A DNA stretch of 64,000 nucleotides from Defluviicoccus sp. (GCA_028821395.1 JAPPGP010000119.1:1-64000), one strand, 5' to 3'. Positions 1 through 64,000 are shown, counted from the stretch's first letter. Made by a program: numbers and translations. Notes: generated from the sequence alone by a model not told the origin.

Positions 1-2
1 CC

Positions 3-1397
3 CGAATCGCGCGTCCGGACCCGGAGAGGACGACGGCGGGGTTCGGCGGGGACGCCCGCGAGGCGAACCCGCGCTTCTCGCGGTCGCGCACGGCGACGGG
101 GCGCGAGGTTCTGGGCGCCTCGTCCCTGGCCCTGACGGGCGGGACGCTCGAGCGCGGAGCGGCGACGCTCTGGGGGCGCGGAGCGGCGACCCGCTTCGAA
201 GGGGGCGGCGGCCAGCGCGGCGTCGACGGCGACGTGGTGAGCGCGATGCTGGGGGCGGACTTCGCGAGCGGCAAGGCGCTCGGCGGGCTGGTGCTCTCGC
301 ACAGCCGCGGCACGGGCGGCTATCGCTCGGGGTCGGACCGGAACCGCGCGGAGTCGACGCTGACGGCGCTCTTCCCCTACGGGCGGTTTGCGCTGTCCGA
401 CCGGGTCTCGCTGTGGGGCATGGCGGGCTATGGCGCGGGGCGGCTCGAGGCGACACCCCCGGGGCAGTCCGCGCTGCGCCCCCGCCTGGACTTCGTCATG
501 GGCGCGGCCGGGCTGCACGGGGTGCTGTCGGACGGCGCCGCCGGGGGCGTGTTGCTGGAGGCGAAGTCGGATGCGATGGCGGTGCGCACCCGCACCGACG
601 CCGTGTCGGGATCGGACGGCGGGCTCGCGGCGACGGAAGGCGACGTGACCCGGCTCCGCCTCGCGCTGGAGGGCTCGCGGCCCTTCACGCTCCGCCGCGC
701 CACGGTGCTCACCCCGAGCCTCGCGCTCGGGGCGCGCCACGACGACGGCGACGCCGAGACCGGGTTCGGGGCGGATATCGCCGCTGGGGTCGCGCTGACC
801 GATACGGCCCTCGGGCTCTCGGCGGAGTTCCACGCGCGCGGGCTGCTGACCCACGAGGACGCCGACACCGAGGAGATCGGGATTTCGGGGTCGCTTTCCT
901 TCGATCCGGCGCCGGACTCCGACCGCGGGCTCAGCCTCCTCATCGCGCAGGCGGTGGGCGGGGAGGCTTCGAGCGGCGCGGATGCGCTGCTCGCGCGCCC
1001 GACGCTTGCGGGCCTCGGGGCCGGGGAGGCGGACCCCGGGCATCGGCTGGAGGCGCGTCTCGGGTACGGCTTCCCGGTCTTCGGCGACCGCTGGACGGGA
1101 ACGCCCGAGCTCGGGCTGGGGCTCTCCGATGCCGGCCGCGACTACCGCCTCGGCTGGCGGCTCAGCGAGAGGCCGGCGGCGGGGCATCGCTTCGCGCTCG
1201 GCCTCGAAGGGACGCGGAGCGAGGCCGCCGGGCGGGCCGGGCACGGGCTGGAGTTCCACCTCGGCTGGCGCTACGGCGCGCCGCGCGCGGGCAGCGCGGT
1301 CCTCGAGCTGCGCCTGGAAGCCGGACGCCACGATGCCGCCCACGACGACCGCGGGCCCGAGGAGCGGATCGGGTTCAGGGCCACCGCCCGCCACTGA
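3..1397 (+). CDS. C-terminal beta-barrel of an autotransporter-like outer-membrane protein (5' truncated)
   Basis: The reading frame is open from the window edge to a TGA at 1395-1397, so the gene starts upstream. The ATG at 234 in the ORF track is internal. The 464 visible residues contain the run 'LTGGTLERGAATLWGRGA' followed by 'SAMLGADF' and 'GLVLSHSRGTGGY'. This is typical of the barrel at the C-terminus of large alphaproteobacterial surface proteins whose missing N-terminal part usually carries adhesion-type repeats. Alternating polar and nonpolar strands and many Gly and aromatic residues fit a translocator barrel in the outer membrane. It does not end in the usual Phe (last residues ATARH), which is unusual for such barrels. 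The passenger lies outside the window and its function cannot be stated. Confidence 0.75.
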   Translation, partial: RIARPDPERTTAGFGGDAREANPRFSRSRTATGREVLGASSLALTGGTLERGAATLWGRGAATRFEGGGGQRGVDGDVVSAMLGADFASGKALGGLVLSHSRGTGGYRSGSDRNRAESTLTALFPYGRFALSDRVSLWGMAGYGAGRLEATPPGQSALRPRLDFVMGAAGLHGVLSDGAAGGVLLEAKSDAMAVRTRTDAVSGSDGGLAATEGDVTRLRLALEGSRPFTLRRATVLTPSLALGARHDDGDAETGFGADIAAGVALTDTALGLSAEFHARGLLTHEDADTEEIGISGSLSFDPAPDSDRGLSLLIAQAVGGEASSGADALLARPTLAGLGAGEADPGHRLEARLGYGFPVFGDRWTGTPELGLGLSDAGRDYRLGWRLSERPAAGHRFALGLEGTRSEAAGRAGHGLEFHLGWRYGAPRAGSAVLELRLEAGRHDAAHDDRGPEERIGFRATARH

Positions 1398-1554
1398 CCG
1401 GTCGCGCGCGGGCCGCGAATTCAGCCCGGAGGGCGTTCGGGCTCCGACGCCATCGGGCGGCCGGGGCCGAGGTGGACAGGTCTTCGACGGCCAATTCGCC
1501 GCGAAACCGGGTCTCGATGGGATCTATCGAGCGGCCGCGCCGCCGCCCGCCACA

Positions 1555-1806
1555 TCAGGGCAGGCGATCTTCGGGCTCGGGCGGCCAACCGCCGTCCCTG
1601 AACAGAATGCGGCGCGCGCGCTCGAAATCGGCGTCGGACCGGCATTCGGCGAAGAATTCGGCCGTCCGCATGGCGGAGAGCTTTTCGGCGACCGCCGTGG
1701 TCACGAACCGGTCGATGCTGGTTCCGTCCCTCCTGCTCGCTTCGGCGACCGCGGCTTTCGGCGACTCGGGCAGGCGCAGCGGATAGGTGGCCAGCTGCTT
1801 CTTCAT
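1555..1806 (-). CDS. Antitoxin of a PIN-family toxin-antitoxin pair
   Basis: An 83-residue protein beginning MKKQLATYPLRLPESPK. The ORF-track version with 64 extra N-terminal residues reads through the toxin in another frame. The start at 1806 is chosen because its ATG overlaps the TGA of the upstream toxin remnant (ATGA), the usual coupling in such pairs. The 'YPLRLPESPKAAVAEASRRDGTSIDRFV' pattern is that of a ribbon-helix-helix DNA-binding antitoxin. Family knowledge says it would bind the PIN toxin and repress the operon. Its toxin partner is truncated, so it may now be a free antitoxin. Confidence 0.7.
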   Translation of the reverse strand: MKKQLATYPLRLPESPKAAVAEASRRDGTSIDRFVTTAVAEKLSAMRTAEFFAECRSDADFERARRILFRDGGWPPEPEDRLP

Positions 1807-2006
1807 GACCGGATCCTCCTCAATGCCTCCCGCGGCGACAGGAGTTCCACCGCGAATCTTCCGACGACGCCGGAATAGTCCCGTTGGTTGAAGGTCACCA
1901 GGGCTTCCGCGCGGCCGTTGACGGCGGTGTCGAGCACCATCTCGTCGACCGGGTCCCGGAGCTGGGGACGCCAATTGCAATATGAACGGCCAAACCATCC
2001 GATCAA
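1803..2006 (-). pseudogene. N-terminally truncated PIN-domain toxin
   Basis: From about residue 12 the 67-residue frame matches the C-terminal third of PIN-family toxins: 'WRPQLRDPVDEMVLDTAVN' followed by 'ALVTFNQRDY' and 'LLSPREALRRIR'. The catalytic N-terminal part (the first Asp, normally in 'LDTNVLV', and the central Glu) is absent. The first residues, MIGWFGRSYCN, look like unrelated sequence. HPr ends only 13 bases upstream, so there is no room for the missing part. I infer a deletion that joined the toxin remnant to the 3' side of ptsH. It overlaps the antitoxin start by 4 bases. Confidence 0.65.
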
Positions 2007-2019
2007 GGAAAGAAGCGCC

Positions 2020-2304
2020 CTACCCCTCCTCGAAGCCGTTGGCGAACATCGCGGCGATGGCGTCCACCGCGGCCGCCGCCTCGGCGCCGGTGGCGCTGAC
2101 CTCGAGCCTGGTTCCCCGCGTGGCGGCGAGCATCAGCAGGCCCATGATGGAGAGCGCCGAGACCTCCGCCCCCTTGCAGGCGAAGCGGATGTCGGCGTCG
2201 AACGCTTCCGCGGCGGCGGCGATGCGGGCGGCGACGCGGGCGTGCAGGCCACGCTCGTTGACCACCTCGACCGCGCGACGGACGACGCCGTGCGGGTCCG
2301 TCAT
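2020..2304 (-). CDS. ptsH: Phosphocarrier protein HPr
   Basis: At 94 residues this is the usual HPr length. The active-site motif GLHAR is at 19-23 with phosphorylatable His21. The regulatory serine is Ser52 in 'SALSIMGLL', exactly 31 residues later as in canonical HPr (His15/Ser46). The Pro that normally follows GLHAR is Val here. It accepts phosphate from enzyme I and passes it to EIIA; HprK would phosphorylate Ser52. It overlaps the EIIA gene by 4 bases and closes the hprK-rapZ-EIIA-ptsH operon. No PTS permease is visible, so a regulatory role is likely. Confidence 0.95.
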   Translation of the reverse strand: MTDPHGVVRRAVEVVNERGLHARVAARIAAAAEAFDADIRFACKGAEVSALSIMGLLMLAATRGTRLEVSATGAEAAAAVDAIAAMFANGFEEG

Positions 2305-2714
2305 CCGTCCTTGTCGCGCAGCAGCCGCGAGGCGACGCTGATGTATTTCCGCCCCGCGTCCTGCGCCTGGACCACCGCGTTCTCCAGGCTCTCGCGGCCG
2401 CGCACGCTGGAGAGCTTCACCAGCATCGGCAGGTTGACGCCCGCGATCACCTCGATATGGCCCTCCTTCATCAGCGAGATCGCCAGGTTGGAAGGCGTTC
2501 CGCCGAACATGTCGGTGAGCAGGATCACGCCGCTGCCGCCGTCGACCCGCGCCACGCAGTCGGCAATATCGCCGCGCCTGGCCTCGACGTCGTCATTGGG
2601 GCCGATACAGACCGTCTCGGCCCGCTCCTGCGGACCGACCACGTGTTCGAGCGCGGCGACGAGCTCCTTCGCCAGGTTGCCGTGCGTCACCAGCACCATG
2701 CCGATCATGTCCAC
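2301..2714 (-). CDS. PTS EIIA component, mannose/fructose family
   Basis: A 137-residue single-domain protein of the mannose-class EIIA family (ManX N-terminal-domain-like). The phosphorylated His is in 'VLVTHGNLAKEL' (His11 from the listed start; an alternative start two codons later is possible). The 'VILLTDMFGGTPSN' loop is typical of the family. Alphaproteobacteria use this standalone EIIA in a PTS that regulates rather than transports. It lies between rapZ (12-base gap) and ptsH (4-base overlap), and no EIIB, EIIC or EIID is present. Confidence 0.92.
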   Translation of the reverse strand: MDMIGMVLVTHGNLAKELVAALEHVVGPQERAETVCIGPNDDVEARRGDIADCVARVDGGSGVILLTDMFGGTPSNLAISLMKEGHIEVIAGVNLPMLVKLSSVRGRESLENAVVQAQDAGRKYISVASRLLRDKDG

Positions 2715-2726
2715 CGCCCCATCCTG

Positions 2727-3632
2727 TCACGCGGCGCCGTCGGTGGCGAGGTCGCGGTGGGTGGCGGTGGCGGGCTGGCCCTGTCCGGCCAGCAGGGCGG
2801 CGAGCCTGTCGACGACGAAGACCGAGCGGTGCCTTCCGCCGGTGCAGCCGATGGCGACGGTCAGGTAGCTCTTGCCCTCGGCCCGGTAGCCGGGCAGGGC
2901 GGCGGCGAGCAGGGCGGCAAGCGAGTCGAAGAACGGCGCGAAGCCGGGATCGGCCTCGATGAAGGCGCCCACCGCCGCGTCGTGCCCGGTGAGCCCGGCG
3001 AGCTCCGGCCGGTAATGCGGGTTGGCGAGGAAGCGCACGTCGAACACGATGTCGGCCTCGGGCGGCAGCCCGTGGCGGTAGGAAAACGACATCAGGGAGA
3101 CCGCCGGCGCCGGCGCTCCGTCCAGCCCGCAGACCGCGGCGAGGCGGTGCTTGAGCCCGGCATGGCTGAGGGCGGAGGTGTCGATCACCGCAGCCGCGCG
3201 ATCGCGCAGCGGCGCGAGCAGCACGCGTTCCCGCCCGATCGCCTCGATCAGCCGGCCGGCTTCGGCCAGCGGGTGGCGTCGGCGGGTCTCGGAATAGCGC
3301 CGCCGGAGAACCTCGTCGCCGCAGTCGAGAAAGATCGTCCGGGCGGCCAGCGCCTCCATCCCGGCGGCGAAGCCGGCGACGGTGAAGTCCCGCGTGCGGA
3401 TGTCGATGCCGACCGCAAGCGGGCGCCGTTCCCGCCCTCCGGCTTCGACCAGCTCGTCGACCAGCGCAAGGGGCAAATTGTCGACCGTCTCGTAGCCCAG
3501 GTCTTCGAGCGCCTTCAGCGCCACCGTCTTGCCGGCCCCGGACATGCCGGTCAGGACGACGACTGGGGGCGCCGCTGTCTCGTTCGCCGGCGCCGGAGAA
3601 ACGGCGACGGTGTCGTGCTCGGCGGCTGTCAT
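2727..3632 (-). CDS. rapZ: RapZ-family nucleotide-binding protein
   Basis: A 301-residue P-loop protein of the RapZ/YvcJ family. The Walker A motif GMSGAGKT is at 29-36, followed by 'ALEDLGYETVDNLP', a family signature. The C-terminal 'SFSYRHGLPPEADIVFDVR' and 'AIGCTGGRHRSV' are the conserved RNA/metabolite-binding region. In E. coli RapZ controls GlmS through small RNAs; in alphaproteobacteria its target is less clear. It overlaps hprK by 4 bases and precedes the EIIA gene, as in many alphaproteobacteria. Confidence 0.95.
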   Translation of the reverse strand: MTAAEHDTVAVSPAPANETAAPPVVVLTGMSGAGKTVALKALEDLGYETVDNLPLALVDELVEAGGRERRPLAVGIDIRTRDFTVAGFAAGMEALAARTIFLDCGDEVLRRRYSETRRRHPLAEAGRLIEAIGRERVLLAPLRDRAAAVIDTSALSHAGLKHRLAAVCGLDGAPAPAVSLMSFSYRHGLPPEADIVFDVRFLANPHYRPELAGLTGHDAAVGAFIEADPGFAPFFDSLAALLAAALPGYRAEGKSYLTVAIGCTGGRHRSVFVVDRLAALLAGQGQPATATHRDLATDGAA

Positions 3633-4081
3633 CGCTCGCGCTCGGGGTTGGGGGCGGCCGCACTATCGGCCGCGGCGGCGCGGACGGCAAGCCGAACCTT
3701 GGCGGCCGCCGATGCCTCGAACGGGGCGAGCCGGATCAGCGGTAGCGCGACCCCCTCGAAGCGGCGCTCGGCCGGGGCGGGGAGCCGCTCGGGGGGGCGG
3801 TCGGTCAGCAGCTCGACCGCGAGTCGGAGCGGCGCGGATCGCTGCCAGTCGACGGCGAGGATCCCGAGCCCCCGCAGCTCGATCTTTCCGGCCAGCGCCG
3901 GCGGTGGGGACGCTTCGAGGCGCCCGGCGGCGGCCCGGATATCGACCTGGTCGTCGGCGACCAGGGTCGCGCCGCCGTCGACCAGCCGGAGCGCGAGGTC
4001 CGACTTGCCGCTCCCCGGCGGGCCGAGCAGCAGAACCCCTTCCCCGTCGACGGCGACGCAGCTCGCATGGACCAGGGCCAT
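3629..4081 (-). CDS. hprK: HPr kinase/phosphorylase, short alphaproteobacterial form
   Basis: This 150-residue protein corresponds only to the C-terminal catalytic domain of Gram-positive HprK (about 310 residues). That is normal for alphaproteobacteria and not a truncation. Walker A GPPGSGKS is at 20-27, then 'LVADDQV', and the HprK signature-like 'IELRGLGIL' at about 67-75. It would phosphorylate HPr on Ser52. It sits 3 bases downstream of chvG and overlaps rapZ by 4 bases. The two-component system and the PTS regulators are therefore probably co-transcribed. Confidence 0.93.
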   Translation of the reverse strand: MALVHASCVAVDGEGVLLLGPPGSGKSDLALRLVDGGATLVADDQVDIRAAAGRLEASPPPALAGKIELRGLGILAVDWQRSAPLRLAVELLTDRPPERLPAPAERRFEGVALPLIRLAPFEASAAAKVRLAVRAAAADSAAAPNPERER

Positions 4082-4084
4082 CGT

Positions 4085-5659
4085 TCACCCCGCGGGCAGG
4101 CGCACGGTGAAGCGCGCACCGGCGATGCCGCCGTTCCCGTCATAGCGGTTGGACGCCGCGATCGAGCCGCGATGGGCCTCCACGATCTGCCGCGAGATCG
4201 CGAGCCCGAGCCCGGAATGGCCGCCAAACTCCTCGCTCGCGGGGCGCTGGCTGTAGAACCGCTCGAAGACCGAGTCGAGGTTTTCCTCCGGGATTCCGGG
4301 GCCCCGATCGTCGACGGTGACGGTGAGCACGCCGTTCCCGCCCGCCGCGGAGATGCGGACCGGCGCACCCGGCGGGCTGAACGAGAACGCGTTTGCGAGC
4401 AGGTTCTGGAACACCTGGACCAGCCGGCTCTCGACCCCGACGGTGGGCAGCGGTCCGTCCCCCAGCGCAAGCTCCAGCGCGTGGGATGCGTTTCCCCCGG
4501 ACGCCCCATGGACCTCGACAAGGGCCTGTAGCAGGCGGCGGAGGTCGATCTCGGTCATCTCGGCCCGGGCGAGCTCCGCGTCGAGCCGAGAGGCGCTCGA
4601 AATGTCGGAGATCAGGCGGTCGAGCCGCCTGACGTCTTCCTGGACGATGGCCATCAAACGGCGCTGCTGCGCCGGATCGGAGATGCGCGCGGCGGTCTCG
4701 ACCGCGCTGGCCAGCGAGGTGAGGGGATTCTTGATCTCGTGCGACACGTCAGCCGCGAAACGCTCGACCGCCTCCATCCGGTTCCACAGATCCGCCGTCA
4801 TGTCGCGCAGCGCGGCCGAGAGATCTCCGATCTCGTCGCGCCGCGCCGTGAAGTCGGGGATTTTCAGATGTTCGTCGGCGCCGCCCTTGACCCGCCGCGC
4901 CGCCTCGGCGAGCAGCTTTACCGGCCGGGTGATCGCGTTGGCGAGGTAAAGCGAGAGGATCACCGTCACCCCCAGCGCCACCGCGAACACCTTGAGAATG
5001 CCGAGCCGCACGTCCCGCACCGCGGTCCGGATGTCGCTGCCGTCGGTGCTCAACATCATGACGCCGAGCACCCGCTTGAAGCGCTGCACCGGAACCGCGG
5101 CGATCAGCATCATGCGTTCGTTCTCGTCGAAGCGCAGCGCGGCGCGCGCCTCGCCGGCGAGCGCGGCCCGCGCCTCGGCGTAATGGCCGGCGCGCTGGAC
5201 CGCCCGTTCGGCGTAGGTCCGCGGTCGGGGACGGGCCGGCAGGAGGTCGAAGACCCACTCATAGGAGGCGACGATCAGCCGGGCGACAAAGCCCTCTTCG
5301 CCGGGCGGCGGCAACGCCTCCTCCTGCACCGGCGCGCCGGGCCCGACCATGTCGCGGCTGTCGGCGACCAGCGCGCCGCCGGCGCCGAACAGCCGCGCCC
5401 TGGCGCGGGTCGGACCGACCAGGCGGCGGAGCATCGGCCGGGCGATCGCGGGCAGCAGCGCCTGGCCGCCGCCGTCGGCCCGTCCGGCCGCGCTCTCGCC
5501 CAGCGCGCCGGCGAAGATCTCCGCCTGGGTGTGCAGCGAGGCGAGCTCCGCCTCGACCAGCCCATCCTCGTACTGGCCGAGGAAAAGCAGGCCTGCCACC
5601 AGCGCGCCGAGGGCCAGCATGTTGACCACCAGCACGCGCCGCGTGAGTGGCGAGATCAT
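4085..5659 (-). CDS. chvG: Membrane sensor histidine kinase ChvG-like
   Basis: 524 residues. TM segment 1 is at about 8-28 and a periplasmic stimulus-sensing region at about 30-220. TM segment 2 is at about 221-243, followed by a HAMP domain, a HisKA domain with 'DVSHEIKNPLTSL' (phospho-acceptor His307), and a C-terminal ATPase with 'VDDRGPGIP' and 'GLGLAISRQIVEAH'. ChvG senses envelope or acid stress in Rhizobiales and Caulobacterales. The gene lies just downstream of chvI and directly upstream of hprK, the standard alphaproteobacterial order, which supports the name. Confidence 0.92.
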   Translation of the reverse strand: MISPLTRRVLVVNMLALGALVAGLLFLGQYEDGLVEAELASLHTQAEIFAGALGESAAGRADGGGQALLPAIARPMLRRLVGPTRARARLFGAGGALVADSRDMVGPGAPVQEEALPPPGEEGFVARLIVASYEWVFDLLPARPRPRTYAERAVQRAGHYAEARAALAGEARAALRFDENERMMLIAAVPVQRFKRVLGVMMLSTDGSDIRTAVRDVRLGILKVFAVALGVTVILSLYLANAITRPVKLLAEAARRVKGGADEHLKIPDFTARRDEIGDLSAALRDMTADLWNRMEAVERFAADVSHEIKNPLTSLASAVETAARISDPAQQRRLMAIVQEDVRRLDRLISDISSASRLDAELARAEMTEIDLRRLLQALVEVHGASGGNASHALELALGDGPLPTVGVESRLVQVFQNLLANAFSFSPPGAPVRISAAGGNGVLTVTVDDRGPGIPEENLDSVFERFYSQRPASEEFGGHSGLGLAISRQIVEAHRGSIAASNRYDGNGGIAGARFTVRLPAG

Positions 5660-5707
5660 GGCGGCACCCTCGCTGGCCGAATCGCCGCGTGTGGCGGGCG
5701 CGGCGGT

Positions 5708-6406
5708 TCAATCCTCCCGGTAGCGGTAGCCTATGCCGTACAGCGTTTCAATATGGCGGAAATCCTCGTCCACCAGCCGGAACTTCTTGCGCAGCCGCTT
5801 GATGTGACTGTCGATCGTGCGGTCGTCGACATAGATGTGCTCGCCATAGGCGGCGTCCATCAGCTGGTCGCGCGACTTGACATGACCCGGCCTGAGCGCG
5901 AGCGCCTTGACGATGAGGAATTCGGTGACCGTGAGGTCGACCGGGTGGCCGCGCCAGGCGCAGAGATGGCGCGACTCGTCCAGGGTGAGATCGCCGCGCA
6001 CCAGCGCCGCGGCGGGAGCCTCGTCGACGGCGCCGCCGCCCTTGCGGTGGCGCCTGAGCACGGTGCGGATGCGCTCGAGCAGAAGCCGCTGCGAGAACGG
6101 CTTCTTGATGTAGTCGTCCGCGCCCATGCGCAGCCCCAGCAGCTCGTCGATTTCGTCGTCCTTCGAGGTGAGGAAGACGACCGGCATGTCGGAGCGCTTG
6201 CGCAGGCGCTGCAGCAGCTCCATCCCGTCCATGCGCGGCATTTTGACGTCGAGCAAGGCGAGGTCGGCGGGCTCGTCGGTGAGGCCCTGTAGCGCCGCGG
6301 CGCCGTCGGTGAAGCAGCGTACCGAGAAACCCTCGGTCTCCAGCAGCATCGACACCGAGGCGAGGATGTTGCGGTCGTCGTCGATCAATGCAATCCGTTC
6401 CGCCAC
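5708..6406 (-). CDS. chvI: OmpR-family response regulator ChvI-like
   Basis: An N-terminal receiver domain ('[11 protein letters not shown]', phospho-acceptor Asp in '[13 protein letters not shown]', Lys in 'FLTSKDDE') is followed by a winged-helix domain ('[17 protein letters not shown]'). I prefer the GTG at 6406 (232 residues) because an AAGGGG ribosome site lies 4 bases upstream and the protein then begins [11 protein letters not shown], as in ChvI. The ORF-track ATG at 6421 has no visible ribosome site. It is the partner of ChvG. It is transcribed away from pckA, a known ChvI-linked neighbour in other alphaproteobacteria. Confidence 0.92.
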
Positions 6407-6506
6407 GACACCCCTTCCCATGGGCGCAGGCCGCGCTGCCCCGGATGGAATTGAGATGGGGTCTTGAACGCCTGCGGCAAGCCCGCACCGGGTCGCGGCA
6501 CGAACT

Positions 6507-6551
6507 TGCCTGCCGCGCTCCGCCGCCGGTTGAACCGCCGGAGCGCAGGCA
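6507..6551. repeat. Long imperfect inverted repeat between chvI and pckA
   Basis: Three nested complementary arm pairs share one axis: TGCCTG/CAGGCA outermost, CGCTCCG/CGGAGCG in the middle, and CGGTT/AACCG around a single central base. The left arm carries small extra bulges. It sits in the roughly 240-base divergent region, about 100 bases from each start codon. It could be a regulator-binding palindrome, or a hairpin in the pckA leader or the chvI leader. Which of these is not determinable from the sequence. Confidence 0.55.
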
Positions 6552-6648
6552 CTAGTTTGCCGCGCAACGGACCCCCGCCGGCCGCGCGCGACGCCCGGTC
6601 GCGCCGGCAGGGCCGTGCCGTGTCCACGCCCTTCCCGGGAGGTCGATA

Positions 6649-8259
<1,611 letters not shown>

Positions 8260-8283
8260 CCTGGGAGAATAGGGCGGCCCCGC

Positions 8284-8571
8284 TCAGACCGCGACGACGC
8301 GCTCCACCTCGATCGTCCGTTCGAGATGGCGCGACCGCGCGAGGTCGAAGGCGAGCTGCATGCCGAGCCATGTCTCCGGGGTCGAGCCGAACGCCTTCGA
8401 CAGGCGGTAGGCCATCTCGATGGAGACGGACGACCTCTCGTTCACCAGGTTCGACAGCGCCTGCCGTCCGACGCCGAGCCGCCTGGCGCCCTCGGTCACC
8501 GACAGGCCGAGCGGCCGCAGGCAGTCCTCGCGCACGATCGCACCGGGATGCACCGGGCTCTTCATCGCCAT
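8284..8571 (-). CDS. higA: HigA-type antitoxin without a visible HigB partner
   Basis: A 95-residue XRE-family protein with the HigA hallmark start 'MKSPVHPGAIVREDCL', the helix-turn-helix 'LSVTEGARRLGVGRQALSNLVN', and the C-terminal 'SKAFGSTPETWLGMQLAFDL'. HigA proteins neutralise the HigB mRNA-cleaving toxin and repress the operon. HigB should lie just upstream, at higher coordinates. That gap instead holds a promoter and a copy of the pckA 3' end, and no HigB-like frame. It is therefore an orphan. Spacing of AGGG to the ATG at 8571 is good. Confidence 0.85.
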   Translation of the reverse strand: MAMKSPVHPGAIVREDCLRPLGLSVTEGARRLGVGRQALSNLVNERSSVSIEMAYRLSKAFGSTPETWLGMQLAFDLARSRHLERTIEVERVVAV

Positions 8572-8605
8572 GTCACGACCCTATGGCGGTAGTCGATCCG
8601 GGGCT

Positions 8606-8634
8606 AATGTATGGTGCCGACCGACACTCATCAA
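8606..8634 (-). promoter_or_regulatory. Promoter for orphan higA
   Basis: On the minus strand, TTGATG (8629-8634) and TACATT (8606-8611) are separated by exactly 17 bases, a good sigma-70-type match in otherwise GC-rich DNA. Transcription would start about 28 bases before the higA ATG. This gives the orphan antitoxin its own promoter with no room for an upstream toxin gene. Confidence 0.6.
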
Positions 8635-8651
8635 AGAGGCCGGTGCTTCAT

Positions 8652-8690
8652 GAGACGGTGAAAGCTGCGGCGACCTGAGCGGCGGCGCAG
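8652..8690 (+). repeat. Partial copy of the pckA 3' end
   Basis: These 39 bases align without gaps to the last 13 codons of pckA (8221-8259) at about 32 identical positions. For example, GTGAAAGC-GCGGCGA is shared and followed by the GCG repeats. The copy lies on the far side of higA, so higA is flanked by the real pckA end and an eroded duplicate. This may mark the insertion of the higA segment at the end of pckA. Low-complexity Ala codons in GC-rich DNA are the main alternative explanation. Confidence 0.4.
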
Positions 8691-8731
8691 GGCGCACGCC
8701 ATGCGGCGGACAGGGCGGCTACGGGAACTCC

Positions 8732-8760
8732 TTGAGTTGCCGAGTATCCGTAGCTACAAT
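8732..8760 (+). promoter_or_regulatory. Promoter of relB-yafQ
   Basis: TTGAGT (8732-8737) and TACAAT (8755-8760) are spaced by 17 bases, close to consensus. The perfect palindrome GTAGCTAC (8750-8757) overlaps the -10 box and is a plausible site for autorepression by the antitoxin. GGGAG lies 8 bases before the relB start codon. Confidence 0.7.
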
Positions 8761-8786
8761 ACCACTACAGATCGGGAGCGACCCCA

Positions 8787-9044
8787 ATGAGCGCCGATAC
8801 CGTCGTGCGCGCGAGGATCGACAGCGACACCAAGGCGCGGGCCACGGAGGCGCTGCATGCCATGGGCCTCACGATGTCGGACGCGATCCGGCTCCTGTTG
8901 CTGAGGGTGGCCGACGAGAAGCGCCTGCCGTTCGACGTGCAGGTGCCCAACGCCACCACCCGCAGGGCGATGAAGGAATTGGAGGCGGGCAAGGGCAAGC
9001 GCTTCGCGAGCGCGGAAAAGCTTTTCGAGGACATCGGCGCTTGA
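8787..9044 (+). CDS. relB: RelB/DinJ-family antitoxin
   Basis: 85 residues with the N-terminal ribbon-helix-helix of RelB/DinJ: 'VVRARIDSDTKARATEALHAMGLTMSDAIRLLLLRVADEKRLPF'. The C-terminal half is the toxin-wrapping tail. It would neutralise the downstream YafQ-like toxin and repress its own promoter, whose -10 box carries a palindrome. The toxin gene begins one base after this stop codon, so the two are translationally linked. Confidence 0.93.
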   Translation: MSADTVVRARIDSDTKARATEALHAMGLTMSDAIRLLLLRVADEKRLPFDVQVPNATTRRAMKELEAGKGKRFASAEKLFEDIGA

Positions 9045-9045
9045 G

Positions 9046-9318
9046 GTGCTCACCCCGGTCCGGTCCGCGCAGTTCAAGCGGGACGTAAGAAGAGCGCAAC
9101 GGAGAGGCAAGGATCTGGCCAAGCTCCGCCCACCGCTGACCGCCCTGATTCGACAGACCTCATTGCCCACGCGCTATCGCGACCATCCGTTGCGGGGCGA
9201 TTGGCAGGGCTATCGGGAAATCCACATCGAGCCCGATTGGCTGCTGATTTACCGTATCGAGGGAGAAGAGCTGCGCCTGGTCCGCACCGGCTCCCACGCC
9301 GATCTGTTCCGGGAATAG
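9046..9318 (+). CDS. yafQ: YafQ-family mRNA interferase toxin
   Basis: 90 residues of the RelE/YafQ fold. Three catalytic positions of E. coli YafQ appear to be kept: His in 'YRDHPLRGDW', the His-x3-Asp of 'REIHIEPDW', and His in 'TGSHADLF'. Members cleave mRNA on the ribosome and are held inactive by DinJ/RelB. The GTG start at 9046 follows the relB TGA by one base. The module looks intact. Confidence 0.93.
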   Translation: MLTPVRSAQFKRDVRRAQRRGKDLAKLRPPLTALIRQTSLPTRYRDHPLRGDWQGYREIHIEPDWLLIYRIEGEELRLVRTGSHADLFRE

Positions 9319-9409
9319 GGCAAGACCCGATTGCGGGATGGTGTCGGCCCGGCGTGGATGGGCGCGACGGCGAGCCCGCTCATCCGAACCTCTGGCCGCG
9401 CCTTGCCCC

Positions 9410-11905
9410 TCAGAACCGCATGTTGAGAGTGAGGAAGAAGGTGCGGCCCCAGCCGGCTTCGGTCGGGCCGTCGACGCTGCTGGGGTTGGAGGTGTCGACC
9501 GAGAGACCGGCATCGGTGAGGTTGAACGCGCCGGCCGTGACCCGCGCGCCGTCCAGCCCCAGCGGGTCGGCCCAGTCCAGCACCAGGTCGTGGCCGGTCC
9601 AGGAGTCGAACTCTCCGGTGCCCGCCCGGTTCTCGTAGCCGGAGCGGTAGTTGGCGGTCCAGATGGCGCTCAGCCCGCCGCGCCGCGCGAGGAACCCGAC
9701 GCGGACCATGTTCTTCGCGATGGCGAGCCGGTCCTCTTCGCCCGCGATGCGCAGCTCCGCGTCGGTGACGCGACGCCAAGCGCCGCGCATGCCGACGACG
9801 CCCCAGCCGGTCCGGAAGCCGCCGCCGAACCGCGTGGTGATGCCCGTCAACTCGCTGTCGACCACGTTCGCATAGCTGTCGCGGATGGTGATGTCGCCGC
9901 CGGTGCGCTCGATGCAGTTCGTCCTGTCGCCGCCGGCGCATTCGGGCAGGTTTTGCATCGCCCAGTCGGCGCTGTTCTGCCCCGCCCCGCCGGAGCTCGA
10001 GAGCCGGTACCATTCCACGCCGAGAAAGAACGGACCCCGGCGGGCCTCGGCGCCGATGGCGATCCGCCGGGAGGTCGAGGGATCGAGGTCCGGGTTGCCC
10101 GCGGTCGTGCGCGTCACCTGCCGGGGATTGGATTCCGGGCAGGTGCGGGGCGGGGGCCCGCTGCCCGGATCGCAATCGATATAGGGGTGGCCCTGGACCT
10201 CCGAGCTGTAGAGGCTCGACATGGAGGGCGATCTGTCTCCCTCGCCCCAGGAGGTGCGGAGCGTGATCGGATCGACCGGCCGGTACTCGGCCGCGAGACG
10301 CCACGACGTCAGCCCGCCGATGTCGTCGTATTCGTCCGCGCGGCCTGCCGCCCTGAGATCCAGCTCGTCCAGCACCGGCACCGACAGCTCGGCGAAGGCC
10401 CCGACGGCCCTGCGGTCCCCGGCGTAGCTGACCCCGCCGGAACCGAGCACATCGGCAACCCGATGGGTCGTCCCGTCATTGGCGCGGAAGACCATGAGCT
10501 GATGCACGTCCACGGTGCCGGCTTCGACCCCTGTGGTCCAAGCGGCGTCGCGGCCGCCGATGGCGAATCCGGACCCTTCCAGCGCCAGCCGTGCGCCCAG
10601 GTACTCAGACTTGGAATCGATCTCCTCCCGCAAGCTGGCGTTGTCCATCGCCCGCAAGTGCTCGGGCGCGTTGGAGAAGGGGTTCGCGAGGTCGTAGTTT
10701 CCTGCCTCGATTTCCTCCTTGATCCTGCCGCCATGCACGAAGGTGTCGCCGTCGAGGACGCCGGTCGCCCGGTAGGCTGAGATGCGCGCATCGTAGCCGA
10801 GACCCGCCGTCAGCCGCCCCTCGACGCGGACGGCGAGGTCGTATTCCTCGCTGTCCGTGCGCCAGTCCCGATTGCCGAAGCCGACGAAGCGGTGCGCCGC
10901 GGCGAAATCGTCGTCGGCATCCGCCTGGAAGTCGGAGCCGGCCGCATCGTTGATCGCCTCCAGCAGGTCCGCGTTCCGCACCGCGTCGAGGTCGAGCGAG
11001 AACGAGCCGACCGACGGCGCGTATCGGAACGCCGAGTCGCCTTGCAGGACTCTCGCGTAGAGGTGGAGATCGGCGTCTTCGCCGAGCGGGTGGTCAAGGT
11101 TCGCGACCGCGCTCTTCTGCTCGTAGCGGGCGGTCTCCCACATGATGGCGCCGTAGGCGAAGCCGCAGCCCTTGTCGCCGTTGCGGATTCCGGGCGGGTT
11201 GCTGAGCGGGCCGGTATAGCCTCTCGCCGGGTCGCAGTCGCCGAGCGCGACCGACCTCACGCCCGTCACCGCGCCCGCGTCGTCGCGCTGGACGATCCAG
11301 ACCGTGTTGCCGCCGACGCTGACGTTCTGCGCCTCGTTGAACGCGCCGCCCTCGCGCCAGGCGGAGCGGCTGTAGTCCCGGCTCCGCGAAGCGATCTCCT
11401 GGCGCTTGAAGTAATCCGCGCCGATGGTCATGCGCCCCTTGCCGACCGCGCCGCCCCAGAACGCGCTGCCCTGCCAGCCGTCGCCGCCCTCGCGGCCCGG
11501 CATGCGCGCGAGCGCGCGGGTCTCGAAGCCGTCGAGGTCGTTGCGCAGCACGACGTTGAGCGCGCCGCGCACCGCGCTGCCGCCGAGCGTGCCGAGGCTC
11601 TCGCCGCTCAGCAGCTCGATGCGCTCGATGGCCGAGATCGGCAGGCCGTCCAGGTCGCTGGAGGTGGTGGCGTAGGGCGTGCCGTCGATCAGCACGAGCA
11701 GCGACTGCCCTCCGGTGAGGAAGTAGCGGACGATGCCGGTGTCCAGCAGTTCCTGGAGGGTCTGGGCGCCGGACCGCTCGAGAAAGGCGCGCTCGTACTT
11801 GGCGATGACGCGCGGCTTGGGCGCGAGGGGGCCGGCATGGGCGGCCTGCGTCGCCACTATAGCGACGACCGCGAGCGAGGCCAGAAAGGCATAGATTTTT
11901 TTCAT
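9410..11905 (-). CDS. TonB-dependent outer-membrane receptor
   Basis: 831 residues with a signal peptide (MKKIYAFLASLAVVAIVATQAAHA, cleavage after about 24). A plug domain follows at about 40-130 ('GGQSLLVLIDGTPYATT', 'IERIELLSGESLGTLGGSAVRGALNVVLR'). The rest is a 22-strand-type barrel ending in 'FFLTLNMRF' with the terminal Phe. It would import a siderophore, cofactor or large substrate with TonB energy. No clear TonB box is seen before the plug. No iron-responsive neighbour is present, so the ligand is unknown. It follows the Rieske gene by 95 bases on the same strand and may or may not belong to that operon. Confidence 0.88.
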   Translation of the reverse strand: MKKIYAFLASLAVVAIVATQAAHAGPLAPKPRVIAKYERAFLERSGAQTLQELLDTGIVRYFLTGGQSLLVLIDGTPYATTSSDLDGLPISAIERIELLSGESLGTLGGSAVRGALNVVLRNDLDGFETRALARMPGREGGDGWQGSAFWGGAVGKGRMTIGADYFKRQEIASRSRDYSRSAWREGGAFNEAQNVSVGGNTVWIVQRDDAGAVTGVRSVALGDCDPARGYTGPLSNPPGIRNGDKGCGFAYGAIMWETARYEQKSAVANLDHPLGEDADLHLYARVLQGDSAFRYAPSVGSFSLDLDAVRNADLLEAINDAAGSDFQADADDDFAAAHRFVGFGNRDWRTDSEEYDLAVRVEGRLTAGLGYDARISAYRATGVLDGDTFVHGGRIKEEIEAGNYDLANPFSNAPEHLRAMDNASLREEIDSKSEYLGARLALEGSGFAIGGRDAAWTTGVEAGTVDVHQLMVFRANDGTTHRVADVLGSGGVSYAGDRRAVGAFAELSVPVLDELDLRAAGRADEYDDIGGLTSWRLAAEYRPVDPITLRTSWGEGDRSPSMSSLYSSEVQGHPYIDCDPGSGPPPRTCPESNPRQVTRTTAGNPDLDPSTSRRIAIGAEARRGPFFLGVEWYRLSSSGGAGQNSADWAMQNLPECAGGDRTNCIERTGGDITIRDSYANVVDSELTGITTRFGGGFRTGWGVVGMRGAWRRVTDAELRIAGEEDRLAIAKNMVRVGFLARRGGLSAIWTANYRSGYENRAGTGEFDSWTGHDLVLDWADPLGLDGARVTAGAFNLTDAGLSVDTSNPSSVDGPTEAGWGRTFFLTLNMRF

Positions 11906-12000
11906 GAGATATCAACTCCGCTTGGGCAGGGTCATTGATAGCGTCGATCCTTGCCCGCGCAAGCATTGATTAAGCGGTCGGGTCGCGGCGGAGAGCGGTC

Positions 12001-13116
12001 TCAGAGATCGAGCCGGTCGAGGATCCAGTTGTCGATCGCGTGCACCAGCGGCTCGCGGTGCGAGAACCTTCCGGGCCGGGCGAGCGGCGAGGCGAGCCCG
12101 GCGAACTGGCGCTCGGCGATCTCGTTGTCCTCGGCGATCGCGGTCTCGAAGCGCCGGTAGTAGTGCCGGACGACGGTCTCGAAATCGGCACGCGCCGCGG
12201 TTTCGCGCGGGAAGCAGATGGCGACCACGTTGCGCACCCGGTCGGGCCCGTCGGGCAGCATCTGCTTGAACCACATCGAATCGACGTCGCAGCCGATCAT
12301 CGTAGCCGGGTAGACCAGGAGATATTGCGAGCCCCGCGCCGCCGGACCGGCGAGCGTCGGGATCGGCGGGAAGCCCTCGGCGCCCTTGAGCAGCGCCCGG
12401 GTCCGCCCGCCCGAATCGGACTGCACGAGTACGTACTCGCCGGGCGCGCCGCGGACCACGGTCTTTCCGATCGACGGGTCGTTGACCGAGCTGCGGTGGA
12501 CGGTTGCGTGGTGGAAGGACTCCATCGAGTTCTCGACATAGCTCTTCCAGTTGGTGCGGACGGAATACTCGGCGCGCCGCACGGTCACCATGTCATCGAG
12601 CCCGTAGGATTCGAGGTGGCGGCCGAGATCGCCCAGATAATCGGCGAGCGGCGCGCAGCCGGGACCGAAGTTGACGAAGGCGAAGCCCTGCCAGCAGCCG
12701 AGCGGGATCTCGACCAGCCCGTACTCTTCCGTATCGAAGTTGCGCGCCCGCTCCATCCCGTTGGCGAAGTCGAGCCGGCCGTCGAGCCCGTAGGTCCAGC
12801 CGTGATAGGGGCAGACGATGCTTTCGCAGCGCCCTTCGCCGTCGAGCAGCCTGGCGCCGCGATGCCGGCAGCTGTTGGCGAAGGCGCGGAGCCGCCTTTC
12901 GCCATCGCGGATGACCAGGTATTCGGCGCCCGCCAGGTTCAGCGCCGCGTAGTCGCCGGGCTCCGGCCAGTAATCGGCGCGGCCGATCAGGTTCCAGCTG
13001 CGCAGGAAGATGCGCTCGACCTCCCGCCGGAAAAACGCTTCCGAGGTGTAGCATGCGGGCGGCAGGGTCTCGGCCTCGGCAAGCGGCCGCCGCACCGCCC
13101 GAAAATCCATCTCCAT
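12001..13116 (-). CDS. Rieske ring-hydroxylating oxygenase, alpha subunit type
   Basis: 371 residues. The Rieske [2Fe-2S] ligands are visible: Cys83-x-His85 in 'CRHRGARL' and Cys102-x2-His105 in 'CPYHGW'. The mononuclear iron site is 'ENSMESFHHATVH', with Glu199, His202 and His207 in the usual pattern. Such enzymes hydroxylate aromatics or demethylate quaternary amines (carnitine-, stachydrine- or choline-monooxygenase-like). The substrate is not determinable here. It is the last gene of the TAXI-TRAP/amidohydrolase operon, 56 bases after the amidohydrolase. No reductase or ferredoxin gene is adjacent, so electrons must come from elsewhere. Confidence 0.9.
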   Translation of the reverse strand: MEMDFRAVRRPLAEAETLPPACYTSEAFFRREVERIFLRSWNLIGRADYWPEPGDYAALNLAGAEYLVIRDGERRLRAFANSCRHRGARLLDGEGRCESIVCPYHGWTYGLDGRLDFANGMERARNFDTEEYGLVEIPLGCWQGFAFVNFGPGCAPLADYLGDLGRHLESYGLDDMVTVRRAEYSVRTNWKSYVENSMESFHHATVHRSSVNDPSIGKTVVRGAPGEYVLVQSDSGGRTRALLKGAEGFPPIPTLAGPAARGSQYLLVYPATMIGCDVDSMWFKQMLPDGPDRVRNVVAICFPRETAARADFETVVRHYYRRFETAIAEDNEIAERQFAGLASPLARPGRFSHREPLVHAIDNWILDRLDL

Positions 13117-13172
13117 CGCGGTCCCTCCGCCCCAAGGCTAGCCCGGGCGACGGTGCGGGGGTAGTGGCGTCT

Positions 13173-14381
13173 CTACTCGTAGTCGGCGTGGTCGCGGGTC
13201 CTGCCGGCGCCGTCGTCGGCGATCATCGCCGGCGTCGCCACCCGGTCGGCGGGCGGGCCTTCGAGGCCGAAGAAGCGGCGCATGCGCTCGTAGACGATCT
13301 CGTGGCGCAGCGCCGGGTCCAGGCCCCTGAACATCTCGTAGAAGATCGGCGACGGGTCGGGCCAGGTGCCCTGCGGGTGCGGGTAGTCGGCGCCGAACAC
13401 CAGGATGTCGCGCAGCACGTTGTCGGGATGGGTGATCGCCTGGGCGGCGATCGCGTCCTCCTCGAAGGTGACCAGGACCTGACGCCGGACGTAAGCGCTC
13501 GGCAGCTCCCGGAGCCCGGTGTCGCGGAACAGGCCAGGGCGCTCCTCGGCCTGGCGGTCCATCCAGTAGACCAGGAACGGCACCCACCCCGCCCGGCACT
13601 CGGCGAACAGCAGCTTGAGCCCGGGATGGCGCATCAGCGCGCCGCAATAGACCACGTCGGCGAGCGGGCGCGACAGCGAGAACGGCGCGCAGGAGAAATA
13701 GGCCATGCGCTCGCCGCGGCCCGCCGGCGGGATGGTCGTCTTGACGTGGCCGCCGATATGGCAGGCGCACACCATCCGGGACTCCTCGAAGGCGGACCAG
13801 GCGGGCTCCCAGCATTCGTGGAACATCCCGTGCGGGCCGTCGAAGGGAACGAACTCGGCCGCCTTGCAGCCCATCGCGGCGAGCCTCCGGATCTCGCCCG
13901 GCACCGAAGCGGGGTCGAACACCGGCAGTATCGGGAGGATCATCAGGCGGTCCGGATCGCGGGCGTTGAGCTCCATCACCCAGTCGTTGTAGACGCGGTG
14001 CACCTCGTGGCGCAGCGCCGCGTCGTCGATGTCCCATTTGCGGGTGGAGCCGAACCCGACATAGCCGTAGACGCTGCCGTGGTCCATGTGCTCGAGCAGC
14101 AGCTCGGGGTCGGAGGGGGGCAGGCTGCCGTCCGGGATGCGCGCGCCCGACCGGCCGAAGAACTGGTCGAGCAGGGCGCGGTTCTCCGGGCCGTCGGCGG
14201 TGCCGCCGTCGCGCCCGCCGGCGATCTTGCCCTCCCAGCTCCAGAGCAGCGCGCCCTCGTGCTCGACCACCCTGGGCGCGTGCTCGCGGAACTTCGCGGC
14301 GACCCGATCCTGCCACAGCCGGGCCGGGATCCAGCGCTGGTCGAGGTGGTTGTCGGCCGAGTTGTACTTGTAGAGAGTCAC
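13173..14381 (-). CDS. Amidohydrolase family protein (Amidohydro_2-like)
   Basis: 402 residues from a GTG at 14381, chosen because it overlaps the TRAP permease stop (GTGA) and yields 'VTLYKYNSADNHLD', a family-type start. The ORF-track start adds 27 Arg-rich residues with no support. The barrel motifs are 'SADNHLD', 'CACHIGGHVKTTIPP', 'LKLLFAECRAGWVP' and the late 'ILVFGADYPHPQGTWP'. This is the pattern of metal-dependent hydrolases and decarboxylases acting on cyclic or aromatic acids. Context suggests it processes what the TAXI-TRAP system imports. Confidence 0.88.
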   Translation of the reverse strand: MTLYKYNSADNHLDQRWIPARLWQDRVAAKFREHAPRVVEHEGALLWSWEGKIAGGRDGGTADGPENRALLDQFFGRSGARIPDGSLPPSDPELLLEHMDHGSVYGYVGFGSTRKWDIDDAALRHEVHRVYNDWVMELNARDPDRLMILPILPVFDPASVPGEIRRLAAMGCKAAEFVPFDGPHGMFHECWEPAWSAFEESRMVCACHIGGHVKTTIPPAGRGERMAYFSCAPFSLSRPLADVVYCGALMRHPGLKLLFAECRAGWVPFLVYWMDRQAEERPGLFRDTGLRELPSAYVRRQVLVTFEEDAIAAQAITHPDNVLRDILVFGADYPHPQGTWPDPSPIFYEMFRGLDPALRHEIVYERMRRFFGLEGPPADRVATPAMIADDGAGRTRDHADYE

Positions 14382-16348
14382 AGGACCGCCCTCCTGCGGC
14401 GCGCGAGATAGTCCTTGCCGACGATCAGCCCGCCGAGCGCGAGCCCGGCGACGTTGAGCCACAGCCCGTAGGCGATCGCATGCGCCGGCAGCAGCAGTAG
14501 GATTCCGGCGGCGAAGACGAGGAGGCGTTCCGCCGCGCCGAGGCGCGAGAACATGAAGCCGATCAGCCCGCAGGAGGCGATCCAGACGCCGATCATCGCG
14601 GTCGCCGCGGCAGACACGATCTCAAGCGCCGTGCCCTGTCCGATCAGCGCCGGCGACAGCACGAACACGAAGGGGATGACATAGGCGATCCAGCCGAGGC
14701 GCACCGCCGTCGCCCCGGTCTCCATCGGCCGGGCGCCCGATAACGACGCCGCCGCGAAGGCGGCGATCGCCACCGGCGGGGTGATCATCGACATCAGACC
14801 GAAATAGAGCACGAACATGTGGGCGGCGATCGGGTGGATGCCGAGCTTGATCAGCGACGGCGCGATCATCGTCGCCAGCAGCAGGTAGATCGCCGAGGTC
14901 GGCATTCCCATGCCGAGCAGGATCGAGACGATCGCGGTCAGCACCAGGAGAAGGAACAGGCTGTCCTCGCCGACCGCAGCGAGGATCAGGGTCAGCGCCT
15001 GGCCCAGCCCGGTGCGGTCGAGGATGGCTATGATGATGCCGGCCATGGCGCCGATGACCACGATGTCGGCCGAGGCGCGGCCGCAATCGGCGATCGAGTC
15101 CCAGAGCTGCCGCGGCCTGATCCGGCGCCGCTTGTAGCCGAAGACGATACTGACCGCCGCCACCGAGATCGCCGCCCAGAACGCCGCCTCCTGGGCCGGC
15201 AGGTTGAGGGTGAAGAGCGCGTAGACCAGCACCGCGTAGGGCAGGGTGAAGAACCAGCCCTCCCTGAGCACCCGGAGGACCGGCGGGATGCGCTCCTTCG
15301 GCATGGGCGCGATGTCGTTCTTCGCCGCCTCGAGGTCGACCTGCACGAACACCGCGAGGTAGTAGAGGATCGAGGGGATCAGCGCGGCGAGGATGATCTC
15401 GGTGTAGTCGAGCTCCAGCAGCTCGGCCATCAGGAAGGCGGCCGCGCCCATAATCGGCGGCATGATCTGGCCGCCGGTCGAGGCCACCGCCTCGATGGCG
15501 CCGGCGCTCTTGCGGTCGTAGCCCGCCTGGCGCATCAGCGGGATGGTGATCACCCCGGTCGAGGCGACGTTGGAGACCGCCGAGCCCGAGATCGAGCCGA
15601 ACAGCCCCGAGGCGACGACGGCGATCTTGGCCGAGCCGCCGCGCGAGCGCCCCATGACGGCGGCGGCGAGGTCGGTGAACCACTCCGAGGCGCCGGTGTG
15701 CAGCAGAAGCTGGCCCATCCAGATGAACAGCACCACGGTGAGCACGATGATCTTGAGCGGCAGGCCCAGGAGGGCGACGTTGGTGACGCCGAGCTCGGCG
15801 ATCATCCGGTAGCCGTCCTGCTCGTAGCCCTTGAGCATGCCGGGGGCGAGATGGCCGACGAAGGCGTAGGCGATGAAGACCGAGAGCACCGCGGTCAGGC
15901 TCCACCCCGCGGTGCGCCTGAGCGCCTCCCACATCAGCGGCAGCAGCACGGCGCTGATCCAGAACATCTTGCCACGCATGGCGAACGGGTTGAGCTCGAT
16001 GTCGCCGTAGATCCATATGAGGTAGGCCGACGCACCGACGCCGACGACCGCGCACGCCGCGTCGTACCACGGCACCGACGGCCGGTCGCGCCCGCCGGCG
16101 AACGGGAAGCGGATGAACACGATGGCGAGCGTCAGCCCGAAACAGGCGACCAGCGCCTGCTCGTCGAACCACTGGAAGCCGAGGGCGAGCCACAGCTCGA
16201 TCGCCCAGGTCAGCGCGATCAGGGTGATGGCCGCGCCGAGAACCCGGGTCGAAGCTGTGACGAAGCGCCCCTCGCGGCGCTCGGCGAGGAGCTGCGCCCC
16301 GCGGTCCCTGCGGCGGCCGCCATCCGCCCCGGTCGACTGTTCGGCCAT
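14378..16348 (-). CDS. TRAP transporter fused permease (TAXI type, DctQ-DctM fusion)
   Basis: 656 residues with roughly 18 hydrophobic segments. The first third is the small (Q-like) domain and the remainder the large M domain, recognised by 'ASGLFGSISGSAVSNVASTG' and 'GMGMPTSAIYLLLAT'. Fused permeases of this kind work with TAXI-family binding proteins to import carboxylates by sodium or proton symport. The TAXI protein gene lies 79 bases upstream. Its stop overlaps the amidohydrolase start by 4 bases. Confidence 0.94.
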   Translation of the reverse strand: MAEQSTGADGGRRRDRGAQLLAERREGRFVTASTRVLGAAITLIALTWAIELWLALGFQWFDEQALVACFGLTLAIVFIRFPFAGGRDRPSVPWYDAACAVVGVGASAYLIWIYGDIELNPFAMRGKMFWISAVLLPLMWEALRRTAGWSLTAVLSVFIAYAFVGHLAPGMLKGYEQDGYRMIAELGVTNVALLGLPLKIIVLTVVLFIWMGQLLLHTGASEWFTDLAAAVMGRSRGGSAKIAVVASGLFGSISGSAVSNVASTGVITIPLMRQAGYDRKSAGAIEAVASTGGQIMPPIMGAAAFLMAELLELDYTEIILAALIPSILYYLAVFVQVDLEAAKNDIAPMPKERIPPVLRVLREGWFFTLPYAVLVYALFTLNLPAQEAAFWAAISVAAVSIVFGYKRRRIRPRQLWDSIADCGRASADIVVIGAMAGIIIAILDRTGLGQALTLILAAVGEDSLFLLLVLTAIVSILLGMGMPTSAIYLLLATMIAPSLIKLGIHPIAAHMFVLYFGLMSMITPPVAIAAFAAASLSGARPMETGATAVRLGWIAYVIPFVFVLSPALIGQGTALEIVSAAATAMIGVWIASCGLIGFMFSRLGAAERLLVFAAGILLLLPAHAIAYGLWLNVAGLALGGLIVGKDYLARRRRAVL

Positions 16349-16371
16349 TTGAACCCTGCCGCCGGACGGGA

Positions 16372-16397
16372 GCCCGCGCCCCGAGCCGGACGCGGGC
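16372..16397 (-). other. Stem-loop between TAXI binding-protein and permease genes
   Basis: GCCCGCG (16372-16378) and CGCGGGC (16391-16397) form a perfect 7-bp stem with a 12-base loop in the only intergenic space of this operon. Such hairpins often protect the abundant binding-protein mRNA or cause partial termination. There is no T-run, so a simple intrinsic terminator is unlikely. Confidence 0.4.
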
Positions 16398-16427
16398 GTC
16401 TCCGTTGCCGCTATGCCGCCTGCCGGG

Positions 16428-17393
16428 CTAGCCGGCGGGCCACAGCCCGACTTCCTTGTAGTACTTCACCGCAGCCGGGTGGTAGGGGTAGCCGTGCTGC
16501 TTGGCGAGGCGCTTGTCGGCGCTGAAGGAACGCCACAGCGGCCCGCCTTCCTTGAGCTGCTTCTCCTGGGTGTGCATCACCTTGGCGACCTTGTAGACGA
16601 CGTCGTCCGACATGCCCTTGTGGGTCCACAGCAGGAAGTCGTAGGTCACGAACACCGTCGGCTCGACCACCCCGGTCAGCCCCTTGGCCGGCTCGACGAC
16701 GCTCCACTCGCTCTTCGGGAACCACTTGTGCATCGCCTTGAGCGCTTCGGGCGTGTTCGGGTAGGAGATATGCCTGACCCCGCCGTCGATCTTGGCATCC
16801 ATCTGCTTGACCCAGCCGGTGCCGGCCGCAGCGATCGCCCAGTCGATCTTGCCTGCGATGAAGGCGCGCCAGTGCTGCACCAGCCCGACCTGGGGCACCG
16901 GCTTGATGTCGTCGAGGGCGAGCCCGACGGTCCCCAGCGATCCGTTGAACATGTACGCGAAGAGCGGCGCGCCCTTGAAGCCGACCGGCATGCGCTTGCC
17001 CTTGAGCTGCGCGATCGAGGTGACGCCCGATTTCTTCGTAACCACCGCGCTCACGGTGAACTTCATGATCGTCGAGACCAGGCGGAGGTTGTCGTACTTG
17101 TTGCCCTTCGACAGCCCGATGCCCTCGAAGGCCATGGAGAATTGCGGGATGTTGGAGATCCCGAATTCGAGCTCGCCCGCATTGACCACGGGGATGTATT
17201 GCTGGGTGCCGCCCATGGTCTGCTTGCGCATCTGGACGCCCGGCGCGTGCTCGGAAACCGCCTTCGAGATGGTCGCGGTGATCTGCGAGACCGCGCCCGC
17301 CTTGGTGGCGCCGATGCCGACCGTCTGCGCCGTTGCGGCGCCCGCCAGCGCCCCGGCGGCGAGCGTGGCCAAAGCTGCTTGAATCCAACGCAT
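16428..17393 (-). CDS. TAXI-family TRAP solute-binding protein
   Basis: 321 residues from the ATG at 17393. The upstream part of the 607-residue ORF is antisense to the TauD gene and is rejected. There is a signal peptide (MRWIQAALATLAAGALAGAATAQ). Then come 'VGIGATKAGAVSQITATISKAV' and 'QMRKQTMGGTQQYIPVVNAGELEFGI', the TAXI ligand-binding region. It captures a small, probably acidic solute in the periplasm for the fused permease downstream. It is first in a four-gene operon and divergent from the TauD-family gene, so both may share control. Confidence 0.92.
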   Translation of the reverse strand: MRWIQAALATLAAGALAGAATAQTVGIGATKAGAVSQITATISKAVSEHAPGVQMRKQTMGGTQQYIPVVNAGELEFGISNIPQFSMAFEGIGLSKGNKYDNLRLVSTIMKFTVSAVVTKKSGVTSIAQLKGKRMPVGFKGAPLFAYMFNGSLGTVGLALDDIKPVPQVGLVQHWRAFIAGKIDWAIAAAGTGWVKQMDAKIDGGVRHISYPNTPEALKAMHKWFPKSEWSVVEPAKGLTGVVEPTVFVTYDFLLWTHKGMSDDVVYKVAKVMHTQEKQLKEGGPLWRSFSADKRLAKQHGYPYHPAAVKYYKEVGLWPAG

Positions 17394-17504
17394 GATGTCG
17401 CTCCCGTCAGTGTTCTCCGGATGATCCGCGCGATCATAGCCATGCGCCGCTTTGGAACAACCCGGGCGGCTGGTGTAGGCTGGTGCCGCAACCGGGAGGC
17501 GGAC

Positions 17505-18335
17505 ATGGACGGCCATCGCGGCGCGGCCTGGCGGACCATCGAGGTCACCCCCTACAGCCCCCATGTCGGCGCCGAGATCGGCGGCATCGACCTCACCCGG
17601 CCGCTCGGCGACGAGCAGCTCGCCGAGCTCCGCCGCGCCTTCGTCGAGCACCTGGTGCTGTTTTTTCGCGACCAGGAGATCGGCTTCGACGACCACGCGC
17701 GGCTGGCGGAGTATTTCGGCACCGTCGGGCGTCACGTCGGGGTCAAGACCCACAGCCAGCCCTCCGAGGACGACCGGGTACGCCGCTTCCATTTCGATGC
17801 GCAATCGACCCGGGTCTCGGGCGACGTGTGGCATACCGACCAGTCCTGCGCGCCGGTGCCGCCGCTCGCCAGCATCCTCTACAACCACACCCTGCCGCCC
17901 GACGGCGGCGGCGACACCCTGTTCGCCAGCATGTACGCCGCCTACGACGCGCTGTCGGACCGCATGAAGACCTGTCTCGAGGGGCTGACGGCGCTGCATG
18001 ACGGGGTTCCGGTGTTCGGCGAGGGCACGCCGCGCGCGACCCACCCGGTGGTCGTGCGCCACCCCGACAGCGGCCGCAAGCTGCTCTACGTCAACCAGGC
18101 CTTCACCGTCCGCATCGAGGAGCTCCCGCCGGCCGAAAGCAGGCACCTGCTCGCCTTCCTGGTCGAGCACTGCACCCAGCCCGAATGGACCTGCCGCTTC
18201 CGCTGGCGGCCGCACTCGATCGCCATGTGGGACAACCGCTGCGCCCAGCACCGCGCGATCTCCGACTACCTGCCCAATGTGCGCTCGGGATACCGGGTGC
18301 AGATCGACGGGACGGCGGCGCCGGTGGCGGGGTAG
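17505..18335 (+). CDS. TauD/TfdA-family Fe(II)/2-oxoglutarate dioxygenase
   Basis: 276 residues from the ATG at 17505, with GGGAGG at 17494-17499. The 640-residue ORF is a read-through shadow of the TAXI gene. The iron triad is His110-x-Asp112 ('VWHTDQS') plus His249 ('NRCAQHRA'). The conserved N-terminal 'VGAEIGGIDLTRPL' and the 2-oxoglutarate-binding Arg in 'NVRSGYRVQI' are present. Family members oxidise taurine, phenoxy-acids, betaines or similar. Being divergent from the TAXI-TRAP/Rieske operon, it probably acts on the same or a related substrate. Confidence 0.92.
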   Translation: MDGHRGAAWRTIEVTPYSPHVGAEIGGIDLTRPLGDEQLAELRRAFVEHLVLFFRDQEIGFDDHARLAEYFGTVGRHVGVKTHSQPSEDDRVRRFHFDAQSTRVSGDVWHTDQSCAPVPPLASILYNHTLPPDGGGDTLFASMYAAYDALSDRMKTCLEGLTALHDGVPVFGEGTPRATHPVVVRHPDSGRKLLYVNQAFTVRIEELPPAESRHLLAFLVEHCTQPEWTCRFRWRPHSIAMWDNRCAQHRAISDYLPNVRSGYRVQIDGTAAPVAG

Positions 18336-18360
18336 CTACCGCTCGGCGCCAAACCTGCAT

Positions 18361-18401
18361 TTGGCCCGGCTCCTTGACGGCGGTATAATCTCAGTTATAC
18401 T
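18361..18401 (+). promoter_or_regulatory. mazEF promoter with operator palindrome
   Basis: Two overlapping sigma-70-like promoters are legible. One is TTGGCC (18361-18366), 17 bases, then a perfect TATAAT (18384-18389). The other is TTGACG (18374-18379), 16 bases, then TATACT (18396-18401). A perfect inverted repeat GTATAA/TTATAC (18383-18388 and 18395-18400, 6-base spacer) covers both -10 boxes and is a natural MazE operator. The second promoter would start transcription at or one base before the ATG. Confidence 0.65.
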
Positions 18402-18407
18402 CGCGGC

Positions 18408-18647
18408 ATGAAAACGGCGATTTCCATCCCCGACGACATCTTCGTCGCGGCCGAGCGCACGGCCGCCGCCATGGGGCTCTCGCGCAGCGCGCTCTACGCC
18501 AGGGCGCTCGGCGAATTCCTCCTCCGCCACGATCCGGAACAGGTGACCGCGCGGCTCGACGCGGTCTACGCCGGTTCCGGATCGTCGCTCGATCCCGCCC
18601 TCGCCGCGCTTCAGTCGCTGTCCCTGTCGCCCGATGAGGCGTGGTGA
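18408..18647 (+). CDS. Antitoxin of a MazF-type toxin (ribbon-helix-helix)
   Basis: 79 residues. The N-terminal 'MKTAISIPDDIFVAAERTAAAMGLSRSALYARALGEFLL' is a CopG/ribbon-helix-helix fold like those paired with MazF/PemK toxins. The acidic C-terminal tail would bind the toxin. No Shine-Dalgarno sequence precedes the ATG, and the promoter lies almost on top of it, so translation may be leaderless. It overlaps the toxin gene by 14 bases. Confidence 0.88.
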   Translation: MKTAISIPDDIFVAAERTAAAMGLSRSALYARALGEFLLRHDPEQVTARLDAVYAGSGSSLDPALAALQSLSLSPDEAW

Positions 18648-18972
18648 AATCTGGTGGGCCTCCCTGCCCGCGCCGCAAGGCTCCGGGCCCGGCGGCCGAC
18701 GCCCGGTCCTGATCGTCCAGTCCAACGCCTTCAACCGGAGCCGAATCTCCACCGCGGTCGTCGTCGCGATCACCTCCAACCTCGCCTTGGAGAACGCTCC
18801 GGGCAATGTCGCGCTGCCGAGGCGCGGCACCGGGCTGCCGAGAAGGTCGGTGGTCAACGTCTCGCAGATCCTGACGCTCGACAAGCGCTTCCTCACCGGA
18901 CGCGCGGGTCGTGTGCCGGACACTCTGCTGGCCCGGGTGGAGCAGGGGCTCGGGCTCGTCCTCGATCTGTGA
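18634..18972 (+). CDS. mazF: MazF/PemK-family endoribonuclease toxin
   Basis: 112 residues of the type II MazF family. It starts 'MRRGEIWWASLPAPQGSGPGGRRPVLIVQSNAFN', with the conserved RGEIW and the RRPVLIVQ strand. It continues 'AVVVAITSNLALENAPGNVALP' and 'SVVNVSQILTLDK', the usual RNA-binding loops. It cleaves single-stranded RNA when free of its antitoxin. It overlaps the antitoxin by 14 bases and looks intact. Confidence 0.93.
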   Translation: MRRGEIWWASLPAPQGSGPGGRRPVLIVQSNAFNRSRISTAVVVAITSNLALENAPGNVALPRRGTGLPRRSVVNVSQILTLDKRFLTGRAGRVPDTLLARVEQGLGLVLDL

Positions 18973-18984
18973 GCCGGAGCGGCG

Positions 18985-19992
18985 CTACCCCCGTCCCATC
19001 GCATGCGGCAGTGGCAGCCGCAGCCCCGCGCCGATGTCGAGCGCCTTCTTGTACACGTAGTGCGCCACGCCGATGTCGTGGCTGACCAGGCCGACGGTGT
19101 GGATCAGGTTGCGCTCGTCCGGGCGCTCGCGGCCGACGGCCTCGCCCGCCACCAAATCGGCGATCTCGCCGTGCATGGTCTCGCGCGAGAACAGCCCGTC
19201 GGCGACGGTCTTGCGGAACTCGGGCGTCAGCATGTTGATGTCGAAATCGTCGACCACGATCTTGTCCATCGCCGGCCAGCCCGCCGGGTCGAGCTCGCGC
19301 CGGGCGAGCGAGACGAAGGTGGCGCCGGGCTTGAGCCAATCGGCGCGGCTCACGATGTCCTTGGACGTGGTGCCGCCGACCGCGATGTCGGCGCCGCGCA
19401 CGACTTCCTCGATCGAGGAAGCCGGGGTGACCGGGATTCCGAGCGCCGCCGACCACTTGTCAGCGAAGGCCCCGCGGGTCTCGGGCCGCCGCGAGGTGCA
19501 GCGGATCTCGGCGAAATCGTACATTTCCTTCAGGCATTGCAGCGCCGTCGTCCCCATCGTGCCGACGCCGACGAGGCCGAGCACGCTTGCATCCGGGTTC
19601 GCCATCCACTTGCAGGCGAGGCAGGCCGCCGCGGTCGAGCGGATGGCGTAGGTCCAGTGCTCCTCGACGATGGCGAGCGCGGCCGACGTGACGGGATCGG
19701 AAAGCACGATGTAGCGGGTGGCGTCGAGGGTGCCGACCGTCGAGCGTTCGGCATCCTCGTAATAGGCGTAGAGCCTCACTCCCGAGACCGGGATCTCGGA
19801 CAACAGCGCGCCCTTCACGTGCCAGTGGTGGTGGAAGCGGTCGTCGTCGAGCCGGAAGGCGGGCGGGTCGGTCCAGCTCACCGTGCCGTCGGCATGCATG
19901 CGGTAGACGTCCTCGCACACCGCCATCGCCTCGGCCGGGCTCAGCAGGTCGAGGGTCTCGGCATGCGACAGGAAGAGAAGCTCGTCGGTCAT
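18985..19992 (-). CDS. Ornithine cyclodeaminase/mu-crystallin family protein
   Basis: 335 residues from the ATG at 19992, which overlaps the hydantoinase B stop (ATGA). The NAD-binding motif 'LGLVGVGTMGTTALQCL' and the upstream 'YAIRSTAAACLACKWMANPD' are family signatures. 'FVSLARRELDPAGWPAMDKIVVDD' is also typical. Members deaminate or reduce amino and imino acids (ornithine or lysine cyclodeaminase, ketimine reductase, alanine dehydrogenase). The exact substrate cannot be read. Coupling to the HyuB-like gene suggests a short pathway for a cyclic amide or imine. Confidence 0.88.
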   Translation of the reverse strand: MTDELLFLSHAETLDLLSPAEAMAVCEDVYRMHADGTVSWTDPPAFRLDDDRFHHHWHVKGALLSEIPVSGVRLYAYYEDAERSTVGTLDATRYIVLSDPVTSAALAIVEEHWTYAIRSTAAACLACKWMANPDASVLGLVGVGTMGTTALQCLKEMYDFAEIRCTSRRPETRGAFADKWSAALGIPVTPASSIEEVVRGADIAVGGTTSKDIVSRADWLKPGATFVSLARRELDPAGWPAMDKIVVDDFDINMLTPEFRKTVADGLFSRETMHGEIADLVAGEAVGRERPDERNLIHTVGLVSHDIGVAHYVYKKALDIGAGLRLPLPHAMGRG

Positions 19993-21767
19993 CGCGTCTC
20001 TCCCTCCGCGCTCGCCAGCGTCGCCATCGCCGCGCGCACCCGCTCGGTCGCCGCCGCATCGAGCCGCATCGTGCCGGGGTCGATCACCACGCCGTAGAGC
20101 GCGCGCGCCGCCTGGGCCGAGACATAGCCCTGGCGCACGTCCTCCAGCACCGTCCCCGCCGGGCGCTGGAGCGGCGAGCCGAACCCGCCGCCGCCGCCCG
20201 AGTTCACGATGAAGGCATCGCCCTCCTCGATCCGCTTCCAGAACAGCTTGGCGTTGGGGAAGTCCGGCCCCGGCTCGCCGTTCACCCGGAGCCCGACGCG
20301 GTTGCCGCGCCCGGCGCGCCCGCCTTCCAGCCCCCAGGGCTCGCAATTGGCGCGGTCGGCCTGGCTGTTGAAGTTGAGCGGTGAGCGCGCCTGCACCACG
20401 TATTCGATGCCGAGCCCGCCGCGATGGCGCCCCGCCCCGCCGGAATCGGGGATCAGCGCGTGGCGCTCGATGACGATCGGGTAGTTGACCTCCATCAGCT
20501 CCGACGGGCTGTTGTGGGTGTCGCCGTCGTTGAGGCAGACGGTGGCCGGCATGCCGTCCTCGTTGTGCTTGGCGCCCCAGCCGCCGCCGGTCGGCCCGAT
20601 GGCGCCGATGAACAGGGTGTTGGCGCGCGGGTCGATGCCGTTCATCCGCCCCATCACCAGATCGGCGTGGTGGCCGGCGGCGACGCGCTCAGGGATGGCG
20701 GGCGCGAGCGCCTTGAACACCGCATCCACGATGGTCATCGGGAAGGTCATCCAGCTCCGCATCGCCGCCGGGCGCTCGGCGCTGACGATCCGGCCGGGCG
20801 GGATCACCGTCTTCAGCGGGCGGAAGCTGCCGTCGTTGATCGGATAGTCGACAGGCGAGGTGATGCACTTGAAGGCCACCTGGGAGCAGGCATAGGCGGT
20901 GGTGATGCCTGAGTTGTAGAACCCCTTCACCTGACGCGAGACATCGCTCAGGTCGATGGTCATCTGCTCGCCCGCGACGGTGACGCGAACGACGATCGGG
21001 ACCTCCTTGCCGATGTCGATTCCGTCGTCGTCCATGAACGCCTCGGCCTCGTACACCCCGTCCGGGATCGAGCGCGTGCGTTCGCGCGCCGCCCGCTCCG
21101 ACTGGTCCATGATGCGGCCGATCGCGCTTTGGACCGCGTCCCTGCCGTAGCGCTCGATCAGGGCGAGGAAGCCGCGCTCGCCCGTCCGCACCGCGGTGAG
21201 CTGGGCGCGGAGGTCGCCGAGCGCGCGCTCCGGCATGCGGACGTTCATCGCGATGATGTCGACCAGGTCCCGGTTGAGCTCGCCCGCGCGCTGCAATTTC
21301 AGGATCGGGACCTGCAGCCCCTCGGCGTAGATGTCGGTGGTAATGCCCTGCAGCGTGCCGCCGATATCGAGCCAGTGCGCCATGCAGCAGGAGAACCCGA
21401 CGAGCCGGCCCTCGTGGTAGACTGGCAGGCTTAGCGTGATGTGGTTGAGGTGGCTGCCGGTGACATAGGCGTCGTTGGTGACCAGGATGTCGCCGGGCTC
21501 GATGCCGCCGGTCCCGAAATGTTCCAGCTTGGCCTTCAGCGTCTCCGCCATGCCGCGGATGAACATCGGCAGGCCGAGCCCGATAGAGATCGTCTCGCCC
21601 TTCGCGGTGAACAGCCCGACGGTGAAGTCGAGCGCCTCGTAGATGATCATGTTGTAGGCGGTGCGCATGAGGTTGGTCTTCATCTCCTCGGTCACCGCCA
21701 TGACCCCGTTGCGCACGAGTTCCGTGGTCACCGGGTCGGCCCGGATATCTGCGCCGTTCTCCGCCAT
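19989..21767 (-). CDS. hyuB: Hydantoinase B/oxoprolinase family protein
   Basis: 592 residues, full length for the HyuB family. The N-terminal 'DPVTTELVRNGVMAVTEEMKTNLMRTAYNMIIYE' and the central 'DPGDILVTNDAY'-type segment ('GDILVTNDAYVTGSHLNH') are characteristic. So are 'GGAGRHRGGLGIEYVVQ' and the late 'NSGGGGGFGSP'. HyuB normally works with the ATP-dependent HyuA subunit to open 5-oxoproline or hydantoin rings. No hyuA gene is adjacent. The upstream neighbour is the divergent vapBC pair, and downstream is the coupled cyclodeaminase. Confidence 0.92.
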   Translation of the reverse strand: MAENGADIRADPVTTELVRNGVMAVTEEMKTNLMRTAYNMIIYEALDFTVGLFTAKGETISIGLGLPMFIRGMAETLKAKLEHFGTGGIEPGDILVTNDAYVTGSHLNHITLSLPVYHEGRLVGFSCCMAHWLDIGGTLQGITTDIYAEGLQVPILKLQRAGELNRDLVDIIAMNVRMPERALGDLRAQLTAVRTGERGFLALIERYGRDAVQSAIGRIMDQSERAARERTRSIPDGVYEAEAFMDDDGIDIGKEVPIVVRVTVAGEQMTIDLSDVSRQVKGFYNSGITTAYACSQVAFKCITSPVDYPINDGSFRPLKTVIPPGRIVSAERPAAMRSWMTFPMTIVDAVFKALAPAIPERVAAGHHADLVMGRMNGIDPRANTLFIGAIGPTGGGWGAKHNEDGMPATVCLNDGDTHNSPSELMEVNYPIVIERHALIPDSGGAGRHRGGLGIEYVVQARSPLNFNSQADRANCEPWGLEGGRAGRGNRVGLRVNGEPGPDFPNAKLFWKRIEEGDAFIVNSGGGGGFGSPLQRPAGTVLEDVRQGYVSAQAARALYGVVIDPGTMRLDAAATERVRAAMATLASAEGETR

Positions 21768-21845
21768 GGCGCGAACATAGCCCGCGTAGCCCGCTCCCTC
21801 AATTTCCCGCCAGGCCGCCCACGAACCGCATGGTCCCTGCTTCCC

Positions 21846-21883
21846 TTGCGAGTTCCCCGCCGCGATAGTATATATCCTGGATA
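21846..21883 (+). promoter_or_regulatory. vapBC promoter and palindromic operator
   Basis: TTGCGA (21846-21851) and TATATA (21869-21874) are spaced by 17 bases. The inverted repeat TATCC-T-GGATA (21873-21883) overlaps the -10 region inside a short AT-rich island. Family knowledge says VapB-VapC complexes bind such palindromes to repress their own operon. Confidence 0.55.
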
Positions 21884-21905
21884 GATATCAACATGGGGCC
21901 CGGCA

Positions 21906-22157
21906 ATGACCAAGACCGCCAAGCTGTTTTGGAACGGGAGATCCCAGGCCGTGCGGCTCCCCAAGGAATTCCGCATGCCGGGCAAGGAGGTCCGGATTCG
22001 CCGCCAGGGCGCGGCGGTCGTGCTCGAGCCGATCTCGGACGGCTGGGAGTGGCTCGATGAAATCCAGGGCAAGATGTCCGAAGATTTCTTCGCCGAAGGC
22101 CGCAACCAGCCACCGATGCCGCCGCCGCGGCCGGGCCTCGACGACGCATTCGAATGA
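21906..22157 (+). CDS. vapB: VapB-type antitoxin (AbrB/SpoVT fold)
   Basis: 83 residues. 'TAKLFWNGRSQAVRLPKEFRMPGKEVRIRRQGAAVVLEP' is the swapped-hairpin AbrB DNA-binding domain of VapB. The C-terminal half ('DEIQGKMSEDFFAEGRNQPPMPPP') is the toxin-binding tail. Its stop codon overlaps the vapC start (ATGA). Confidence 0.93.
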   Translation: MTKTAKLFWNGRSQAVRLPKEFRMPGKEVRIRRQGAAVVLEPISDGWEWLDEIQGKMSEDFFAEGRNQPPMPPPRPGLDDAFE

Positions 22158-22567
22158 TGCGCTACCTGCTGGACACCAATGCCTGCATCGCGCTCCTCAA
22201 CGCCAGCTCCCGCAGCCTCTCCGCGCGGGCGCGACGCCACGGCGCGGAGGAGATCGGGCTCCCCGCCCCGGTGGCGTTCGAGCTCTACTACGGCGCCTTC
22301 AAGAGCCGCGAGGAAAACCGGAATCTCGGCCATCTCGACCGGATCGCGTTCGAGATCGTCCCGTTCGACGCGGCCGACGCGCGCGCGGCGGGCGCGATCC
22401 GCTGCGACCTCGAGGCCCGCGGGCTGCCGATCGGCCCCTATGACGCGCTGATCGCCGGCCAGGCCCGGGCGCGCGACCTGGTGCTGGTCACCGCCAATAC
22501 GCGCGAATTCCAACGGGTGGACGGGCTGAAGCTCGAGGATTGGTCGACCCCCCTGTCGCAGGGCTGA
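22154..22567 (+). CDS. vapC: VapC-type PIN-domain ribonuclease toxin
   Basis: 137 residues with the PIN acidic residues in order: Asp in 'YLLDTNACIALL', Glu in 'VAFELYYGAF', Asp in 'IGPYDALIAGQA', and the C-terminal 'LVTANTREFQRVDGL'. VapC toxins cleave tRNA or rRNA. A second ATG directly follows the first (MMRY), so the start could be 22157. The pair appears intact. Confidence 0.93.
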   Translation: MMRYLLDTNACIALLNASSRSLSARARRHGAEEIGLPAPVAFELYYGAFKSREENRNLGHLDRIAFEIVPFDAADARAAGAIRCDLEARGLPIGPYDALIAGQARARDLVLVTANTREFQRVDGLKLEDWSTPLSQG

Positions 22568-22597
22568 TCGGCCGCTCCCGCCGCGCCAACTTGCCGG

Positions 22598-22626
22598 TTG
22601 GCCGGGAGGGGCCGAGCGGCGATAAT
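22598..22626 (+). promoter_or_regulatory. Promoter for the selenoprotein/CMD operon
   Basis: TTGGCC (22598-22603) and GATAAT (22621-22626) are 17 bases apart. GAGGA at 22641-22645 is a ribosome site 7 bases before the ATG at 22653. The same TTGGCC-17-AT-rich-hexamer layout is seen before mazEF. The operon thus has its own promoter downstream of vapC. Confidence 0.5.
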
Positions 22627-22652
22627 CCGGGCGCCCACACGAGGATCGCGCC

Positions 22653-23297
22653 ATGCCCAATATCCGCATGCTCGACATCGAGGAGCTCAAGGCGGGCAAG
22701 CTCCGCCCGCTGGTCAACAAGGCGCTGCGCCACCGCGCGCCCGACCCCGCCTTCCACGCCATGCTGGGCCACAGCCCGGACATCGCGAGGTCGATGTATC
22801 TTGCCTGGGGCGCGGTGTTCAACACCGGGCGGATCGACCACAAGCTCAAGGAAGTCATTCGCGTCCAGCTCTCGCGGATGGCCGCGTGCCGCTATTGAGG
22901 CAACGTCCGGTCTGCTTCGGCGAAGCAGCAGGGACTGACGGAAGAGACCATCGACGAGGGCATCGAGGCCCATGCTTCAAGCGAGCGCTTCACCCCGGCG
23001 GAGAAGGTGGCGCTGCGCTACTCCGAGCTGATGGGGACCGCGCCGGACAAGGTCGACGCCGCCCTCTACGCGGAGCTCGCGGAACACTACTCGGTGGAGG
23101 AGATCGTCGAGCTCGGCGCCTTCGTCGGCTTCAATGTCGGCTACCACACCTTCTTCGGGACGCTCGACTTCTACCCGATGTTCACGCCCGACGGTCGGCT
23201 GGTCGACCAGGCGGAGTCACGCCGGATCTACGGCGAGACCCCGGTCTCGCTCAACAAGGGCGCAATGGCCCGCGCGACCGGAGAAGCCGCCGAATGA
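22653..23297 (+). CDS. Probable CxxU selenoprotein, CMD/AhpD-like family (in-frame TGA read as selenocysteine)
   Basis: The ORF track lists 22653-22898 and 23007-23297 separately. Both are in one frame, interrupted only by TGA at 22896-22898, and the codons between (GNVRSASAKQQGLTEETIDEG...) are good family sequence. Read through, it gives 214 residues, normal for carboxymuconolactone-decarboxylase-like proteins. The TGA is codon 82 in 'MAACRY-U-GNVRS', where relatives carry the second Cys of a CxxC redox pair (Cys79, Sec82). A SECIS-like hairpin follows at 22905-22935. AhpD-like CxxU selenoproteins are known from marine metagenomes. The likely role is thiol/selenol peroxide reduction or redox transfer. 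Promoter, ribosome site and ATGA coupling to the next gene argue against a pseudogene. selA, selB, selC and selD are not in the window. Confidence 0.8.
22905..22935 (+). promoter_or_regulatory. Bacterial SECIS-like hairpin downstream of the TGA
   Basis: GTCC (22905-22908) pairs with GGAC (22932-22935). After a symmetric 3/3 internal loop, CTGCTTC (22912-22918) pairs perfectly with GAAGCAG (22922-22928), closing a GGC loop. The loop begins with G and lies 20 bases after the TGA. This fits the known bacterial SECIS rules: short loop with G in its first two positions, about 16-37 bases from the UGA. It would bind SelB during translation. Confidence 0.75.
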
Positions 23298-23842
23298 GCC
23301 TCCGCGGCACGCTCCCGCCCGTGCCCCGCGCGGCGATCGACGATTCGAAGCTCCAGGCGCTGATTGCGCGCTCCGAAGAGACCGGCATCGCGGATTCACG
23401 CTTCGTCCGGCTGCTCGCGCATGTGCCGGGCTATGCCGAGGCGCTGCACGATGCGCTCGACCGCTCGCTGATGGAGGGCGAGGTCGACCACAGGCTCAAG
23501 GAGATCGTCCGCGTCCAGCTCGCCCGGCTCGCCGGCGATCCCTATTTTTCCGCCTTCCGCTCGAAGCGGGCGCTGGAGGACGGGCTCACCGAGGAGCGGA
23601 TCGAGGCGGGTTGCGGCGATTTCGAGACCGACGCGCGCTTCACCCCCGCCGAAAAATGGGCGCTCCGCTATGGCTGGCTGATGTACCGCGCGCCGCAAAG
23701 GGTCGACAAGGCGTTCTACGACGAGGGCAAGACGCATTACTCCGAGGCCCAGATCGTCGAGCTCGGCGCCTTCATCGCCTTCCACTACGGCATGCAGATC
23801 TTTCTCGGCACCTTGGACCTGCCCGAAGAAGAAATTGGCTGA
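23294..23842 (+). CDS. CMD-like protein lacking the redox CxxC (paralogue of the selenoprotein)
   Basis: 182 residues from the ATG at 23294, coupled to the preceding gene by ATGA. It aligns along its length with its neighbour: 'DHRLKEIVRVQLARLAGD', 'RFTPAEKWALRYGWLM' and 'IVELGAFIAFHYGMQIFLGTLD'. Where the neighbour has C-R-Y-U-G-N-V-R-S, this protein has D-P-Y-F-S-A-F-R-S, so both redox residues are missing. It may form a hetero-oligomer with the selenoprotein or have a non-redox role. The ORF-track start at 22598 is a read-through shadow in another frame. Confidence 0.82.
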   Translation: MSLRGTLPPVPRAAIDDSKLQALIARSEETGIADSRFVRLLAHVPGYAEALHDALDRSLMEGEVDHRLKEIVRVQLARLAGDPYFSAFRSKRALEDGLTEERIEAGCGDFETDARFTPAEKWALRYGWLMYRAPQRVDKAFYDEGKTHYSEAQIVELGAFIAFHYGMQIFLGTLDLPEEEIG

Positions 23843-26144
23843 GACGCGGGTCGAGGATCCGCTGCTGCTGCGCGGGCGCGCGCGCTTCGTCGACGACATC
23901 CATCTGCCCGAGACCCTGCACGCGGCGTTCCTGCGCAGCCCACTGGCCCATGCCGGGATTGCCGGCATCGACAGGAGGGCGGCCGAAGCGGCGCCGGGCG
24001 TGCACGCGGTGTGGACGCTCGACGATCTCCGCCCCCATCTCGCAGCGGAACGCCTCGCCGTCGGCCTGCCGAGCCCGTCCTACCGCCAGCAACGCGACCG
24101 TCCGCTGCTGGCCGACGGCGAGGTCGTCCATGTCGGCGAGGCGGTCGCGATGGTGATCGCCGCGACGCGCTACGCGGCCGAGGACGCGGCGGCGCTGGTC
24201 GATGTCGCCTACGAGCCGCTCCCCGCCGTCGCCGATTGCCGCGACGCGCTGGCGCCGGAGGCGCCGCCCGTCCATCGCGGCGCCGACCACAACCTGCTCG
24301 CCGAGCTCGCCATGGAATTCGGCGACGTCGAGGCGGCGTTTGCCCGCGCGCACCGAATCTTCGCCCTGAATCTCTCCGTCCATCGCGGCGGCGGCCACTC
24401 GATCGAAGGGCGCGGCGCGCTCGCCCGCCACGACCCGCTCGACGGCCTGCTGACGCTGTGGAGCTCGACCCAGACGCCGCATGCCGGGCGCGACGCGCTC
24501 GCCCGCATGCTGGGCCGCGAGACCCGCGGCGTCCGCGTGGTCACGCCCGCCGTCGGCGGCGGGTTCGGCCCCAAGCTCGTCACCTATCCCGAGGAGGTCG
24601 CCGTCGCGCTCGGATCCGCGCTGCTCGGCCGGCCGGTCAAGTGGATCGAGGACCGGCGTGAACACTTCGTCGCCAGCACCCAGGAGCGCGACCAGCACTG
24701 GGACATCGAGGCGGCGTTCGATGCCGCGGGCCGCATCCTCGGCGTGCGCGGGACCATGATTCACGACCACGGCGCCTATACCGCGCGCGGCGCCAACCTG
24801 CCCTACGAGTCGGCGCTCACGGTGACGCTCCCCTACGACGTGCCGGCCTACCGGCTCACGGCCCGGGCCGCGCTCACCAATAAGGTGCCGGTCACCCCGG
24901 TGCGGGGCGCCGGCCACCCGCAGGCGGTGTTCGCCATGGAGCGCCTGCTGGACGCGGCGGCGGACGGGCTCGGCATCGACCGCGCCGCGATCCGCGAGCG
25001 CAACCTGATCGGCCCCGAACGCATGCCGTGCACCCGCCCGCTGACAAGCCGGGGCGGGCGCAAGGTGGTGCTCGACTCGGGCGACTACCCGGGCTGCATG
25101 AAGGCGGCGCTCGACGCCGCGGACTGGGACGGCTTTTCCACCCGGCGCGAGTCGGCGGCGGCGCGGGGGCTCGCACGCGGCATCGGACTCGCCAATTTCG
25201 TCAAGGGAACCGGGCGCGGGCCGTTCGAATCCGTCGCCGTCGCCGTCGATCCGTCGGGCACGGTGTCGGTCGCCTCCGGCGCCGCCGCGATGGGTCAGGG
25301 GATCGAGACCATGCTCGCCGGCATCGTCGCCGGGGCGCTCGGCTGCGACCGCGACCGCGTTCGGGTAACGGCGGGGGATACCGGCGCGATCGCGCTCGGC
25401 ATCGGCGGGTTCAACAGCCGCCAGGCGGTCACCGCGGGGAGCTCGGCCTTCAACGCGGCGCGCAGGGTCCGCGACAAGGCGCTCGCCGTCGCCGCCCACC
25501 TCCTGGAGACGGCGCAAGAGGATCTCGAGGTGGCGGGCGGCGAGATCCGGGTGCGCGGCGCGCCGGAGCTCAGCGTCACGCTCGGCCGGCTCGCGCAGAC
25601 CGTGGCGGGCACGCCGGGGGTCGCCCTGCCGGCGGGGATCGCGCCCGGGCTCGCGGCGGCGGAGAACACCGTGCTCGACGACATGCCGTTCGCCAACGGC
25701 AGCGCGGTCGCGGAAGTGGAGATCGACCGCGAGACCGGGCACGCGGCCGTCGTCCGGCTCACGGTCGCGCACGATTGCGGGCGCATCGTGAACCGGGCGA
25801 TCGTCGAAGGCCAGATCGTGGGCGGCGCGGCGCACGCCGTGGGCAACGCGCTCTATGAGCGGATGGGGTTCGACGACGACGCCCAGCCGCTCACCGTGAC
25901 GCTCGCCGACTACCTGCTGCCAGGTTCGACCGACGTGCCGAGGATCGCTACCGTGCACATGGAATCGCCGAGCCCGCTCAACCCGATCGGGGTCAAGGGG
26001 GTCGGCGAATGCGGCACCGTCCCCACCGCCGCCGCTATCGCCGCCGCGATAGAGGACGCGCTCGGCCTGCCCGGCGGCACCGTGGAGCGCCTGCCGCTCG
26101 CCCCCGCCGATATCGGGAAGCTCGCGCATGACCATACGCTTTGA
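23835..26144 (+). CDS. Xanthine dehydrogenase/aldehyde oxidase family molybdopterin-binding large subunit (copy 1)
   Basis: 769 residues from a TTG that overlaps the previous gene by 8 bases. The N-terminal 'DPLLLRGRARFVDDIHLPETLHAAFLRSPLAHA' is the CoxL/XdhB entry motif. 'VVTPAVGGGFGPKL', 'VTPVRGAGHPQAVFAMERLLD' and the catalytic-Glu region 'GVKGVGECGTVPTA' follow. It hydroxylates a heterocycle or aldehyde at a molybdenum-cytosine-dinucleotide centre. The FAD and 2Fe-2S subunits are not adjacent. It lies between the CMD pair and the XRE regulator in one overlapping operon. Confidence 0.92.
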   Translation: MAETRVEDPLLLRGRARFVDDIHLPETLHAAFLRSPLAHAGIAGIDRRAAEAAPGVHAVWTLDDLRPHLAAERLAVGLPSPSYRQQRDRPLLADGEVVHVGEAVAMVIAATRYAAEDAAALVDVAYEPLPAVADCRDALAPEAPPVHRGADHNLLAELAMEFGDVEAAFARAHRIFALNLSVHRGGGHSIEGRGALARHDPLDGLLTLWSSTQTPHAGRDALARMLGRETRGVRVVTPAVGGGFGPKLVTYPEEVAVALGSALLGRPVKWIEDRREHFVASTQERDQHWDIEAAFDAAGRILGVRGTMIHDHGAYTARGANLPYESALTVTLPYDVPAYRLTARAALTNKVPVTPVRGAGHPQAVFAMERLLDAAADGLGIDRAAIRERNLIGPERMPCTRPLTSRGGRKVVLDSGDYPGCMKAALDAADWDGFSTRRESAAARGLARGIGLANFVKGTGRGPFESVAVAVDPSGTVSVASGAAAMGQGIETMLAGIVAGALGCDRDRVRVTAGDTGAIALGIGGFNSRQAVTAGSSAFNAARRVRDKALAVAAHLLETAQEDLEVAGGEIRVRGAPELSVTLGRLAQTVAGTPGVALPAGIAPGLAAAENTVLDDMPFANGSAVAEVEIDRETGHAAVVRLTVAHDCGRIVNRAIVEGQIVGGAAHAVGNALYERMGFDDDAQPLTVTLADYLLPGSTDVPRIATVHMESPSPLNPIGVKGVGECGTVPTAAAIAAAIEDALGLPGGTVERLPLAPADIGKLAHDHTL

Positions 26145-27015
26145 TGAGATCGGCGAGCGGCTGCGCGCCTTCCGCCTCGGCTCGGGGCTGAGCGCGGACG
26201 AGATCGCCGCCCGCATCGGCATCTCGCGCACCGCGCTCTACCGCTTCGAGAAGGGCCGGGTGGCGAAGATCGACGCGCTGGAAAAGCTTGCCGAGCTGCT
26301 GGAGGTGTCGCTGCCGACCCTGCTCGGCGTCGGCGTCGAATATGTCGGCTCGGCGGTCAGCTTCTTCGAGCGGCTGCGCCAGATCGAGGCGGCGGCGGAG
26401 CACATCGTCGTGCTGGCCGGCCCGGTCTCGTTCCTGCTGTCGAGCGACGACTTCGTCGACACGCTGGAAGACGTGCTGGGCGAGAGCATCCCGGACGGCG
26501 GCGAGGGGCGCGCCCGCGGCCTCGACCAGCTGGGCGAGCTGATGTCCGTGCTGCGCCAGCGCAAGGAGACCTACCGCGAGCGCCGCCCGGGCGTGCTCAA
26601 CCTGATCTCCGAGGCGGAGATGGGGCGGTTCCTGAGGAACGGCCTGGTCGGCCGGCTCGACCTGGCATCCGCCGTGCGCGACGAGCGGCTCGCGCTCGCG
26701 CGCCGCGAGGCACTGCACCTGGTGCGGCTGATGGAGGACGAGCCGATCGGCGTCCAGATCGGCCTCGTCCCCTCGACCCTGCCGCCCACCAGCTTCCAGA
26801 TCTTCCGCCAGCCAGACCGCAGGGTGCTGACGCTGAGCCCGTTCAGACTCGGCGAGCAGCCCAATATCCACGCCGGGGTGGCGATGATCACCTCGGCGCC
26901 CGAGGCGCTGGCGCTGCACGAGAAGACGGCGGAAGATCTGTGGCGCCGCGCCCGCAAGGGCCCCCGGGCGGCCGCCGCCATGCGCGACCTGATCGCCCGC
27001 CACGCCCCGGGCTGA
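26128..27015 (+). CDS. XRE-family transcriptional regulator with C-terminal effector domain
   Basis: 295 residues. An N-terminal helix-turn-helix ('LRAFRLGSGLSADEIAARIGISRTALYRFEKGRVAKIDALEKLAELL') is followed by about 220 residues without a motif I can name. That C-terminal part is presumably a ligand or effector domain. It overlaps the molybdenum hydroxylase gene by 17 bases, so it probably regulates this operon in response to the substrate. No cognate operator can be assigned. Confidence 0.85.
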   Translation: MTIRFDEIGERLRAFRLGSGLSADEIAARIGISRTALYRFEKGRVAKIDALEKLAELLEVSLPTLLGVGVEYVGSAVSFFERLRQIEAAAEHIVVLAGPVSFLLSSDDFVDTLEDVLGESIPDGGEGRARGLDQLGELMSVLRQRKETYRERRPGVLNLISEAEMGRFLRNGLVGRLDLASAVRDERLALARREALHLVRLMEDEPIGVQIGLVPSTLPPTSFQIFRQPDRRVLTLSPFRLGEQPNIHAGVAMITSAPEALALHEKTAEDLWRRARKGPRAAAAMRDLIARHAPG

Positions 27016-27031
27016 GGCGGGGCGCGACTCT

Positions 27032-28345
27032 TCAAAAGCTGTAGACGAGGCTCCCGCCGATATAGCTGTCGCGCCGCGTGTCGTGGATCGGGTCGTCGGG
27101 GTCGACGGCGAGAAAGACGGTGCCGTCGACCTTGGCGTCCCAGCTGTCCGAGAGGTTGCGCTTGATCTCGAAGCCGAGCGCGTAGGTTTCGTAATCGGCA
27201 TCGGCGATCAGGCTGGCCACGAGCTGGGTGCCCTCGACGTCGTTGAGGGCGAGTCGGCCGGCGACGAAGATCTCGTTCTGGAACTGGTCGGGCGAGCGGC
27301 GCTCGCGCTCGTCGTAGCTCCACTCGGCGAGCACGCTGATATCGGCGTTCGACTCGAACACCCCGCCGAAGGTGTATTCGAAGCCGGCGACAAAGGCCCG
27401 GTAGTCGCGTTTTCTGCCCGACAGGTCGGCCGGAGGATCGGGCAGGGCGGGAGCGCCCTCGCGATGGATGGCCTCCAGCTTCAGCAGCCACGACTCCAGG
27501 GTGAGCTGGGCGTCGAGCCCGTATTGGCGGATCTGCGCGTAGTGCGGCACCAGGCGGTGCGGCACCGGCACGAAGCCGCCCATCCCGTCGGGCGCGACCC
27601 GGAAGGACGGGCGGAGGGACGGCTCGCGGGCGGTGCCGTCGAACAGGCTGAGCCCGAGATCGAGCGGCCCGAAGCTCCGGCTGAAGCGCGCGGCGAGGTC
27701 GATATGCCATTCCTCGGCCGCGCTCTCATAGGTCGCCCGGCGCTCGTCCACCGGAAGTCCGCCGCGCAGCCGGCCGCCGCGACCGGGCAGCGTGCGCTCG
27801 CGGTGCAGCGGCAGCACGAAGAACTCCAGCGTCCCCCACTCCGCCGTCCAGGTCAGATGGGCCATGAGCTGGCCCAGCGCGATCTCCTCGTTCGGGTGCT
27901 CGACCAGATCGGCCTGGTTGACGATGTTGACCAGATGGTGGAATTCGGTCACCCCCCAGAACACCCGGTCGAAGCCGAGCCGTGTCTCCCACTCGCCGTC
28001 GCCGAGCTCGCCGAAGGCCAGCAGATAGGCCTCGCGCAGGTCGGCGTGGGTGCGGTAGGCATCGGCGCTGTCGTAGCGGTAGAACGGCGTCAGGATGAAG
28101 CTCGCCCCGTTCTCGTGGTCGAGATGCAGCGTCGACTGCACCGTGTAGCCGAGCGTCGCGTCCCGCTGGCCGGGATGCGCGGCTTCCTCCGGGAACCAGC
28201 GTCCCTCGAGCGCAAGCCGTCCGGAGAGCGACATGGCGAGCCCGCCGGTATCGGCGGCGGCGGCGGCGGCGAGGACCGCGCAGGCGACGGCGATGGCCGC
28301 GGCGGCGGCGGTGCTGCTGCGGCGGGACCAGCGCGTCAGCGGCAT
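27032..28345 (-). CDS. Outer-membrane beta-barrel protein of unknown function
   Basis: 437 residues with a signal peptide ending near 'AVLAAAAAADTGG'. Alternating strands follow ('GYTVQSTLHLDHENGASFILTPFYRYDSADAYRTHADLREAYLL'), with a C-terminal 'SYIGGSLVYSF' ending in Phe, as in barrels inserted by BamA. The repeated 'DVRVFWGV'-like segment ('LGFDRVFWGVTEFHHLVNIVNQ') resembles DUF1302-like porin relatives. It is convergent with the XRE regulator. The likely role is a substrate channel, but no ligand is visible. Confidence 0.75.
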   Translation of the reverse strand: MPLTRWSRRSSTAAAAAIAVACAVLAAAAAADTGGLAMSLSGRLALEGRWFPEEAAHPGQRDATLGYTVQSTLHLDHENGASFILTPFYRYDSADAYRTHADLREAYLLAFGELGDGEWETRLGFDRVFWGVTEFHHLVNIVNQADLVEHPNEEIALGQLMAHLTWTAEWGTLEFFVLPLHRERTLPGRGGRLRGGLPVDERRATYESAAEEWHIDLAARFSRSFGPLDLGLSLFDGTAREPSLRPSFRVAPDGMGGFVPVPHRLVPHYAQIRQYGLDAQLTLESWLLKLEAIHREGAPALPDPPADLSGRKRDYRAFVAGFEYTFGGVFESNADISVLAEWSYDERERRSPDQFQNEIFVAGRLALNDVEGTQLVASLIADADYETYALGFEIKRNLSDSWDAKVDGTVFLAVDPDDPIHDTRRDSYIGGSLVYSF

Positions 28346-28511
28346 GAACTGCCCATCGGGTCAGGAGTTCCGTGCGTCTACAACGGCGGAATCATACCCG
28401 CCTTCGCCGTCCTTGGCACTCGGGTTCGGCCTGCCGGAAATTTGTGCCGGGCGGATGCCGGAAAGTCCGATCCTGTACGGGCTTTCGGGTACTCCCGGCG
28501 TGGAGTCCCGG

Positions 28512-29003
28512 CTACTCCGACCGGGGGACCCTCGTCCAGGCGCCGCCGCTCCAGCGCAGGAGAAATGAGGATTTCCGGTAATCCCTGAACTCGATGGCCT
28601 CGCGGTCCAGCCCGATCTCCTCCGGTCTCCCCGCGCCGCAATCCGGGTCTTCCCCCGCGGCGCAGGACGCGGAACGGGTGCCGCGCGGGATCGTCCTGAT
28701 CCCGTAGCTGGCGAGCGCCCCGATCCCGCCCAGCTCGAAGATGGTGGACAGCCGGGTCCCGCCTTCGAGGCAGGCCACCAGCGCCAGGGCGCCCGTCTTT
28801 TCCAGGAAGAACGCCTTGTCGAGGTTGCCGTCGCCATCGAAATCGCCGACCGCGATCAGGCCTCTCGACCCCGGGACGGCGCCGGGGACGCGCTCCTTCA
28901 CGCGATGGGCGGCAACCCCGTCGCACGCCCGCAGGCCCGGCGGTCCCGCGACCCAGACACCGAGTGCGAGCGACAACGCGAGCGCGGCCTTGCTGACTCT
29001 CAT
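28512..29003 (-). CDS. Small secreted protein with one FG-GAP/VCBS-like motif
   Basis: 163 residues with a signal peptide (MRVSKAALALSLALGVWVAG). The motif 'AVGDFDGDGNLDKAFFL' is a calcium-binding-type FG-GAP/EF-hand-like repeat. Four Cys residues in the mature protein could form disulfides. It is 166 bases upstream of the outer-membrane protein gene on the same strand and may share its transcript. Function is not recognisable. Confidence 0.65.
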   Translation of the reverse strand: MRVSKAALALSLALGVWVAGPPGLRACDGVAAHRVKERVPGAVPGSRGLIAVGDFDGDGNLDKAFFLEKTGALALVACLEGGTRLSTIFELGGIGALASYGIRTIPRGTRSASCAAGEDPDCGAGRPEEIGLDREAIEFRDYRKSSFLLRWSGGAWTRVPRSE

Positions 29004-29177
29004 GGCGGATGCGTCTCCTGGTTCGCGGCTTCCCGGCGACCGGTGCCGGCAGGCAAGGCCCGCCCACTCTGGATGGTTATACTACTTCAGGTAGAAGCGC
29101 CACCGGCTCGCCGTCTTGCGGCGCGGCGGGACCCTTCCTATTGCCATGCCAACGGGGTACGGGTATCGGGTGCCGCA

Positions 29178-30119
29178 ATGATACTGGTGACCGGAGGGGC
29201 CGGTTTCGTCGGCTCCAACCTGATCGCGGGGCTGGAAGCGCGGGGGCATCGCGGGATCGCCGTCTGCGACCGGCTGGGCGCGGGCGCGAGGTGGCGGAAC
29301 CTCGCCCGGCGCGCCGTCGGCACCGTGTTCCCGCCGGAGCGGCTGAACGGTTTCCTCGACGAGGCCGGCGGCGCCGTCGAGGCGGTGTACCATATCGGGC
29401 TCCACGAGGGCGGTTGGGATGTCGACCGCATGCTGGAAGCCAACTACCACGCGGCGGCCGCGCTGTGGGCGTGGTGCGCCGCGAACGGGGTGCGCTTCTT
29501 CTGGGCCTCGACCGCGGAGACCTATGGCGACGGCAGCGCCGGGTTCGACGACGATATCCACGAGGCCGCGCTCGCCCGGCTGGTGCCGTCGACCGCGCGG
29601 GGCTGGGCCAAGCATTTGTTCGACCGCGCGGTGGCGCGCACCATAGCCGCCGGCTCGCCGCGCCCGCCGCAATGGGCCGGGCTCAAGCTGTTCGACGTTT
29701 ACGGGCCGAACGAGTACCACAAGGACGAGCCGTCCCTGCCGCTGATGCTGTGGCGCGGCACGGCCCCGCCCGGGCTCGATCCCGGGACGCGGCGCGACCT
29801 GGTGTGGATCGGGGATTGCCTCGCCGTGATGCTGTGGCTGCTCGACAACGAGGAGGTCAGCGGTTTGTTCAATGTCGGGACCGGACAGAGCCGGCGCATC
29901 GACGAGATCGCGGCCGCCGTGGGCGCGGCCGCGTGCCGCGAGGTCGAGCTTCCGGCGGGCGCGACGCCGGAAACGCCCTGCGCGCGGTATCGCCATTCAA
30001 CCGAGGCCCGGATGCGGCGGTTGCGGAGCGCCGGGTACGACGGAGCTTTCCTGACGATCGAGGACGGCATCGCACACTATGTCGGAGAGTTTCTCTCCCG
30101 CGGCGAAGCCCACCTGTAG
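29178..30119 (+). CDS. NAD-dependent epimerase/dehydratase, ADP-heptose 6-epimerase (HldD)-like
   Basis: 313 residues from the ATG at 29178, where the Rossmann motif 'MILVTGGAGFVGSNL' begins; upstream residues of the longer ORF do not fit. Downstream motifs 'WASTAETYGD' and 'LKLFDVYGPNEYHKDE' resemble HldD. The catalytic Lys of HldD ('GHKG') is kept as Lys182, and the YxxxK Lys as Lys145. The partner Tyr (YGYSK in E. coli) is Arg141 here (RGWAK). It is therefore either a divergent epimerase or a different short-chain dehydrogenase activity. It sits 6 bases before lgt. Confidence 0.75.
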   Translation: MILVTGGAGFVGSNLIAGLEARGHRGIAVCDRLGAGARWRNLARRAVGTVFPPERLNGFLDEAGGAVEAVYHIGLHEGGWDVDRMLEANYHAAAALWAWCAANGVRFFWASTAETYGDGSAGFDDDIHEAALARLVPSTARGWAKHLFDRAVARTIAAGSPRPPQWAGLKLFDVYGPNEYHKDEPSLPLMLWRGTAPPGLDPGTRRDLVWIGDCLAVMLWLLDNEEVSGLFNVGTGQSRRIDEIAAAVGAAACREVELPAGATPETPCARYRHSTEARMRRLRSAGYDGAFLTIEDGIAHYVGEFLSRGEAHL

Positions 30120-30125
30120 GCCGGG

Positions 30126-30920
30126 GTGACGGTGTTCGCGATCGCCTTTCCCGCCATCGACCCGGTCGCCGTCGAGGTCGGACCGCTGGCGATCCGCTGG
30201 TACGCGCTCGCCTATGTGGCGGGGATCCTCATCGGCTGGCGCTACATGGTCGTCCTCGCGCGGCGATCGCCGGCCGGGGTCGCGCCGCGCGATGTCGATG
30301 ACTTCGTGCTGTGGGCGACGCTCGGCATCGTGCTCGGCGGGCGCCTCGGCTACGTGCTGTTCTACCGGCCCGGCGGCTATCTGGCGGATCCGCTCTCCGC
30401 CTTCGCCCTCTGGGAGGGCGGGATGTCGTTCCACGGCGGTCTGTGCGGCGTGGTGCTCGCCGCCGTCGTCTTCGCCTGGCGCCGGGGCATTCCCTGGCTC
30501 GCGCTCGGCGACCTGGTAGGTGCCGCGGCGCCGATCGGCCTGTTCTTCGGCCGGCTCGCCAATTTCGTCAACGGCGAGCTCTACGGACGGCCGACGACGG
30601 CGCCCTGGGGCATGGTGTTCCCCGGAGCCGGGGCGGCGCCGCGCCATCCGAGCCAGCTCTACGAGGCGGCGCTCGAGGGGCTGGTGCTGTTCGCGGTCTG
30701 CGCCGCCGTCGTCTTCCTGCTGCGCGGGCTGGAACGGGCGGGCCTGGTGGGCGGGGTGTTCCTCGCCGGCTACGCCGTCGCCCGCATGGCGGCCGAGCTG
30801 TTCCGCCAGCCCGACGCCCATCTCGGCTTCCTGATCGGCGGGGCGACGATGGGCCAGCTGCTTTCCATCCCCGTACTTGTCTGCGGGCTTTGGCTGGTCT
30901 TCCGGGCGCGGGCGCGATGA
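30126..30920 (+). CDS. lgt: Prolipoprotein diacylglyceryl transferase
   Basis: 264 residues with about seven membrane segments. Lgt signatures are 'LAIRWYALAYVAGIL', 'WEGGMSFHGGL', 'FFGRLANFVNGELYGRPT' and 'RHPSQLYEAALEG'. It transfers diacylglycerol from phosphatidylglycerol to the lipobox Cys in the inner membrane. A lipoprotein gene lies 1.9 kb downstream. Its stop overlaps the midA start (ATGA). Confidence 0.96.
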   Translation: MTVFAIAFPAIDPVAVEVGPLAIRWYALAYVAGILIGWRYMVVLARRSPAGVAPRDVDDFVLWATLGIVLGGRLGYVLFYRPGGYLADPLSAFALWEGGMSFHGGLCGVVLAAVVFAWRRGIPWLALGDLVGAAAPIGLFFGRLANFVNGELYGRPTTAPWGMVFPGAGAAPRHPSQLYEAALEGLVLFAVCAAVVFLLRGLERAGLVGGVFLAGYAVARMAAELFRQPDAHLGFLIGGATMGQLLSIPVLVCGLWLVFRARAR

Positions 30921-31990
30921 CCCCGCTCGGCCTTCGCCTGCGCGACAGGATCGCGCGAAGCGGGCCGCTTCCCGTCGCCGAGTTCATGGCCGCGGCGAAC
31001 GGCGATCCCGAGCACGGCTATTACGCCTGCCGCGATCCCCTCGGCAGCGCGGGCGATTTTATGACCGCGCCGGAGATCAGCCAGGCGTTCGGCGAGCTGA
31101 TCGGCGCCTGGTGCGCCGTCGCCTGGCGGGGCATGGGCGCGCCCAAGCGGGTGCTGCTGGTCGAGCTCGGCCCCGGGCGGGGCACGCTGATGGCCGATCT
31201 GCTGCGCGCCACGCGGCGCGTCGCGGGGTTCCGCGAGGCGCTCGACATCCGCCTGGTCGAAACCAGCCCGGCGCTTGCGCGGCTCCAGAGGGACGCTCTC
31301 GGCGGTGCCGCGGCGGCCTGGCATCGCAGCCTGTCGGAGCTGCCGGACGGTCCGCTGCTGCTCGTCGCCAACGAGTTTTTCGACGCCCTTCCGATCGAGC
31401 AATACGTCGCACGGCGGGACGGCTGGCACCGCCGCGCCGTCACCGCGGACGCCGACGGGTTTCGCTTCGTGGACGGGCCCCGCATCGGCGATCCGCCGAC
31501 CTGCGGTCAGGCGGCGGACGGCGAGATCCGCGAGACCAGCCCGCAATCCATCGCCATCGTGGGCGAGATCGCCGGACGGCTCGCCGCCGGGCGCGGGGCC
31601 GCGCTGATCGTCGACTACGGGTATGCCTCTCCCGCGACCGGGGAGACGCTGCAGGCGGTGGCGCGGCATCGCTACGCCGACCCGCTGGCCGCGCCCGGCG
31701 AGGCCGATTTGAGCGCGCATGTCGATTTCACGGCTCTGGCCCGGGCGGCACGGGCGGCGGGGGCGCGCTGCCACGGGCCGGTGCCGCAGGGCGAATTCTT
31801 GGATCGTCTCGGCATCGGCGTGCGGATGGGCCGGCTGATCGCAGCGGCGGCACCGGGTCAGCGGGAGGCGATCCGGACGGCCTGCCGGCGGCTCACCGAC
31901 GAGCGGGCGATGGGCCGGCTGTTCAAGGCGCTCGCCCTGACCGATCCCCGCTCTCCGGTGCCGGCCGGCTTCGAGGGGGTCGAGCAATGA
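30917..31990 (+). CDS. midA: MidA/NDUFAF7-family SAM-dependent methyltransferase
   Basis: 357 residues from the ATG overlapping the lgt stop. Conserved segments are 'PVAEFMAAANGDPEHGYY', 'GDFMTAPEISQAFGELIG', the SAM motif 'VLLVELGPGRGTLMADLLRA' and 'LLVANEFFDALPIEQYV'. The mitochondrial homologue methylates an Arg of complex I subunit NDUFS2. In bacteria the role is presumed similar but unproven. It is in an overlapping chain lgt-midA-pgeF, a common alphaproteobacterial order. Confidence 0.93.
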   Translation: MTPLGLRLRDRIARSGPLPVAEFMAAANGDPEHGYYACRDPLGSAGDFMTAPEISQAFGELIGAWCAVAWRGMGAPKRVLLVELGPGRGTLMADLLRATRRVAGFREALDIRLVETSPALARLQRDALGGAAAAWHRSLSELPDGPLLLVANEFFDALPIEQYVARRDGWHRRAVTADADGFRFVDGPRIGDPPTCGQAADGEIRETSPQSIAIVGEIAGRLAAGRGAALIVDYGYASPATGETLQAVARHRYADPLAAPGEADLSAHVDFTALARAARAAGARCHGPVPQGEFLDRLGIGVRMGRLIAAAAPGQREAIRTACRRLTDERAMGRLFKALALTDPRSPVPAGFEGVEQ

Positions 31991-32760
31991 CGGCGCCGTT
32001 CGCGAAAGGGGAGGCGCTCGCCGGCCTCGACGGTATCCGGCACGGCTTCTTCGGCCGCTCAGGCGGCGTGTCGGACGGGGTATACGCGTCGCTCAATTGC
32101 GGCCCGGGCTCGGCTGACGACCCCGAAGCGGTGGCCGAGAACCGCGCCCGGGCAACGGCGGCGCTCGGGCTGCCTGCCGATGCGCTCTACACCGCGCGCC
32201 AGGTGCACGGGATCGAGGCGATCGTCCTCGACGCTCCCGGCGCCGCGCGCCGCACCGGGGATGCGCTGGTCACCGCGACGCCGGGGGTGGCGCTCGGAAT
32301 CCTCACCGCGGACTGTGCACCGGTGCTGCTCGCCGATCCGGAGGCCCGTATCGTTGGCGCCGCGCATGCCGGCTGGCGCGGCGCGCTCGCAGGCGTGCTT
32401 GCCGCGGCGGTCGCGGCGATGGAGGCCGAGGGGGCCGCGCGCGGCCGCATCCTGGCCGCCGTCGGCCCCTGCATCGGACAGCCCTCCTACGAGGTCGGGC
32501 CGGAGTTCCGCGCGCGATTCGAAGCCGAAGACCCGGCCAACGCGCGCTGGTTTGCCGAACCGCGGCCCGGCGGGCGCCCGCATTTCGACCTCGAAGGCTA
32601 TGTCGCGTCGCGTCTCGAAGCGCTCGGGATCGCCGGCGTCAGCGCCACCGGCATCGACACCTGCGCCGAGGAGGAAAGCTGTTTCAGCCGTCGCCGCGCC
32701 CATCTGCGCGGGGAAGAGGGCTATGGGCGGGCGCTGTCCGCGATCGCCCTGGCGGAGTGA
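31987..32760 (+). CDS. pgeF: Polyphenol oxidase/laccase-domain family protein PgeF
   Basis: 257 residues from the ATG overlapping the midA stop. Family motifs are 'HGFFGRSGGVSDGVYASLN', 'ALYTARQVHG', 'ILTADCAPVLL', 'GAAHAGWRGALAGVL' and 'GPCIGQPSYEVG', containing the zinc-binding Cys and His residues. PgeF removes mis-incorporated L-Ser from peptidoglycan precursors in E. coli. Purine nucleoside hydrolysis has also been shown for the family. Confidence 0.92.
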   Translation: MTAPFAKGEALAGLDGIRHGFFGRSGGVSDGVYASLNCGPGSADDPEAVAENRARATAALGLPADALYTARQVHGIEAIVLDAPGAARRTGDALVTATPGVALGILTADCAPVLLADPEARIVGAAHAGWRGALAGVLAAAVAAMEAEGAARGRILAAVGPCIGQPSYEVGPEFRARFEAEDPANARWFAEPRPGGRPHFDLEGYVASRLEALGIAGVSATGIDTCAEEESCFSRRRAHLRGEEGYGRALSAIALAE

Positions 32761-32766
32761 CGACCG

Positions 32767-32832
32767 GTGCCGCATCTGATCGTCTTCGTGCTGGTCTGCC
32801 TGCTCGGCCTGCTCGCGACATGCGTCCTGTGA
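32767..32832 (+). CDS. Very short hydrophobic ORF (21 residues)
   Basis: GTG at 32767 to TGA at 32832 encodes a peptide that is almost entirely hydrophobic (MPHLIVFVLVCLLGLLATCVL), enough for one membrane span. It lies between pgeF and the lipoprotein gene and overlaps the latter's start by 13 bases in another frame. It has no clear ribosome site. It may be translated to couple pgeF with the lipoprotein gene, or may be chance. Confidence 0.3.
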   Translation: MPHLIVFVLVCLLGLLATCVL

Positions 32833-33713
32833 CGCGGGGCGCCGCCCTCGCGCTTGCACTCGCCGTCCTTGCCGCCTGCCAGCCGCTGCCGCGGCCCTTC
32901 GCCCCGACCGACCGGGGTGGAGCCGCGACCGCCGTCCCGGGCCTGGACGCCTGGGGCGTCGCGCTCCGCCCGGTCTCCGGCATGGCGCCGGGGCCAGCCG
33001 CCGTCTTCACCGCATCGGTGGTTGCGGCGCTCCGCCGACGCGGCGTGCCGGCCGCGGTATCCGGCGCCACCCTGCGCAGCGCGCTGGTCTACGGCGCGGC
33101 CGAGACGCGACCGCTCGACGGCGAACGCCTCGGGATCGCCATCGCCTGGACGGCGTTCGGCCGCGAGGGGCGCGGGCTCGGCCTCCATCGGGTCGCCGCC
33201 GAAGCGCCGCGGCGCGACTGGGAGAGCGCCGCCGCGCCGTTGCTGGAGCGGCTCGCCGCGCAGTCGGCGGACGGGATCGTCGCCCTGCTGCGTCCCGCCG
33301 CGCCGGTTCCACACCGGCCCGGCTCCGCGATCCGGGTGGGCTCCGTCGCCGCGCCCCCCGGCCTCGAGGGTGAGATCCTGCGGCGCGCGATGGTCGATGC
33401 GCTGCGCGCGGCCCGCATCGGCATCTCCCCGAGCGACGAGCCTAGCCACCGCCTTGCCGCGACGGTGTCGCTCGGCCCCGTCTGGCGCGGGCAGCGCCGT
33501 CTCAGGGTCGAGTGGCGGCTCGACGATGCCGCCGGCGGGCGGATCGGCGCGATGGTTCAGGAGAACGACGTGGCCGAGGGGACGCTTGCCGCGGACTGGC
33601 CGGCCTTGGCGCGGCTGATCGCCCGGGCGGCGGTCGACGAGCTCGGCGGGCTGCTGGCGCGGACGGGCGGGAGCGCGGCGGCGCCGGTTGACGGGCCTGC
33701 CCGGCGACCCTAG
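32820..33713 (+). CDS. Putative outer-membrane lipoprotein
   Basis: 297 residues from the ATG at 32820. The longer GTG start at 32757 would put 21 residues before a good lipoprotein signal. The sequence MRPVTRGAALALALAVLAACQPLPRPFAP has a clean LAAC lipobox. The mature part has no motif I recognise. It looks like a periplasmic-facing alphaproteobacterial lipoprotein found after pgeF. It ends 107 bases before ffh. Confidence 0.8.
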   Translation: MRPVTRGAALALALAVLAACQPLPRPFAPTDRGGAATAVPGLDAWGVALRPVSGMAPGPAAVFTASVVAALRRRGVPAAVSGATLRSALVYGAAETRPLDGERLGIAIAWTAFGREGRGLGLHRVAAEAPRRDWESAAAPLLERLAAQSADGIVALLRPAAPVPHRPGSAIRVGSVAAPPGLEGEILRRAMVDALRAARIGISPSDEPSHRLAATVSLGPVWRGQRRLRVEWRLDDAAGGRIGAMVQENDVAEGTLAADWPALARLIARAAVDELGGLLARTGGSAAAPVDGPARRP

Positions 33714-33820
33714 ATTGCGCGCTCCCGGCGTCAGGGAGACGAGCAAGCGCCCCAGGGTGTCCGCCAGTCCGCGCGATGCGCGCACTGGCGCGTAACGCGT
33801 TGGAGGCGAGGGACCGTGCG

Positions 33821-35170
33821 ATGTTCGACGGGCTGAGAACCAGGTTCGAGGACGTTTTCGACCGCCTCAAGCGGCGCGGTGCGCTGTCCGAGGGGGACGT
33901 TTCGGCCGCGATGCGCGAGATCCGCATCGCCCTCCTGGAGGCCGATGTGGCGCTCCCCGTCGTCAAGGAGTTCACGGACGAGGTAGGCGCCGAGGCGGTG
34001 GGCCAGGAAGTGCTGCGCTCGATCAACCCCGGCCAGATGGTGGTCAAGGTGGTGAACGACCGCTTGGTCGAGATGCTCGGCGCGAGCTCCGAAGGCATCG
34101 ACCTCGCCGCCGCTCCGCCAGTGGCGGTGATGATGGTCGGGCTCCAGGGCTCGGGCAAGACGACGACGACGGCGAAGCTCGGCAAGCGGCTGGCGGGCCA
34201 GGACCGCAAGAAGGTATTGATGGCCTCGCTCGACGTGCGCCGTCCCGCGGCGCAGGAACAGCTCGCCGTGCTCGGCGCCCAGGCCGAGCTCGCCACACTT
34301 CCGGTCATCCCGCTGCAGACGCCGCGGATGATCGCCGACCGGGCGATGGAGACCGCGCGGAAGGAGGGCTACGACGTGGTCCTTCTCGACACCGCCGGCA
34401 GGCTCGCCATCGACGATGCGCTGATGGACGAGGCGGCGACCATCGCCGATGCCGCTTCGCCCAGGGAAACCCTGCTGGTCGCCGATGCGATGACCGGCCA
34501 GGACGCGGTGGCGACGGCGAGCGCCTTCCACCAGCGTCTCGGCCTCACCGGCATCATATTGACCCGGGTCGACGGCGATGCGCGCGGCGGCGCGGCGCTC
34601 TCGATGCGGGCGGTGACCGGCTGCCCGATCAAGCTCCTGGGCACCGGCGAGGGGCTCGATGCGCTCGAGCCGTTCCATCCCGACCGCATCGCGTCGCGCA
34701 TTCTCGGCATGGGCGATGTCGTCAGCCTGGTCGAGAAGGCGCAGGAGACCATCGCCGAGGAAGAGGCCGAGAAGCTAGCCCGCAAGATGCAGAAGGGGCA
34801 GTTCGACTTCGACGACCTCGCCAAGCAGCTGCGCCAGATCCGCACCATGGGCGGGCTCGGCGGCATCGCCCAGCTCCTGCCCGGCATCGGCAAGATGCAG
34901 AAGCAGCTCGCCAACGCCAATGTGGACGAGGCGGTCCTGGTCCGCCAGGAGGCGATCATCTGCTCGATGACGCCGACCGAGCGGCGCCGTCCCGAGATCA
35001 TCAAGGCGTCGCGCAAGCGGCGCATCGCGGCCGGTTCCGGCGTCACCGTCCAGGACGTCAATCGGCTGATGAAGCAGTTCCAGGAAATGAACCGCATGAT
35101 GAAGAAGATGAACCGGCTCGGCCGGAAGGGGCTGATGCGCGGCGGGATGCCGCCGATGATGCCTAGATAG
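33821..35170 (+). CDS. ffh: Signal recognition particle protein Ffh
   Basis: 449 residues from the ATG at 33821 (MFDGLRTRFEDVFDRLKRRG), preceded by GAGGGA. The ORF-track start adds 15 residues outside the family. The N-domain is followed by the GTPase with G1 'GLQGSGKTTTTAKL' at about 107-120, 'DTAGR' and 'TRVDGDARGG'. The C-terminal Met-rich M domain ends MMKKMNRLGRKGLMRGGMPPMMPR. It targets membrane proteins with 4.5S RNA, whose gene is not in the window. It heads the ribosomal operon. Confidence 0.97.
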   Translation: MFDGLRTRFEDVFDRLKRRGALSEGDVSAAMREIRIALLEADVALPVVKEFTDEVGAEAVGQEVLRSINPGQMVVKVVNDRLVEMLGASSEGIDLAAAPPVAVMMVGLQGSGKTTTTAKLGKRLAGQDRKKVLMASLDVRRPAAQEQLAVLGAQAELATLPVIPLQTPRMIADRAMETARKEGYDVVLLDTAGRLAIDDALMDEAATIADAASPRETLLVADAMTGQDAVATASAFHQRLGLTGIILTRVDGDARGGAALSMRAVTGCPIKLLGTGEGLDALEPFHPDRIASRILGMGDVVSLVEKAQETIAEEEAEKLARKMQKGQFDFDDLAKQLRQIRTMGGLGGIAQLLPGIGKMQKQLANANVDEAVLVRQEAIICSMTPTERRRPEIIKASRKRRIAAGSGVTVQDVNRLMKQFQEMNRMMKKMNRLGRKGLMRGGMPPMMPR

Positions 35171-35188
35171 GCCCGGGAAAGGAGAGAC

Positions 35189-35536
35189 ATGGCCCTCAAG
35201 ATCAGACTCGCGCGCGGCGGCGCCAAGAAGCGCCCGTTCTACCGCATCGTGGTCGCCGACTCGCGCAGCCCGCGCGACGGCCGCTTCATCGAGCGGCTCG
35301 GCACCTACAACCCGATCCTGGCCAGCGACCACCCGGACCGCGTGGTGCTCAAGGAGGATCGCATCCGCCACTGGCTCGACCGCGGCGCCAAGCCGAGCGA
35401 CCGGGTGGCGAAGTTCCTCGGCCGGGCGGAGATCGTCCCGATGCCCGCACAGCGCGACAACCCGATCAAGAGCCGCCCCAAGAAGAAGGCGCAGGAGCGG
35501 TTGAAGGCGGCCGAGGAAGCGGCGGCGGAGAGCTGA
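35189..35536 (+). CDS. rpsP: 30S ribosomal protein S16
   Basis: 115 residues. It begins [35 protein letters not shown], an unmistakable S16 start. The C-terminal extension rich in Lys, Ala and Glu is common in alphaproteobacteria. GGAGAG lies just upstream of the ATG. It is 18 bases after ffh and 91 bases before rimM. Confidence 0.98.
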
Positions 35537-35627
35537 GACGGCTGCGCGACGCCGCAAGCCCGCCGGGCGCGGCCGCGCCGCCGAGGTCTCGACGCTTGCC
35601 GTCGAGGGCGCGGCCCGGGCCGGGCGG

Positions 35628-36155
35628 GTGTGCGTCGGCGCCGTCGCCGGGGCGCATGGCGTGCGCGGCGAGGTGCGCGTCCGCAGCTTCACCGAACGGC
35701 CGGAGGACATCGCGGCTTACGGGCCGCTGGAGGACGAGGCGGGCGGCCGGGTCTTCGTGCTTGCCCTCACCGGGCAGGCGCGCGGCCAGCTGACCGGATC
35801 GATCGAGGGCGTCTCCGGGCGCGAGGCGGCCGAGGCGCTGCGCGGCACCAGGCTCTATGTCGACCGGGACCGGCTGCCGCGGCCGGCGGACGAGGACGAG
35901 TTCTACCACGCCGACCTGCTGGGACTGGCGGCGGTGGACGGGGACGGAAAGCTACGCGGGCGGGTCGCGGCGATTCTGCCGGCGGGCGACGCGGCGGTGC
36001 TGGAGATCGATCCCGGCGGCGGGGACACGCTGCTGGTGCCGTTCACCCGGGAGCACGTGCCGGAGATCGACGTCCCGGCCGGGCGCATCGCGATCGACCC
36101 GCCCGAGGAGCCCGGCGCAGGGGGGCAGGAAGACGAGGACGATGGGCGCCGATGA
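35628..36155 (+). CDS. rimM: Ribosome maturation factor RimM
   Basis: 175 residues from the GTG at 35628. The N-terminal RimM domain begins '[33 protein letters not shown]'. The PRC-barrel half contains '[13 protein letters not shown]' and '[14 protein letters not shown]'. It helps mature the 30S head with S19. The frame is open upstream into rpsP but offers no other start codon. It overlaps trmD by 14 bases. Confidence 0.95.
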
Positions 36156-36876
36156 CAAGAAGCCGTTCGCGGTCCGCGTGCTCACCATCTTTCCCGCGAT
36201 GTTCCCCGGTCCGCTCGGCCATTCGCTTGCCGGCCGAGCGCTCGCGGAGGGAATCTGGTGTCTCGAAACAGTGGACATTCGGGACTTCGCGCGCGATAAA
36301 CACCGCTCCGTCGACGACACCCCCTTTGGCGGGGGCGCGGGGATGGTGATGCGGCCGGACGTCGTGGGGGACGCGCTCGCGGCGGTCGCCCGATCCGGTA
36401 CGCCGCTGATCTATCTCAGCCCGCGCGGACGGCTGCTCGATCAGGCGCGGGTTCGCGCTCTGGCCTCCGGGCCCGGGATGAACCTGCTCTGCGGCCGTTT
36501 CGAGGGCGTCGACGAGCGGGTGCTCGAGGCGTACGAAGTCGAGGAGCTGAGCCTCGGGGACTTCGTGCTGTCGGGGGGCGAGCCGGCGGCGATCGCGCTG
36601 ATCGACGCCTGCGTGCGGCTGTTGCCGGGCGTCGTCGGGCAGTCGGAGTCGCTGGCCGAGGAGAGCTTCGCCGGCGGGCTGCTCGAGTACCCGCACTACA
36701 CGCGCCCGCGCGAGTGGCGGGGCCGCGGGGTGCCCGAGGCGTTGTTGAGCGGGCATCACGAGCGGATCCGCGACTGGCGCATGGCGGCCGCGGAACGCGC
36801 GACACGGGAGCGCCGGCCGGATCTGTGGCGGCGCTACCGGCAGAGCTTGGAAGGGTTGGACGATGAACGTGATTGA
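36142..36876 (+). CDS. trmD: tRNA (guanine-37-N1)-methyltransferase
   Basis: 244 residues from the ATG at 36142. TrmD trefoil-knot motifs are '[21 protein letters not shown]', '[18 protein letters not shown]', '[15 protein letters not shown]', '[19 protein letters not shown]' and '[12 protein letters not shown]'. It uses SAM to methylate G37 and prevent +1 frameshifting. It overlaps rimM and rplS by 14 bases each, giving tight translational coupling. Confidence 0.97.
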
Positions 36877-37282
36877 GCAGATCGAAGCCGAGCAGATCGC
36901 CAGGCTCACCTCGGAACGGCCGATTCCGGCATTCGCCCCGGGCGACACGGTGCGCGTCCACTTCAAGGTCGTCGAAGGCTCGCGCGAGCGAATCCAGGTC
37001 TATGAGGGGGTGGTGATCGCGCGCACCTCCAGCGGGGTGAGCTCCGCCTTCACGGTGCGCAAGATCTCCTACGGCGAAGGCGTCGAACGCGTCTTTCCGC
37101 TCTATTCGCCGCGTATCGACCGGATCGAGGTGGTGCGCCGCGGCAAGGTACGGCGCGCCAAGCTCTATTACCTGCGCAGCCGGCGCGGCAAGCGCGCGCG
37201 GATCGCCGAGAAGGTGGAGCGCCGGCCGGACGCGGCGGACAAGCCGCCCGAGGCCGAGACGGCGGACACCGACGGAGAATAG
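36863..37282 (+). CDS. rplS: 50S ribosomal protein L19
   Basis: 139 residues. '[83 protein letters not shown]' is the full L19 core. A C-terminal acidic and basic extension of about 25 residues follows. It overlaps trmD by 14 bases and is followed by a stem-loop before leuC. Confidence 0.98.
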
Positions 37283-37290
37283 ACCGGGTT

Positions 37291-37310
37291 CGCGGCCCCG
37301 CCCGGCCGCG
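37291..37310 (+). terminator. Stem-loop after rplS
   Basis: CGCGGCC (37291-37297) and GGCCGCG (37304-37310) make a perfect 7-bp stem with a 6-base loop just past the rplS stop. No T-run follows. It may cause partial termination between the ribosomal genes and leuC rather than a full stop. Confidence 0.45.
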
Positions 37311-37337
37311 TTCCGGCCAAATCGAGGAGGGCGCTCG

Positions 37338-38744
37338 ATGGCGCAACCGAAGACCCTGTTCGACAAGATCTGGGACAGCCATGTGGTCGACGTCCAGGAG
37401 GACGGCACCTGCCTGCTCTATATCGACCGACAGATCATCCACGAGATCACCAGCGCCCAGGCCTTCGAAGGGCTGCGCGCGGCCGGACGCACGGTGCGCC
37501 GGCCGGAGGCCCAGCTCCTGGTCCCCGACCACAACGTGCCGACCACCGACCGCTCGCTCCCCATCGAGAACGAGGAGTCGCGCATCCAGATCGAGCTCCT
37601 CAAGGAGAACGCCGCGGCCTTCGGCCTGCCCTATATCGAGCTCGACGACATCCGCCAGGGCATCGTCCACGTGATCGGCCCCGAGCAGGGCTTCACCCTG
37701 CCTGGGCTGACCATGGCCTGCGGCGACTCGCACACCTCGACGCATGGCGCCTTCGGCTGCCTCGCCTTCGGCATCGGCACCTCCGAGGTCGAGCACGTGC
37801 TGGCCACCCAGTCGCTGATCCAGCGCCCGGCGAAGAACATGCGCGTCACCGTCGACGGGGCGCTGCCGCCGGGCGTGGTGGCCAAGGACCTCGCGCTCGC
37901 CATCATCGGCGCGATCGGCACCGCCGGCGGCACCGGCTGCGTCATCGAGTATGCCGGCAAGGCAGTCGAGGACCTCTCGATGGAAGGGCGGATGACGCTC
38001 TGCAACATGACCATCGAGGGCGGCGCGCGGGCCGGTCTCGTCGCCCCCGACCAGACCACCTTCGACTACGTCAGGGGCCGCCCGATGGCGCCCAAGGGCG
38101 CCGCGTGGGAGCAGGCCGAGGCCTATTGGCGAACGCTGCCCTCCGATCCCGGGGCGGAATACGACAAGGAGGTCGCCATCCCGGCCGACGGCATCGAGCC
38201 CCAGGTGACCTGGGGGACCAGCCCGGAGATGGTGCTGCCGATCTCGGGCTCGGTGCCCGACCCGTCCGGCGAGGAGGACGGCAACCGCAAGCGCTCGCTG
38301 GAGCGCGCGATCGACTATATGGGGCTGTCCGCCGGCCAGGCGCTGACCGATATCCGGGTCGACAAGGTGTTCATCGGCTCCTGCACCAATTCGCGGATCG
38401 AGGATCTGCGCGCCGCCGCCGCCGTGGCCGAAGGGCGGAGCGTCGCCGACGGCGTCCAGGCGATGGTGGTTCCGGGCTCCGGTCTGGTGAAGCACCAGGC
38501 CGAGGAGGAGGGGCTAGACCGGGTGTTCAGAGAGGCCGGGTTCGACTGGCGCGAGCCCGGGTGCTCGATGTGCATCGCGATGAACGGCGACATGCTGGCG
38601 CCGGGCGAGCGCTCGGCTTCGACGTCGAACCGCAATTTCGAGGGCCGCCAGGGGCCCGGCGGACGCACCCACCTGATGAGCCCCGCGATGGCCGCCGCGG
38701 CCGCGGTCAACGGCCATCTGAGCGACCACCGGGACCTGATCTAG
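37338..38744 (+). CDS. leuC: 3-isopropylmalate dehydratase large subunit
   Basis: 468 residues. The aconitase-type 4Fe-4S ligands are in '[17 protein letters not shown]' and '[13 protein letters not shown]'. '[33 protein letters not shown]' is the classic LeuC block. With LeuD it isomerises 2- to 3-isopropylmalate in leucine synthesis. GAGGAGGG precedes the ATG. It starts the leuC-leuD-leuB run directly after rplS, as in many Rhodospirillales-like genomes. Confidence 0.98.
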
Positions 38745-38757
38745 GGAGGGCTTGACG

Positions 38758-39363
38758 ATGGAGAAGTTCACCACCCTGGAAGGCATCGCCGCCCCCTTTC
38801 CGATGGTCAACGTGGACACCGACCGGATCATCCCGGCGCGGTTCCTCAAGACCATCAAGAAGACCGGGCTCGGCAAGAACCTGTTCAACGAGCTGCGCTA
38901 CGACGAGGCCGGCTCGGAGAAGCCCGACTTCGTGCTCAACAAGCCGGCCTACCGCGAGGCCAGGATCCTGGTCGCCGGGGACAATTTCGGCTGCGGCTCG
39001 TCGCGCGAGCACGCGCCCTGGGCGCTGGTCGATTTCGGCATACGCTGCGTCATCGCGCCGAGCTTCGCCGACATCTTCAACAACAACGCCTCGAAGAACG
39101 GCATGCTGCTGATCGCGCTACCGCAGGAGACGGTCGACAAGCTGATGGAGGACGCCGACAAGGGCGGCAATGCGCGCCTCTCGGTCGATCTGGAGAAGCA
39201 GCGGATCGTCCGCCCGGACGGCGAGACCATCGATTTCGACATCGACCCGTTCAAGAAGCACTGCCTGCTCAACGGGCTCGACGACATCGCGCTGACCTTG
39301 CAGAAGGACGACAAGATCAGCGCCTTCGAAGGCGCGCGCAAGGCCGCCCAACCCTGGGCCTGA
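38758..39363 (+). CDS. leuD: 3-isopropylmalate dehydratase small subunit
   Basis: 201 residues from the ATG at 38758, 7 bases after GGGAGGG. The ORF-track TTG start two codons earlier is less well placed. '[26 protein letters not shown]' and '[38 protein letters not shown]' define LeuD. It forms the active dehydratase with LeuC. It is followed by leuB after 7 bases. Confidence 0.98.
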
Positions 39364-39370
39364 CGCCGCG

Positions 39371-40483
39371 ATGGCCGCCAACAAGAAGCTCTTGATCCTC
39401 GCCGGGGACGGCATCGGCCCCGAGGTGATGGGCGAGGTGCGCCGGGTCGTCGACTGGATGGACCGGCGCCGCCATGTGAGCTTCGACGTCGCCGAGGCGC
39501 TGGTCGGCGGCGCGGCGATCGACGAAGAGGGCGGGCCGATCTCGGACGCCACCATGGACGCGGCGATGGGCGCGGATGCGGTGCTGCTGGGCGCCTGCGG
39601 CGGCCCCAAATGGGCCGATGTCGCGTTCGAGATCCGCCCCGAGGCGGGGCTCTTGCGCCTGCGCAAGGACCTCGAGCTGTTCGCCAATCTGCGCCCGGCG
39701 CTGGTCTTCGACGCGCTTGCCGAGGCCTCGACGCTGAAGACCGAGCTGGTCGCCGGGCTCGACATCCTTATCGTCCGCGAGCTGACGGGCGGGGTCTATT
39801 TCGGCGAGCCGCGCGGCATCGAGACCCTGGAGGGCGGCGAGCGCCGGGGCGTCAACACGCAGGTCTACACTACCTCGGAGATCGTCCGCGTCGCCCGGGT
39901 CGCCTTCGACCTCGCGCGCAAGCGCGGCAACCGGGTCTGTTCGGTCGAGAAGGCGAACGTGATGGAGAGCGGCCTGCTGTGGCGCGAGGAGGTCACCCGG
40001 CTGCACGCGGCCGAATACGCCGATGTCGAGCTCTCGCACATGCTGGCCGACAATTGCGGCATGCAGCTGGTGCGCGCGCCCAAGCAGTTCGACGTGATCG
40101 TGACCGACAATCTGTTCGGCGACATGCTGTCGGATGTCGCCTCGATGCTGACCGGCTCGCTCGGCATGCTGCCCTCGGCCTCGCTCGGGCCCGAGGATTC
40201 TTCGGGGCGGCGGCGGGCGCTGTATGAGCCGATCCACGGCTCGGCGCCCGACATCGCCGGCGAGAACAAGGCCAACCCGCTCGCCACCCTGCTCAGCTTC
40301 GCGATGATGCTGCGCTACTCCTTCGACATGGAGGAGGACGCGCTCCTGGTCGAGCGGGCGGTGGAGCGGGCGCTAGCCCAAGGGCTGCGCACCGGCGACA
40401 TCATGCAGCCCGGCATGACCCCGGTCTCGACCACCGGCATGGGCGAGGCGGTGACCGCCGCGCTCGATGCGCTGGCGGCTTAG
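39371..40483 (+). CDS. leuB: 3-isopropylmalate dehydrogenase
   Basis: 370 residues. '[15 protein letters not shown]', '[11 protein letters not shown]', '[16 protein letters not shown]', '[35 protein letters not shown]' and '[19 protein letters not shown]' cover substrate, metal and NAD sites. It performs the oxidative decarboxylation in leucine synthesis. Its stop overlaps the convergent TRAP permease stop by 4 bases. Confidence 0.98.
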
Positions 40484-41784
40484 TTCTTGGTCATCTGCTG
40501 CGGCAGGTAGGTGGCGATCTCGGGGAACACCACCAGCAGCACCACGCCGATCTGCAACAGGATGAAGAACGGGAACGCCGCGCGGGCGATCTGCAGGATG
40601 TTGCGCCCGGTGAGCCCCTGCAGGACGAACAGGTTGAACCCGACCGGCGGGGTGACCTGCGACATCTCGACCACCAGCACCAGGTAGATGCCGAACCATA
40701 TCGGGTCGATCCCCGCTTCCTGGATCATCGGCAGGATGATCGAGGTGGTCAGCAGCACCACCGAGATGCCGTCGAGGAAGCAGCCGAGGATGATGAAGAA
40801 CACCGTCAGCGCGGCGATCAGCCCGTAGCGGCCGAGCTCCATCTCGCCGATCCACTGCGCCAGCGAGCGCGGGATACCGGTGAACCCCATGGCGATGGTG
40901 AGGAACGACGCGCCGACGAAGATGAAGCTGATCATGCAGGTGGTCCGGGTCGCCCCCATCAGGCTGTCGGCAAGCACCCGCCGGCTGAGCCCGCCGGTGC
41001 CCCAGGCCAGCGCGAGCGAGCCGAGCACGCCGACGACCGCGGCCTCTACCGGGGTCGCGATGCCGAGATAGATCGAGCCCAGCACGGCGACGATCAGCAG
41101 AATGGTGGGCAGGAGCCGGCGGGACTCGTAGATCTTGCGCCAGATGGTGAACCGCTCGTCGCTCTTCGGGATGCGGGACGGGTTGACCAGCGCCCACAGC
41201 ATGATGAAGCCCATGAACAGGGCCATCAGCATGACGCCCGGCAGGATCCCGGCGATGAACAGCCGGGCGATCGAGAGCTCCGCGGCGACGCCATAGACGA
41301 TCAGGATGATCGACGGCGGGATCAGGAAGCCGAGCGTGCCGGAGCCCGCCAGCGTTCCGATCGACATGCGCTCGTCATAACCGCGCCGGTGCAGCTCGGG
41401 GATCGACATGCGCCCGATGGTCACCGCCGTCGCCGCAGAGGATCCGGAAATCGCGGCGAAGATGCCGCAGGCGACCACGTTGACGTGGAGCAGCCGGCCG
41501 GGCAGCCGCGTCACCCAAGGGGCGATGCCGCGGAACATGTCCTCCGACAGCCGCGTACGGAACAGGATCTCCCCCATCCAGACGAACAGCGGCAGCGCGA
41601 TCAGCGAGAACGGGGTGGTCGAGCCCCAGGTCGTGGTCGCCAGCACCGAGCCCGCCGGCGCGGTGGTGAACGTCATCATCGCGAACACCGAGACGCCCAC
41701 CAGCGACAGCGCGACCCAGAGCCCCGAGCCGAGCAGCAGCAAGAGGACGAAGGTGAGCACCAGCGCGATCGAGAGGATGTCCAT
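40480..41784 (-). CDS. dctM: TRAP transporter large permease DctM
   Basis: 434 residues with about 12 membrane segments. DctM motifs are '[33 protein letters not shown]', '[18 protein letters not shown]' and '[19 protein letters not shown]'. It drives uptake of a carboxylate captured by the DctP protein. It is the last gene of dctP-dctQ-dctM, 9 bases after dctQ, and converges on leuB. Confidence 0.95.
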
Positions 41785-41793
41785 GAACGCGCC

Positions 41794-42330
41794 CTAGCTC
41801 TCGTCGCCCAGCCTGAGCGCCCGGGCGGCCTCGTCACCGTCCCGTTGTGCGTATTGCGGCGCCCGCCCGCCGAGCATCGCCACCAGCTCGTCGACGAAGG
41901 CGATCGCCAGCACCACCAGGCCCAGCGCGAGACCGGATTGCGGGATCCAGAGCGGCGTCTTGATCAGCCCCTGGCCGACCTCGCCGAACACGAAGGTCTC
42001 GTAGGCGAAGGCGCAGAAATGCCAGGCGAAGTAGATGCTGAGCAGGGTGCCGAGTGCGAGGCAGAAGAGCTCCAGCGCATGGCGCATCCGCGCCGGCACG
42101 CGGAGCAGCAGGATCGAGACCCGAATGTGCTCGCCGCTGGTGAGCGTGTAGGCGAGGCCCAGGAAGATCGCCGAGGCGAGGCAGTAGCCGGCAAACTCGG
42201 TGGCGGCGGGGATCAGCACGCCCGCCATCCGGCCGACGATCTCGGCCAGGATGGCGAGCGCGATGCAGACGATGAACGCGGCGGAGAGGACGCCGCAGCC
42301 GCGATAGAGCCCGTTGAGGAGGCGTCTCAC
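41794..42330 (-). CDS. dctQ: TRAP transporter small permease DctQ
   Basis: 178 residues with four membrane segments. The typical DctQ pattern 'LAEIVGRMAGVLIPAATEFAGYCLASAIFLGLAYTLTSGEHIRV' is present. It bridges the binding protein and the large permease. It lies 22 bases after dctP and 9 bases before dctM. Confidence 0.93.
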   Translation of the reverse strand: MRRLLNGLYRGCGVLSAAFIVCIALAILAEIVGRMAGVLIPAATEFAGYCLASAIFLGLAYTLTSGEHIRVSILLLRVPARMRHALELFCLALGTLLSIYFAWHFCAFAYETFVFGEVGQGLIKTPLWIPQSGLALGLVVLAIAFVDELVAMLGGRAPQYAQRDGDEAARALRLGDES

Positions 42331-42352
42331 ATCGTCATGCGCGGACCGGCGC

Positions 42353-43330
42353 TCAGTTGGACGCGCGGTAGGCGTCGAGGATCTTCTTGCCGTCCGGCCC
42401 CGCCTTCGAGAGCCAGTCCTCGACCATCCTGGCGCCCGCCGCGCGCAGCCCCTTCATCAGCCCGGGCTTGGGTGGCACCACGGTGAGCTTCTCCGCGAGC
42501 TTCGCGGTCATCTTGGCGGTCTCGTTGGCGCTCATCTCCCAGCCCCTCGGCTCGGCCCGTGACGCGGCGTCGAGCACGGCCTTCCGCGTTCCCTCGCTCA
42601 GCCGCCGGAAGGCGCGCGTGTTGACGATGACCATGTTCTTGCCGAGCCCGGCGCGGGTGTCGTGGTAGTGGCTGAGGTAGTCCCACGACTTGGTCAGCAC
42701 GCCGGTGGTGGCCGAGGTGATCATCGCGTCCACGATCCCGGTGGAGAACGCCTGCGGGATGTCGACCAGCTGCACCGTCGTCGGCACCGCGCCGACCGCG
42801 GCGGCGTAGCGCGAGATGGTGGCGTTGTAGGCGCGGAACTTGAGGCCCTTGAAGTCGCCGGCGCTCTTCAGCTCCATCTTGGCGTAGAAGCCCTGGGGCG
42901 GCCACGGCACCGAATACAGAAGCGTCAGCCCCTTCTTGGCCAGCCGGCTCGCGATGAACGGCCTGGAGACCTGCCACAGCCGCTTTGCCTGGTCGTAGCT
43001 CTCGGCGAAGAAGAGCAGCGAGTCGACCTCGTAGACCCGGTCCTCGTTGGCGAGCAGCGAGACGATGGTCTCGCCCATCTGGATCTGACCGCTCTGCACC
43101 GCGCGGTGGATCTCCGGCAGCTTGTAGAGCGACTGCGCGCTGTGGACGGTGATCTTGAGATCGCCCTTGGACGCCTCGGCGATCTCGTTCACGAACTGGT
43201 GGATGTTCTTGGTGTGGAAGAACGGATCCGGATAGGCGGTGGCCATGTTCCACTGCTGCGCGGCGAGCGCGCCATTGGCCGCGAGAATGCCCGCAAACCC
43301 CGCCGCAACGGCCGAAATCCTGAGCTTCAT
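42353..43330 (-). CDS. dctP: TRAP solute-binding protein DctP
   Basis: 325 residues from the ATG at 43330 (MKLRISAVAAGFAGILAANGALA signal peptide); longer starts extend into non-coding DNA. The DctP fold is shown by 'WNMATAYPDPFFHTKNIHQFVNEIAEASKGDLKITVH' and 'FKGLKFRAYNATISRYAAAVGAVPTTVQLVDIPQAFSTGIVDAMI'. The latter holds the ligand-binding Arg and the selectivity helix. The solute is not identifiable. It heads the dctPQM operon. Confidence 0.94.
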   Translation of the reverse strand: MKLRISAVAAGFAGILAANGALAAQQWNMATAYPDPFFHTKNIHQFVNEIAEASKGDLKITVHSAQSLYKLPEIHRAVQSGQIQMGETIVSLLANEDRVYEVDSLLFFAESYDQAKRLWQVSRPFIASRLAKKGLTLLYSVPWPPQGFYAKMELKSAGDFKGLKFRAYNATISRYAAAVGAVPTTVQLVDIPQAFSTGIVDAMITSATTGVLTKSWDYLSHYHDTRAGLGKNMVIVNTRAFRRLSEGTRKAVLDAASRAEPRGWEMSANETAKMTAKLAEKLTVVPPKPGLMKGLRAAGARMVEDWLSKAGPDGKKILDAYRASN

Positions 43331-43404
43331 TTCCGAATCCTTCCTTGCCGGGTGCCGAGGCGAAGATTGTTCCACCGCCACCGGGGAGGGTCAACCGCTG
43401 GCGC

Positions 43405-43433
43405 TTGCCCGCCGGCCCGGGGCAGGCTATCCT
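43405..43433 (+). promoter_or_regulatory. Promoter for the small secreted protein
   Basis: TTGCCC (43405-43410) and TATCCT (43428-43433) are 17 bases apart, with GAGG 9 bases before the ATG at 43470. This is a moderate sigma-70-like match in the divergent dctP region. Confidence 0.4.
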
Positions 43434-43469
43434 GCGCGGGATTGCAACCCTCTGTCGAGGTGCGTGTCG

Positions 43470-43691
43470 ATGAAGAAGACCCTCGCGATTGTCGCCGCTG
43501 CTGCGTTTGCGGCCGCGATTTCGTCCCCGGCGCTTGCCTGCATGTACAGCAAGATGGTCTCGACCGCGACGCAGGCGCCGATCACCACCGCGCTCAACAC
43601 CCAGCCGTCGACGCCTGCCCCCGCGGTTCAGCCGATCGAGCCGGAGACCGAACCGGCCACGGCGAATCCCGAGGTCAAGTCGGACAGCTAG
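43470..43691 (+). CDS. Small secreted protein of unknown function
   Basis: 73 residues from the ATG at 43470. A clear signal peptide (MKKTLAIVAAAAFAAAISSPALA) is followed by a mature part of about 50 residues. That part begins CMYSKMVSTATQ and ends in a Pro/Thr/Glu-rich tail. The Cys at the first mature position is suggestive, but there is no full lipobox. It is 85 bases before asd and is not obviously related to it. Confidence 0.65.
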   Translation: MKKTLAIVAAAAFAAAISSPALACMYSKMVSTATQAPITTALNTQPSTPAPAVQPIEPETEPATANPEVKSDS

Positions 43692-43776
43692 CAGCGGCGC
43701 TTCGGCGCGGAACGGGACCCGGCCCGGCGCCGGGTGGCACGGCTCGCCCGCGGGCGGGCCGGGAGAGGGTTTTTCC

Positions 43777-44802
43777 ATGGGCTACAAGGTTGCCGTCGCC
43801 GGCGCGACCGGCGCGGTCGGGCGCGAGATTCTGCAATGTCTCGCCGAGCGCGCCTTTCCGGTCGACGAGCTGGCCGCGCTCGCCTCGGAGCGCTCGGTCG
43901 GTCGCGAGGTCTCGTTCGGCGAGGACGACGTTCTGCCGGTCGGCGATCTCGCCGGCTTCGATTTCGCGGGCTGCGACATCGCGCTGTTCTCGCCGGGGGC
44001 CAAGGTGTCGGCCGTGCATGCGCCGCGCGCCGCCAAGGCGGGCTGCGTGGTGGTCGACAACACGTCCCGATTCCGCATGGACCCCGACGTGCCGCTGGTG
44101 GTGCCGGAGATCAACCCGCATGCGCTCGCGGCGCTGAAGCGCAACATCGTCGCCAACCCCAACTGCTCGACCATCCAGATGGTGATGGCGCTCAAGCCGC
44201 TGCACGACCTCGCCACGGTGCGCCGCGTCGTGGTCGCCACCTACCAGTCGGTCTCCGGTTCCGGCAAGTCGGCGATGGACGAGCTGTTCAACCAGACCCG
44301 CGGGATCTACGTCAACGAGCAGGTGAAGAACGAGCAATTCACCAAGCAGATTGCCTTCAACGTGATCCCCCATTGCGACGCCTTCATGGAGGACGGGGAG
44401 ACCCGGGAGGAGTGGAAGATGGCGGTCGAGACGCGCAAGATCCTCGATCCCGGCATCAAGGTGACGGCGAGTTGCGTCCGCGTGCCGGTCTTCGTCGGTC
44501 ACGGAGAGGCGGTCAACGCCGAGTTCGCGCGTCCGATCGAGGTCGAGGCCGCGCGGGAGGCACTGTCGGAGATGCCGGGAGTCGTGGTCGTCGACCACCG
44601 CGCCGACGAGGGCTACGTGACGCCCGCCGAGTGCGCCGGCGAGGACCAGGTCTATGTCAGCCGCATCCGCCGGGACCCGACGGTCGAGCACGGGCTGAGC
44701 TTCTGGGTGGTGTCCGACAATCTGCGCAAGGGGGCGGCGCTGAACGCAGTGCAGATCGCCGAGCTACTGACCGGTTCGCGCGCGGCGCTGCCCGCGGCCT
44801 GA
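43777..44802 (+). CDS. asd: Aspartate-semialdehyde dehydrogenase
   Basis: 341 residues from the ATG at 43777, with GGGAGAGGG upstream. The NADP motif 'VAVAGATGAVGREIL', the catalytic Cys in 'IVANPNCSTIQMVMALKPLHD', and the His in 'RVPVFVGHGEAVN' are present. It makes aspartate semialdehyde for lysine, threonine, methionine and diaminopimelate. The position after the leu genes is conserved in alphaproteobacteria, although here dctPQM is inserted on the other strand. Confidence 0.97.
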   Translation: MGYKVAVAGATGAVGREILQCLAERAFPVDELAALASERSVGREVSFGEDDVLPVGDLAGFDFAGCDIALFSPGAKVSAVHAPRAAKAGCVVVDNTSRFRMDPDVPLVVPEINPHALAALKRNIVANPNCSTIQMVMALKPLHDLATVRRVVVATYQSVSGSGKSAMDELFNQTRGIYVNEQVKNEQFTKQIAFNVIPHCDAFMEDGETREEWKMAVETRKILDPGIKVTASCVRVPVFVGHGEAVNAEFARPIEVEAAREALSEMPGVVVVDHRADEGYVTPAECAGEDQVYVSRIRRDPTVEHGLSFWVVSDNLRKGAALNAVQIAELLTGSRAALPAA

Positions 44803-44819
44803 AGACCAGGGAGGAGAGA

Positions 44820-45107
44820 ATGGTCGTCGAGATCGCCACGATTTTCGTCAACCCCGACGACGAGGCCGCCTTCGTCGAGGGGTTCGCAGCCGGCGCCGAC
44901 ATCCTGCGCCGCCAGAAGGGCTGCCGGCAGATGCGCTGGGGAAGGCGGGTCGAGCCCGAGCTCGCCTACATGATCGCGGTCGAGTGGGACCGAATCGAGG
45001 ACCATTTCGCCTTCCGCGAGACCGAGGATTACAAGACATTCGGGTCGAAGTTCCGCGACTGTCTCGCCAAGCCGCCGGAGGTCTTCCATTTCGAGCCGCG
45101 CGGCTAG
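44820..45107 (+). CDS. Antibiotic-biosynthesis-monooxygenase-like (ABM fold) protein
   Basis: 95 residues from the ATG at 44820, with GGAGGAGA immediately upstream. 'MVVEIATIFVNPDDEAAFVEGFAAGADILRRQKGCRQMRWGRRVE' and 'WDRIEDHFAFRETEDYKTF' are the ferredoxin-like ABM dimer fold. Members are quinol monooxygenases, heme-degrading enzymes, or stress proteins of unknown role. It is 17 bases after asd and probably co-transcribed with it. Confidence 0.78.
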   Translation: MVVEIATIFVNPDDEAAFVEGFAAGADILRRQKGCRQMRWGRRVEPELAYMIAVEWDRIEDHFAFRETEDYKTFGSKFRDCLAKPPEVFHFEPRG

Positions 45108-45198
45108 GCGCATTCTGGAACCCGCGCAACCGCCGCGCGACCGTATCGCCGGCATCCTGCTGGCGGCGTCGCTGCCGCTGCTGGTCGCCGGGCTGGTC

Positions 45199-45585
45199 AT
45201 GCCGGCGCTCTCGGTCACCCGCTTCGTGGTATTCGGCGAGACCTATTCGATTCTCGACGGCGTGCTCGCCTTCTGGTCGGACGGGCGCTACGCGCTGTTC
45301 GCGCTGGTGTTCCCGTTCTCGGTGGTGCTGCCGCTGGGCAAGGTGGCGATCGGGATCTGGGCCTGGCTGGCGGCGGCACCCGAGCGGTCGTTGCCCGGCC
45401 GGCTGCTGAAGGCCGCCGCCCGGGTCTCGCGCTGGTCGATGCTCGACGTCTGCATCGTGGCGCTGCTGGTCGTGGCGCTGGAAGGCAGCCTGCTGACCAC
45501 CGCCGACATCCACGCCGGGCTGCTGCTGTTCGCCGTGGGCGTCGCCGTCTCAACCGTCGCGACCTATCGCCTGGTGCAGCGCTAG
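45199..45585 (+). CDS. PqiA-domain membrane protein (true start probably upstream)
   Basis: 128 residues from the only ATG. The family match runs further upstream in the same frame: 'AGILLAASLPLLVAGLVMPALSVTRFVVFGETYSILDG', whose hydrophobic part is the first membrane span. Between an in-frame TGA near 44971 and 45199 there is no ATG, GTG or TTG. The real start may therefore be a rare codon, such as ATT at 45112 or CTG at 45115, directly after the preceding stop. PqiA proteins act in lipid transport or envelope stress. Its 3' end overlaps the convergent molybdenum hydroxylase by 36 bases. Confidence 0.75.
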   Translation: MPALSVTRFVVFGETYSILDGVLAFWSDGRYALFALVFPFSVVLPLGKVAIGIWAWLAAAPERSLPGRLLKAAARVSRWSMLDVCIVALLVVALEGSLLTTADIHAGLLLFAVGVAVSTVATYRLVQR

Positions 45586-47874
45586 CATGGCCGGGGAGAT
45601 CGGCACGCGTGCCGGCGCCGCCCAGCCCATGGCGCGGGCGACGGCGTTCCAGATCGCCGCGGGCGGCGCGATGGTGGCGCTCTCGCCGACGCCGCGGATA
45701 CCGAGCGGGTTGGTGGGAGACGGGGTGTCTTGCTCAACCAGCCGTGGGACCGGCGCGCCGTCGGCGACCGGCGCGAGATAGTCGGCCAGCGTCAGGGTGA
45801 GCGGCTGGCCGTCGGGCGCGAACTTCATCTCGGTCAGCAGCGCGTTGGCGATGCCCTCGAGCGCCCCGCCCGCGACTTGGCCGCGGACGATCGCCGGGTT
45901 GAGCGCCCGGCCGATATCGTGGCCCACCGTGTAATCCAGGATCTCGACCGAGCCGGTCTCCGGGTCCACCGCCACCCGCGCCGCATGCACGGAATAGGCG
46001 AGCGTCGCCGGCTCGTCGGCACGCCAGACGGTCGCCGCTTCGAGCCCCGCGGCGCCGTCGAACAGCGCCCCGCCCGGGGCGACGGCGCGCGCCGCGTCGC
46101 CGATCCCGAGCCCGCTATCGGTCCCGTCGCGCCGCAGGATGCGGCCGGCGGCGATGTCTAGCCCGGCGGGGTTGTCCTGTAGCAGCCGCGCGGCGATCGC
46201 GAGAATCCGGGCCCGCAGCGTCTTCGCCGCCTCCAGCACCGCGCTGCCCCCCATGATCGCACCCCGGCTCGCGAAGGCGCCGCGGCCGAAGGGAAGCAGC
46301 GCCGTGTCGCCGAGCGCGACCGAGACGCGCCCGATATCGGCGCCCAGCGCATCGGCCGCGATCTGGGCGAAAATCGTCGCCTGCCCCTGCCCCTGCGAGC
46401 TCATCCCCGAGGCAATGCAAACCTCTCCCGAAGGGCCGATGCGGATGGACGCGGACTCGAAGTTGACGACGCCCGAGACATCGACCCCGCCCGCCAGGCC
46501 CCAGGCCGTCCGCACCCCGCCGGGCCGGGTCTCGACCGCCTCGCCGTATCCGCTCTCCGCCCGCACCCGGTCGAGAAGCGCCGGGAAGTCGCCGCCGAGA
46601 AAGGCGAACCCGGCGCCGCCGAACCCGGTTCCCGTCGCATGGGGCAGGTCGTCGGGCCGTACCAGGTTGCGCCGCCTGAGCCGGGCGGCGTCCATGCCGA
46701 GCGCGCCGGCGGCGCGGTCGACCAGGGTCTCGATGGCGAGCGCCGCCTCGGGCTGGCCGGCGCCGCGATAGGTCGCCGCCGGCGTGTTGTTGGTGCCGAC
46801 CGCCAGCACCTCGACCGAGAAATCCGGGATCCGGTAGGCGCCCGGGATCAGCGCGCCGCACAACTCCGCCGTCGCGATCCCGCTGGTGAACACGTAGGCC
46901 CCGACATCGAGCACGACCCGCGCGCGTAGCGCCTCGAAGGCTCCGTCGGCGGCGAGTCCGAACTCGAGCGCGACATCGATGCCGCGCGAATGGGCGGTCG
47001 CCAGCATGTTCTCGCGCCGGTCCTCGATCCACTTGACCGGGCGGCCGAGCAGGCGGCTCGCTTCGGCCAGCACGATCTCCTCGCCGTAGCAGCGCGACTT
47101 GGCGCCAAACCCGCCGCCCACGTCCTCGCAGACCACCCGGACGGCGCTCTCCGGCAGGTCGAGCAGGGTGGCGAGGTTCTCCCGCACGTTGTAATGCGCC
47201 TGGGTGGAGAGCCGGACGGTGAGATGCCCGCGCGCGCCGTCGAAATCGGCCAGCGCGCCGCGGGTCTCCAGCGGCAGCGGGATCTGCCGCGCGAAGCTGG
47301 TCTGGTGGCCGACACGCCGCGCCGCCCGGGACAGCGCGCCCGCTGCATCGCCGCGCTCGTAAGAGAAGCGAGCGGCGACGTTGCCGGTCCAGGAGTCGTG
47401 CAGCGCGGGCGCTCCCGACCGCATCGCGGCGTCGGTCCCCGCGACGGACTCCAGCGGACGGTAATCGACCTCGACCAGCGCGGTGAGATCCTCCGCCTGA
47501 TAGGGATCGTCCGCCACCAGGAGGGCGACCGGCTCGCCGACATAGCGCGCCCGACCGCGCGCGAGGACGGGTTGCCTGCCGCCCCGGATCGCCTGGTGCC
47601 AGTAGCGCACCACGAAGTCCCGGTCGGCGAAGGGGAGATCGCCGGCCGTGAGCACCAGCCGGGCGCCGGCCGCGAGCGCCGCCGAGGCTTCGATGCCGGC
47701 GATCTCGGCATGCGGGTGGGGGCTGCGGACGAAGACCCCGTGCAGCATGCGGGGGAGGTGGACGTCGTCGACGAAGCGCGCCCGGCCGCGCAGCAGCCGC
47801 TCGTCCTCCTTGCGCCCAACCGCGCTGCCGACGACCGGGGTGGCCGAGCCTTCAGATCCCTCCCGGCCGCTCAT
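45550..47874 (-). CDS. Xanthine dehydrogenase/aldehyde oxidase family molybdopterin-binding large subunit (copy 2)
   Basis: 774 residues from the ATG at 47874; the longer ORF start adds residues antisense to other coding sequence. 'KEDERLLRGRARFVDDVHLPRMLHGVFVRSPHPHA', 'VCEDVGGGFGAKSRCYGEE', 'ATYRGAGQPEAALAIETLVD' and 'GIRGVGESATI' cover the cofactor and catalytic-Glu sites. The substrate is unknown. No FAD or 2Fe-2S subunit gene is beside it. It overlaps the NTF2-like gene upstream by 23 bases, implying a joint transcript. Confidence 0.92.
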   Translation of the reverse strand: MSGREGSEGSATPVVGSAVGRKEDERLLRGRARFVDDVHLPRMLHGVFVRSPHPHAEIAGIEASAALAAGARLVLTAGDLPFADRDFVVRYWHQAIRGGRQPVLARGRARYVGEPVALLVADDPYQAEDLTALVEVDYRPLESVAGTDAAMRSGAPALHDSWTGNVAARFSYERGDAAGALSRAARRVGHQTSFARQIPLPLETRGALADFDGARGHLTVRLSTQAHYNVRENLATLLDLPESAVRVVCEDVGGGFGAKSRCYGEEIVLAEASRLLGRPVKWIEDRRENMLATAHSRGIDVALEFGLAADGAFEALRARVVLDVGAYVFTSGIATAELCGALIPGAYRIPDFSVEVLAVGTNNTPAATYRGAGQPEAALAIETLVDRAAGALGMDAARLRRRNLVRPDDLPHATGTGFGGAGFAFLGGDFPALLDRVRAESGYGEAVETRPGGVRTAWGLAGGVDVSGVVNFESASIRIGPSGEVCIASGMSSQGQGQATIFAQIAADALGADIGRVSVALGDTALLPFGRGAFASRGAIMGGSAVLEAAKTLRARILAIAARLLQDNPAGLDIAAGRILRRDGTDSGLGIGDAARAVAPGGALFDGAAGLEAATVWRADEPATLAYSVHAARVAVDPETGSVEILDYTVGHDIGRALNPAIVRGQVAGGALEGIANALLTEMKFAPDGQPLTLTLADYLAPVADGAPVPRLVEQDTPSPTNPLGIRGVGESATIAPPAAIWNAVARAMGWAAPARVPISPAMLALHQAIGRDG

Positions 47875-48313
47875 CCGCGCTCGCCTCGGAGAAATGGACG
47901 TGGACGACCCGCCAGGCCCCGTCTTCCTTGTGGAACACCATCGTCGAGCGCGAGACGAATTCGCTGTCATGCAGCGCGCTGGGGCGATCGCCCTCGCCGA
48001 CCCAGCGCAGCCGGGTCCTGCGGTGGCACCAGATCACCGCGACGTCGTCGCCGACCGTGCCGCCGATGTCGTAGGGCGTCCAGGCGCCGGTCTCAAGCTT
48101 GCCGGAGTAGAATTTCCAGAGCCGGATCCAGTGGTCGCGCCCGACATAGGTGTGGCCGTTGAGGTTGAAGAAGGTCGCCCGATCCGCGCCGCTCCAGATC
48201 CGCTCCAGCGCCCGCCAGTCGAACGAGGCGTTGGCCTCCAGATAGGCGGCGTGCAGCGCCAGCAGGGTCTCGCGGTCGGCCTCGCTGCCGCCGACCGGCC
48301 CGGCCTCGGTCAT
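47852..48313 (-). CDS. NTF2/SnoaL-like domain protein
   Basis: 153 residues from the ATG at 48313. 'ETLLALHAAYLEANASFDWRALERIWS', 'YVGRDHWIRLWKFY' and 'STMVFHKEDGAWRVVHVHFSE' form the cone-shaped NTF2/ketosteroid-isomerase fold often annotated as SnoaL-like. It may be a hydratase or isomerase, or only bind a ligand. It overlaps the molybdenum hydroxylase gene by 23 bases. Confidence 0.83.
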   Translation of the reverse strand: MTEAGPVGGSEADRETLLALHAAYLEANASFDWRALERIWSGADRATFFNLNGHTYVGRDHWIRLWKFYSGKLETGAWTPYDIGGTVGDDVAVIWCHRRTRLRWVGEGDRPSALHDSEFVSRSTMVFHKEDGAWRVVHVHFSEASADERPGGI

Positions 48314-48475
48314 CGCATCCTCCCTCGCCGTCCCGGGGCGCGGAGTGTAGGGCGCGCGCAACCGAAGTTGAAGCGGAGGCCGGTTGTCGGCGTCGGGAGG
48401 CGCACCTATAAGGGCCGGCATGGCGCGCTGGCCGAAACCGCTGAAAGCGCTCGCGACAACCGGCGAGCAGCCCCG

Positions 48476-49363
48476 GTGAGCCCTCCGATCCGTCCGCGGC
48501 GCAGCGCGCTCTACATGCCGGGCGCCAATGCGCGCGCCCTGGAGAAGGGGCGGAGCCTCCCGGCCGACGTGCTGATCATGGATCTCGAGGACAGCGTGCT
48601 GCCCGGCGCCAAGGCCGAGGCGCGGGACCGGATCGCCGGCGCGCTCGCCGAGGGCGGCTACGGCGCGCGCGAGATCGCGGTGCGAGTCAACGGCATCGGC
48701 ACGCCGTGGTTCGCGGACGACCTCGCGATGGCCGCGACCGGCGGCGCCGACGCGGTGCTGCTCCCCAAGGTGGAGGACCCGGCCACGGTCGCGCGCGCCG
48801 CCGCGACCCTGGAGGCGGCGGGCGCCCCGCCCGAGATGGGCATCTGGTGCATGCTGGAGACGCCGACGGGCATCCTCGATGCGCGGCCGATCGCGCGCGC
48901 CCATCCCCGCATGGCGGCGCTCACGCTGGGCACCGCCGATCTGTCGAAGGCGCTCAACGCCGACCTCCACGCCCCGGACCGGCTGCCGCTCCTGACCCGC
49001 ATGGGGCTCTGCGTGCTCGCCGCCCGCGAGGCCGGGCTCGCGGTGCTCGATGCGCCGCATTTCGACCTCGCCGACGACGCGGGCTTCGCGCGCGCCTGCC
49101 GCCAGGGGCGGGAGTTCGGCTTCGACGGCAAGTCCTTGCTCCACCCGAAGACCATCGCCGTCGCCAACGCCGTGTTCGGCCCGTCAGCCGCCGACATCGC
49201 GTGGGCGCGGCGCATCGCCGCCGCCTGGCGCGACGCCGCCGCCGCGGGCAGGGGGGTGACGCTGGTCGACGGCAAGCTGATCGAGTCCCTCCACGTCGAG
49301 GAGGCCGAGCGCACGCTGGCGCTCGCCGACGGCGTCGCCGCGCTGGAGCGGGAGGCGGGGTAA
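48476..49363 (+). CDS. CitE-like HpcH/HpaI aldolase/citrate lyase family protein
   Basis: 295 residues from the GTG at 48476. 'RRSALYMPGANARALEKGRSLPADVLIMDLEDSVLPGAKAEARD' and 'AVRVNGIGTPWFADDL' match CitE. 'AVLLPKVEDP', 'MLETPTGILDARPIA' and 'FDGKSLLHPKTIAVAN' carry the Mg2+ and CoA-thioester sites. Standalone members cleave malyl-, citramalyl- or related CoA esters. It is divergent from the NTF2-like gene. No citrate lyase alpha or gamma subunit is nearby. Confidence 0.9.
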   Translation: MSPPIRPRRSALYMPGANARALEKGRSLPADVLIMDLEDSVLPGAKAEARDRIAGALAEGGYGAREIAVRVNGIGTPWFADDLAMAATGGADAVLLPKVEDPATVARAAATLEAAGAPPEMGIWCMLETPTGILDARPIARAHPRMAALTLGTADLSKALNADLHAPDRLPLLTRMGLCVLAAREAGLAVLDAPHFDLADDAGFARACRQGREFGFDGKSLLHPKTIAVANAVFGPSAADIAWARRIAAAWRDAAAAGRGVTLVDGKLIESLHVEEAERTLALADGVAALEREAG

Positions 49364-49423
49364 GGAGGGTCGGGTGAGCGCCGGTTCCAGCTCGGATGCG
49401 CGCGATTCCCGGGCGCTATCCGA

Positions 49424-49921
49424 TCAAGGATCGATCGCCTTGCGTGCCACGGCTACGGGCAGTGCCAGGACCAGAGGATCGACCGGCGAATCCAGAAAAC
49501 CCAAATGCCGGTAGAAGCCCGCCGCATTGCTGTCGAGAGCATGAACGAGCAACGCCCTGATCCCGGCAATTTCGGCGGCCTTCAGGGTCCGCAAGATGGC
49601 ATCGCCTACCAAGCCGCGCGCGATTCCCATGCCCTGATGGGATCTGGCGACGGCCAGACGGCCCATCAGCATCACCGGGATCGGATCGGGCATGTTGCGT
49701 CTGATCCTTCCCGGCATGTCCGGGCGCTGCGCAGAACCCGCGGCCAGACAGTAGTAGGCGGCGATAACGCTCTTGTCGCAGACGACGTAGGTGCGCGAGC
49801 CGCCCTCGCGCTCGTTCCTTAGAGCGCGGGCGATCAGCCAGGTGTCGAGGCTCGGTTGGCCGCTGTCGAAACCTGCCAATACATGATCGGCGGAGATCGG
49901 CTCCGGCCCGGTCAGCGGCAT
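49424..49921 (-). CDS. GNAT acetyltransferase toxin (TacT-like)
   Basis: 165 residues. 'FDSGQPSLDTWLIARALRNEREGGSRTYVVC' and the acetyl-CoA loop 'MLMGRLAVARSHQGMGIARGLVGDAILRTL' match GNAT toxins that acetylate aminoacyl-tRNAs. So does the C-terminal 'FYRHLGFLDSPVDPLVLALPV'. It follows the DUF1778 antitoxin by 10 bases on the same strand, the standard TacA-TacT order. Confidence 0.92.
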   Translation of the reverse strand: MPLTGPEPISADHVLAGFDSGQPSLDTWLIARALRNEREGGSRTYVVCDKSVIAAYYCLAAGSAQRPDMPGRIRRNMPDPIPVMLMGRLAVARSHQGMGIARGLVGDAILRTLKAAEIAGIRALLVHALDSNAAGFYRHLGFLDSPVDPLVLALPVAVARKAIDP

Positions 49922-49931
49922 GACCGGACGG

Positions 49932-50216
49932 TCACCTGTCCCAGGGCGGTGGGGTGTTCAGCGTGCGGCGCAGTTCTTCGCTCGGCTCGGCCGGCGCATC
50001 GAGCATGGCCTCGAAAGCCGCGTATGACGCTTCGTCGAGGACGAACAGGCGCTGGTCGAGCAACACGTTCTCCGAGGCTTCGCGCATCGTGTCGAGGACG
50101 AACTCGGTGCGCGATTTGCCAAGGCGCTTCGCAGCGCGGTCGATCAGCGCCTTCTGTTCCGCCGAGGCGCGCAGATTGATCGTTTGGCTCTGCTGGACTC
50201 GCTCTGGAACCGCCAT
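49932..50216 (-). CDS. DUF1778-family antitoxin (TacA-like)
   Basis: 94 residues from the ATG at 50216; the ORF-track start adds sequence that contains the promoter. 'QTINLRASAEQKALIDRAAKRLGKSRTEFVLDTM' is the ribbon-helix-helix of DUF1778. 'FVLDEASYAAFEAMLDAPAEPSEELRRTL' is the toxin-binding tail. It represses its own promoter with TacT. Confidence 0.92.
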   Translation of the reverse strand: MAVPERVQQSQTINLRASAEQKALIDRAAKRLGKSRTEFVLDTMREASENVLLDQRLFVLDEASYAAFEAMLDAPAEPSEELRRTLNTPPPWDR

Positions 50217-50253
50217 GGGAGGCCTCGCATCATGTCCTTGTGTAACTACGATG

Positions 50254-50282
50254 TATATACGAACGGTTCGGCCCAGCGTCAA
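50254..50282 (-). promoter_or_regulatory. Promoter and operator of the DUF1778-GNAT module
   Basis: On the minus strand TTGACG (50277-50282) and TATATA (50254-50259) are 17 bases apart. The palindrome CGAAC-G-GTTCG (50260-50270) fills the spacer next to the -10 box and is a likely antitoxin operator. Confidence 0.7.
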
Positions 50283-50328
50283 CCGATATCCGCCTGCCAA
50301 CCGTCCAACCCCCGCTCGCCCACCCAAT

Positions 50329-50357
50329 TTGACTTGCCCCCGATCCCGGTCTAAACC
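50329..50357 (+). promoter_or_regulatory. Candidate promoter of sdhCDAB
   Basis: TTGACT (50329-50334) lies 17 bases before a weak TAAACC (50352-50357), about 30 bases before the sdhC ATG. The -35 box is good and the -10 box poor, so this is tentative. Confidence 0.35.
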
Positions 50358-50387
50358 GGGCCGCCGCCTCCAGCAGGGTCAGCGTCG

Positions 50388-50786
50388 ATGAGCAACCGGG
50401 ACAGGCCGCTCTCGCCCCATCTCCAGGTCTACCGGCCGCAGATTACCTCGGTGCTGTCGATCGCCCACCGCGCGAGCGGGGTCGTGCTGGCGGCGGGGCT
50501 GGTCCTGCTGCTGTGGTGGCTCGCCGCGGCGGCGTCGGGGGGGGACGCGTTCGCCACCGTGCAGGAAGCCGCCGGGTCGTTTCTCGGCCGGCTGTTCCTG
50601 TTCGGCTGGACCTTCGCGCTGTTCTACCATCTGTGCAACGGCATACGGCACCTGTTCTGGGATATGGGGCGGGGCTTCGAGCTCGCCACCGTCTCGCTGA
50701 CCGGCTGGCTGGCGTTGGGCGGCGCGGCACTCTTGACCGGGCTCTCCTGGGTGCTCGCCTACGCCGCCATGGGGGCGTTTCGATGA
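50388..50786 (+). CDS. sdhC: Succinate dehydrogenase cytochrome b556 subunit
   Basis: 132 residues with three membrane segments. 'RPLSPHLQVYRPQITSVLSIAHRASGVVLA' is the SdhC signature with quinone-site Ser/Arg residues, and 'LFYHLCNGIRHLFWDMGRGF' holds the heme-ligand His. It anchors complex II and reduces ubiquinone. Its stop overlaps sdhD (ATGA). Confidence 0.96.
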   Translation: MSNRDRPLSPHLQVYRPQITSVLSIAHRASGVVLAAGLVLLLWWLAAAASGGDAFATVQEAAGSFLGRLFLFGWTFALFYHLCNGIRHLFWDMGRGFELATVSLTGWLALGGAALLTGLSWVLAYAAMGAFR

Positions 50787-51163
50787 GCCTGCGCACGCCG
50801 CTCGGCCGGGCACGCGGGCTCGGCTCGGCCAAGGAGGGGACCGCGCACTGGTGGGCGCAGCGCCTCACCGCCATCGCCCTGGTCCCGCTGGTGCTCTGGT
50901 TCGCGGTCTCGCTGATCATGCTGACCGGAGCCGACCACGAGACGGTGACCGCGTGGCTCCGCAACCCCGCCGCGGCGGTGTTCATGCTGCTGCTGATCCT
51001 TGCCGGGTTCCACCACGCCCAGCTCGGTATGCAGGTGGTGATCGAGGACTACGTGCACACGGAATGGCTCAAGGTCACCTTGGTAACGGCGGTCAAGTTC
51101 GGCGCGGTCGCGCTCGGTATCGGCGCCGCCTTCTCGGTCCTCAAGCTGGCGCTCGGAGGCTGA
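50783..51163 (+). CDS. sdhD: Succinate dehydrogenase hydrophobic membrane anchor subunit
   Basis: 126 residues from the ATG overlapping the sdhC stop; the longer ORF is a shadow. '[26 protein letters not shown]' and '[22 protein letters not shown]' are typical of alphaproteobacterial SdhD, with the second heme His and the quinone-site Tyr. It has three membrane segments. Confidence 0.95.
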
Positions 51164-51167
51164 ACCG

Positions 51168-52961
51168 GTGACCGGAGCCTATGAGATCGTCGACCACAGC
51201 TACGACGTGGTGGTGATCGGCGCCGGCGGGGCGGGGCTGCGCGCGACCTTCGGCATGGCGGTCAAGGGGCTCAAGACCGCCTGCATCACCAAGGTCTTCC
51301 CGACCCGCAGCCACACCGTCGCCGCCCAGGGCGGGATCTCCGCGGCGCTCGGCAATATGAGCGAGGACGACTGGCGCTGGCATTTCTACGACACCGTCAA
51401 GGGGGCCGACTGGCTGGGCGACCAGGACGCCATCGAATACATGTGCCGCGAGGCGATCCCGGCGGTGATCGAGCTCGAACATTACGGCGTGCCGTTCTCG
51501 CGCACCCCGGAGGGCAAGATCTACCAGCGCCCGTTCGGCGGCATGACGACGCGCTACGGCGAGGGGCCGCCGGCAAGGCGCACCGCCGCCGCAGCCGACC
51601 GGACGGGGCATGCGATCCTGCACACGCTGTATCAGCAGTCGCTGCGCCACGACGCGGAGTTCTTCATCGAGTATTTCGCGCTCGACCTGATCGTCGACGA
51701 CGCGGGCGCGGTGCGCGGGGTGATGGCGTGGAACCTCGACGACGGCACCATCCACCGCTTCCAGGCGCAGATGACGGTGATCGCGACCGGCGGGTACGGG
51801 CGGTCCTATTTCGCCTGCACCGGGGCGCACACCCAGACCGGCGACGGCAATGCGATGGTGCTGAGGGCCGGGCTGCCGCTCGAGGACATGGAGTTCATCC
51901 AGTTCCACCCGACCGGGATCTACGGCGCCGGCTGCCTGATCACCGAGGGGGTGCGGGGCGAGGGCGGCTATCTCACCAACGCCGCGGGCGAGCGCTTCAT
52001 GGAGCGCTACGCCCCCAACGTGAAGGACCTCGCCTCGCGCGACGTGGTCTCGCGCGCGATGACGATGGAGATGCGCGAGGGGCGCGGCGTCGGCGAGCAC
52101 GGCGACCACATCCATCTCCATATCGAGCATCTCGACGCCAGGGTGATCGCCGAGCGCCTGCCCGGCATCTCGGAGACCGCCAAGATCTTCGCCGGCGTCG
52201 ACGTGACCCGCGAGCCGGTGCCGGTGCTGCCGACCGTCCACTACAACATGGGCGGCGTGCCGACCAACCATCTGGGCGAGGCACGCGCGCCGGCCAACGG
52301 CGCGGTCGAGGCGACCGTGCCGGGGCTGATGGCGATCGGCGAGGCGGCCTGCGTCTCGGTGCACGGCGCGAACCGGCTGGGCTCGAACTCGCTTTTGGAC
52401 CTCGTCGTGTTCGGCCGCGCTGCGGCCAATCGCTGCATCGACATCCTGGAGCCCGGCGCGTCGAAGCCGCCGCTCCCCGCCGATGCCGGGGAGAGCGCGC
52501 TGGCGCGGCTCGATTCCCGGCGCCACGCCGAAGGCGGCACCCCCTGCGCCGCGCTCCGCCTCGAAATGCAGCAGATCATGCAGAGCCACTGCGCGGTGTT
52601 CCGCACCGGCGAGATCCTGGGCCGGGGCAAGGCGAAGCTCAGGCAGGTATGGGACGGACGCGCCGACATGACGGTGTCCGACCGCTCGATGATCTGGAAC
52701 TCCGATTTGGTCGAGGCGCTCGAATTCGACAACCTGCTCGCCCAGTCGGTGGTCAGCGTCGACGCCGCGCTCGACCGCGAGGAGAGCCGCGGCGCGCATG
52801 CCCGCGAGGATTTTCCGGAGCGCGACGACGAGAGCTGGATGAAGCACACGCTGATCTGGCTCGACGAGGACGGACGGTCGCGCATGGAGTACCGGCCGGT
52901 GCACACCAACACGATGACCAACGAGGTCCAGGCGGTGCCGCCGCAGGACCGCGTCTACTGA
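51168..52961 (+). CDS. sdhA: Succinate dehydrogenase flavoprotein subunit
   Basis: 597 residues from a GTG 4 bases after sdhD. '[19 protein letters not shown]' binds FAD, and '[19 protein letters not shown]' contains the flavinylated His. '[27 protein letters not shown]' and '[19 protein letters not shown]' form the succinate site. It oxidises succinate to fumarate in the TCA cycle. Confidence 0.98.
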
Positions 52962-52974
52962 TCCCGGAGTCGTC

Positions 52975-53754
52975 ATGGCCGAGTTCGCGCTGCCCGCCAA
53001 TTCGAAGATCCGCAAGGGGAGGGACCACGCCGCGCCCGAGGGCGCCAAGCGGCCGAGAAGGTTCAGGATCTACCGCTGGGACCCTGATTCGGGCGAGACG
53101 CCGAGGATCGACCGCTACACCGTCGACCTCGACGATTGCGGTCCGATGGTGCTCGACGCGGTGATCAAGATCAAGAACGAGGTCGATTCGACGCTCACCT
53201 TTCGCCGCTCCTGCCGCGAGGGGGTGTGCGGCAGCTGCGCGATGAACATCGACGGCACCAACACGCTCGCCTGCACGCGGTTCATCGACGACATCAGGGG
53301 CGACGTGAAGATCTACCCCCTGCCGCACATGGCGGTGGTCAAGGACCTGGTGCCGGACCTCACGGATGCCTATGCGCAGTACGCCGCGATCGAGCCCTGG
53401 CTGAAGACCGAGACCCCGGCGCCGCCCGACGCCGAGCGCCTGCAATCGCCGGAAGAGCGCGAGAAGCTCGACGGGCTGTGGGAGTGCATACTCTGCTTCT
53501 GCTGCACCACGAGCTGCCCGAGCTACTGGTGGAACGGCGACCGCTATCTCGGCCCGGCGGCGCTGCTCCAGGCCCATCGCTGGATCGCGGATTCGCGCGA
53601 CGAGCACACCGGCGAGCGGCTGGATGCGCTGGAGGACCCGTTCCGGCTCTATCGCTGCCACACGATCATGAACTGCACCAAGACCTGCCCCAAGGACTTG
53701 AACCCGGCCCGCGCGATCGGCGCGATCAAGCAGCGCATGGTGGCCCGGCGGTAG
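52975..53754 (+). CDS. sdhB: Succinate dehydrogenase iron-sulfur subunit
   Basis: 259 residues with the three cluster motifs. These are '[21 protein letters not shown]' (2Fe-2S), '[11 protein letters not shown]' (4Fe-4S and 3Fe-4S) and '[18 protein letters not shown]'. It passes electrons from SdhA to the quinone site. It starts 13 bases after sdhA with CGGAGTCGTC before the ATG and converges on the ligase gene. Confidence 0.98.
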
Positions 53755-53770
53755 GGGGCCACGGCCTTGG

Positions 53771-55417
53771 CTATGCTGAGTCTTCTCCCATCCGCGCCAT
53801 CACCCGCTCGGCGAGGCGGCGGCGGTTGACCCGCATGGTCTGGCCGCGCGGAAAGTCGTCGAACTGCTCGACGCGCACCGGGAACTTGTAACGCGCGAGG
53901 CCGCGGGCCTGGAGGAAATCGGTCACCTCGCCGAGCATGATCCCGTCCCCGCCGCCGGCGATCGCGCAGAGGCAGGGGACCTCGCCCAAAGTCCCGTCGG
54001 GGATGCCGACGACCGCGGCTTCCAGGATCTTCGGGTGCTCGGCGAGGATGCTCTCGAGCTCCAGCGGAAAGACATTCATGCCGCCGCGGTTGATCGTCTC
54101 CTTGATGCGCCCGACCAGGGTGACGTAGCCGTCCCGGTCGATGGTCGCCACGTCGCCGGTGCGGAACCAGCCCTCCGGGCCGAGCGTCCCCCAGGCCTCG
54201 ATCGTGGCCTGCGGGTCGCGGAAATAGCCCGAGGCGGTCGCCGGGCCGCGGATCCACAGCTCGCCCGCCTCGCCGGCGGCGAGCGGTTCTCCCGCCCCGT
54301 CGACGACGCGGATCTCGCCGCCGTCCATCACCCGGCCGATGGAAGGGCCCAGGCGGATCTCCTCGGGGTCGTCGATCCCCACCTGGCCGAAGGAGCAGGC
54401 CTCCATCGCCCCGCCCGCCTTGACCACCGGGCAGCCGAGCCGCTCTTCCGCCTTCTCGATCACCGCCGGCGGCAGATTGGCCGAGCCGGTACGGATCACC
54501 CTGAGCGAGGAGGTGTCGTAGTCGGCGAGCAGGGGCGAATCCGCGAGCCGGGCGAGGATAGCCGGCGCCGTCATGACCGCGCTCACCCGCTCGCGCTCGA
54601 CGGCGGGCAGCAGCGCTGCGGGCGCGAAACCGTCGGTCAGCACGAACCGCGCCCCGGTCAACAGCCAGCCGCTCCAGGCGTGGTATCCCGGCCCGCCCGA
54701 CATCGGCACGAAGCCGCCGATGACGTCGTCTCCCGTCACCCCCATGCGCGAGGCCACCCCTTTGCCCCATAGCAGCTCCTGCTGCTCCGGCCGTTCGACC
54801 AGCTTGGGTGTCCCGGTGCTGCCCGAGGTCACCACCAGCTTGGTCACCTCGTGCGGGCCGTAGCGCCGGTCCTCGCCGGGGACGGCGGTGCGGCTCTCCG
54901 CCGCGGCGTCGAGCGAGACCGGGATGCAGTCCGCCGCATCCGCGCCGGGATCGACGACAACCACGTTCACCGCCCCGTGGCGCGCGCGCACCGCGCGGGC
55001 CAGCGCCACCATGTCGCTGTCGCGGAACCGGCCCGGCACCACCATCGCGCCGGGCTTCAGCAAGTCGACCACCGCCTCCAGCTCGGCGCCGCGCCAGACC
55101 ACCGGCACATAGGCGGCCAGCAGCCCGAGCCGCTTGAGCGCGAGCCGTATCAGCGACTCCTCCACCGAGTTGGGGAGCTGGAGGACCACCGGCGTGTCGC
55201 GCCCGAGCCCCATCTCGGCGAGCGTCCGGGCGAAGCCCTCGACCGCCGCCAGCGCCTCGCGCCAGGTCAGCCGGCGGCGCGCATCGACGATCGAGATCTC
55301 GTCCGGCCGCGCCGCCGCGTGGGCTTCCAGGAGGTCCAGGGTGGTGGTGTCGGTCCAGTAGCCCGCGCGTCGCCAGTCCTCGATCATGTCGGCGGTGAAG
55401 CGGGTCGGCGGAGCCAT
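53771..55417 (-). CDS. Class I adenylate-forming enzyme (acyl-CoA synthetase-like)
   Basis: 548 residues. The AMP-binding P-loop is 'LVVTSGSTGTPKLVE'. 'GWFRTGDVATIDRDGYVTLVGRIKETINRGGMNVFPLELE' is the hinge and C-terminal lid, and the catalytic Lys is expected in the last segment near 'QTMRVNRR'. In that segment Met-Arg-Val replaces the usual Gly-Lys-(V/I), so the adenylation Lys may be absent (inference). It activates a carboxylic acid as acyl-AMP or CoA thioester. It is third in the flavoprotein-ferredoxin-ligase operon, 21 bases after the ferredoxin. Confidence 0.88.
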   Translation of the reverse strand: MAPPTRFTADMIEDWRRAGYWTDTTTLDLLEAHAAARPDEISIVDARRRLTWREALAAVEGFARTLAEMGLGRDTPVVLQLPNSVEESLIRLALKRLGLLAAYVPVVWRGAELEAVVDLLKPGAMVVPGRFRDSDMVALARAVRARHGAVNVVVVDPGADAADCIPVSLDAAAESRTAVPGEDRRYGPHEVTKLVVTSGSTGTPKLVERPEQQELLWGKGVASRMGVTGDDVIGGFVPMSGGPGYHAWSGWLLTGARFVLTDGFAPAALLPAVERERVSAVMTAPAILARLADSPLLADYDTSSLRVIRTGSANLPPAVIEKAEERLGCPVVKAGGAMEACSFGQVGIDDPEEIRLGPSIGRVMDGGEIRVVDGAGEPLAAGEAGELWIRGPATASGYFRDPQATIEAWGTLGPEGWFRTGDVATIDRDGYVTLVGRIKETINRGGMNVFPLELESILAEHPKILEAAVVGIPDGTLGEVPCLCAIAGGGDGIMLGEVTDFLQARGLARYKFPVRVEQFDDFPRGQTMRVNRRRLAERVMARMGEDSA

Positions 55418-55438
55418 CGGCAGAAGCGCCCAGCGGCG

Positions 55439-55699
55439 TCAGAGACGGGGATCGAAGCGGCAGGTGCGTTGCAGCCGGGCCAGCAGCGCGCGCCACTCCG
55501 CGTCGGTATAGCGCCGCGGCTCGACGCGGATCGCCTCCACCGGACAGTCGAACTCGCAGAGGAAGCAGCCCTGGCAATCTTCGGCGTAGACCGCGCTCGC
55601 CTTGCCGTCCCGCATGCGGATCACGTCGGTCGGGCACGAGTCCACGCAGGCGCCGCAGCCGGTGCAGACCCTCTCGTCGATGCTGAGCGCGACATGCAT
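55439..55699 (-). CDS. Ferredoxin-like protein with two 4Fe-4S clusters
   Basis: 86 residues from the ATG at 55699. Two full cluster motifs, 'CTGCGACVDSCP' and 'CQGCFLCEFDCP', are followed by 'VEAIRVEP' and a 25-residue tail. It resembles the ferredoxin-like beta subunit that pairs with AprA- or fumarate-reductase-like flavoproteins. The flavoprotein gene ends 5 bases upstream, so it is almost certainly its electron partner. Confidence 0.93.
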   Translation of the reverse strand: MHVALSIDERVCTGCGACVDSCPTDVIRMRDGKASAVYAEDCQGCFLCEFDCPVEAIRVEPRRYTDAEWRALLARLQRTCRFDPRL

Positions 55700-55704
55700 C
55701 GGCG

Positions 55705-57414
55705 TCAGCTCCTGAAGAAGGGGTGGAGGATCTTGCTGCGCTCCGGCATGCGGTGGTGCTCGTCGTCCGGAATCGGCTCGTCGAACAGGTCGAGCTCGCC
55801 GTTGCCGCCGATGCGCGCGAACGTGTATTTGAGCCAGCTCTCGTTGTCCATGTAGGGGTAGTCCTCGCGCAGCACGTTGCCACGGCTCTCGGTGCGGCGG
55901 CGCACCACCTCGACCGAGATCTCCATGCATTGCAGGAAGTTCTGCATGCCGAGCACCTTGGCGAGGTCGTGCGGGTCGTGCGCCTTCATGGTCGGCACCA
56001 GCCGGCCCCTGATGTCGCGCACCCGGCTGAGGATGTTGTCGAGCCGCCGTTCGTTGAGGATCTCGGTTATGTCGGTGCCGTAGAGGCCTTCGAGCTCGTC
56101 GCGGGTGGCGCCGAAACCGTTCTCGCCGGTCCGCTCCAGCGGCTCCAGGGTCTGCCGGGCGAGGCGGTCGACTTGCGCCGCGACCGGTTCTGCGGGGGGC
56201 GCTCCCCTGGCCGCGCCGCCGCCGGTCCCGCCCGCATGCCAGCCGCCCACCGCGCACAAGTTGAGCGCCTGGGCGAGCCCCATGAAGCCGCCGTCCGAGG
56301 TGTTGCCGGCGGCGTAGAGCCCGGGCAGCGTCGTCGACCCGTCGCCCGCCACCCTGATGCCGGCACCGCCGAGCGTGCCGCTCTGGAAAGGCAGCATGGT
56401 GACGAACGGGATGCGGTCCTTGCTCGGGTCGTAGCCGGCGCGCTCATAGGTGTTGAGCACGATGGGGACGACCTGCTTGTAGAGCCTGAGGTTCTCGGGC
56501 GTCAGATGGGTCGCGTCCTTGTAGACCGGCCCGCGCCCCTCGCCGTATTCGCGGATCACCGCGCGGGCGAGGCGGAAGCGGCGGATGCGGTCGCCGCCGG
56601 CGATCTCGGCGCCCTCGCCGTTGCAGAATCGGACCCCGAGCCCGGCGCCCATCTCCAGCCCCGGGGCGGAGTAGAACTCGGCCGGGATCACCCCCCAGCC
56701 GGCCAGAAACTCCATCTTCGAGAGCTGGGCGCCGGCGCGGTAGGCCGCCGCCACACCGTCGCCGGTGCAGTTGACCGGCATGCCGTGGAAGCCGGCGCCG
56801 GCGCGCGGATAGGGGATGTGCACCGGCCCGGTGCAGAGGATGGTCGAGGTCGCGCGGAAGACGTGGATCTCGCCGTCGACGGTGCCGACGCCGAGCGCGC
56901 CGACGACCCGCCCGCCGGTCGGGTGCTTGCCGTCGGAGGTCAGCAGCTCGGTGACCATGACGCGGTTGACCGCCTCGACGCCGCGCCGCAGGGTCTCGTT
57001 GCGCAGCGCCATCATGAATTGCGGGCCGCCCTCGGCCATCATCGCGTTGACCGGGAACAGCGGCCCGACCGCCATGTCGACGCGCTGGATCCTCCCCTTC
57101 TCCTTGATCCACTTGACGCCCCAGCGGTCCATCGCCAGCAAGAGGTCGCCGGTCGCCCGGATGCCCTTGCGCAGCGCGGTGACGTTGACCATGGGGTTGG
57201 TGTGCGCCTTGACCCAACGGTCGAGGTCGTCGCCCTCCATGTAGGCCTGGAAGACGCCCGAGGCGAGCGCGCTGGTGCCGCTCCGCCCATAGAACCCCTT
57301 GTCGACCAGCAGCACCCGGACCCCGGCCTCGCTCGCCCGGATCGCCGCGCAGGCCGCCGCGACGCCGCCGCCCACCACCAGAACGTCGGCCTCGTGAACA
57401 TGGGTCTCGGGCAT
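55705..57414 (-). CDS. FAD-dependent oxidoreductase, fumarate reductase/AprA-like flavoprotein
   Basis: 569 residues from the ATG at 57414; the extra 87 residues in the ORF track are non-coding. 'ADVLVVGGGVAAACAAIRASEAGVRVLLVDKGFYGRSGTSA' binds FAD. 'LPGLYAAGNTSDGGFMGLAQALNLCAVGGWHAG' is the second FAD segment. The C-terminal 'ESRGNVLREDYPYMDNESWLKYTFAR' is typical of SdhA/AprA relatives. With the adjacent ferredoxin it forms a two-subunit oxidoreductase. The substrate is not evident; the coupled acyl-CoA-ligase-like gene hints at an organic acid. Confidence 0.88.
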   Translation of the reverse strand: MPETHVHEADVLVVGGGVAAACAAIRASEAGVRVLLVDKGFYGRSGTSALASGVFQAYMEGDDLDRWVKAHTNPMVNVTALRKGIRATGDLLLAMDRWGVKWIKEKGRIQRVDMAVGPLFPVNAMMAEGGPQFMMALRNETLRRGVEAVNRVMVTELLTSDGKHPTGGRVVGALGVGTVDGEIHVFRATSTILCTGPVHIPYPRAGAGFHGMPVNCTGDGVAAAYRAGAQLSKMEFLAGWGVIPAEFYSAPGLEMGAGLGVRFCNGEGAEIAGGDRIRRFRLARAVIREYGEGRGPVYKDATHLTPENLRLYKQVVPIVLNTYERAGYDPSKDRIPFVTMLPFQSGTLGGAGIRVAGDGSTTLPGLYAAGNTSDGGFMGLAQALNLCAVGGWHAGGTGGGAARGAPPAEPVAAQVDRLARQTLEPLERTGENGFGATRDELEGLYGTDITEILNERRLDNILSRVRDIRGRLVPTMKAHDPHDLAKVLGMQNFLQCMEISVEVVRRRTESRGNVLREDYPYMDNESWLKYTFARIGGNGELDLFDEPIPDDEHHRMPERSKILHPFFRS

Positions 57415-57622
57415 GGGGGGTTCCCGCCGCGGGTTGGGGCTTCGGTGGTACCGGCTGGGCCGGGGGGTGTCAAACGGCGGCCGAGGGCGACCGCCGCCAG
57501 GGGCGGTTCGTCCAGCGCGGCCACGCTCCAGGCCGGCCTCGTGCCGCATTCGGTACGCGTCGGGCTCCTCGGAAGCGGTGTCCGGTGCCAGCCGCAGATG
57601 ATGAGCTAGGAATTCCGGCTTC

Positions 57623-58798
57623 TCAGGACTCGTAGGGCAGGCCGGCGTACTGCTCGGCGAGCGATGCCTGCGCATGGTCCGAGATCGAGAGGTATTCGAG
57701 CTCGTTCTCCCTGCTGCGCTGATCGAACTCGGTGTCGTCCGGAAAGCGGTGCAGGAGGTTGGTCATCCACCAGGACAGCCGCTCGCAATGCCAGACCCGC
57801 CGGAGTGCCATGTCCGAGTAGTCATCGAGGTAACGGTCGCGGCCGGCCTTGTAGTGCTCGACGAGGGCCCGGGACAGGTAGAACACGTCCGAGAAGGCGA
57901 GGTTCAGCCCCTTGGCGCCGGTCGGCGGCACCAGGTGGGCGGCGTCCCCGGCCAGAAACAGCCGGCCGTGGCGCATCGGCTCGCTGACGAAGCTGCGCAG
58001 CGGCGCGATCGACTTCTCGATGGTCGGTCCGGTGACGATCGCGTCGGCGATCTCGCTCGGGTAGCGCGATTTGAGCTCCTCCCAGAAGCGATCGTCGGGC
58101 CAGTCCTCGATCCGGTCGTCGAGCGGGCACTGGATGTAGTAGCGGCTGAGCATGGGGTTGCGCTGCGACGCCAGCGCGAAGCCACGCGGGTGGCTGGCGT
58201 AGACAAGGTCCTCCAAGGGCGGCGTCTCCGACATCACCCCGAGCCAGCCGAACGGGTAGACCTTCTCGTAGACCCGCGTGAGGTCGGCCGGCATGGACGG
58301 TCGGCTGACGCCGTGCTTGCCGTCGCATCCGGCGATGAAGTCGCAGTCGATGCGCTCGGGCCTGCCCTCGCGCTCGAGGGTTACATGCGGAGACGCGCCG
58401 GTCAGCCCGTGGAGCTCGACGTCGTCCACCTCGTCCAGGATCTCGCCCCCGGCGGCTTCGCGGGCGGCGTACAGGTCTTCCGTGATCGCCGTCTGGCCAT
58501 AGGCCATCATACTTTTGCCGGTGTATTTCCTGGTGTCGATGAAGAAGCGCCCGCGCCCGGCCCAGGCGATCGCGGCGCCGTCATGGACATGCCCCTCCCG
58601 GTCCATCCGTTCGCCGAGACCGACGTCGCGCAGCAGCTTCACCGAACCCGCTTCCAAGACGCCGGCGCGGATCCGCTTCATCACATGCGCCTTGGAGCGG
58701 CTTTCGAGGACGATGCTCTCGATCCCCTCCAGATGCAGGATGTGGGACAGCAGAAGCCCGGCAGGGCCGCCACCGATTATCGCCACCTGAGTTCTCAT
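57623..58798 (-). CDS. pobA: 4-hydroxybenzoate 3-monooxygenase
   Basis: 391 residues from the ATG at 58798. 'VAIIGGGPAGLLLSHILHLEGIESIVLESRS', 'RIRAGVLEAGSVKLLRDVGLGERM', 'DFIAGCDGKHGVSR' and 'GRLFLAGDAAHLVPPTGAKGLNLAFSDVFYLSRAL' are class A flavin monooxygenase motifs specific to PobA. It converts 4-hydroxybenzoate to protocatechuate. It is divergent from the BMP transporter operon across an AT-rich control region. Confidence 0.95.
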   Translation of the reverse strand: MRTQVAIIGGGPAGLLLSHILHLEGIESIVLESRSKAHVMKRIRAGVLEAGSVKLLRDVGLGERMDREGHVHDGAAIAWAGRGRFFIDTRKYTGKSMMAYGQTAITEDLYAAREAAGGEILDEVDDVELHGLTGASPHVTLEREGRPERIDCDFIAGCDGKHGVSRPSMPADLTRVYEKVYPFGWLGVMSETPPLEDLVYASHPRGFALASQRNPMLSRYYIQCPLDDRIEDWPDDRFWEELKSRYPSEIADAIVTGPTIEKSIAPLRSFVSEPMRHGRLFLAGDAAHLVPPTGAKGLNLAFSDVFYLSRALVEHYKAGRDRYLDDYSDMALRRVWHCERLSWWMTNLLHRFPDDTEFDQRSRENELEYLSISDHAQASLAEQYAGLPYES

Positions 58799-58832
58799 CG
58801 GCCTCTCCTGTACAGCCCGGCCATGACGAAGC

Positions 58833-58865
58833 TCGAATTTACAGAAACCCTTCGATTTGCATAAT
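58833..58865. promoter_or_regulatory. Control region between pobA and the BMP operon
   Basis: On the plus strand TTTACA (58838-58843) is 16 bases before CATAAT (58860-58865), a candidate promoter for the BMP operon. An inverted repeat TCGAA-N13-TTCGA (58833-58855) covers it and could bind a regulator controlling both directions. The region is much richer in A and T than its surroundings. Confidence 0.45.
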
Positions 58866-58951
58866 TTCTCTTGTCGAAGCGGCATGCGGGAGAAGCCGGC
58901 CCCGCTCAACCATCGGAGCGCGATCCCGCCCGCCAACGCAGGGAGGAAGAG

Positions 58952-59962
58952 ATGAGAGCACATTCATGCTTGCGGTCAGCAGGTATCGCGCTCGCCGGCG
59001 CGATCCTCGGGTTTTCCGGCGCGGCAATCGCCCAGGACATCAAGATCGGGCTGATCATGGAGGCCCGGCCCGCCGAGCAGCCCTGGAGTGCGGCGATATT
59101 CGATTCGGCGGAAAAGCTGAAGAAGGAAGACAAGGGGGTTTCCTTCGCCCAGTCCTTCAAGGCCTTCGATCCGACCTCGGCGGAGCCGATCGCGCGGCAG
59201 CTCCTGGCCGACGGCCACAAGGTCATGGTGATGCACAGCTTCGCGCTGAACGACGTCGCCCACAAGCTCGCCGGGGAGTTCAAGGCGATTCCGATGTCGG
59301 TCAGCAGCTTCGATCCCCCGGTCCAGCCCAACCTGACCATCGCGACGGCGAGCTATCTCCAGATCGGCTACTCCAACTGCTGGCTGCTGGCGAAGCTCTC
59401 GAAGTCCGGCAAGATCGGGTTCGTCGGGGCCATGCCGATCCCCTACGCCACCGAGCTCCAGCTCGGATGCGAGCTCGGCGCCAAGGCGGCGCGCGGCGAT
59501 GCCGAGGTGCTGGCGGCCTACAGCAACAGCTTCGTCGACCAGCAGGCGACCAGGGAACAGGCGCAAGGCGTGGTCGATCGCGGGGCGGACGCGCTGTTCC
59601 CGGCCTCGGCCACCCAGGACTCGCTCGGCGGATTCCAGCTTTGCGAGCAGGCGAAGATCCCGTGCGCGGGCTGGGCGAGCGACGCGCGCCGCTATTCGCC
59701 CAACTACGCCGCAGCCTCGGCGGTGGTCGACTGGACCGTCATGCTCAAGGAGTTCGTCAAGCAGGCGAGGAGCGGCAAGCTGTCGGCGACGACCTTCGAT
59801 GCGACCTTCCAGAACGGCGGCCTCGCGCCGCAGCCGTTCGAGGGCGCCTCGGCCAAGATCGTGCCGGCGGACGTGCGGGCCGGGTATCTCAAGGTGGTGG
59901 CCGACCTCAAGCAGGGGAAGATCGAGCTGCCGAAGAGCAAGGCCCACCCCTGCTGCCCGTAA
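58952..59962 (+). CDS. BMP-family (PnrA-like) ABC transporter substrate-binding protein
   Basis: 336 residues from the ATG at 58952, with GGGAGGAAGAG upstream. There is a signal peptide (ending GFSGAAIAQ), then 'KIGLIMEARPAEQPWSAAIFDSAEKL'. 'GKIGFVGAMPIPYATELQLGCELGAK' and 'QAQGVVDRGADALFPASATQDSLGG' are the periplasmic-binding fold of BMP proteins. Relatives bind purine nucleosides. It is first of a four-gene ABC operon that leads into a molybdenum hydroxylase gene, so a purine-like or other heterocyclic substrate is plausible. Confidence 0.9.
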   Translation: MRAHSCLRSAGIALAGAILGFSGAAIAQDIKIGLIMEARPAEQPWSAAIFDSAEKLKKEDKGVSFAQSFKAFDPTSAEPIARQLLADGHKVMVMHSFALNDVAHKLAGEFKAIPMSVSSFDPPVQPNLTIATASYLQIGYSNCWLLAKLSKSGKIGFVGAMPIPYATELQLGCELGAKAARGDAEVLAAYSNSFVDQQATREQAQGVVDRGADALFPASATQDSLGGFQLCEQAKIPCAGWASDARRYSPNYAAASAVVDWTVMLKEFVKQARSGKLSATTFDATFQNGGLAPQPFEGASAKIVPADVRAGYLKVVADLKQGKIELPKSKAHPCCP

Positions 59963-59989
59963 TCGCCCGGCTCACGCGGCTTGACCGGC

Positions 59990-61507
59990 ATGGAGGCGTC
60001 GCGGCGGCCCGGTCCTGACGACGCCTCCGACGAACCGGGCGGTGCGAGATTTCGCGCCCGCCTGCGTGGCATCTCGAAGGCGTTCGGTGCCACGCAGGCG
60101 GTGCTCGATGCCGACCTCGATATCCGCGCGGGGGAAATTCACGCGCTGCTCGGAGAGAACGGGGCGGGCAAGACCACGCTGATGCGCGTGCTGGCGGGCA
60201 TTTTGCGCGCGGATGCCGGCAGCATCGAGATCGACGGCGAAACCGTGCAGCTACGCGGCCGGATGGACGGCGCCCGGCGCGGCATCGGGTTCGTGCAGCA
60301 GCATTTCGGCCTGATCGAGGAAATCAACGGCGTCGGGAACTACCTGCTCGGCCATCCCCGGCTCGGCGCCTGGCTTCACGTCGAGAGAGCTCGCGGCGAA
60401 CTCCGGAGAACCGCCGCGGAGCTGGCGCTCAATGTCGATATCGACAGCCCGATATCGGACCTGACCGTCGGCGAACGCCAGCGTCTCGAAATCCTGATCG
60501 CGCTGGCGACCGGCGCCGACGTGCTCATCCTCGACGAGCCCACCGCCGCGCTCGGCAGCGCCGAGGTGGCGGTTCTCGAACGCGTGCTTCGCCGGCTGAC
60601 CGGGCAGGGCAGGAGCGTGGTCTATATCACCCACAAGCTGCCCGAGGTGATGGCCTTCGCCGACCGCGTCACGGTCATGCGCCGGGGACGGGTCGTCGCG
60701 GAGGTCGCGGGCGACGCGCTCGACGCCGACGACCTCACCCGGGCGATGATCGGGCAGCTCCCGGAACAATCGGAAGCGTCTCGCCGCGATCCCGGGAACC
60801 CGGTGCTCGCCCTGCAGGGCGTCGGCGTCGCGGCCTCGGAGACCGGTCGCGGCCTGTTCGATATCGATCTCGAGGTGCGCGCGCACGAAGTCGTCGGGAT
60901 CGCCGGCATCTCGGGGAACGGCCAGGACGTTCTCGCGGAACTTCTCTGCGGCCTCGTCGAACCGGAGTCCGGCGGCATCGTCCTGCGTCCTCCGACCGTC
61001 GCTTACATCCCCGAGGACCGGTCGAGAGACGCGTTGGCGCCGACACTGTCGGTCGCCGACAATGCCATAGTCCACCGGCATCGCGATCCCTCGCTGAGGC
61101 GAAACGGCCAGCTCGCCCCCACCCTGGTCGGCGAATTCGTTGCCGGCGTCGTCGCCGCGGGTTCGGTGCAGGCAGCCACCACGGAGTCCAGCGTGTCGTC
61201 GCTTTCCGGCGGCAACCAGCAGCGGTTGGTGGTCGCGCGGGAGCTCGAGCGGCGGCCGGAATTGATCGTCGCCCACAACCCCTATCGCGGGCTCGACATC
61301 GGCGCGGCGGGCGACGTTCGCCGACGCCTGCTCGCGGCGCGGGACGGCGGAAGCGGCGTGGTGCTGATCAGCCCGGACCTCGAAGACCTCTTCGACATCG
61401 CCGACCGGATTCTGGTGATTTCCCGCGGCCGCATCGTCGGCGACGTCGATCCCCGGCGCACCACCGCGCAGGAGGTCGGCGCGCTGTTGGGAGACGCCGG
61501 ACAGTGA
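59990..61507 (+). CDS. ABC transporter ATP-binding protein, two nucleotide-binding domains
   Basis: 505 residues from the ATG at 59990; a TTG three codons earlier is possible. The first domain is strong: Walker A 'GENGAGKTTLMRVL', 'LTVGERQRLEILIALATGADVLILDEPTA'. The second is degenerate, as usual in sugar/nucleoside importers: 'GISGNGQDVLAELLCGL', 'LSGGNQQRLVVARELERRPELIVAHNPYRGLD'. It powers the two downstream permeases, overlapping the first by 4 bases. Confidence 0.95.
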   Translation: MEASRRPGPDDASDEPGGARFRARLRGISKAFGATQAVLDADLDIRAGEIHALLGENGAGKTTLMRVLAGILRADAGSIEIDGETVQLRGRMDGARRGIGFVQQHFGLIEEINGVGNYLLGHPRLGAWLHVERARGELRRTAAELALNVDIDSPISDLTVGERQRLEILIALATGADVLILDEPTAALGSAEVAVLERVLRRLTGQGRSVVYITHKLPEVMAFADRVTVMRRGRVVAEVAGDALDADDLTRAMIGQLPEQSEASRRDPGNPVLALQGVGVAASETGRGLFDIDLEVRAHEVVGIAGISGNGQDVLAELLCGLVEPESGGIVLRPPTVAYIPEDRSRDALAPTLSVADNAIVHRHRDPSLRRNGQLAPTLVGEFVAGVVAAGSVQAATTESSVSSLSGGNQQRLVVARELERRPELIVAHNPYRGLDIGAAGDVRRRLLAARDGGSGVVLISPDLEDLFDIADRILVISRGRIVGDVDPRRTTAQEVGALLGDAGQ

Positions 61508-62544
61508 AACCCGCCGCCGGATTGTCCGACCCCGTCCGGCTGGCGCTCGGCCTCGGCGCGGCCGTCGTCGCGATCGTCGCGATTAGCGCCGGGCTGTTCG
61601 CGCTCGGCGGTGCCGATCCCTTCGTCGCCTTCCGCGCGATGTATCGCGGCTCCTTCGGAAGCTGGGTGAGCTTCGGCGAGACGCTGATCCGGTTCGCGCC
61701 TGTCACCCTGATCGCGCTCGGCCTGGTGCCGTCGCTCCGCATCGGGCTGTTCAACATCGGCGCGCCCGGGCAGATCGGTCTCGGCGCACTGTTCGCAACA
61801 CTCGCCGGTTTCGCTCTGGGTGGGGAGCCGCCATCCGTCTCGATTCCCGTGACCTTCGTCGCCGCGGCGGCGGGCGGCGCCCTGTGGGCGCTCGGCCCAG
61901 GATTGCTGCGCGCCTGGTTTCGGGTGAACGAGATCCTGTCGACGCTGGTGTTCAACTTCCTCGCGCTCTATTTGCTGCAATACCTGTTGACCGGTCCGCT
62001 GCACGGCTACCGGTCCAACATCGCCCAGTCGGACCCGCTGCCGAAGGAAGCCTGGCTCCCCGTCGTCATCGAAGGAACCCGGGCGCATGCGGGGCTGTTC
62101 GTCGTGCTGGCCGCCGTCGCCGCGCTCTGGCTGGTGCAGCGCAGCCCGCTCGGCTACCGCCTGCGGCTGTTCGGCGCGGGGCCGAACCTTGCGCGGCAGG
62201 CGGGGGTGAGCGGCCCGCTTCTGATCGTCTGGACGATGTGCGTCGGGGGCGCCGCGGCCGGCATAGCGGGGTGGATGCAGGTCGCCGGCGTCGATCATCG
62301 GCTCTACGACACCGTCGCCGATCCGATCGGCTATATGGGCCTGTTCGCCGCCCTGCTCGGGGTGCTGCACCCGGTCGGCATCTTCTTTTCCGGGCTGGTC
62401 TTCGCCGCGCTGCTCCGCGGCGGCGAGTCGCTCCAGATCGGCGCCAACGTCTCTCCCGAGATCATCAGCGCGCTCGTCGGGCTCATCCTGCTGCTGCTCG
62501 CCGCCCGCTCGGGCCGTTTCACCAGAGCGAGCCGGGAAGCCTGA
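61504..62544 (+). CDS. BMP-type ABC transporter permease 1
   Basis: 346 residues from a GTG that overlaps the ATPase stop (GTGA). About nine membrane segments are present. 'LIALGLVPSLRIGLFNIGAPGQIGLGALFATLAG' and 'WFRVNEILSTLVFNFLALYLLQYL' are the family permease motifs (YufP-like). It shares one base with the next permease gene (TGATG). Confidence 0.94.
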   Translation: MKPAAGLSDPVRLALGLGAAVVAIVAISAGLFALGGADPFVAFRAMYRGSFGSWVSFGETLIRFAPVTLIALGLVPSLRIGLFNIGAPGQIGLGALFATLAGFALGGEPPSVSIPVTFVAAAAGGALWALGPGLLRAWFRVNEILSTLVFNFLALYLLQYLLTGPLHGYRSNIAQSDPLPKEAWLPVVIEGTRAHAGLFVVLAAVAALWLVQRSPLGYRLRLFGAGPNLARQAGVSGPLLIVWTMCVGGAAAGIAGWMQVAGVDHRLYDTVADPIGYMGLFAALLGVLHPVGIFFSGLVFAALLRGGESLQIGANVSPEIISALVGLILLLLAARSGRFTRASREA

Positions 62545-63458
62545 TGTTCTTCGAGAGCATGCTCGAAGCCGGGGTGAGGCTGACCGTGCCGTTGCTGCTG
62601 GTCGCGCTCGGCGAGCTGATCGCCGAACGCGCCGGCGTGATCAATATCGGGCTCGAAGGCAAGATGGCGGCCGGCGCCTATGCCGGTTTCGTCGTCATGG
62701 CGGGAACCGGCGATCCCTGGGCGGCGGCGCTCGCCGCCGTGCTGGCCGGTGCCGCCGTATCGTCGGTGATGGCGGGTGTCGCGATCTGGGGCCAGGTCAA
62801 CCAGATCCTGGTGGGCTTCGCGCTGTTCATCATGGTGCCGGGGCTGGTCGCGTTCCTCTACCAGCAACACACCACGACCCTGGTGGTCACGCCGGCGCTG
62901 GACCGCCTGTCGCTTCCCGGGCTGAGCGAATTGCCGGTCATCGGCGGCGCGTTCTTCTCACAGAACGGCTTCTACTACGGCGTCGTCGCGCTCTGCCTTC
63001 TGGTCTGGGTGTGGATGCACCGCACCCGCTTCGGCCTGTCCGTGTCCGCCTGCGGGCACGATCCCGAGGTCGCGCTCTCCAAGGGGATCGCGGTGCGCTG
63101 GGTCCGGACCCGGGCGACGCTCGCCTGCGGCGCGCTCGCCGGATTGGGCGGCGCGGCGCTGACCGTCGGCGCGCTGGGCTCGTTCAGCCCGGGCGTCACC
63201 GGGGGGCGCGGGTTCGTCGCCATCGCCATCGTCATACTGGGCCGCTGGAGCGTCGGCTGGACGGTGCTCGCCGCGCTCGCGATCGGGCTCTCCGACGCCC
63301 TCAGGCTCCGCCTCGGCAGCCAGGTCGATTTCCCCGTCCAGCTCCTCGCCATGCTGCCCTGGCTGGTGGTGCTGGTCATGTTGATCGCCGGAGCCCGTTT
63401 CGCGAAGATGCCGAGGGCGCTGGGGCGCAATGTTGGCGCGGCCCAATCGGTGACCTGA
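62544..63458 (+). CDS. BMP-type ABC transporter permease 2
   Basis: 304 residues from the ATG at 62544, which shares its A with the previous TGA. 'LTVPLLLVALGELIAERAGVINIGLEGKMAAGAYAGF', 'GQVNQILVGFALFI' and 'GRGFVAIAIVILGRWSVGW' are YufQ-like permease motifs. It completes the transporter. Confidence 0.94.
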   Translation: MFFESMLEAGVRLTVPLLLVALGELIAERAGVINIGLEGKMAAGAYAGFVVMAGTGDPWAAALAAVLAGAAVSSVMAGVAIWGQVNQILVGFALFIMVPGLVAFLYQQHTTTLVVTPALDRLSLPGLSELPVIGGAFFSQNGFYYGVVALCLLVWVWMHRTRFGLSVSACGHDPEVALSKGIAVRWVRTRATLACGALAGLGGAALTVGALGSFSPGVTGGRGFVAIAIVILGRWSVGWTVLAALAIGLSDALRLRLGSQVDFPVQLLAMLPWLVVLVMLIAGARFAKMPRALGRNVGAAQSVT

Positions 63459-63468
63459 CGGAGTCGTC

Positions 63469-63531
63469 ATGGCCCGACGCTACCCGATTCTCCCGAACAC
63501 GCGATCCCGCGGGATCGCGGACCGTCTGTGA
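63469..63531 (+). CDS. Possible 20-residue leader ORF
   Basis: ATG at 63469, preceded by GGAG at 63460-63463, encodes MARRYPILPNTRSRGIADRL. It ends in a TGA that overlaps the GTG start of the next gene (GTGA). The 16 bases around its start are identical to those at the sdhB start. It may couple translation of the molybdenum hydroxylase to the permease, or be a remnant. Confidence 0.3.
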   Translation: MARRYPILPNTRSRGIADRL

Positions 63532-64000
63532 GCCTGCGTCCCAACAGGCTGGTCGGCGCCCGGGTGCGCCGTCTCGAGGACCCCAAGTTCCTGCGCGGCC
63601 GGGGCCGCTACACGGGCGACGCGCGACCGCCCGGGATGCTGCATGTCGCCTTCTTTCGCAGCGACGTGCCGCACGCCGACATCGAGAGCGTCGCCGTCGA
63701 GCCCGCGCGCGACGTTCCCGGTGTCGTGGGCGTCTTCACCGCCGAGGACATCTCGCCTCTGGTCCGGCCCATCTCGGTCGAGGTGACCATGCCCGGCTAC
63801 CAGGGCTGCGACTATCCGGTCCTCGGCCGGGACAAGGTGTGTTTCGTCGGCCAGCCGATCGCCGCGGTGGTCGCGCGGTCGCGCTACGAGGCCGAGGACG
63901 GGGCCGCGGCGATCGCCGCGGAATACCGGCCCCTGCCGCCGGTGCTCGATGTCGACCGGGCTTCCGAGCCGGGCTCGGCGACGATCCACCCGTCGGTGCC
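63528..64000 (+). CDS. Xanthine dehydrogenase/aldehyde oxidase family large subunit (copy 3, 3' truncated by window)
   Basis: The frame starts at GTG 63528 and stays open to the window end (157 codons), so it is absent from the ORF track. 'VGARVRRLEDPKFLRGRGRYTGDARPPGMLHVAFFRSDVPHADIESV', 'GVFTAEDI' and 'VGQPIAAVVARSRYEAEDGAAAIAAEYRPLPPV' are the N-terminal domain of CoxL/XdhB proteins. It is 69 bases after the ABC permease on the same strand. Uptake of a heterocycle by the BMP system followed by its hydroxylation is a reasonable inference. Confidence 0.88.
   Translation, partial: MSLRPNRLVGARVRRLEDPKFLRGRGRYTGDARPPGMLHVAFFRSDVPHADIESVAVEPARDVPGVVGVFTAEDISPLVRPISVEVTMPGYQGCDYPVLGRDKVCFVGQPIAAVVARSRYEAEDGAAAIAAEYRPLPPVLDVDRASEPGSATIHPSV

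Follow-up and report, generated by a model that had tools for sequence, protein, structure and literature searches.

A compact set of three genes at positions 53,771 to 57,414 of a 64,000-nt stretch of Defluviicoccus sp. DNA (the window, within which all coordinates are counted) raises the question of which reaction is carried out by a flavoprotein that automated annotation would name AprA or SdhA, with the result that the locus would be misread as sulfur or TCA metabolism. The flavoprotein gene (55,705–57,414, minus strand, 569 aa) was assigned to the FAD-binding proteins of the fumarate-reductase (FRD) superfamily by Pfam and NCBIfam profiles, residue mapping and a tree. It is followed by a ferredoxin gene (55,439–55,699, minus strand, 86 aa), whose product matches Fer4/Fer4_21 and has eight cysteines in two CxxCxxCxxxCP motifs, that is, two [4Fe-4S] clusters, and is presumed to be the electron partner of the flavoprotein. 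The third gene (53,771–55,417, minus strand, 548 aa) encodes an acid:CoA (or acyl-AMP) ligase of the ANL superfamily, placed by its AMP-binding (1.7e-57) and AMP-binding_C domains and by a tree, with arginine replacing the A10 lysine. The first-pass annotation had described a tight gene set, and its coordinates were reproduced together with the gaps of 5 bases between the flavoprotein stop and the ferredoxin and of 21 bases between the ferredoxin and the ligase. Outside the trio, sdhB (52,975–53,754, plus strand) is convergent with the ligase at a distance of 16 bases. Upstream, and serving as context only, are pobA (57,623–58,798, minus strand), a 4-hydroxybenzoate 3-monooxygenase gene (TIGR02360, 594 bits against a cut-off of 538.7) on the same strand as the trio and 208 bases from it, and the divergent gene of a BMP/PnrA-type solute-binding protein of an ABC importer (58,871–59,962, plus strand; Pfam Bmp, 1.4e-19), after which ABC ATPase and permease genes were seen by inspection.

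The host is a 4.9-Mb draft genome of 266 contigs, and its relatives are Defluviicoccus-type MAGs, one of which, bin129, we take to come from an Aplysina aerophoba sponge metagenome; the label of another, RHO2, suggests a different sponge host, judging from the name. A genome-neighborhood search for the three genes together found the trio intact and syntenic in four sister genomes, and thus in five of five species with the window included, and found ferredoxin and ligase partners in distant relatives as well. Identities to the sister species were 93–94% for the flavoprotein, 90–97% for the ferredoxin and 83–87% for the ligase, the amino-acid sequence of which changes about three times faster than that of the flavoprotein. 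The corresponding dN/dS values of 0.06–0.16, 0.06–0.13 and 0.14–0.37 indicate that all three genes are maintained under purifying selection, the ligase under weaker constraint. The flanks vary among the same five species: sdh adjoins the trio only in the window and in locus L009, a response-regulator-like gene lying downstream in L006–L008, and the upstream position is occupied by pobA in the window genome and in none of the sister loci L006–L009, which instead carry a family-3 solute-binding protein (L007 and L009), a divergent Peripla_BP_6 protein (L006) or other genes (L008). Therefore, the trio holds together as its surroundings vary, and no single importer belongs to it, a point that weighs against the catabolic reading given below. 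The location beside sdhCDAB noted earlier is correct for the window but is not a conserved trait, since it occurs in two of five species; the adjacency is thus probably incidental, and an sdh-linked role was rejected on the same count.

Beyond Defluviicoccus, the flavoprotein family was not seen elsewhere in even samples of 385 Alphaproteobacteria and 399 Pseudomonadota. The next homologues, at 39–44% identity, are in "Deltaproteobacteria" MAGs, of which some derive from groundwater and one bears a sponge-like label, and outside Defluviicoccus the family occurs mainly in one class of these MAGs; in the class of genome G408 it was present in 14 of 148 genomes, often as two copies (types A and B). 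The ferredoxin lies directly behind the flavoprotein in all loci read in which the contig extends that far. In 16 of the relatives' loci, an ANL ligase adjoins these genes or lies no more than about 4 kb away, compared with a background density of 38 AMP-binding_C genes in the 4.9-Mb window genome, or about one per 130 kb. Several gene orders were found, with the ligase on the same strand behind the ferredoxin, like in the window (L025), convergent in type A loci (L010, L090–L094, L096 and L097), near or divergent and propionate-CoA-ligase-like in type B loci (L098–L103), or upstream (L105). No ligase was nearby in L026 and L027 in the loci read, and L104, L095, L106, L107 and L057 end at contig ends.

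In a tree, the window-type, L105 and type A/L025 ligases grouped in a single clade (100/100) that excluded ten other ligases from the window genome, with the L105 ligase (44% identical) sister to those of Defluviicoccus. The type B ligase is PrpE-like and falls on another branch, which points to at least two joinings of the flavoprotein family to acid-activating enzymes. Searched by profile at a threshold of at least 700 bits, ligases of the window clade were present in 11 of 14 flavoprotein-bearing genomes versus 0 of 129 others (Fisher p about 4e-14, a value inflated by genome relatedness). The clade containing the window ligase thus co-occurs with the flavoprotein. Sponge-associated and groundwater MAGs contain this flavoprotein–ferredoxin family with its dedicated ligase partner. 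In G408, G409 and G814, the clade ligase is divergent beside an NMT1-type solute-binding protein, 69–77% identical to the L097 one. Solute-binding proteins of five types (Bmp, family-3, Peripla_BP_6, NMT1 and TAXI) adjoin the family; ornithine-cyclodeaminase/mu-crystallin-like proteins lie near it in L010, L025, L090–L093, L096 and L105; and L105 adds a decarboxylase of the UbiD family, a GltD-like NAD(P)H oxidoreductase and an IclR regulator whose nearest match is PcaR/PobR. Such neighbors are typical of genes that break down organic acids taken up from outside, and they point to no particular acid.

Membership of the flavoprotein in the fumarate-reductase superfamily was established by two Pfam domains, FAD_binding_2 (1e-33, 117.6 bits) and Succ_DH_flav_C (1.7e-10, 41.3 bits), both above their gathering scores (20.4 and 20.8, respectively). 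Its best NCBIfam match, the PRK08275-type "fumarate reductase/succinate dehydrogenase flavoprotein" NF006131, reached 171 bits where the cut-off is 587, while TIGR02061 (AprA) gave 49.9 bits, under the curated cut-off of 641.75, and every SDH/FRD profile scored far under its cut-off. In AprA, W234, R265 and H398 are catalytic or substrate residues, whereas SDH, FRD and NadB use R286 as proton-shuttle arginine and H242, E255, H354 and R399 of SdhA bind the dicarboxylate. By residue mapping in the numbering of A. fulgidus AprA, verified against the PDB chain, the columns of W234, R265, H398 and Q145 (for the role of the last, see PMC10322725) were found to hold G, I, L and M in the flavoprotein, and none of the four AprA residues was found in the window flavoprotein family. 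When compared with the active site of E. coli SdhA, the flavoprotein lacks H242, E255, H354 and R399 and retains R286 alone, as window R279, although this position lies inside an Arg-rich RIRRFRLAR stretch, which makes its alignment in the window less secure than that in the relatives. The arginine is conserved in all core family members and absent in L104, L105, L107 and L028; R279 is a candidate catalytic residue.

The phylogeny against AprA, SdhA and FrdA proposed in the first-pass annotation placed AprA/PAPSR (100/100), SDH/FRD/NadB (100/99) and the core window family (100/100) on separate branches. Judged from these sequence comparisons, the flavoprotein constitutes its own family of the superfamily, being neither AprA nor SdhA/FrdA. 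The main refuting condition set in the first-pass annotation, clustering with AprA and possession of its residues, thus did not hold. With the AprA residues lost, R286 of SdhA kept and the tree branch separate, a C–C (de)hydrogenation in a substrate pocket of another kind appears more likely than sulfite/adenylate chemistry.

On this basis, the reading that we favor, though with confidence no better than evenly balanced, is a three-gene catabolic module for an imported carboxylic acid, perhaps a cyclic one, comprising uptake, CoA activation and flavin/ferredoxin redox chemistry. An importer with a solute-binding protein would bring the acid in, a step suggested because such proteins recur beside the flavoprotein family, and the ligase would make its CoA thioester. 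Two electrons would then be removed from, or added to, a C–C bond of the acid or its thioester by the flavoprotein, R279 serving as acid/base like Arg286 in SdhA. The ferredoxin would hand the electrons on to a partner, for which the GltD-type NAD(P)H oxidoreductase encoded in L105 offers a possible model. The earlier suggestion that the ligase indicates organic-acid rather than sulfur chemistry is supported by the absent AprA residues and by the ligase clade that travels with the flavoprotein. Literature searches found no description of a flavoprotein–ferredoxin–ligase module, which thus apparently is undescribed as far as the searches reached; a benzene-activation cluster (PMC13101534) does pair an AMP-binding protein with flavoproteins, but these are GlcDEF-like and not of the window family.

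A challenge to the catabolic module comes from the ligase itself, the C-terminus of which reads FPRGQTMRVNRRRLAER. The first-pass annotation had observed that the adenylation lysine is missing at QTMRVNRR, and alignment of the C-terminus to PDB chains and about 50 other ANL enzymes confirmed arginine at the A10 position. The replacement, with methionine in place of the preceding glycine (TMRVNRR), is fixed in all five Defluviicoccus ligases, while each of the 30 other ligases read in the genome keeps A10 Lys, as do all 16 complete relatives encoded at flavoprotein loci. This is a real, fixed, lineage-specific departure at a residue that is fully conserved in 374 ANL enzymes (PMC6122825) and touches the α-phosphate during adenylation (PMC8388817). 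Related type A ligases were seen to deviate at other positions, with A5 Asp and A7 Glu. The ligase might accordingly perform the thioester half-reaction only, or be a degraded or regulatory ANL protein, leaving the flavoprotein and ferredoxin as a free-standing oxidoreductase, and its dN/dS above that of its neighbors is in line with this. However, the Defluviicoccus enzymes preserve A3 Lys, A5 Glu, A7 Asp and A8 Arg, dN/dS is well under 1, the residues around the arginine are invariant among the five, and none of the five species lacks the ligase; we consider this alternative rather unlikely, although it deserves serious attention. The partial reaction suggested in the first-pass annotation is possible, though Arg-for-Lys by itself is no proof of adenylation loss. 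Within the catabolic module, the adenylation half-reaction may be slowed or altered in Defluviicoccus, or another residue may be relied on; the fast change of the ligase together with the lost lysine could also mean a relaxed ligase role, which would count against that reading. A naturally fixed swap at so conserved a residue offers a direct test of how far nature can pull the two half-reactions apart.

The nature of the acid bears on another alternative, a pobA-linked pathway in which 4-hydroxybenzoate, or something made from it, would be the substrate of the module. Three features agree with such a pathway: pobA upstream on the same strand, the PcaR/PobR-type regulator in L105, and the proximity of the ligase to aryl-acid adenylating enzymes, its closest solved structures being salicylate/2,3-dihydroxybenzoate-AMP ligases. 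The closest characterized ANL enzymes are DhbE, EntE, salicylate-AMP ligase and cyclohexanecarboxylate-CoA ligase (TIGR03208), but unlike these aryl-acid AMP ligases and TIGR03208 the window ligase has arginine at A10 and a different substrate-pocket stretch, SGGPGY, where DhbE has AHNY. The presence of TIGR02275 (248 vs 723.6 bits) and TIGR03208 (265 vs 792.3 bits) among its best NCBIfam profiles, all of them under cut-off, speaks for the favored carboxylic-acid module, and plasmid records matched it with generic ligases only. Since pobA adjoins the trio in just one of five species, across the 208-base gap, and the pocket stretch differs from that of DhbE, a hydroxybenzoate substrate seems improbable.

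Less probable still is a sulfur enzyme of the AprAB or PAPS-reductase kind, in which (P)APS would be attacked or formed at FAD N5, the ferredoxin would carry electrons and the ligase would be incidental. AprAB and the FAD-type PAPS reductase (PDB 8a8o) do resemble the window pair in combining a superfamily FAD flavoprotein with a small 2×[4Fe-4S] protein from an adjacent gene. In a family-profile search, the closest solved sequence was the α subunit of Methanothermococcus PAPS reductase (142 bits), and the same entry topped a fold search queried with a low-confidence AlphaFold model (mean pLDDT of the two models only 49 and 55), which returned the superfamily and was given no weight because it left AprA-like versus SDH-like undecided. 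In plasmid records, the best matches of the flavoprotein were about 25–27% identical. AprAB differs in possessing W234, R265, H398 and the Gln145 loop, in its separate clade and in lacking the ligase, which is the recurrent partner here, and the window ferredoxin has just 86 aa. AprAB membership was rejected on the missed TIGR02061 cut-off, the absent residues and the separate branch. Moreover, the window genome has an AprA of its own on contig C180 (845.6 bits against the TIGR02061 cut-off of 641.75, the gene being truncated by the contig end), followed by a sat-like (ATP-sulfurylase-like) gene recognized by inspection only; this AprA contains all four residues, of which W, R and H are also present in the methanogen PAPS reductase. 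The window flavoprotein is thus a second, divergent superfamily member in an organism with AprA. The earlier view that the pair resembles AprAB without the rest of sulfur metabolism therefore holds for the likeness and for the neighborhood, where no sat, aprM or dsr was seen near the trio, but not for the genome as a whole.

By analogy with AprAB, which makes APS from sulfite and AMP, one could also imagine an ATP-independent acyl-CoA route, in which the flavoprotein–ferredoxin pair would use AMP to oxidize, for example, an aldehyde to an acyl-adenylate and the ligase, its adenylation lysine gone, would do CoA transfer only; we think this barely plausible. Lowest of all in our estimation is a fumarate/succinate-type dicarboxylate enzyme related to the neighboring sdh operon, for which the superfamily fold and the catalytic arginine speak, as shared with SdhA, FrdA and NadB, and against which stand the four missing dicarboxylate-binding residues, the scores far under every SDH/FRD cut-off, the changing sdh adjacency, an identity of 22–24% and a module with neither an SdhB-type three-cluster subunit nor a membrane anchor. 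SDH/FRD/NadB membership was likewise rejected on the profile scores and on a site of which R286 alone is kept. Three paralogues on other contigs of the relatives (L037, L038 and L040) fell outside the flavoprotein family in the tree, and a fourth (L039) was unplaced.

Outside the window, on another contig of the same genome (G000:C180, locus L033), a genuine aprA gene, truncated by the contig end, was found with an ATP-sulfurylase-like gene behind it (6736-9619), and the organism therefore probably has a dissimilatory sulfur metabolism.

Glu at motif position A5 and Asp at A7 are near-invariant residues of ANL enzymes. In the type-A ligases, which are convergent to the flavoprotein-ferredoxin genes (loci L010, L090-L094, L096 and L097), these residues are replaced by Asp and Glu, respectively, while the A10 Lys is retained. 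In the relatives, ornithine-cyclodeaminase/mu-crystallin-like genes were repeatedly observed in the neighbourhood of this flavoprotein family (L010, L025, L090-L093, L096 and L105).

Several further genes were recorded on the minus strand of the window. The large subunit of a molybdenum hydroxylase of the CO-dehydrogenase/xanthine-dehydrogenase superfamily (45550-47970) reached no curated cut-off in profile scores; a 36% identical relative, starting at the window's right edge, was found in locus L030 (10529-12880). A fused TRAP transporter permease (14378-16348) scored above its cut-off (576 bits), and a Rieske oxygenase resembling GbcA (12001-13116) scored below its own (141 bits). By eye, a short DUF1778/ribbon-helix-helix-like gene (49932-50327) is directly followed by a GNAT acetyltransferase-like gene (49424-49921), an arrangement as in a TacAT-type toxin-antitoxin pair.
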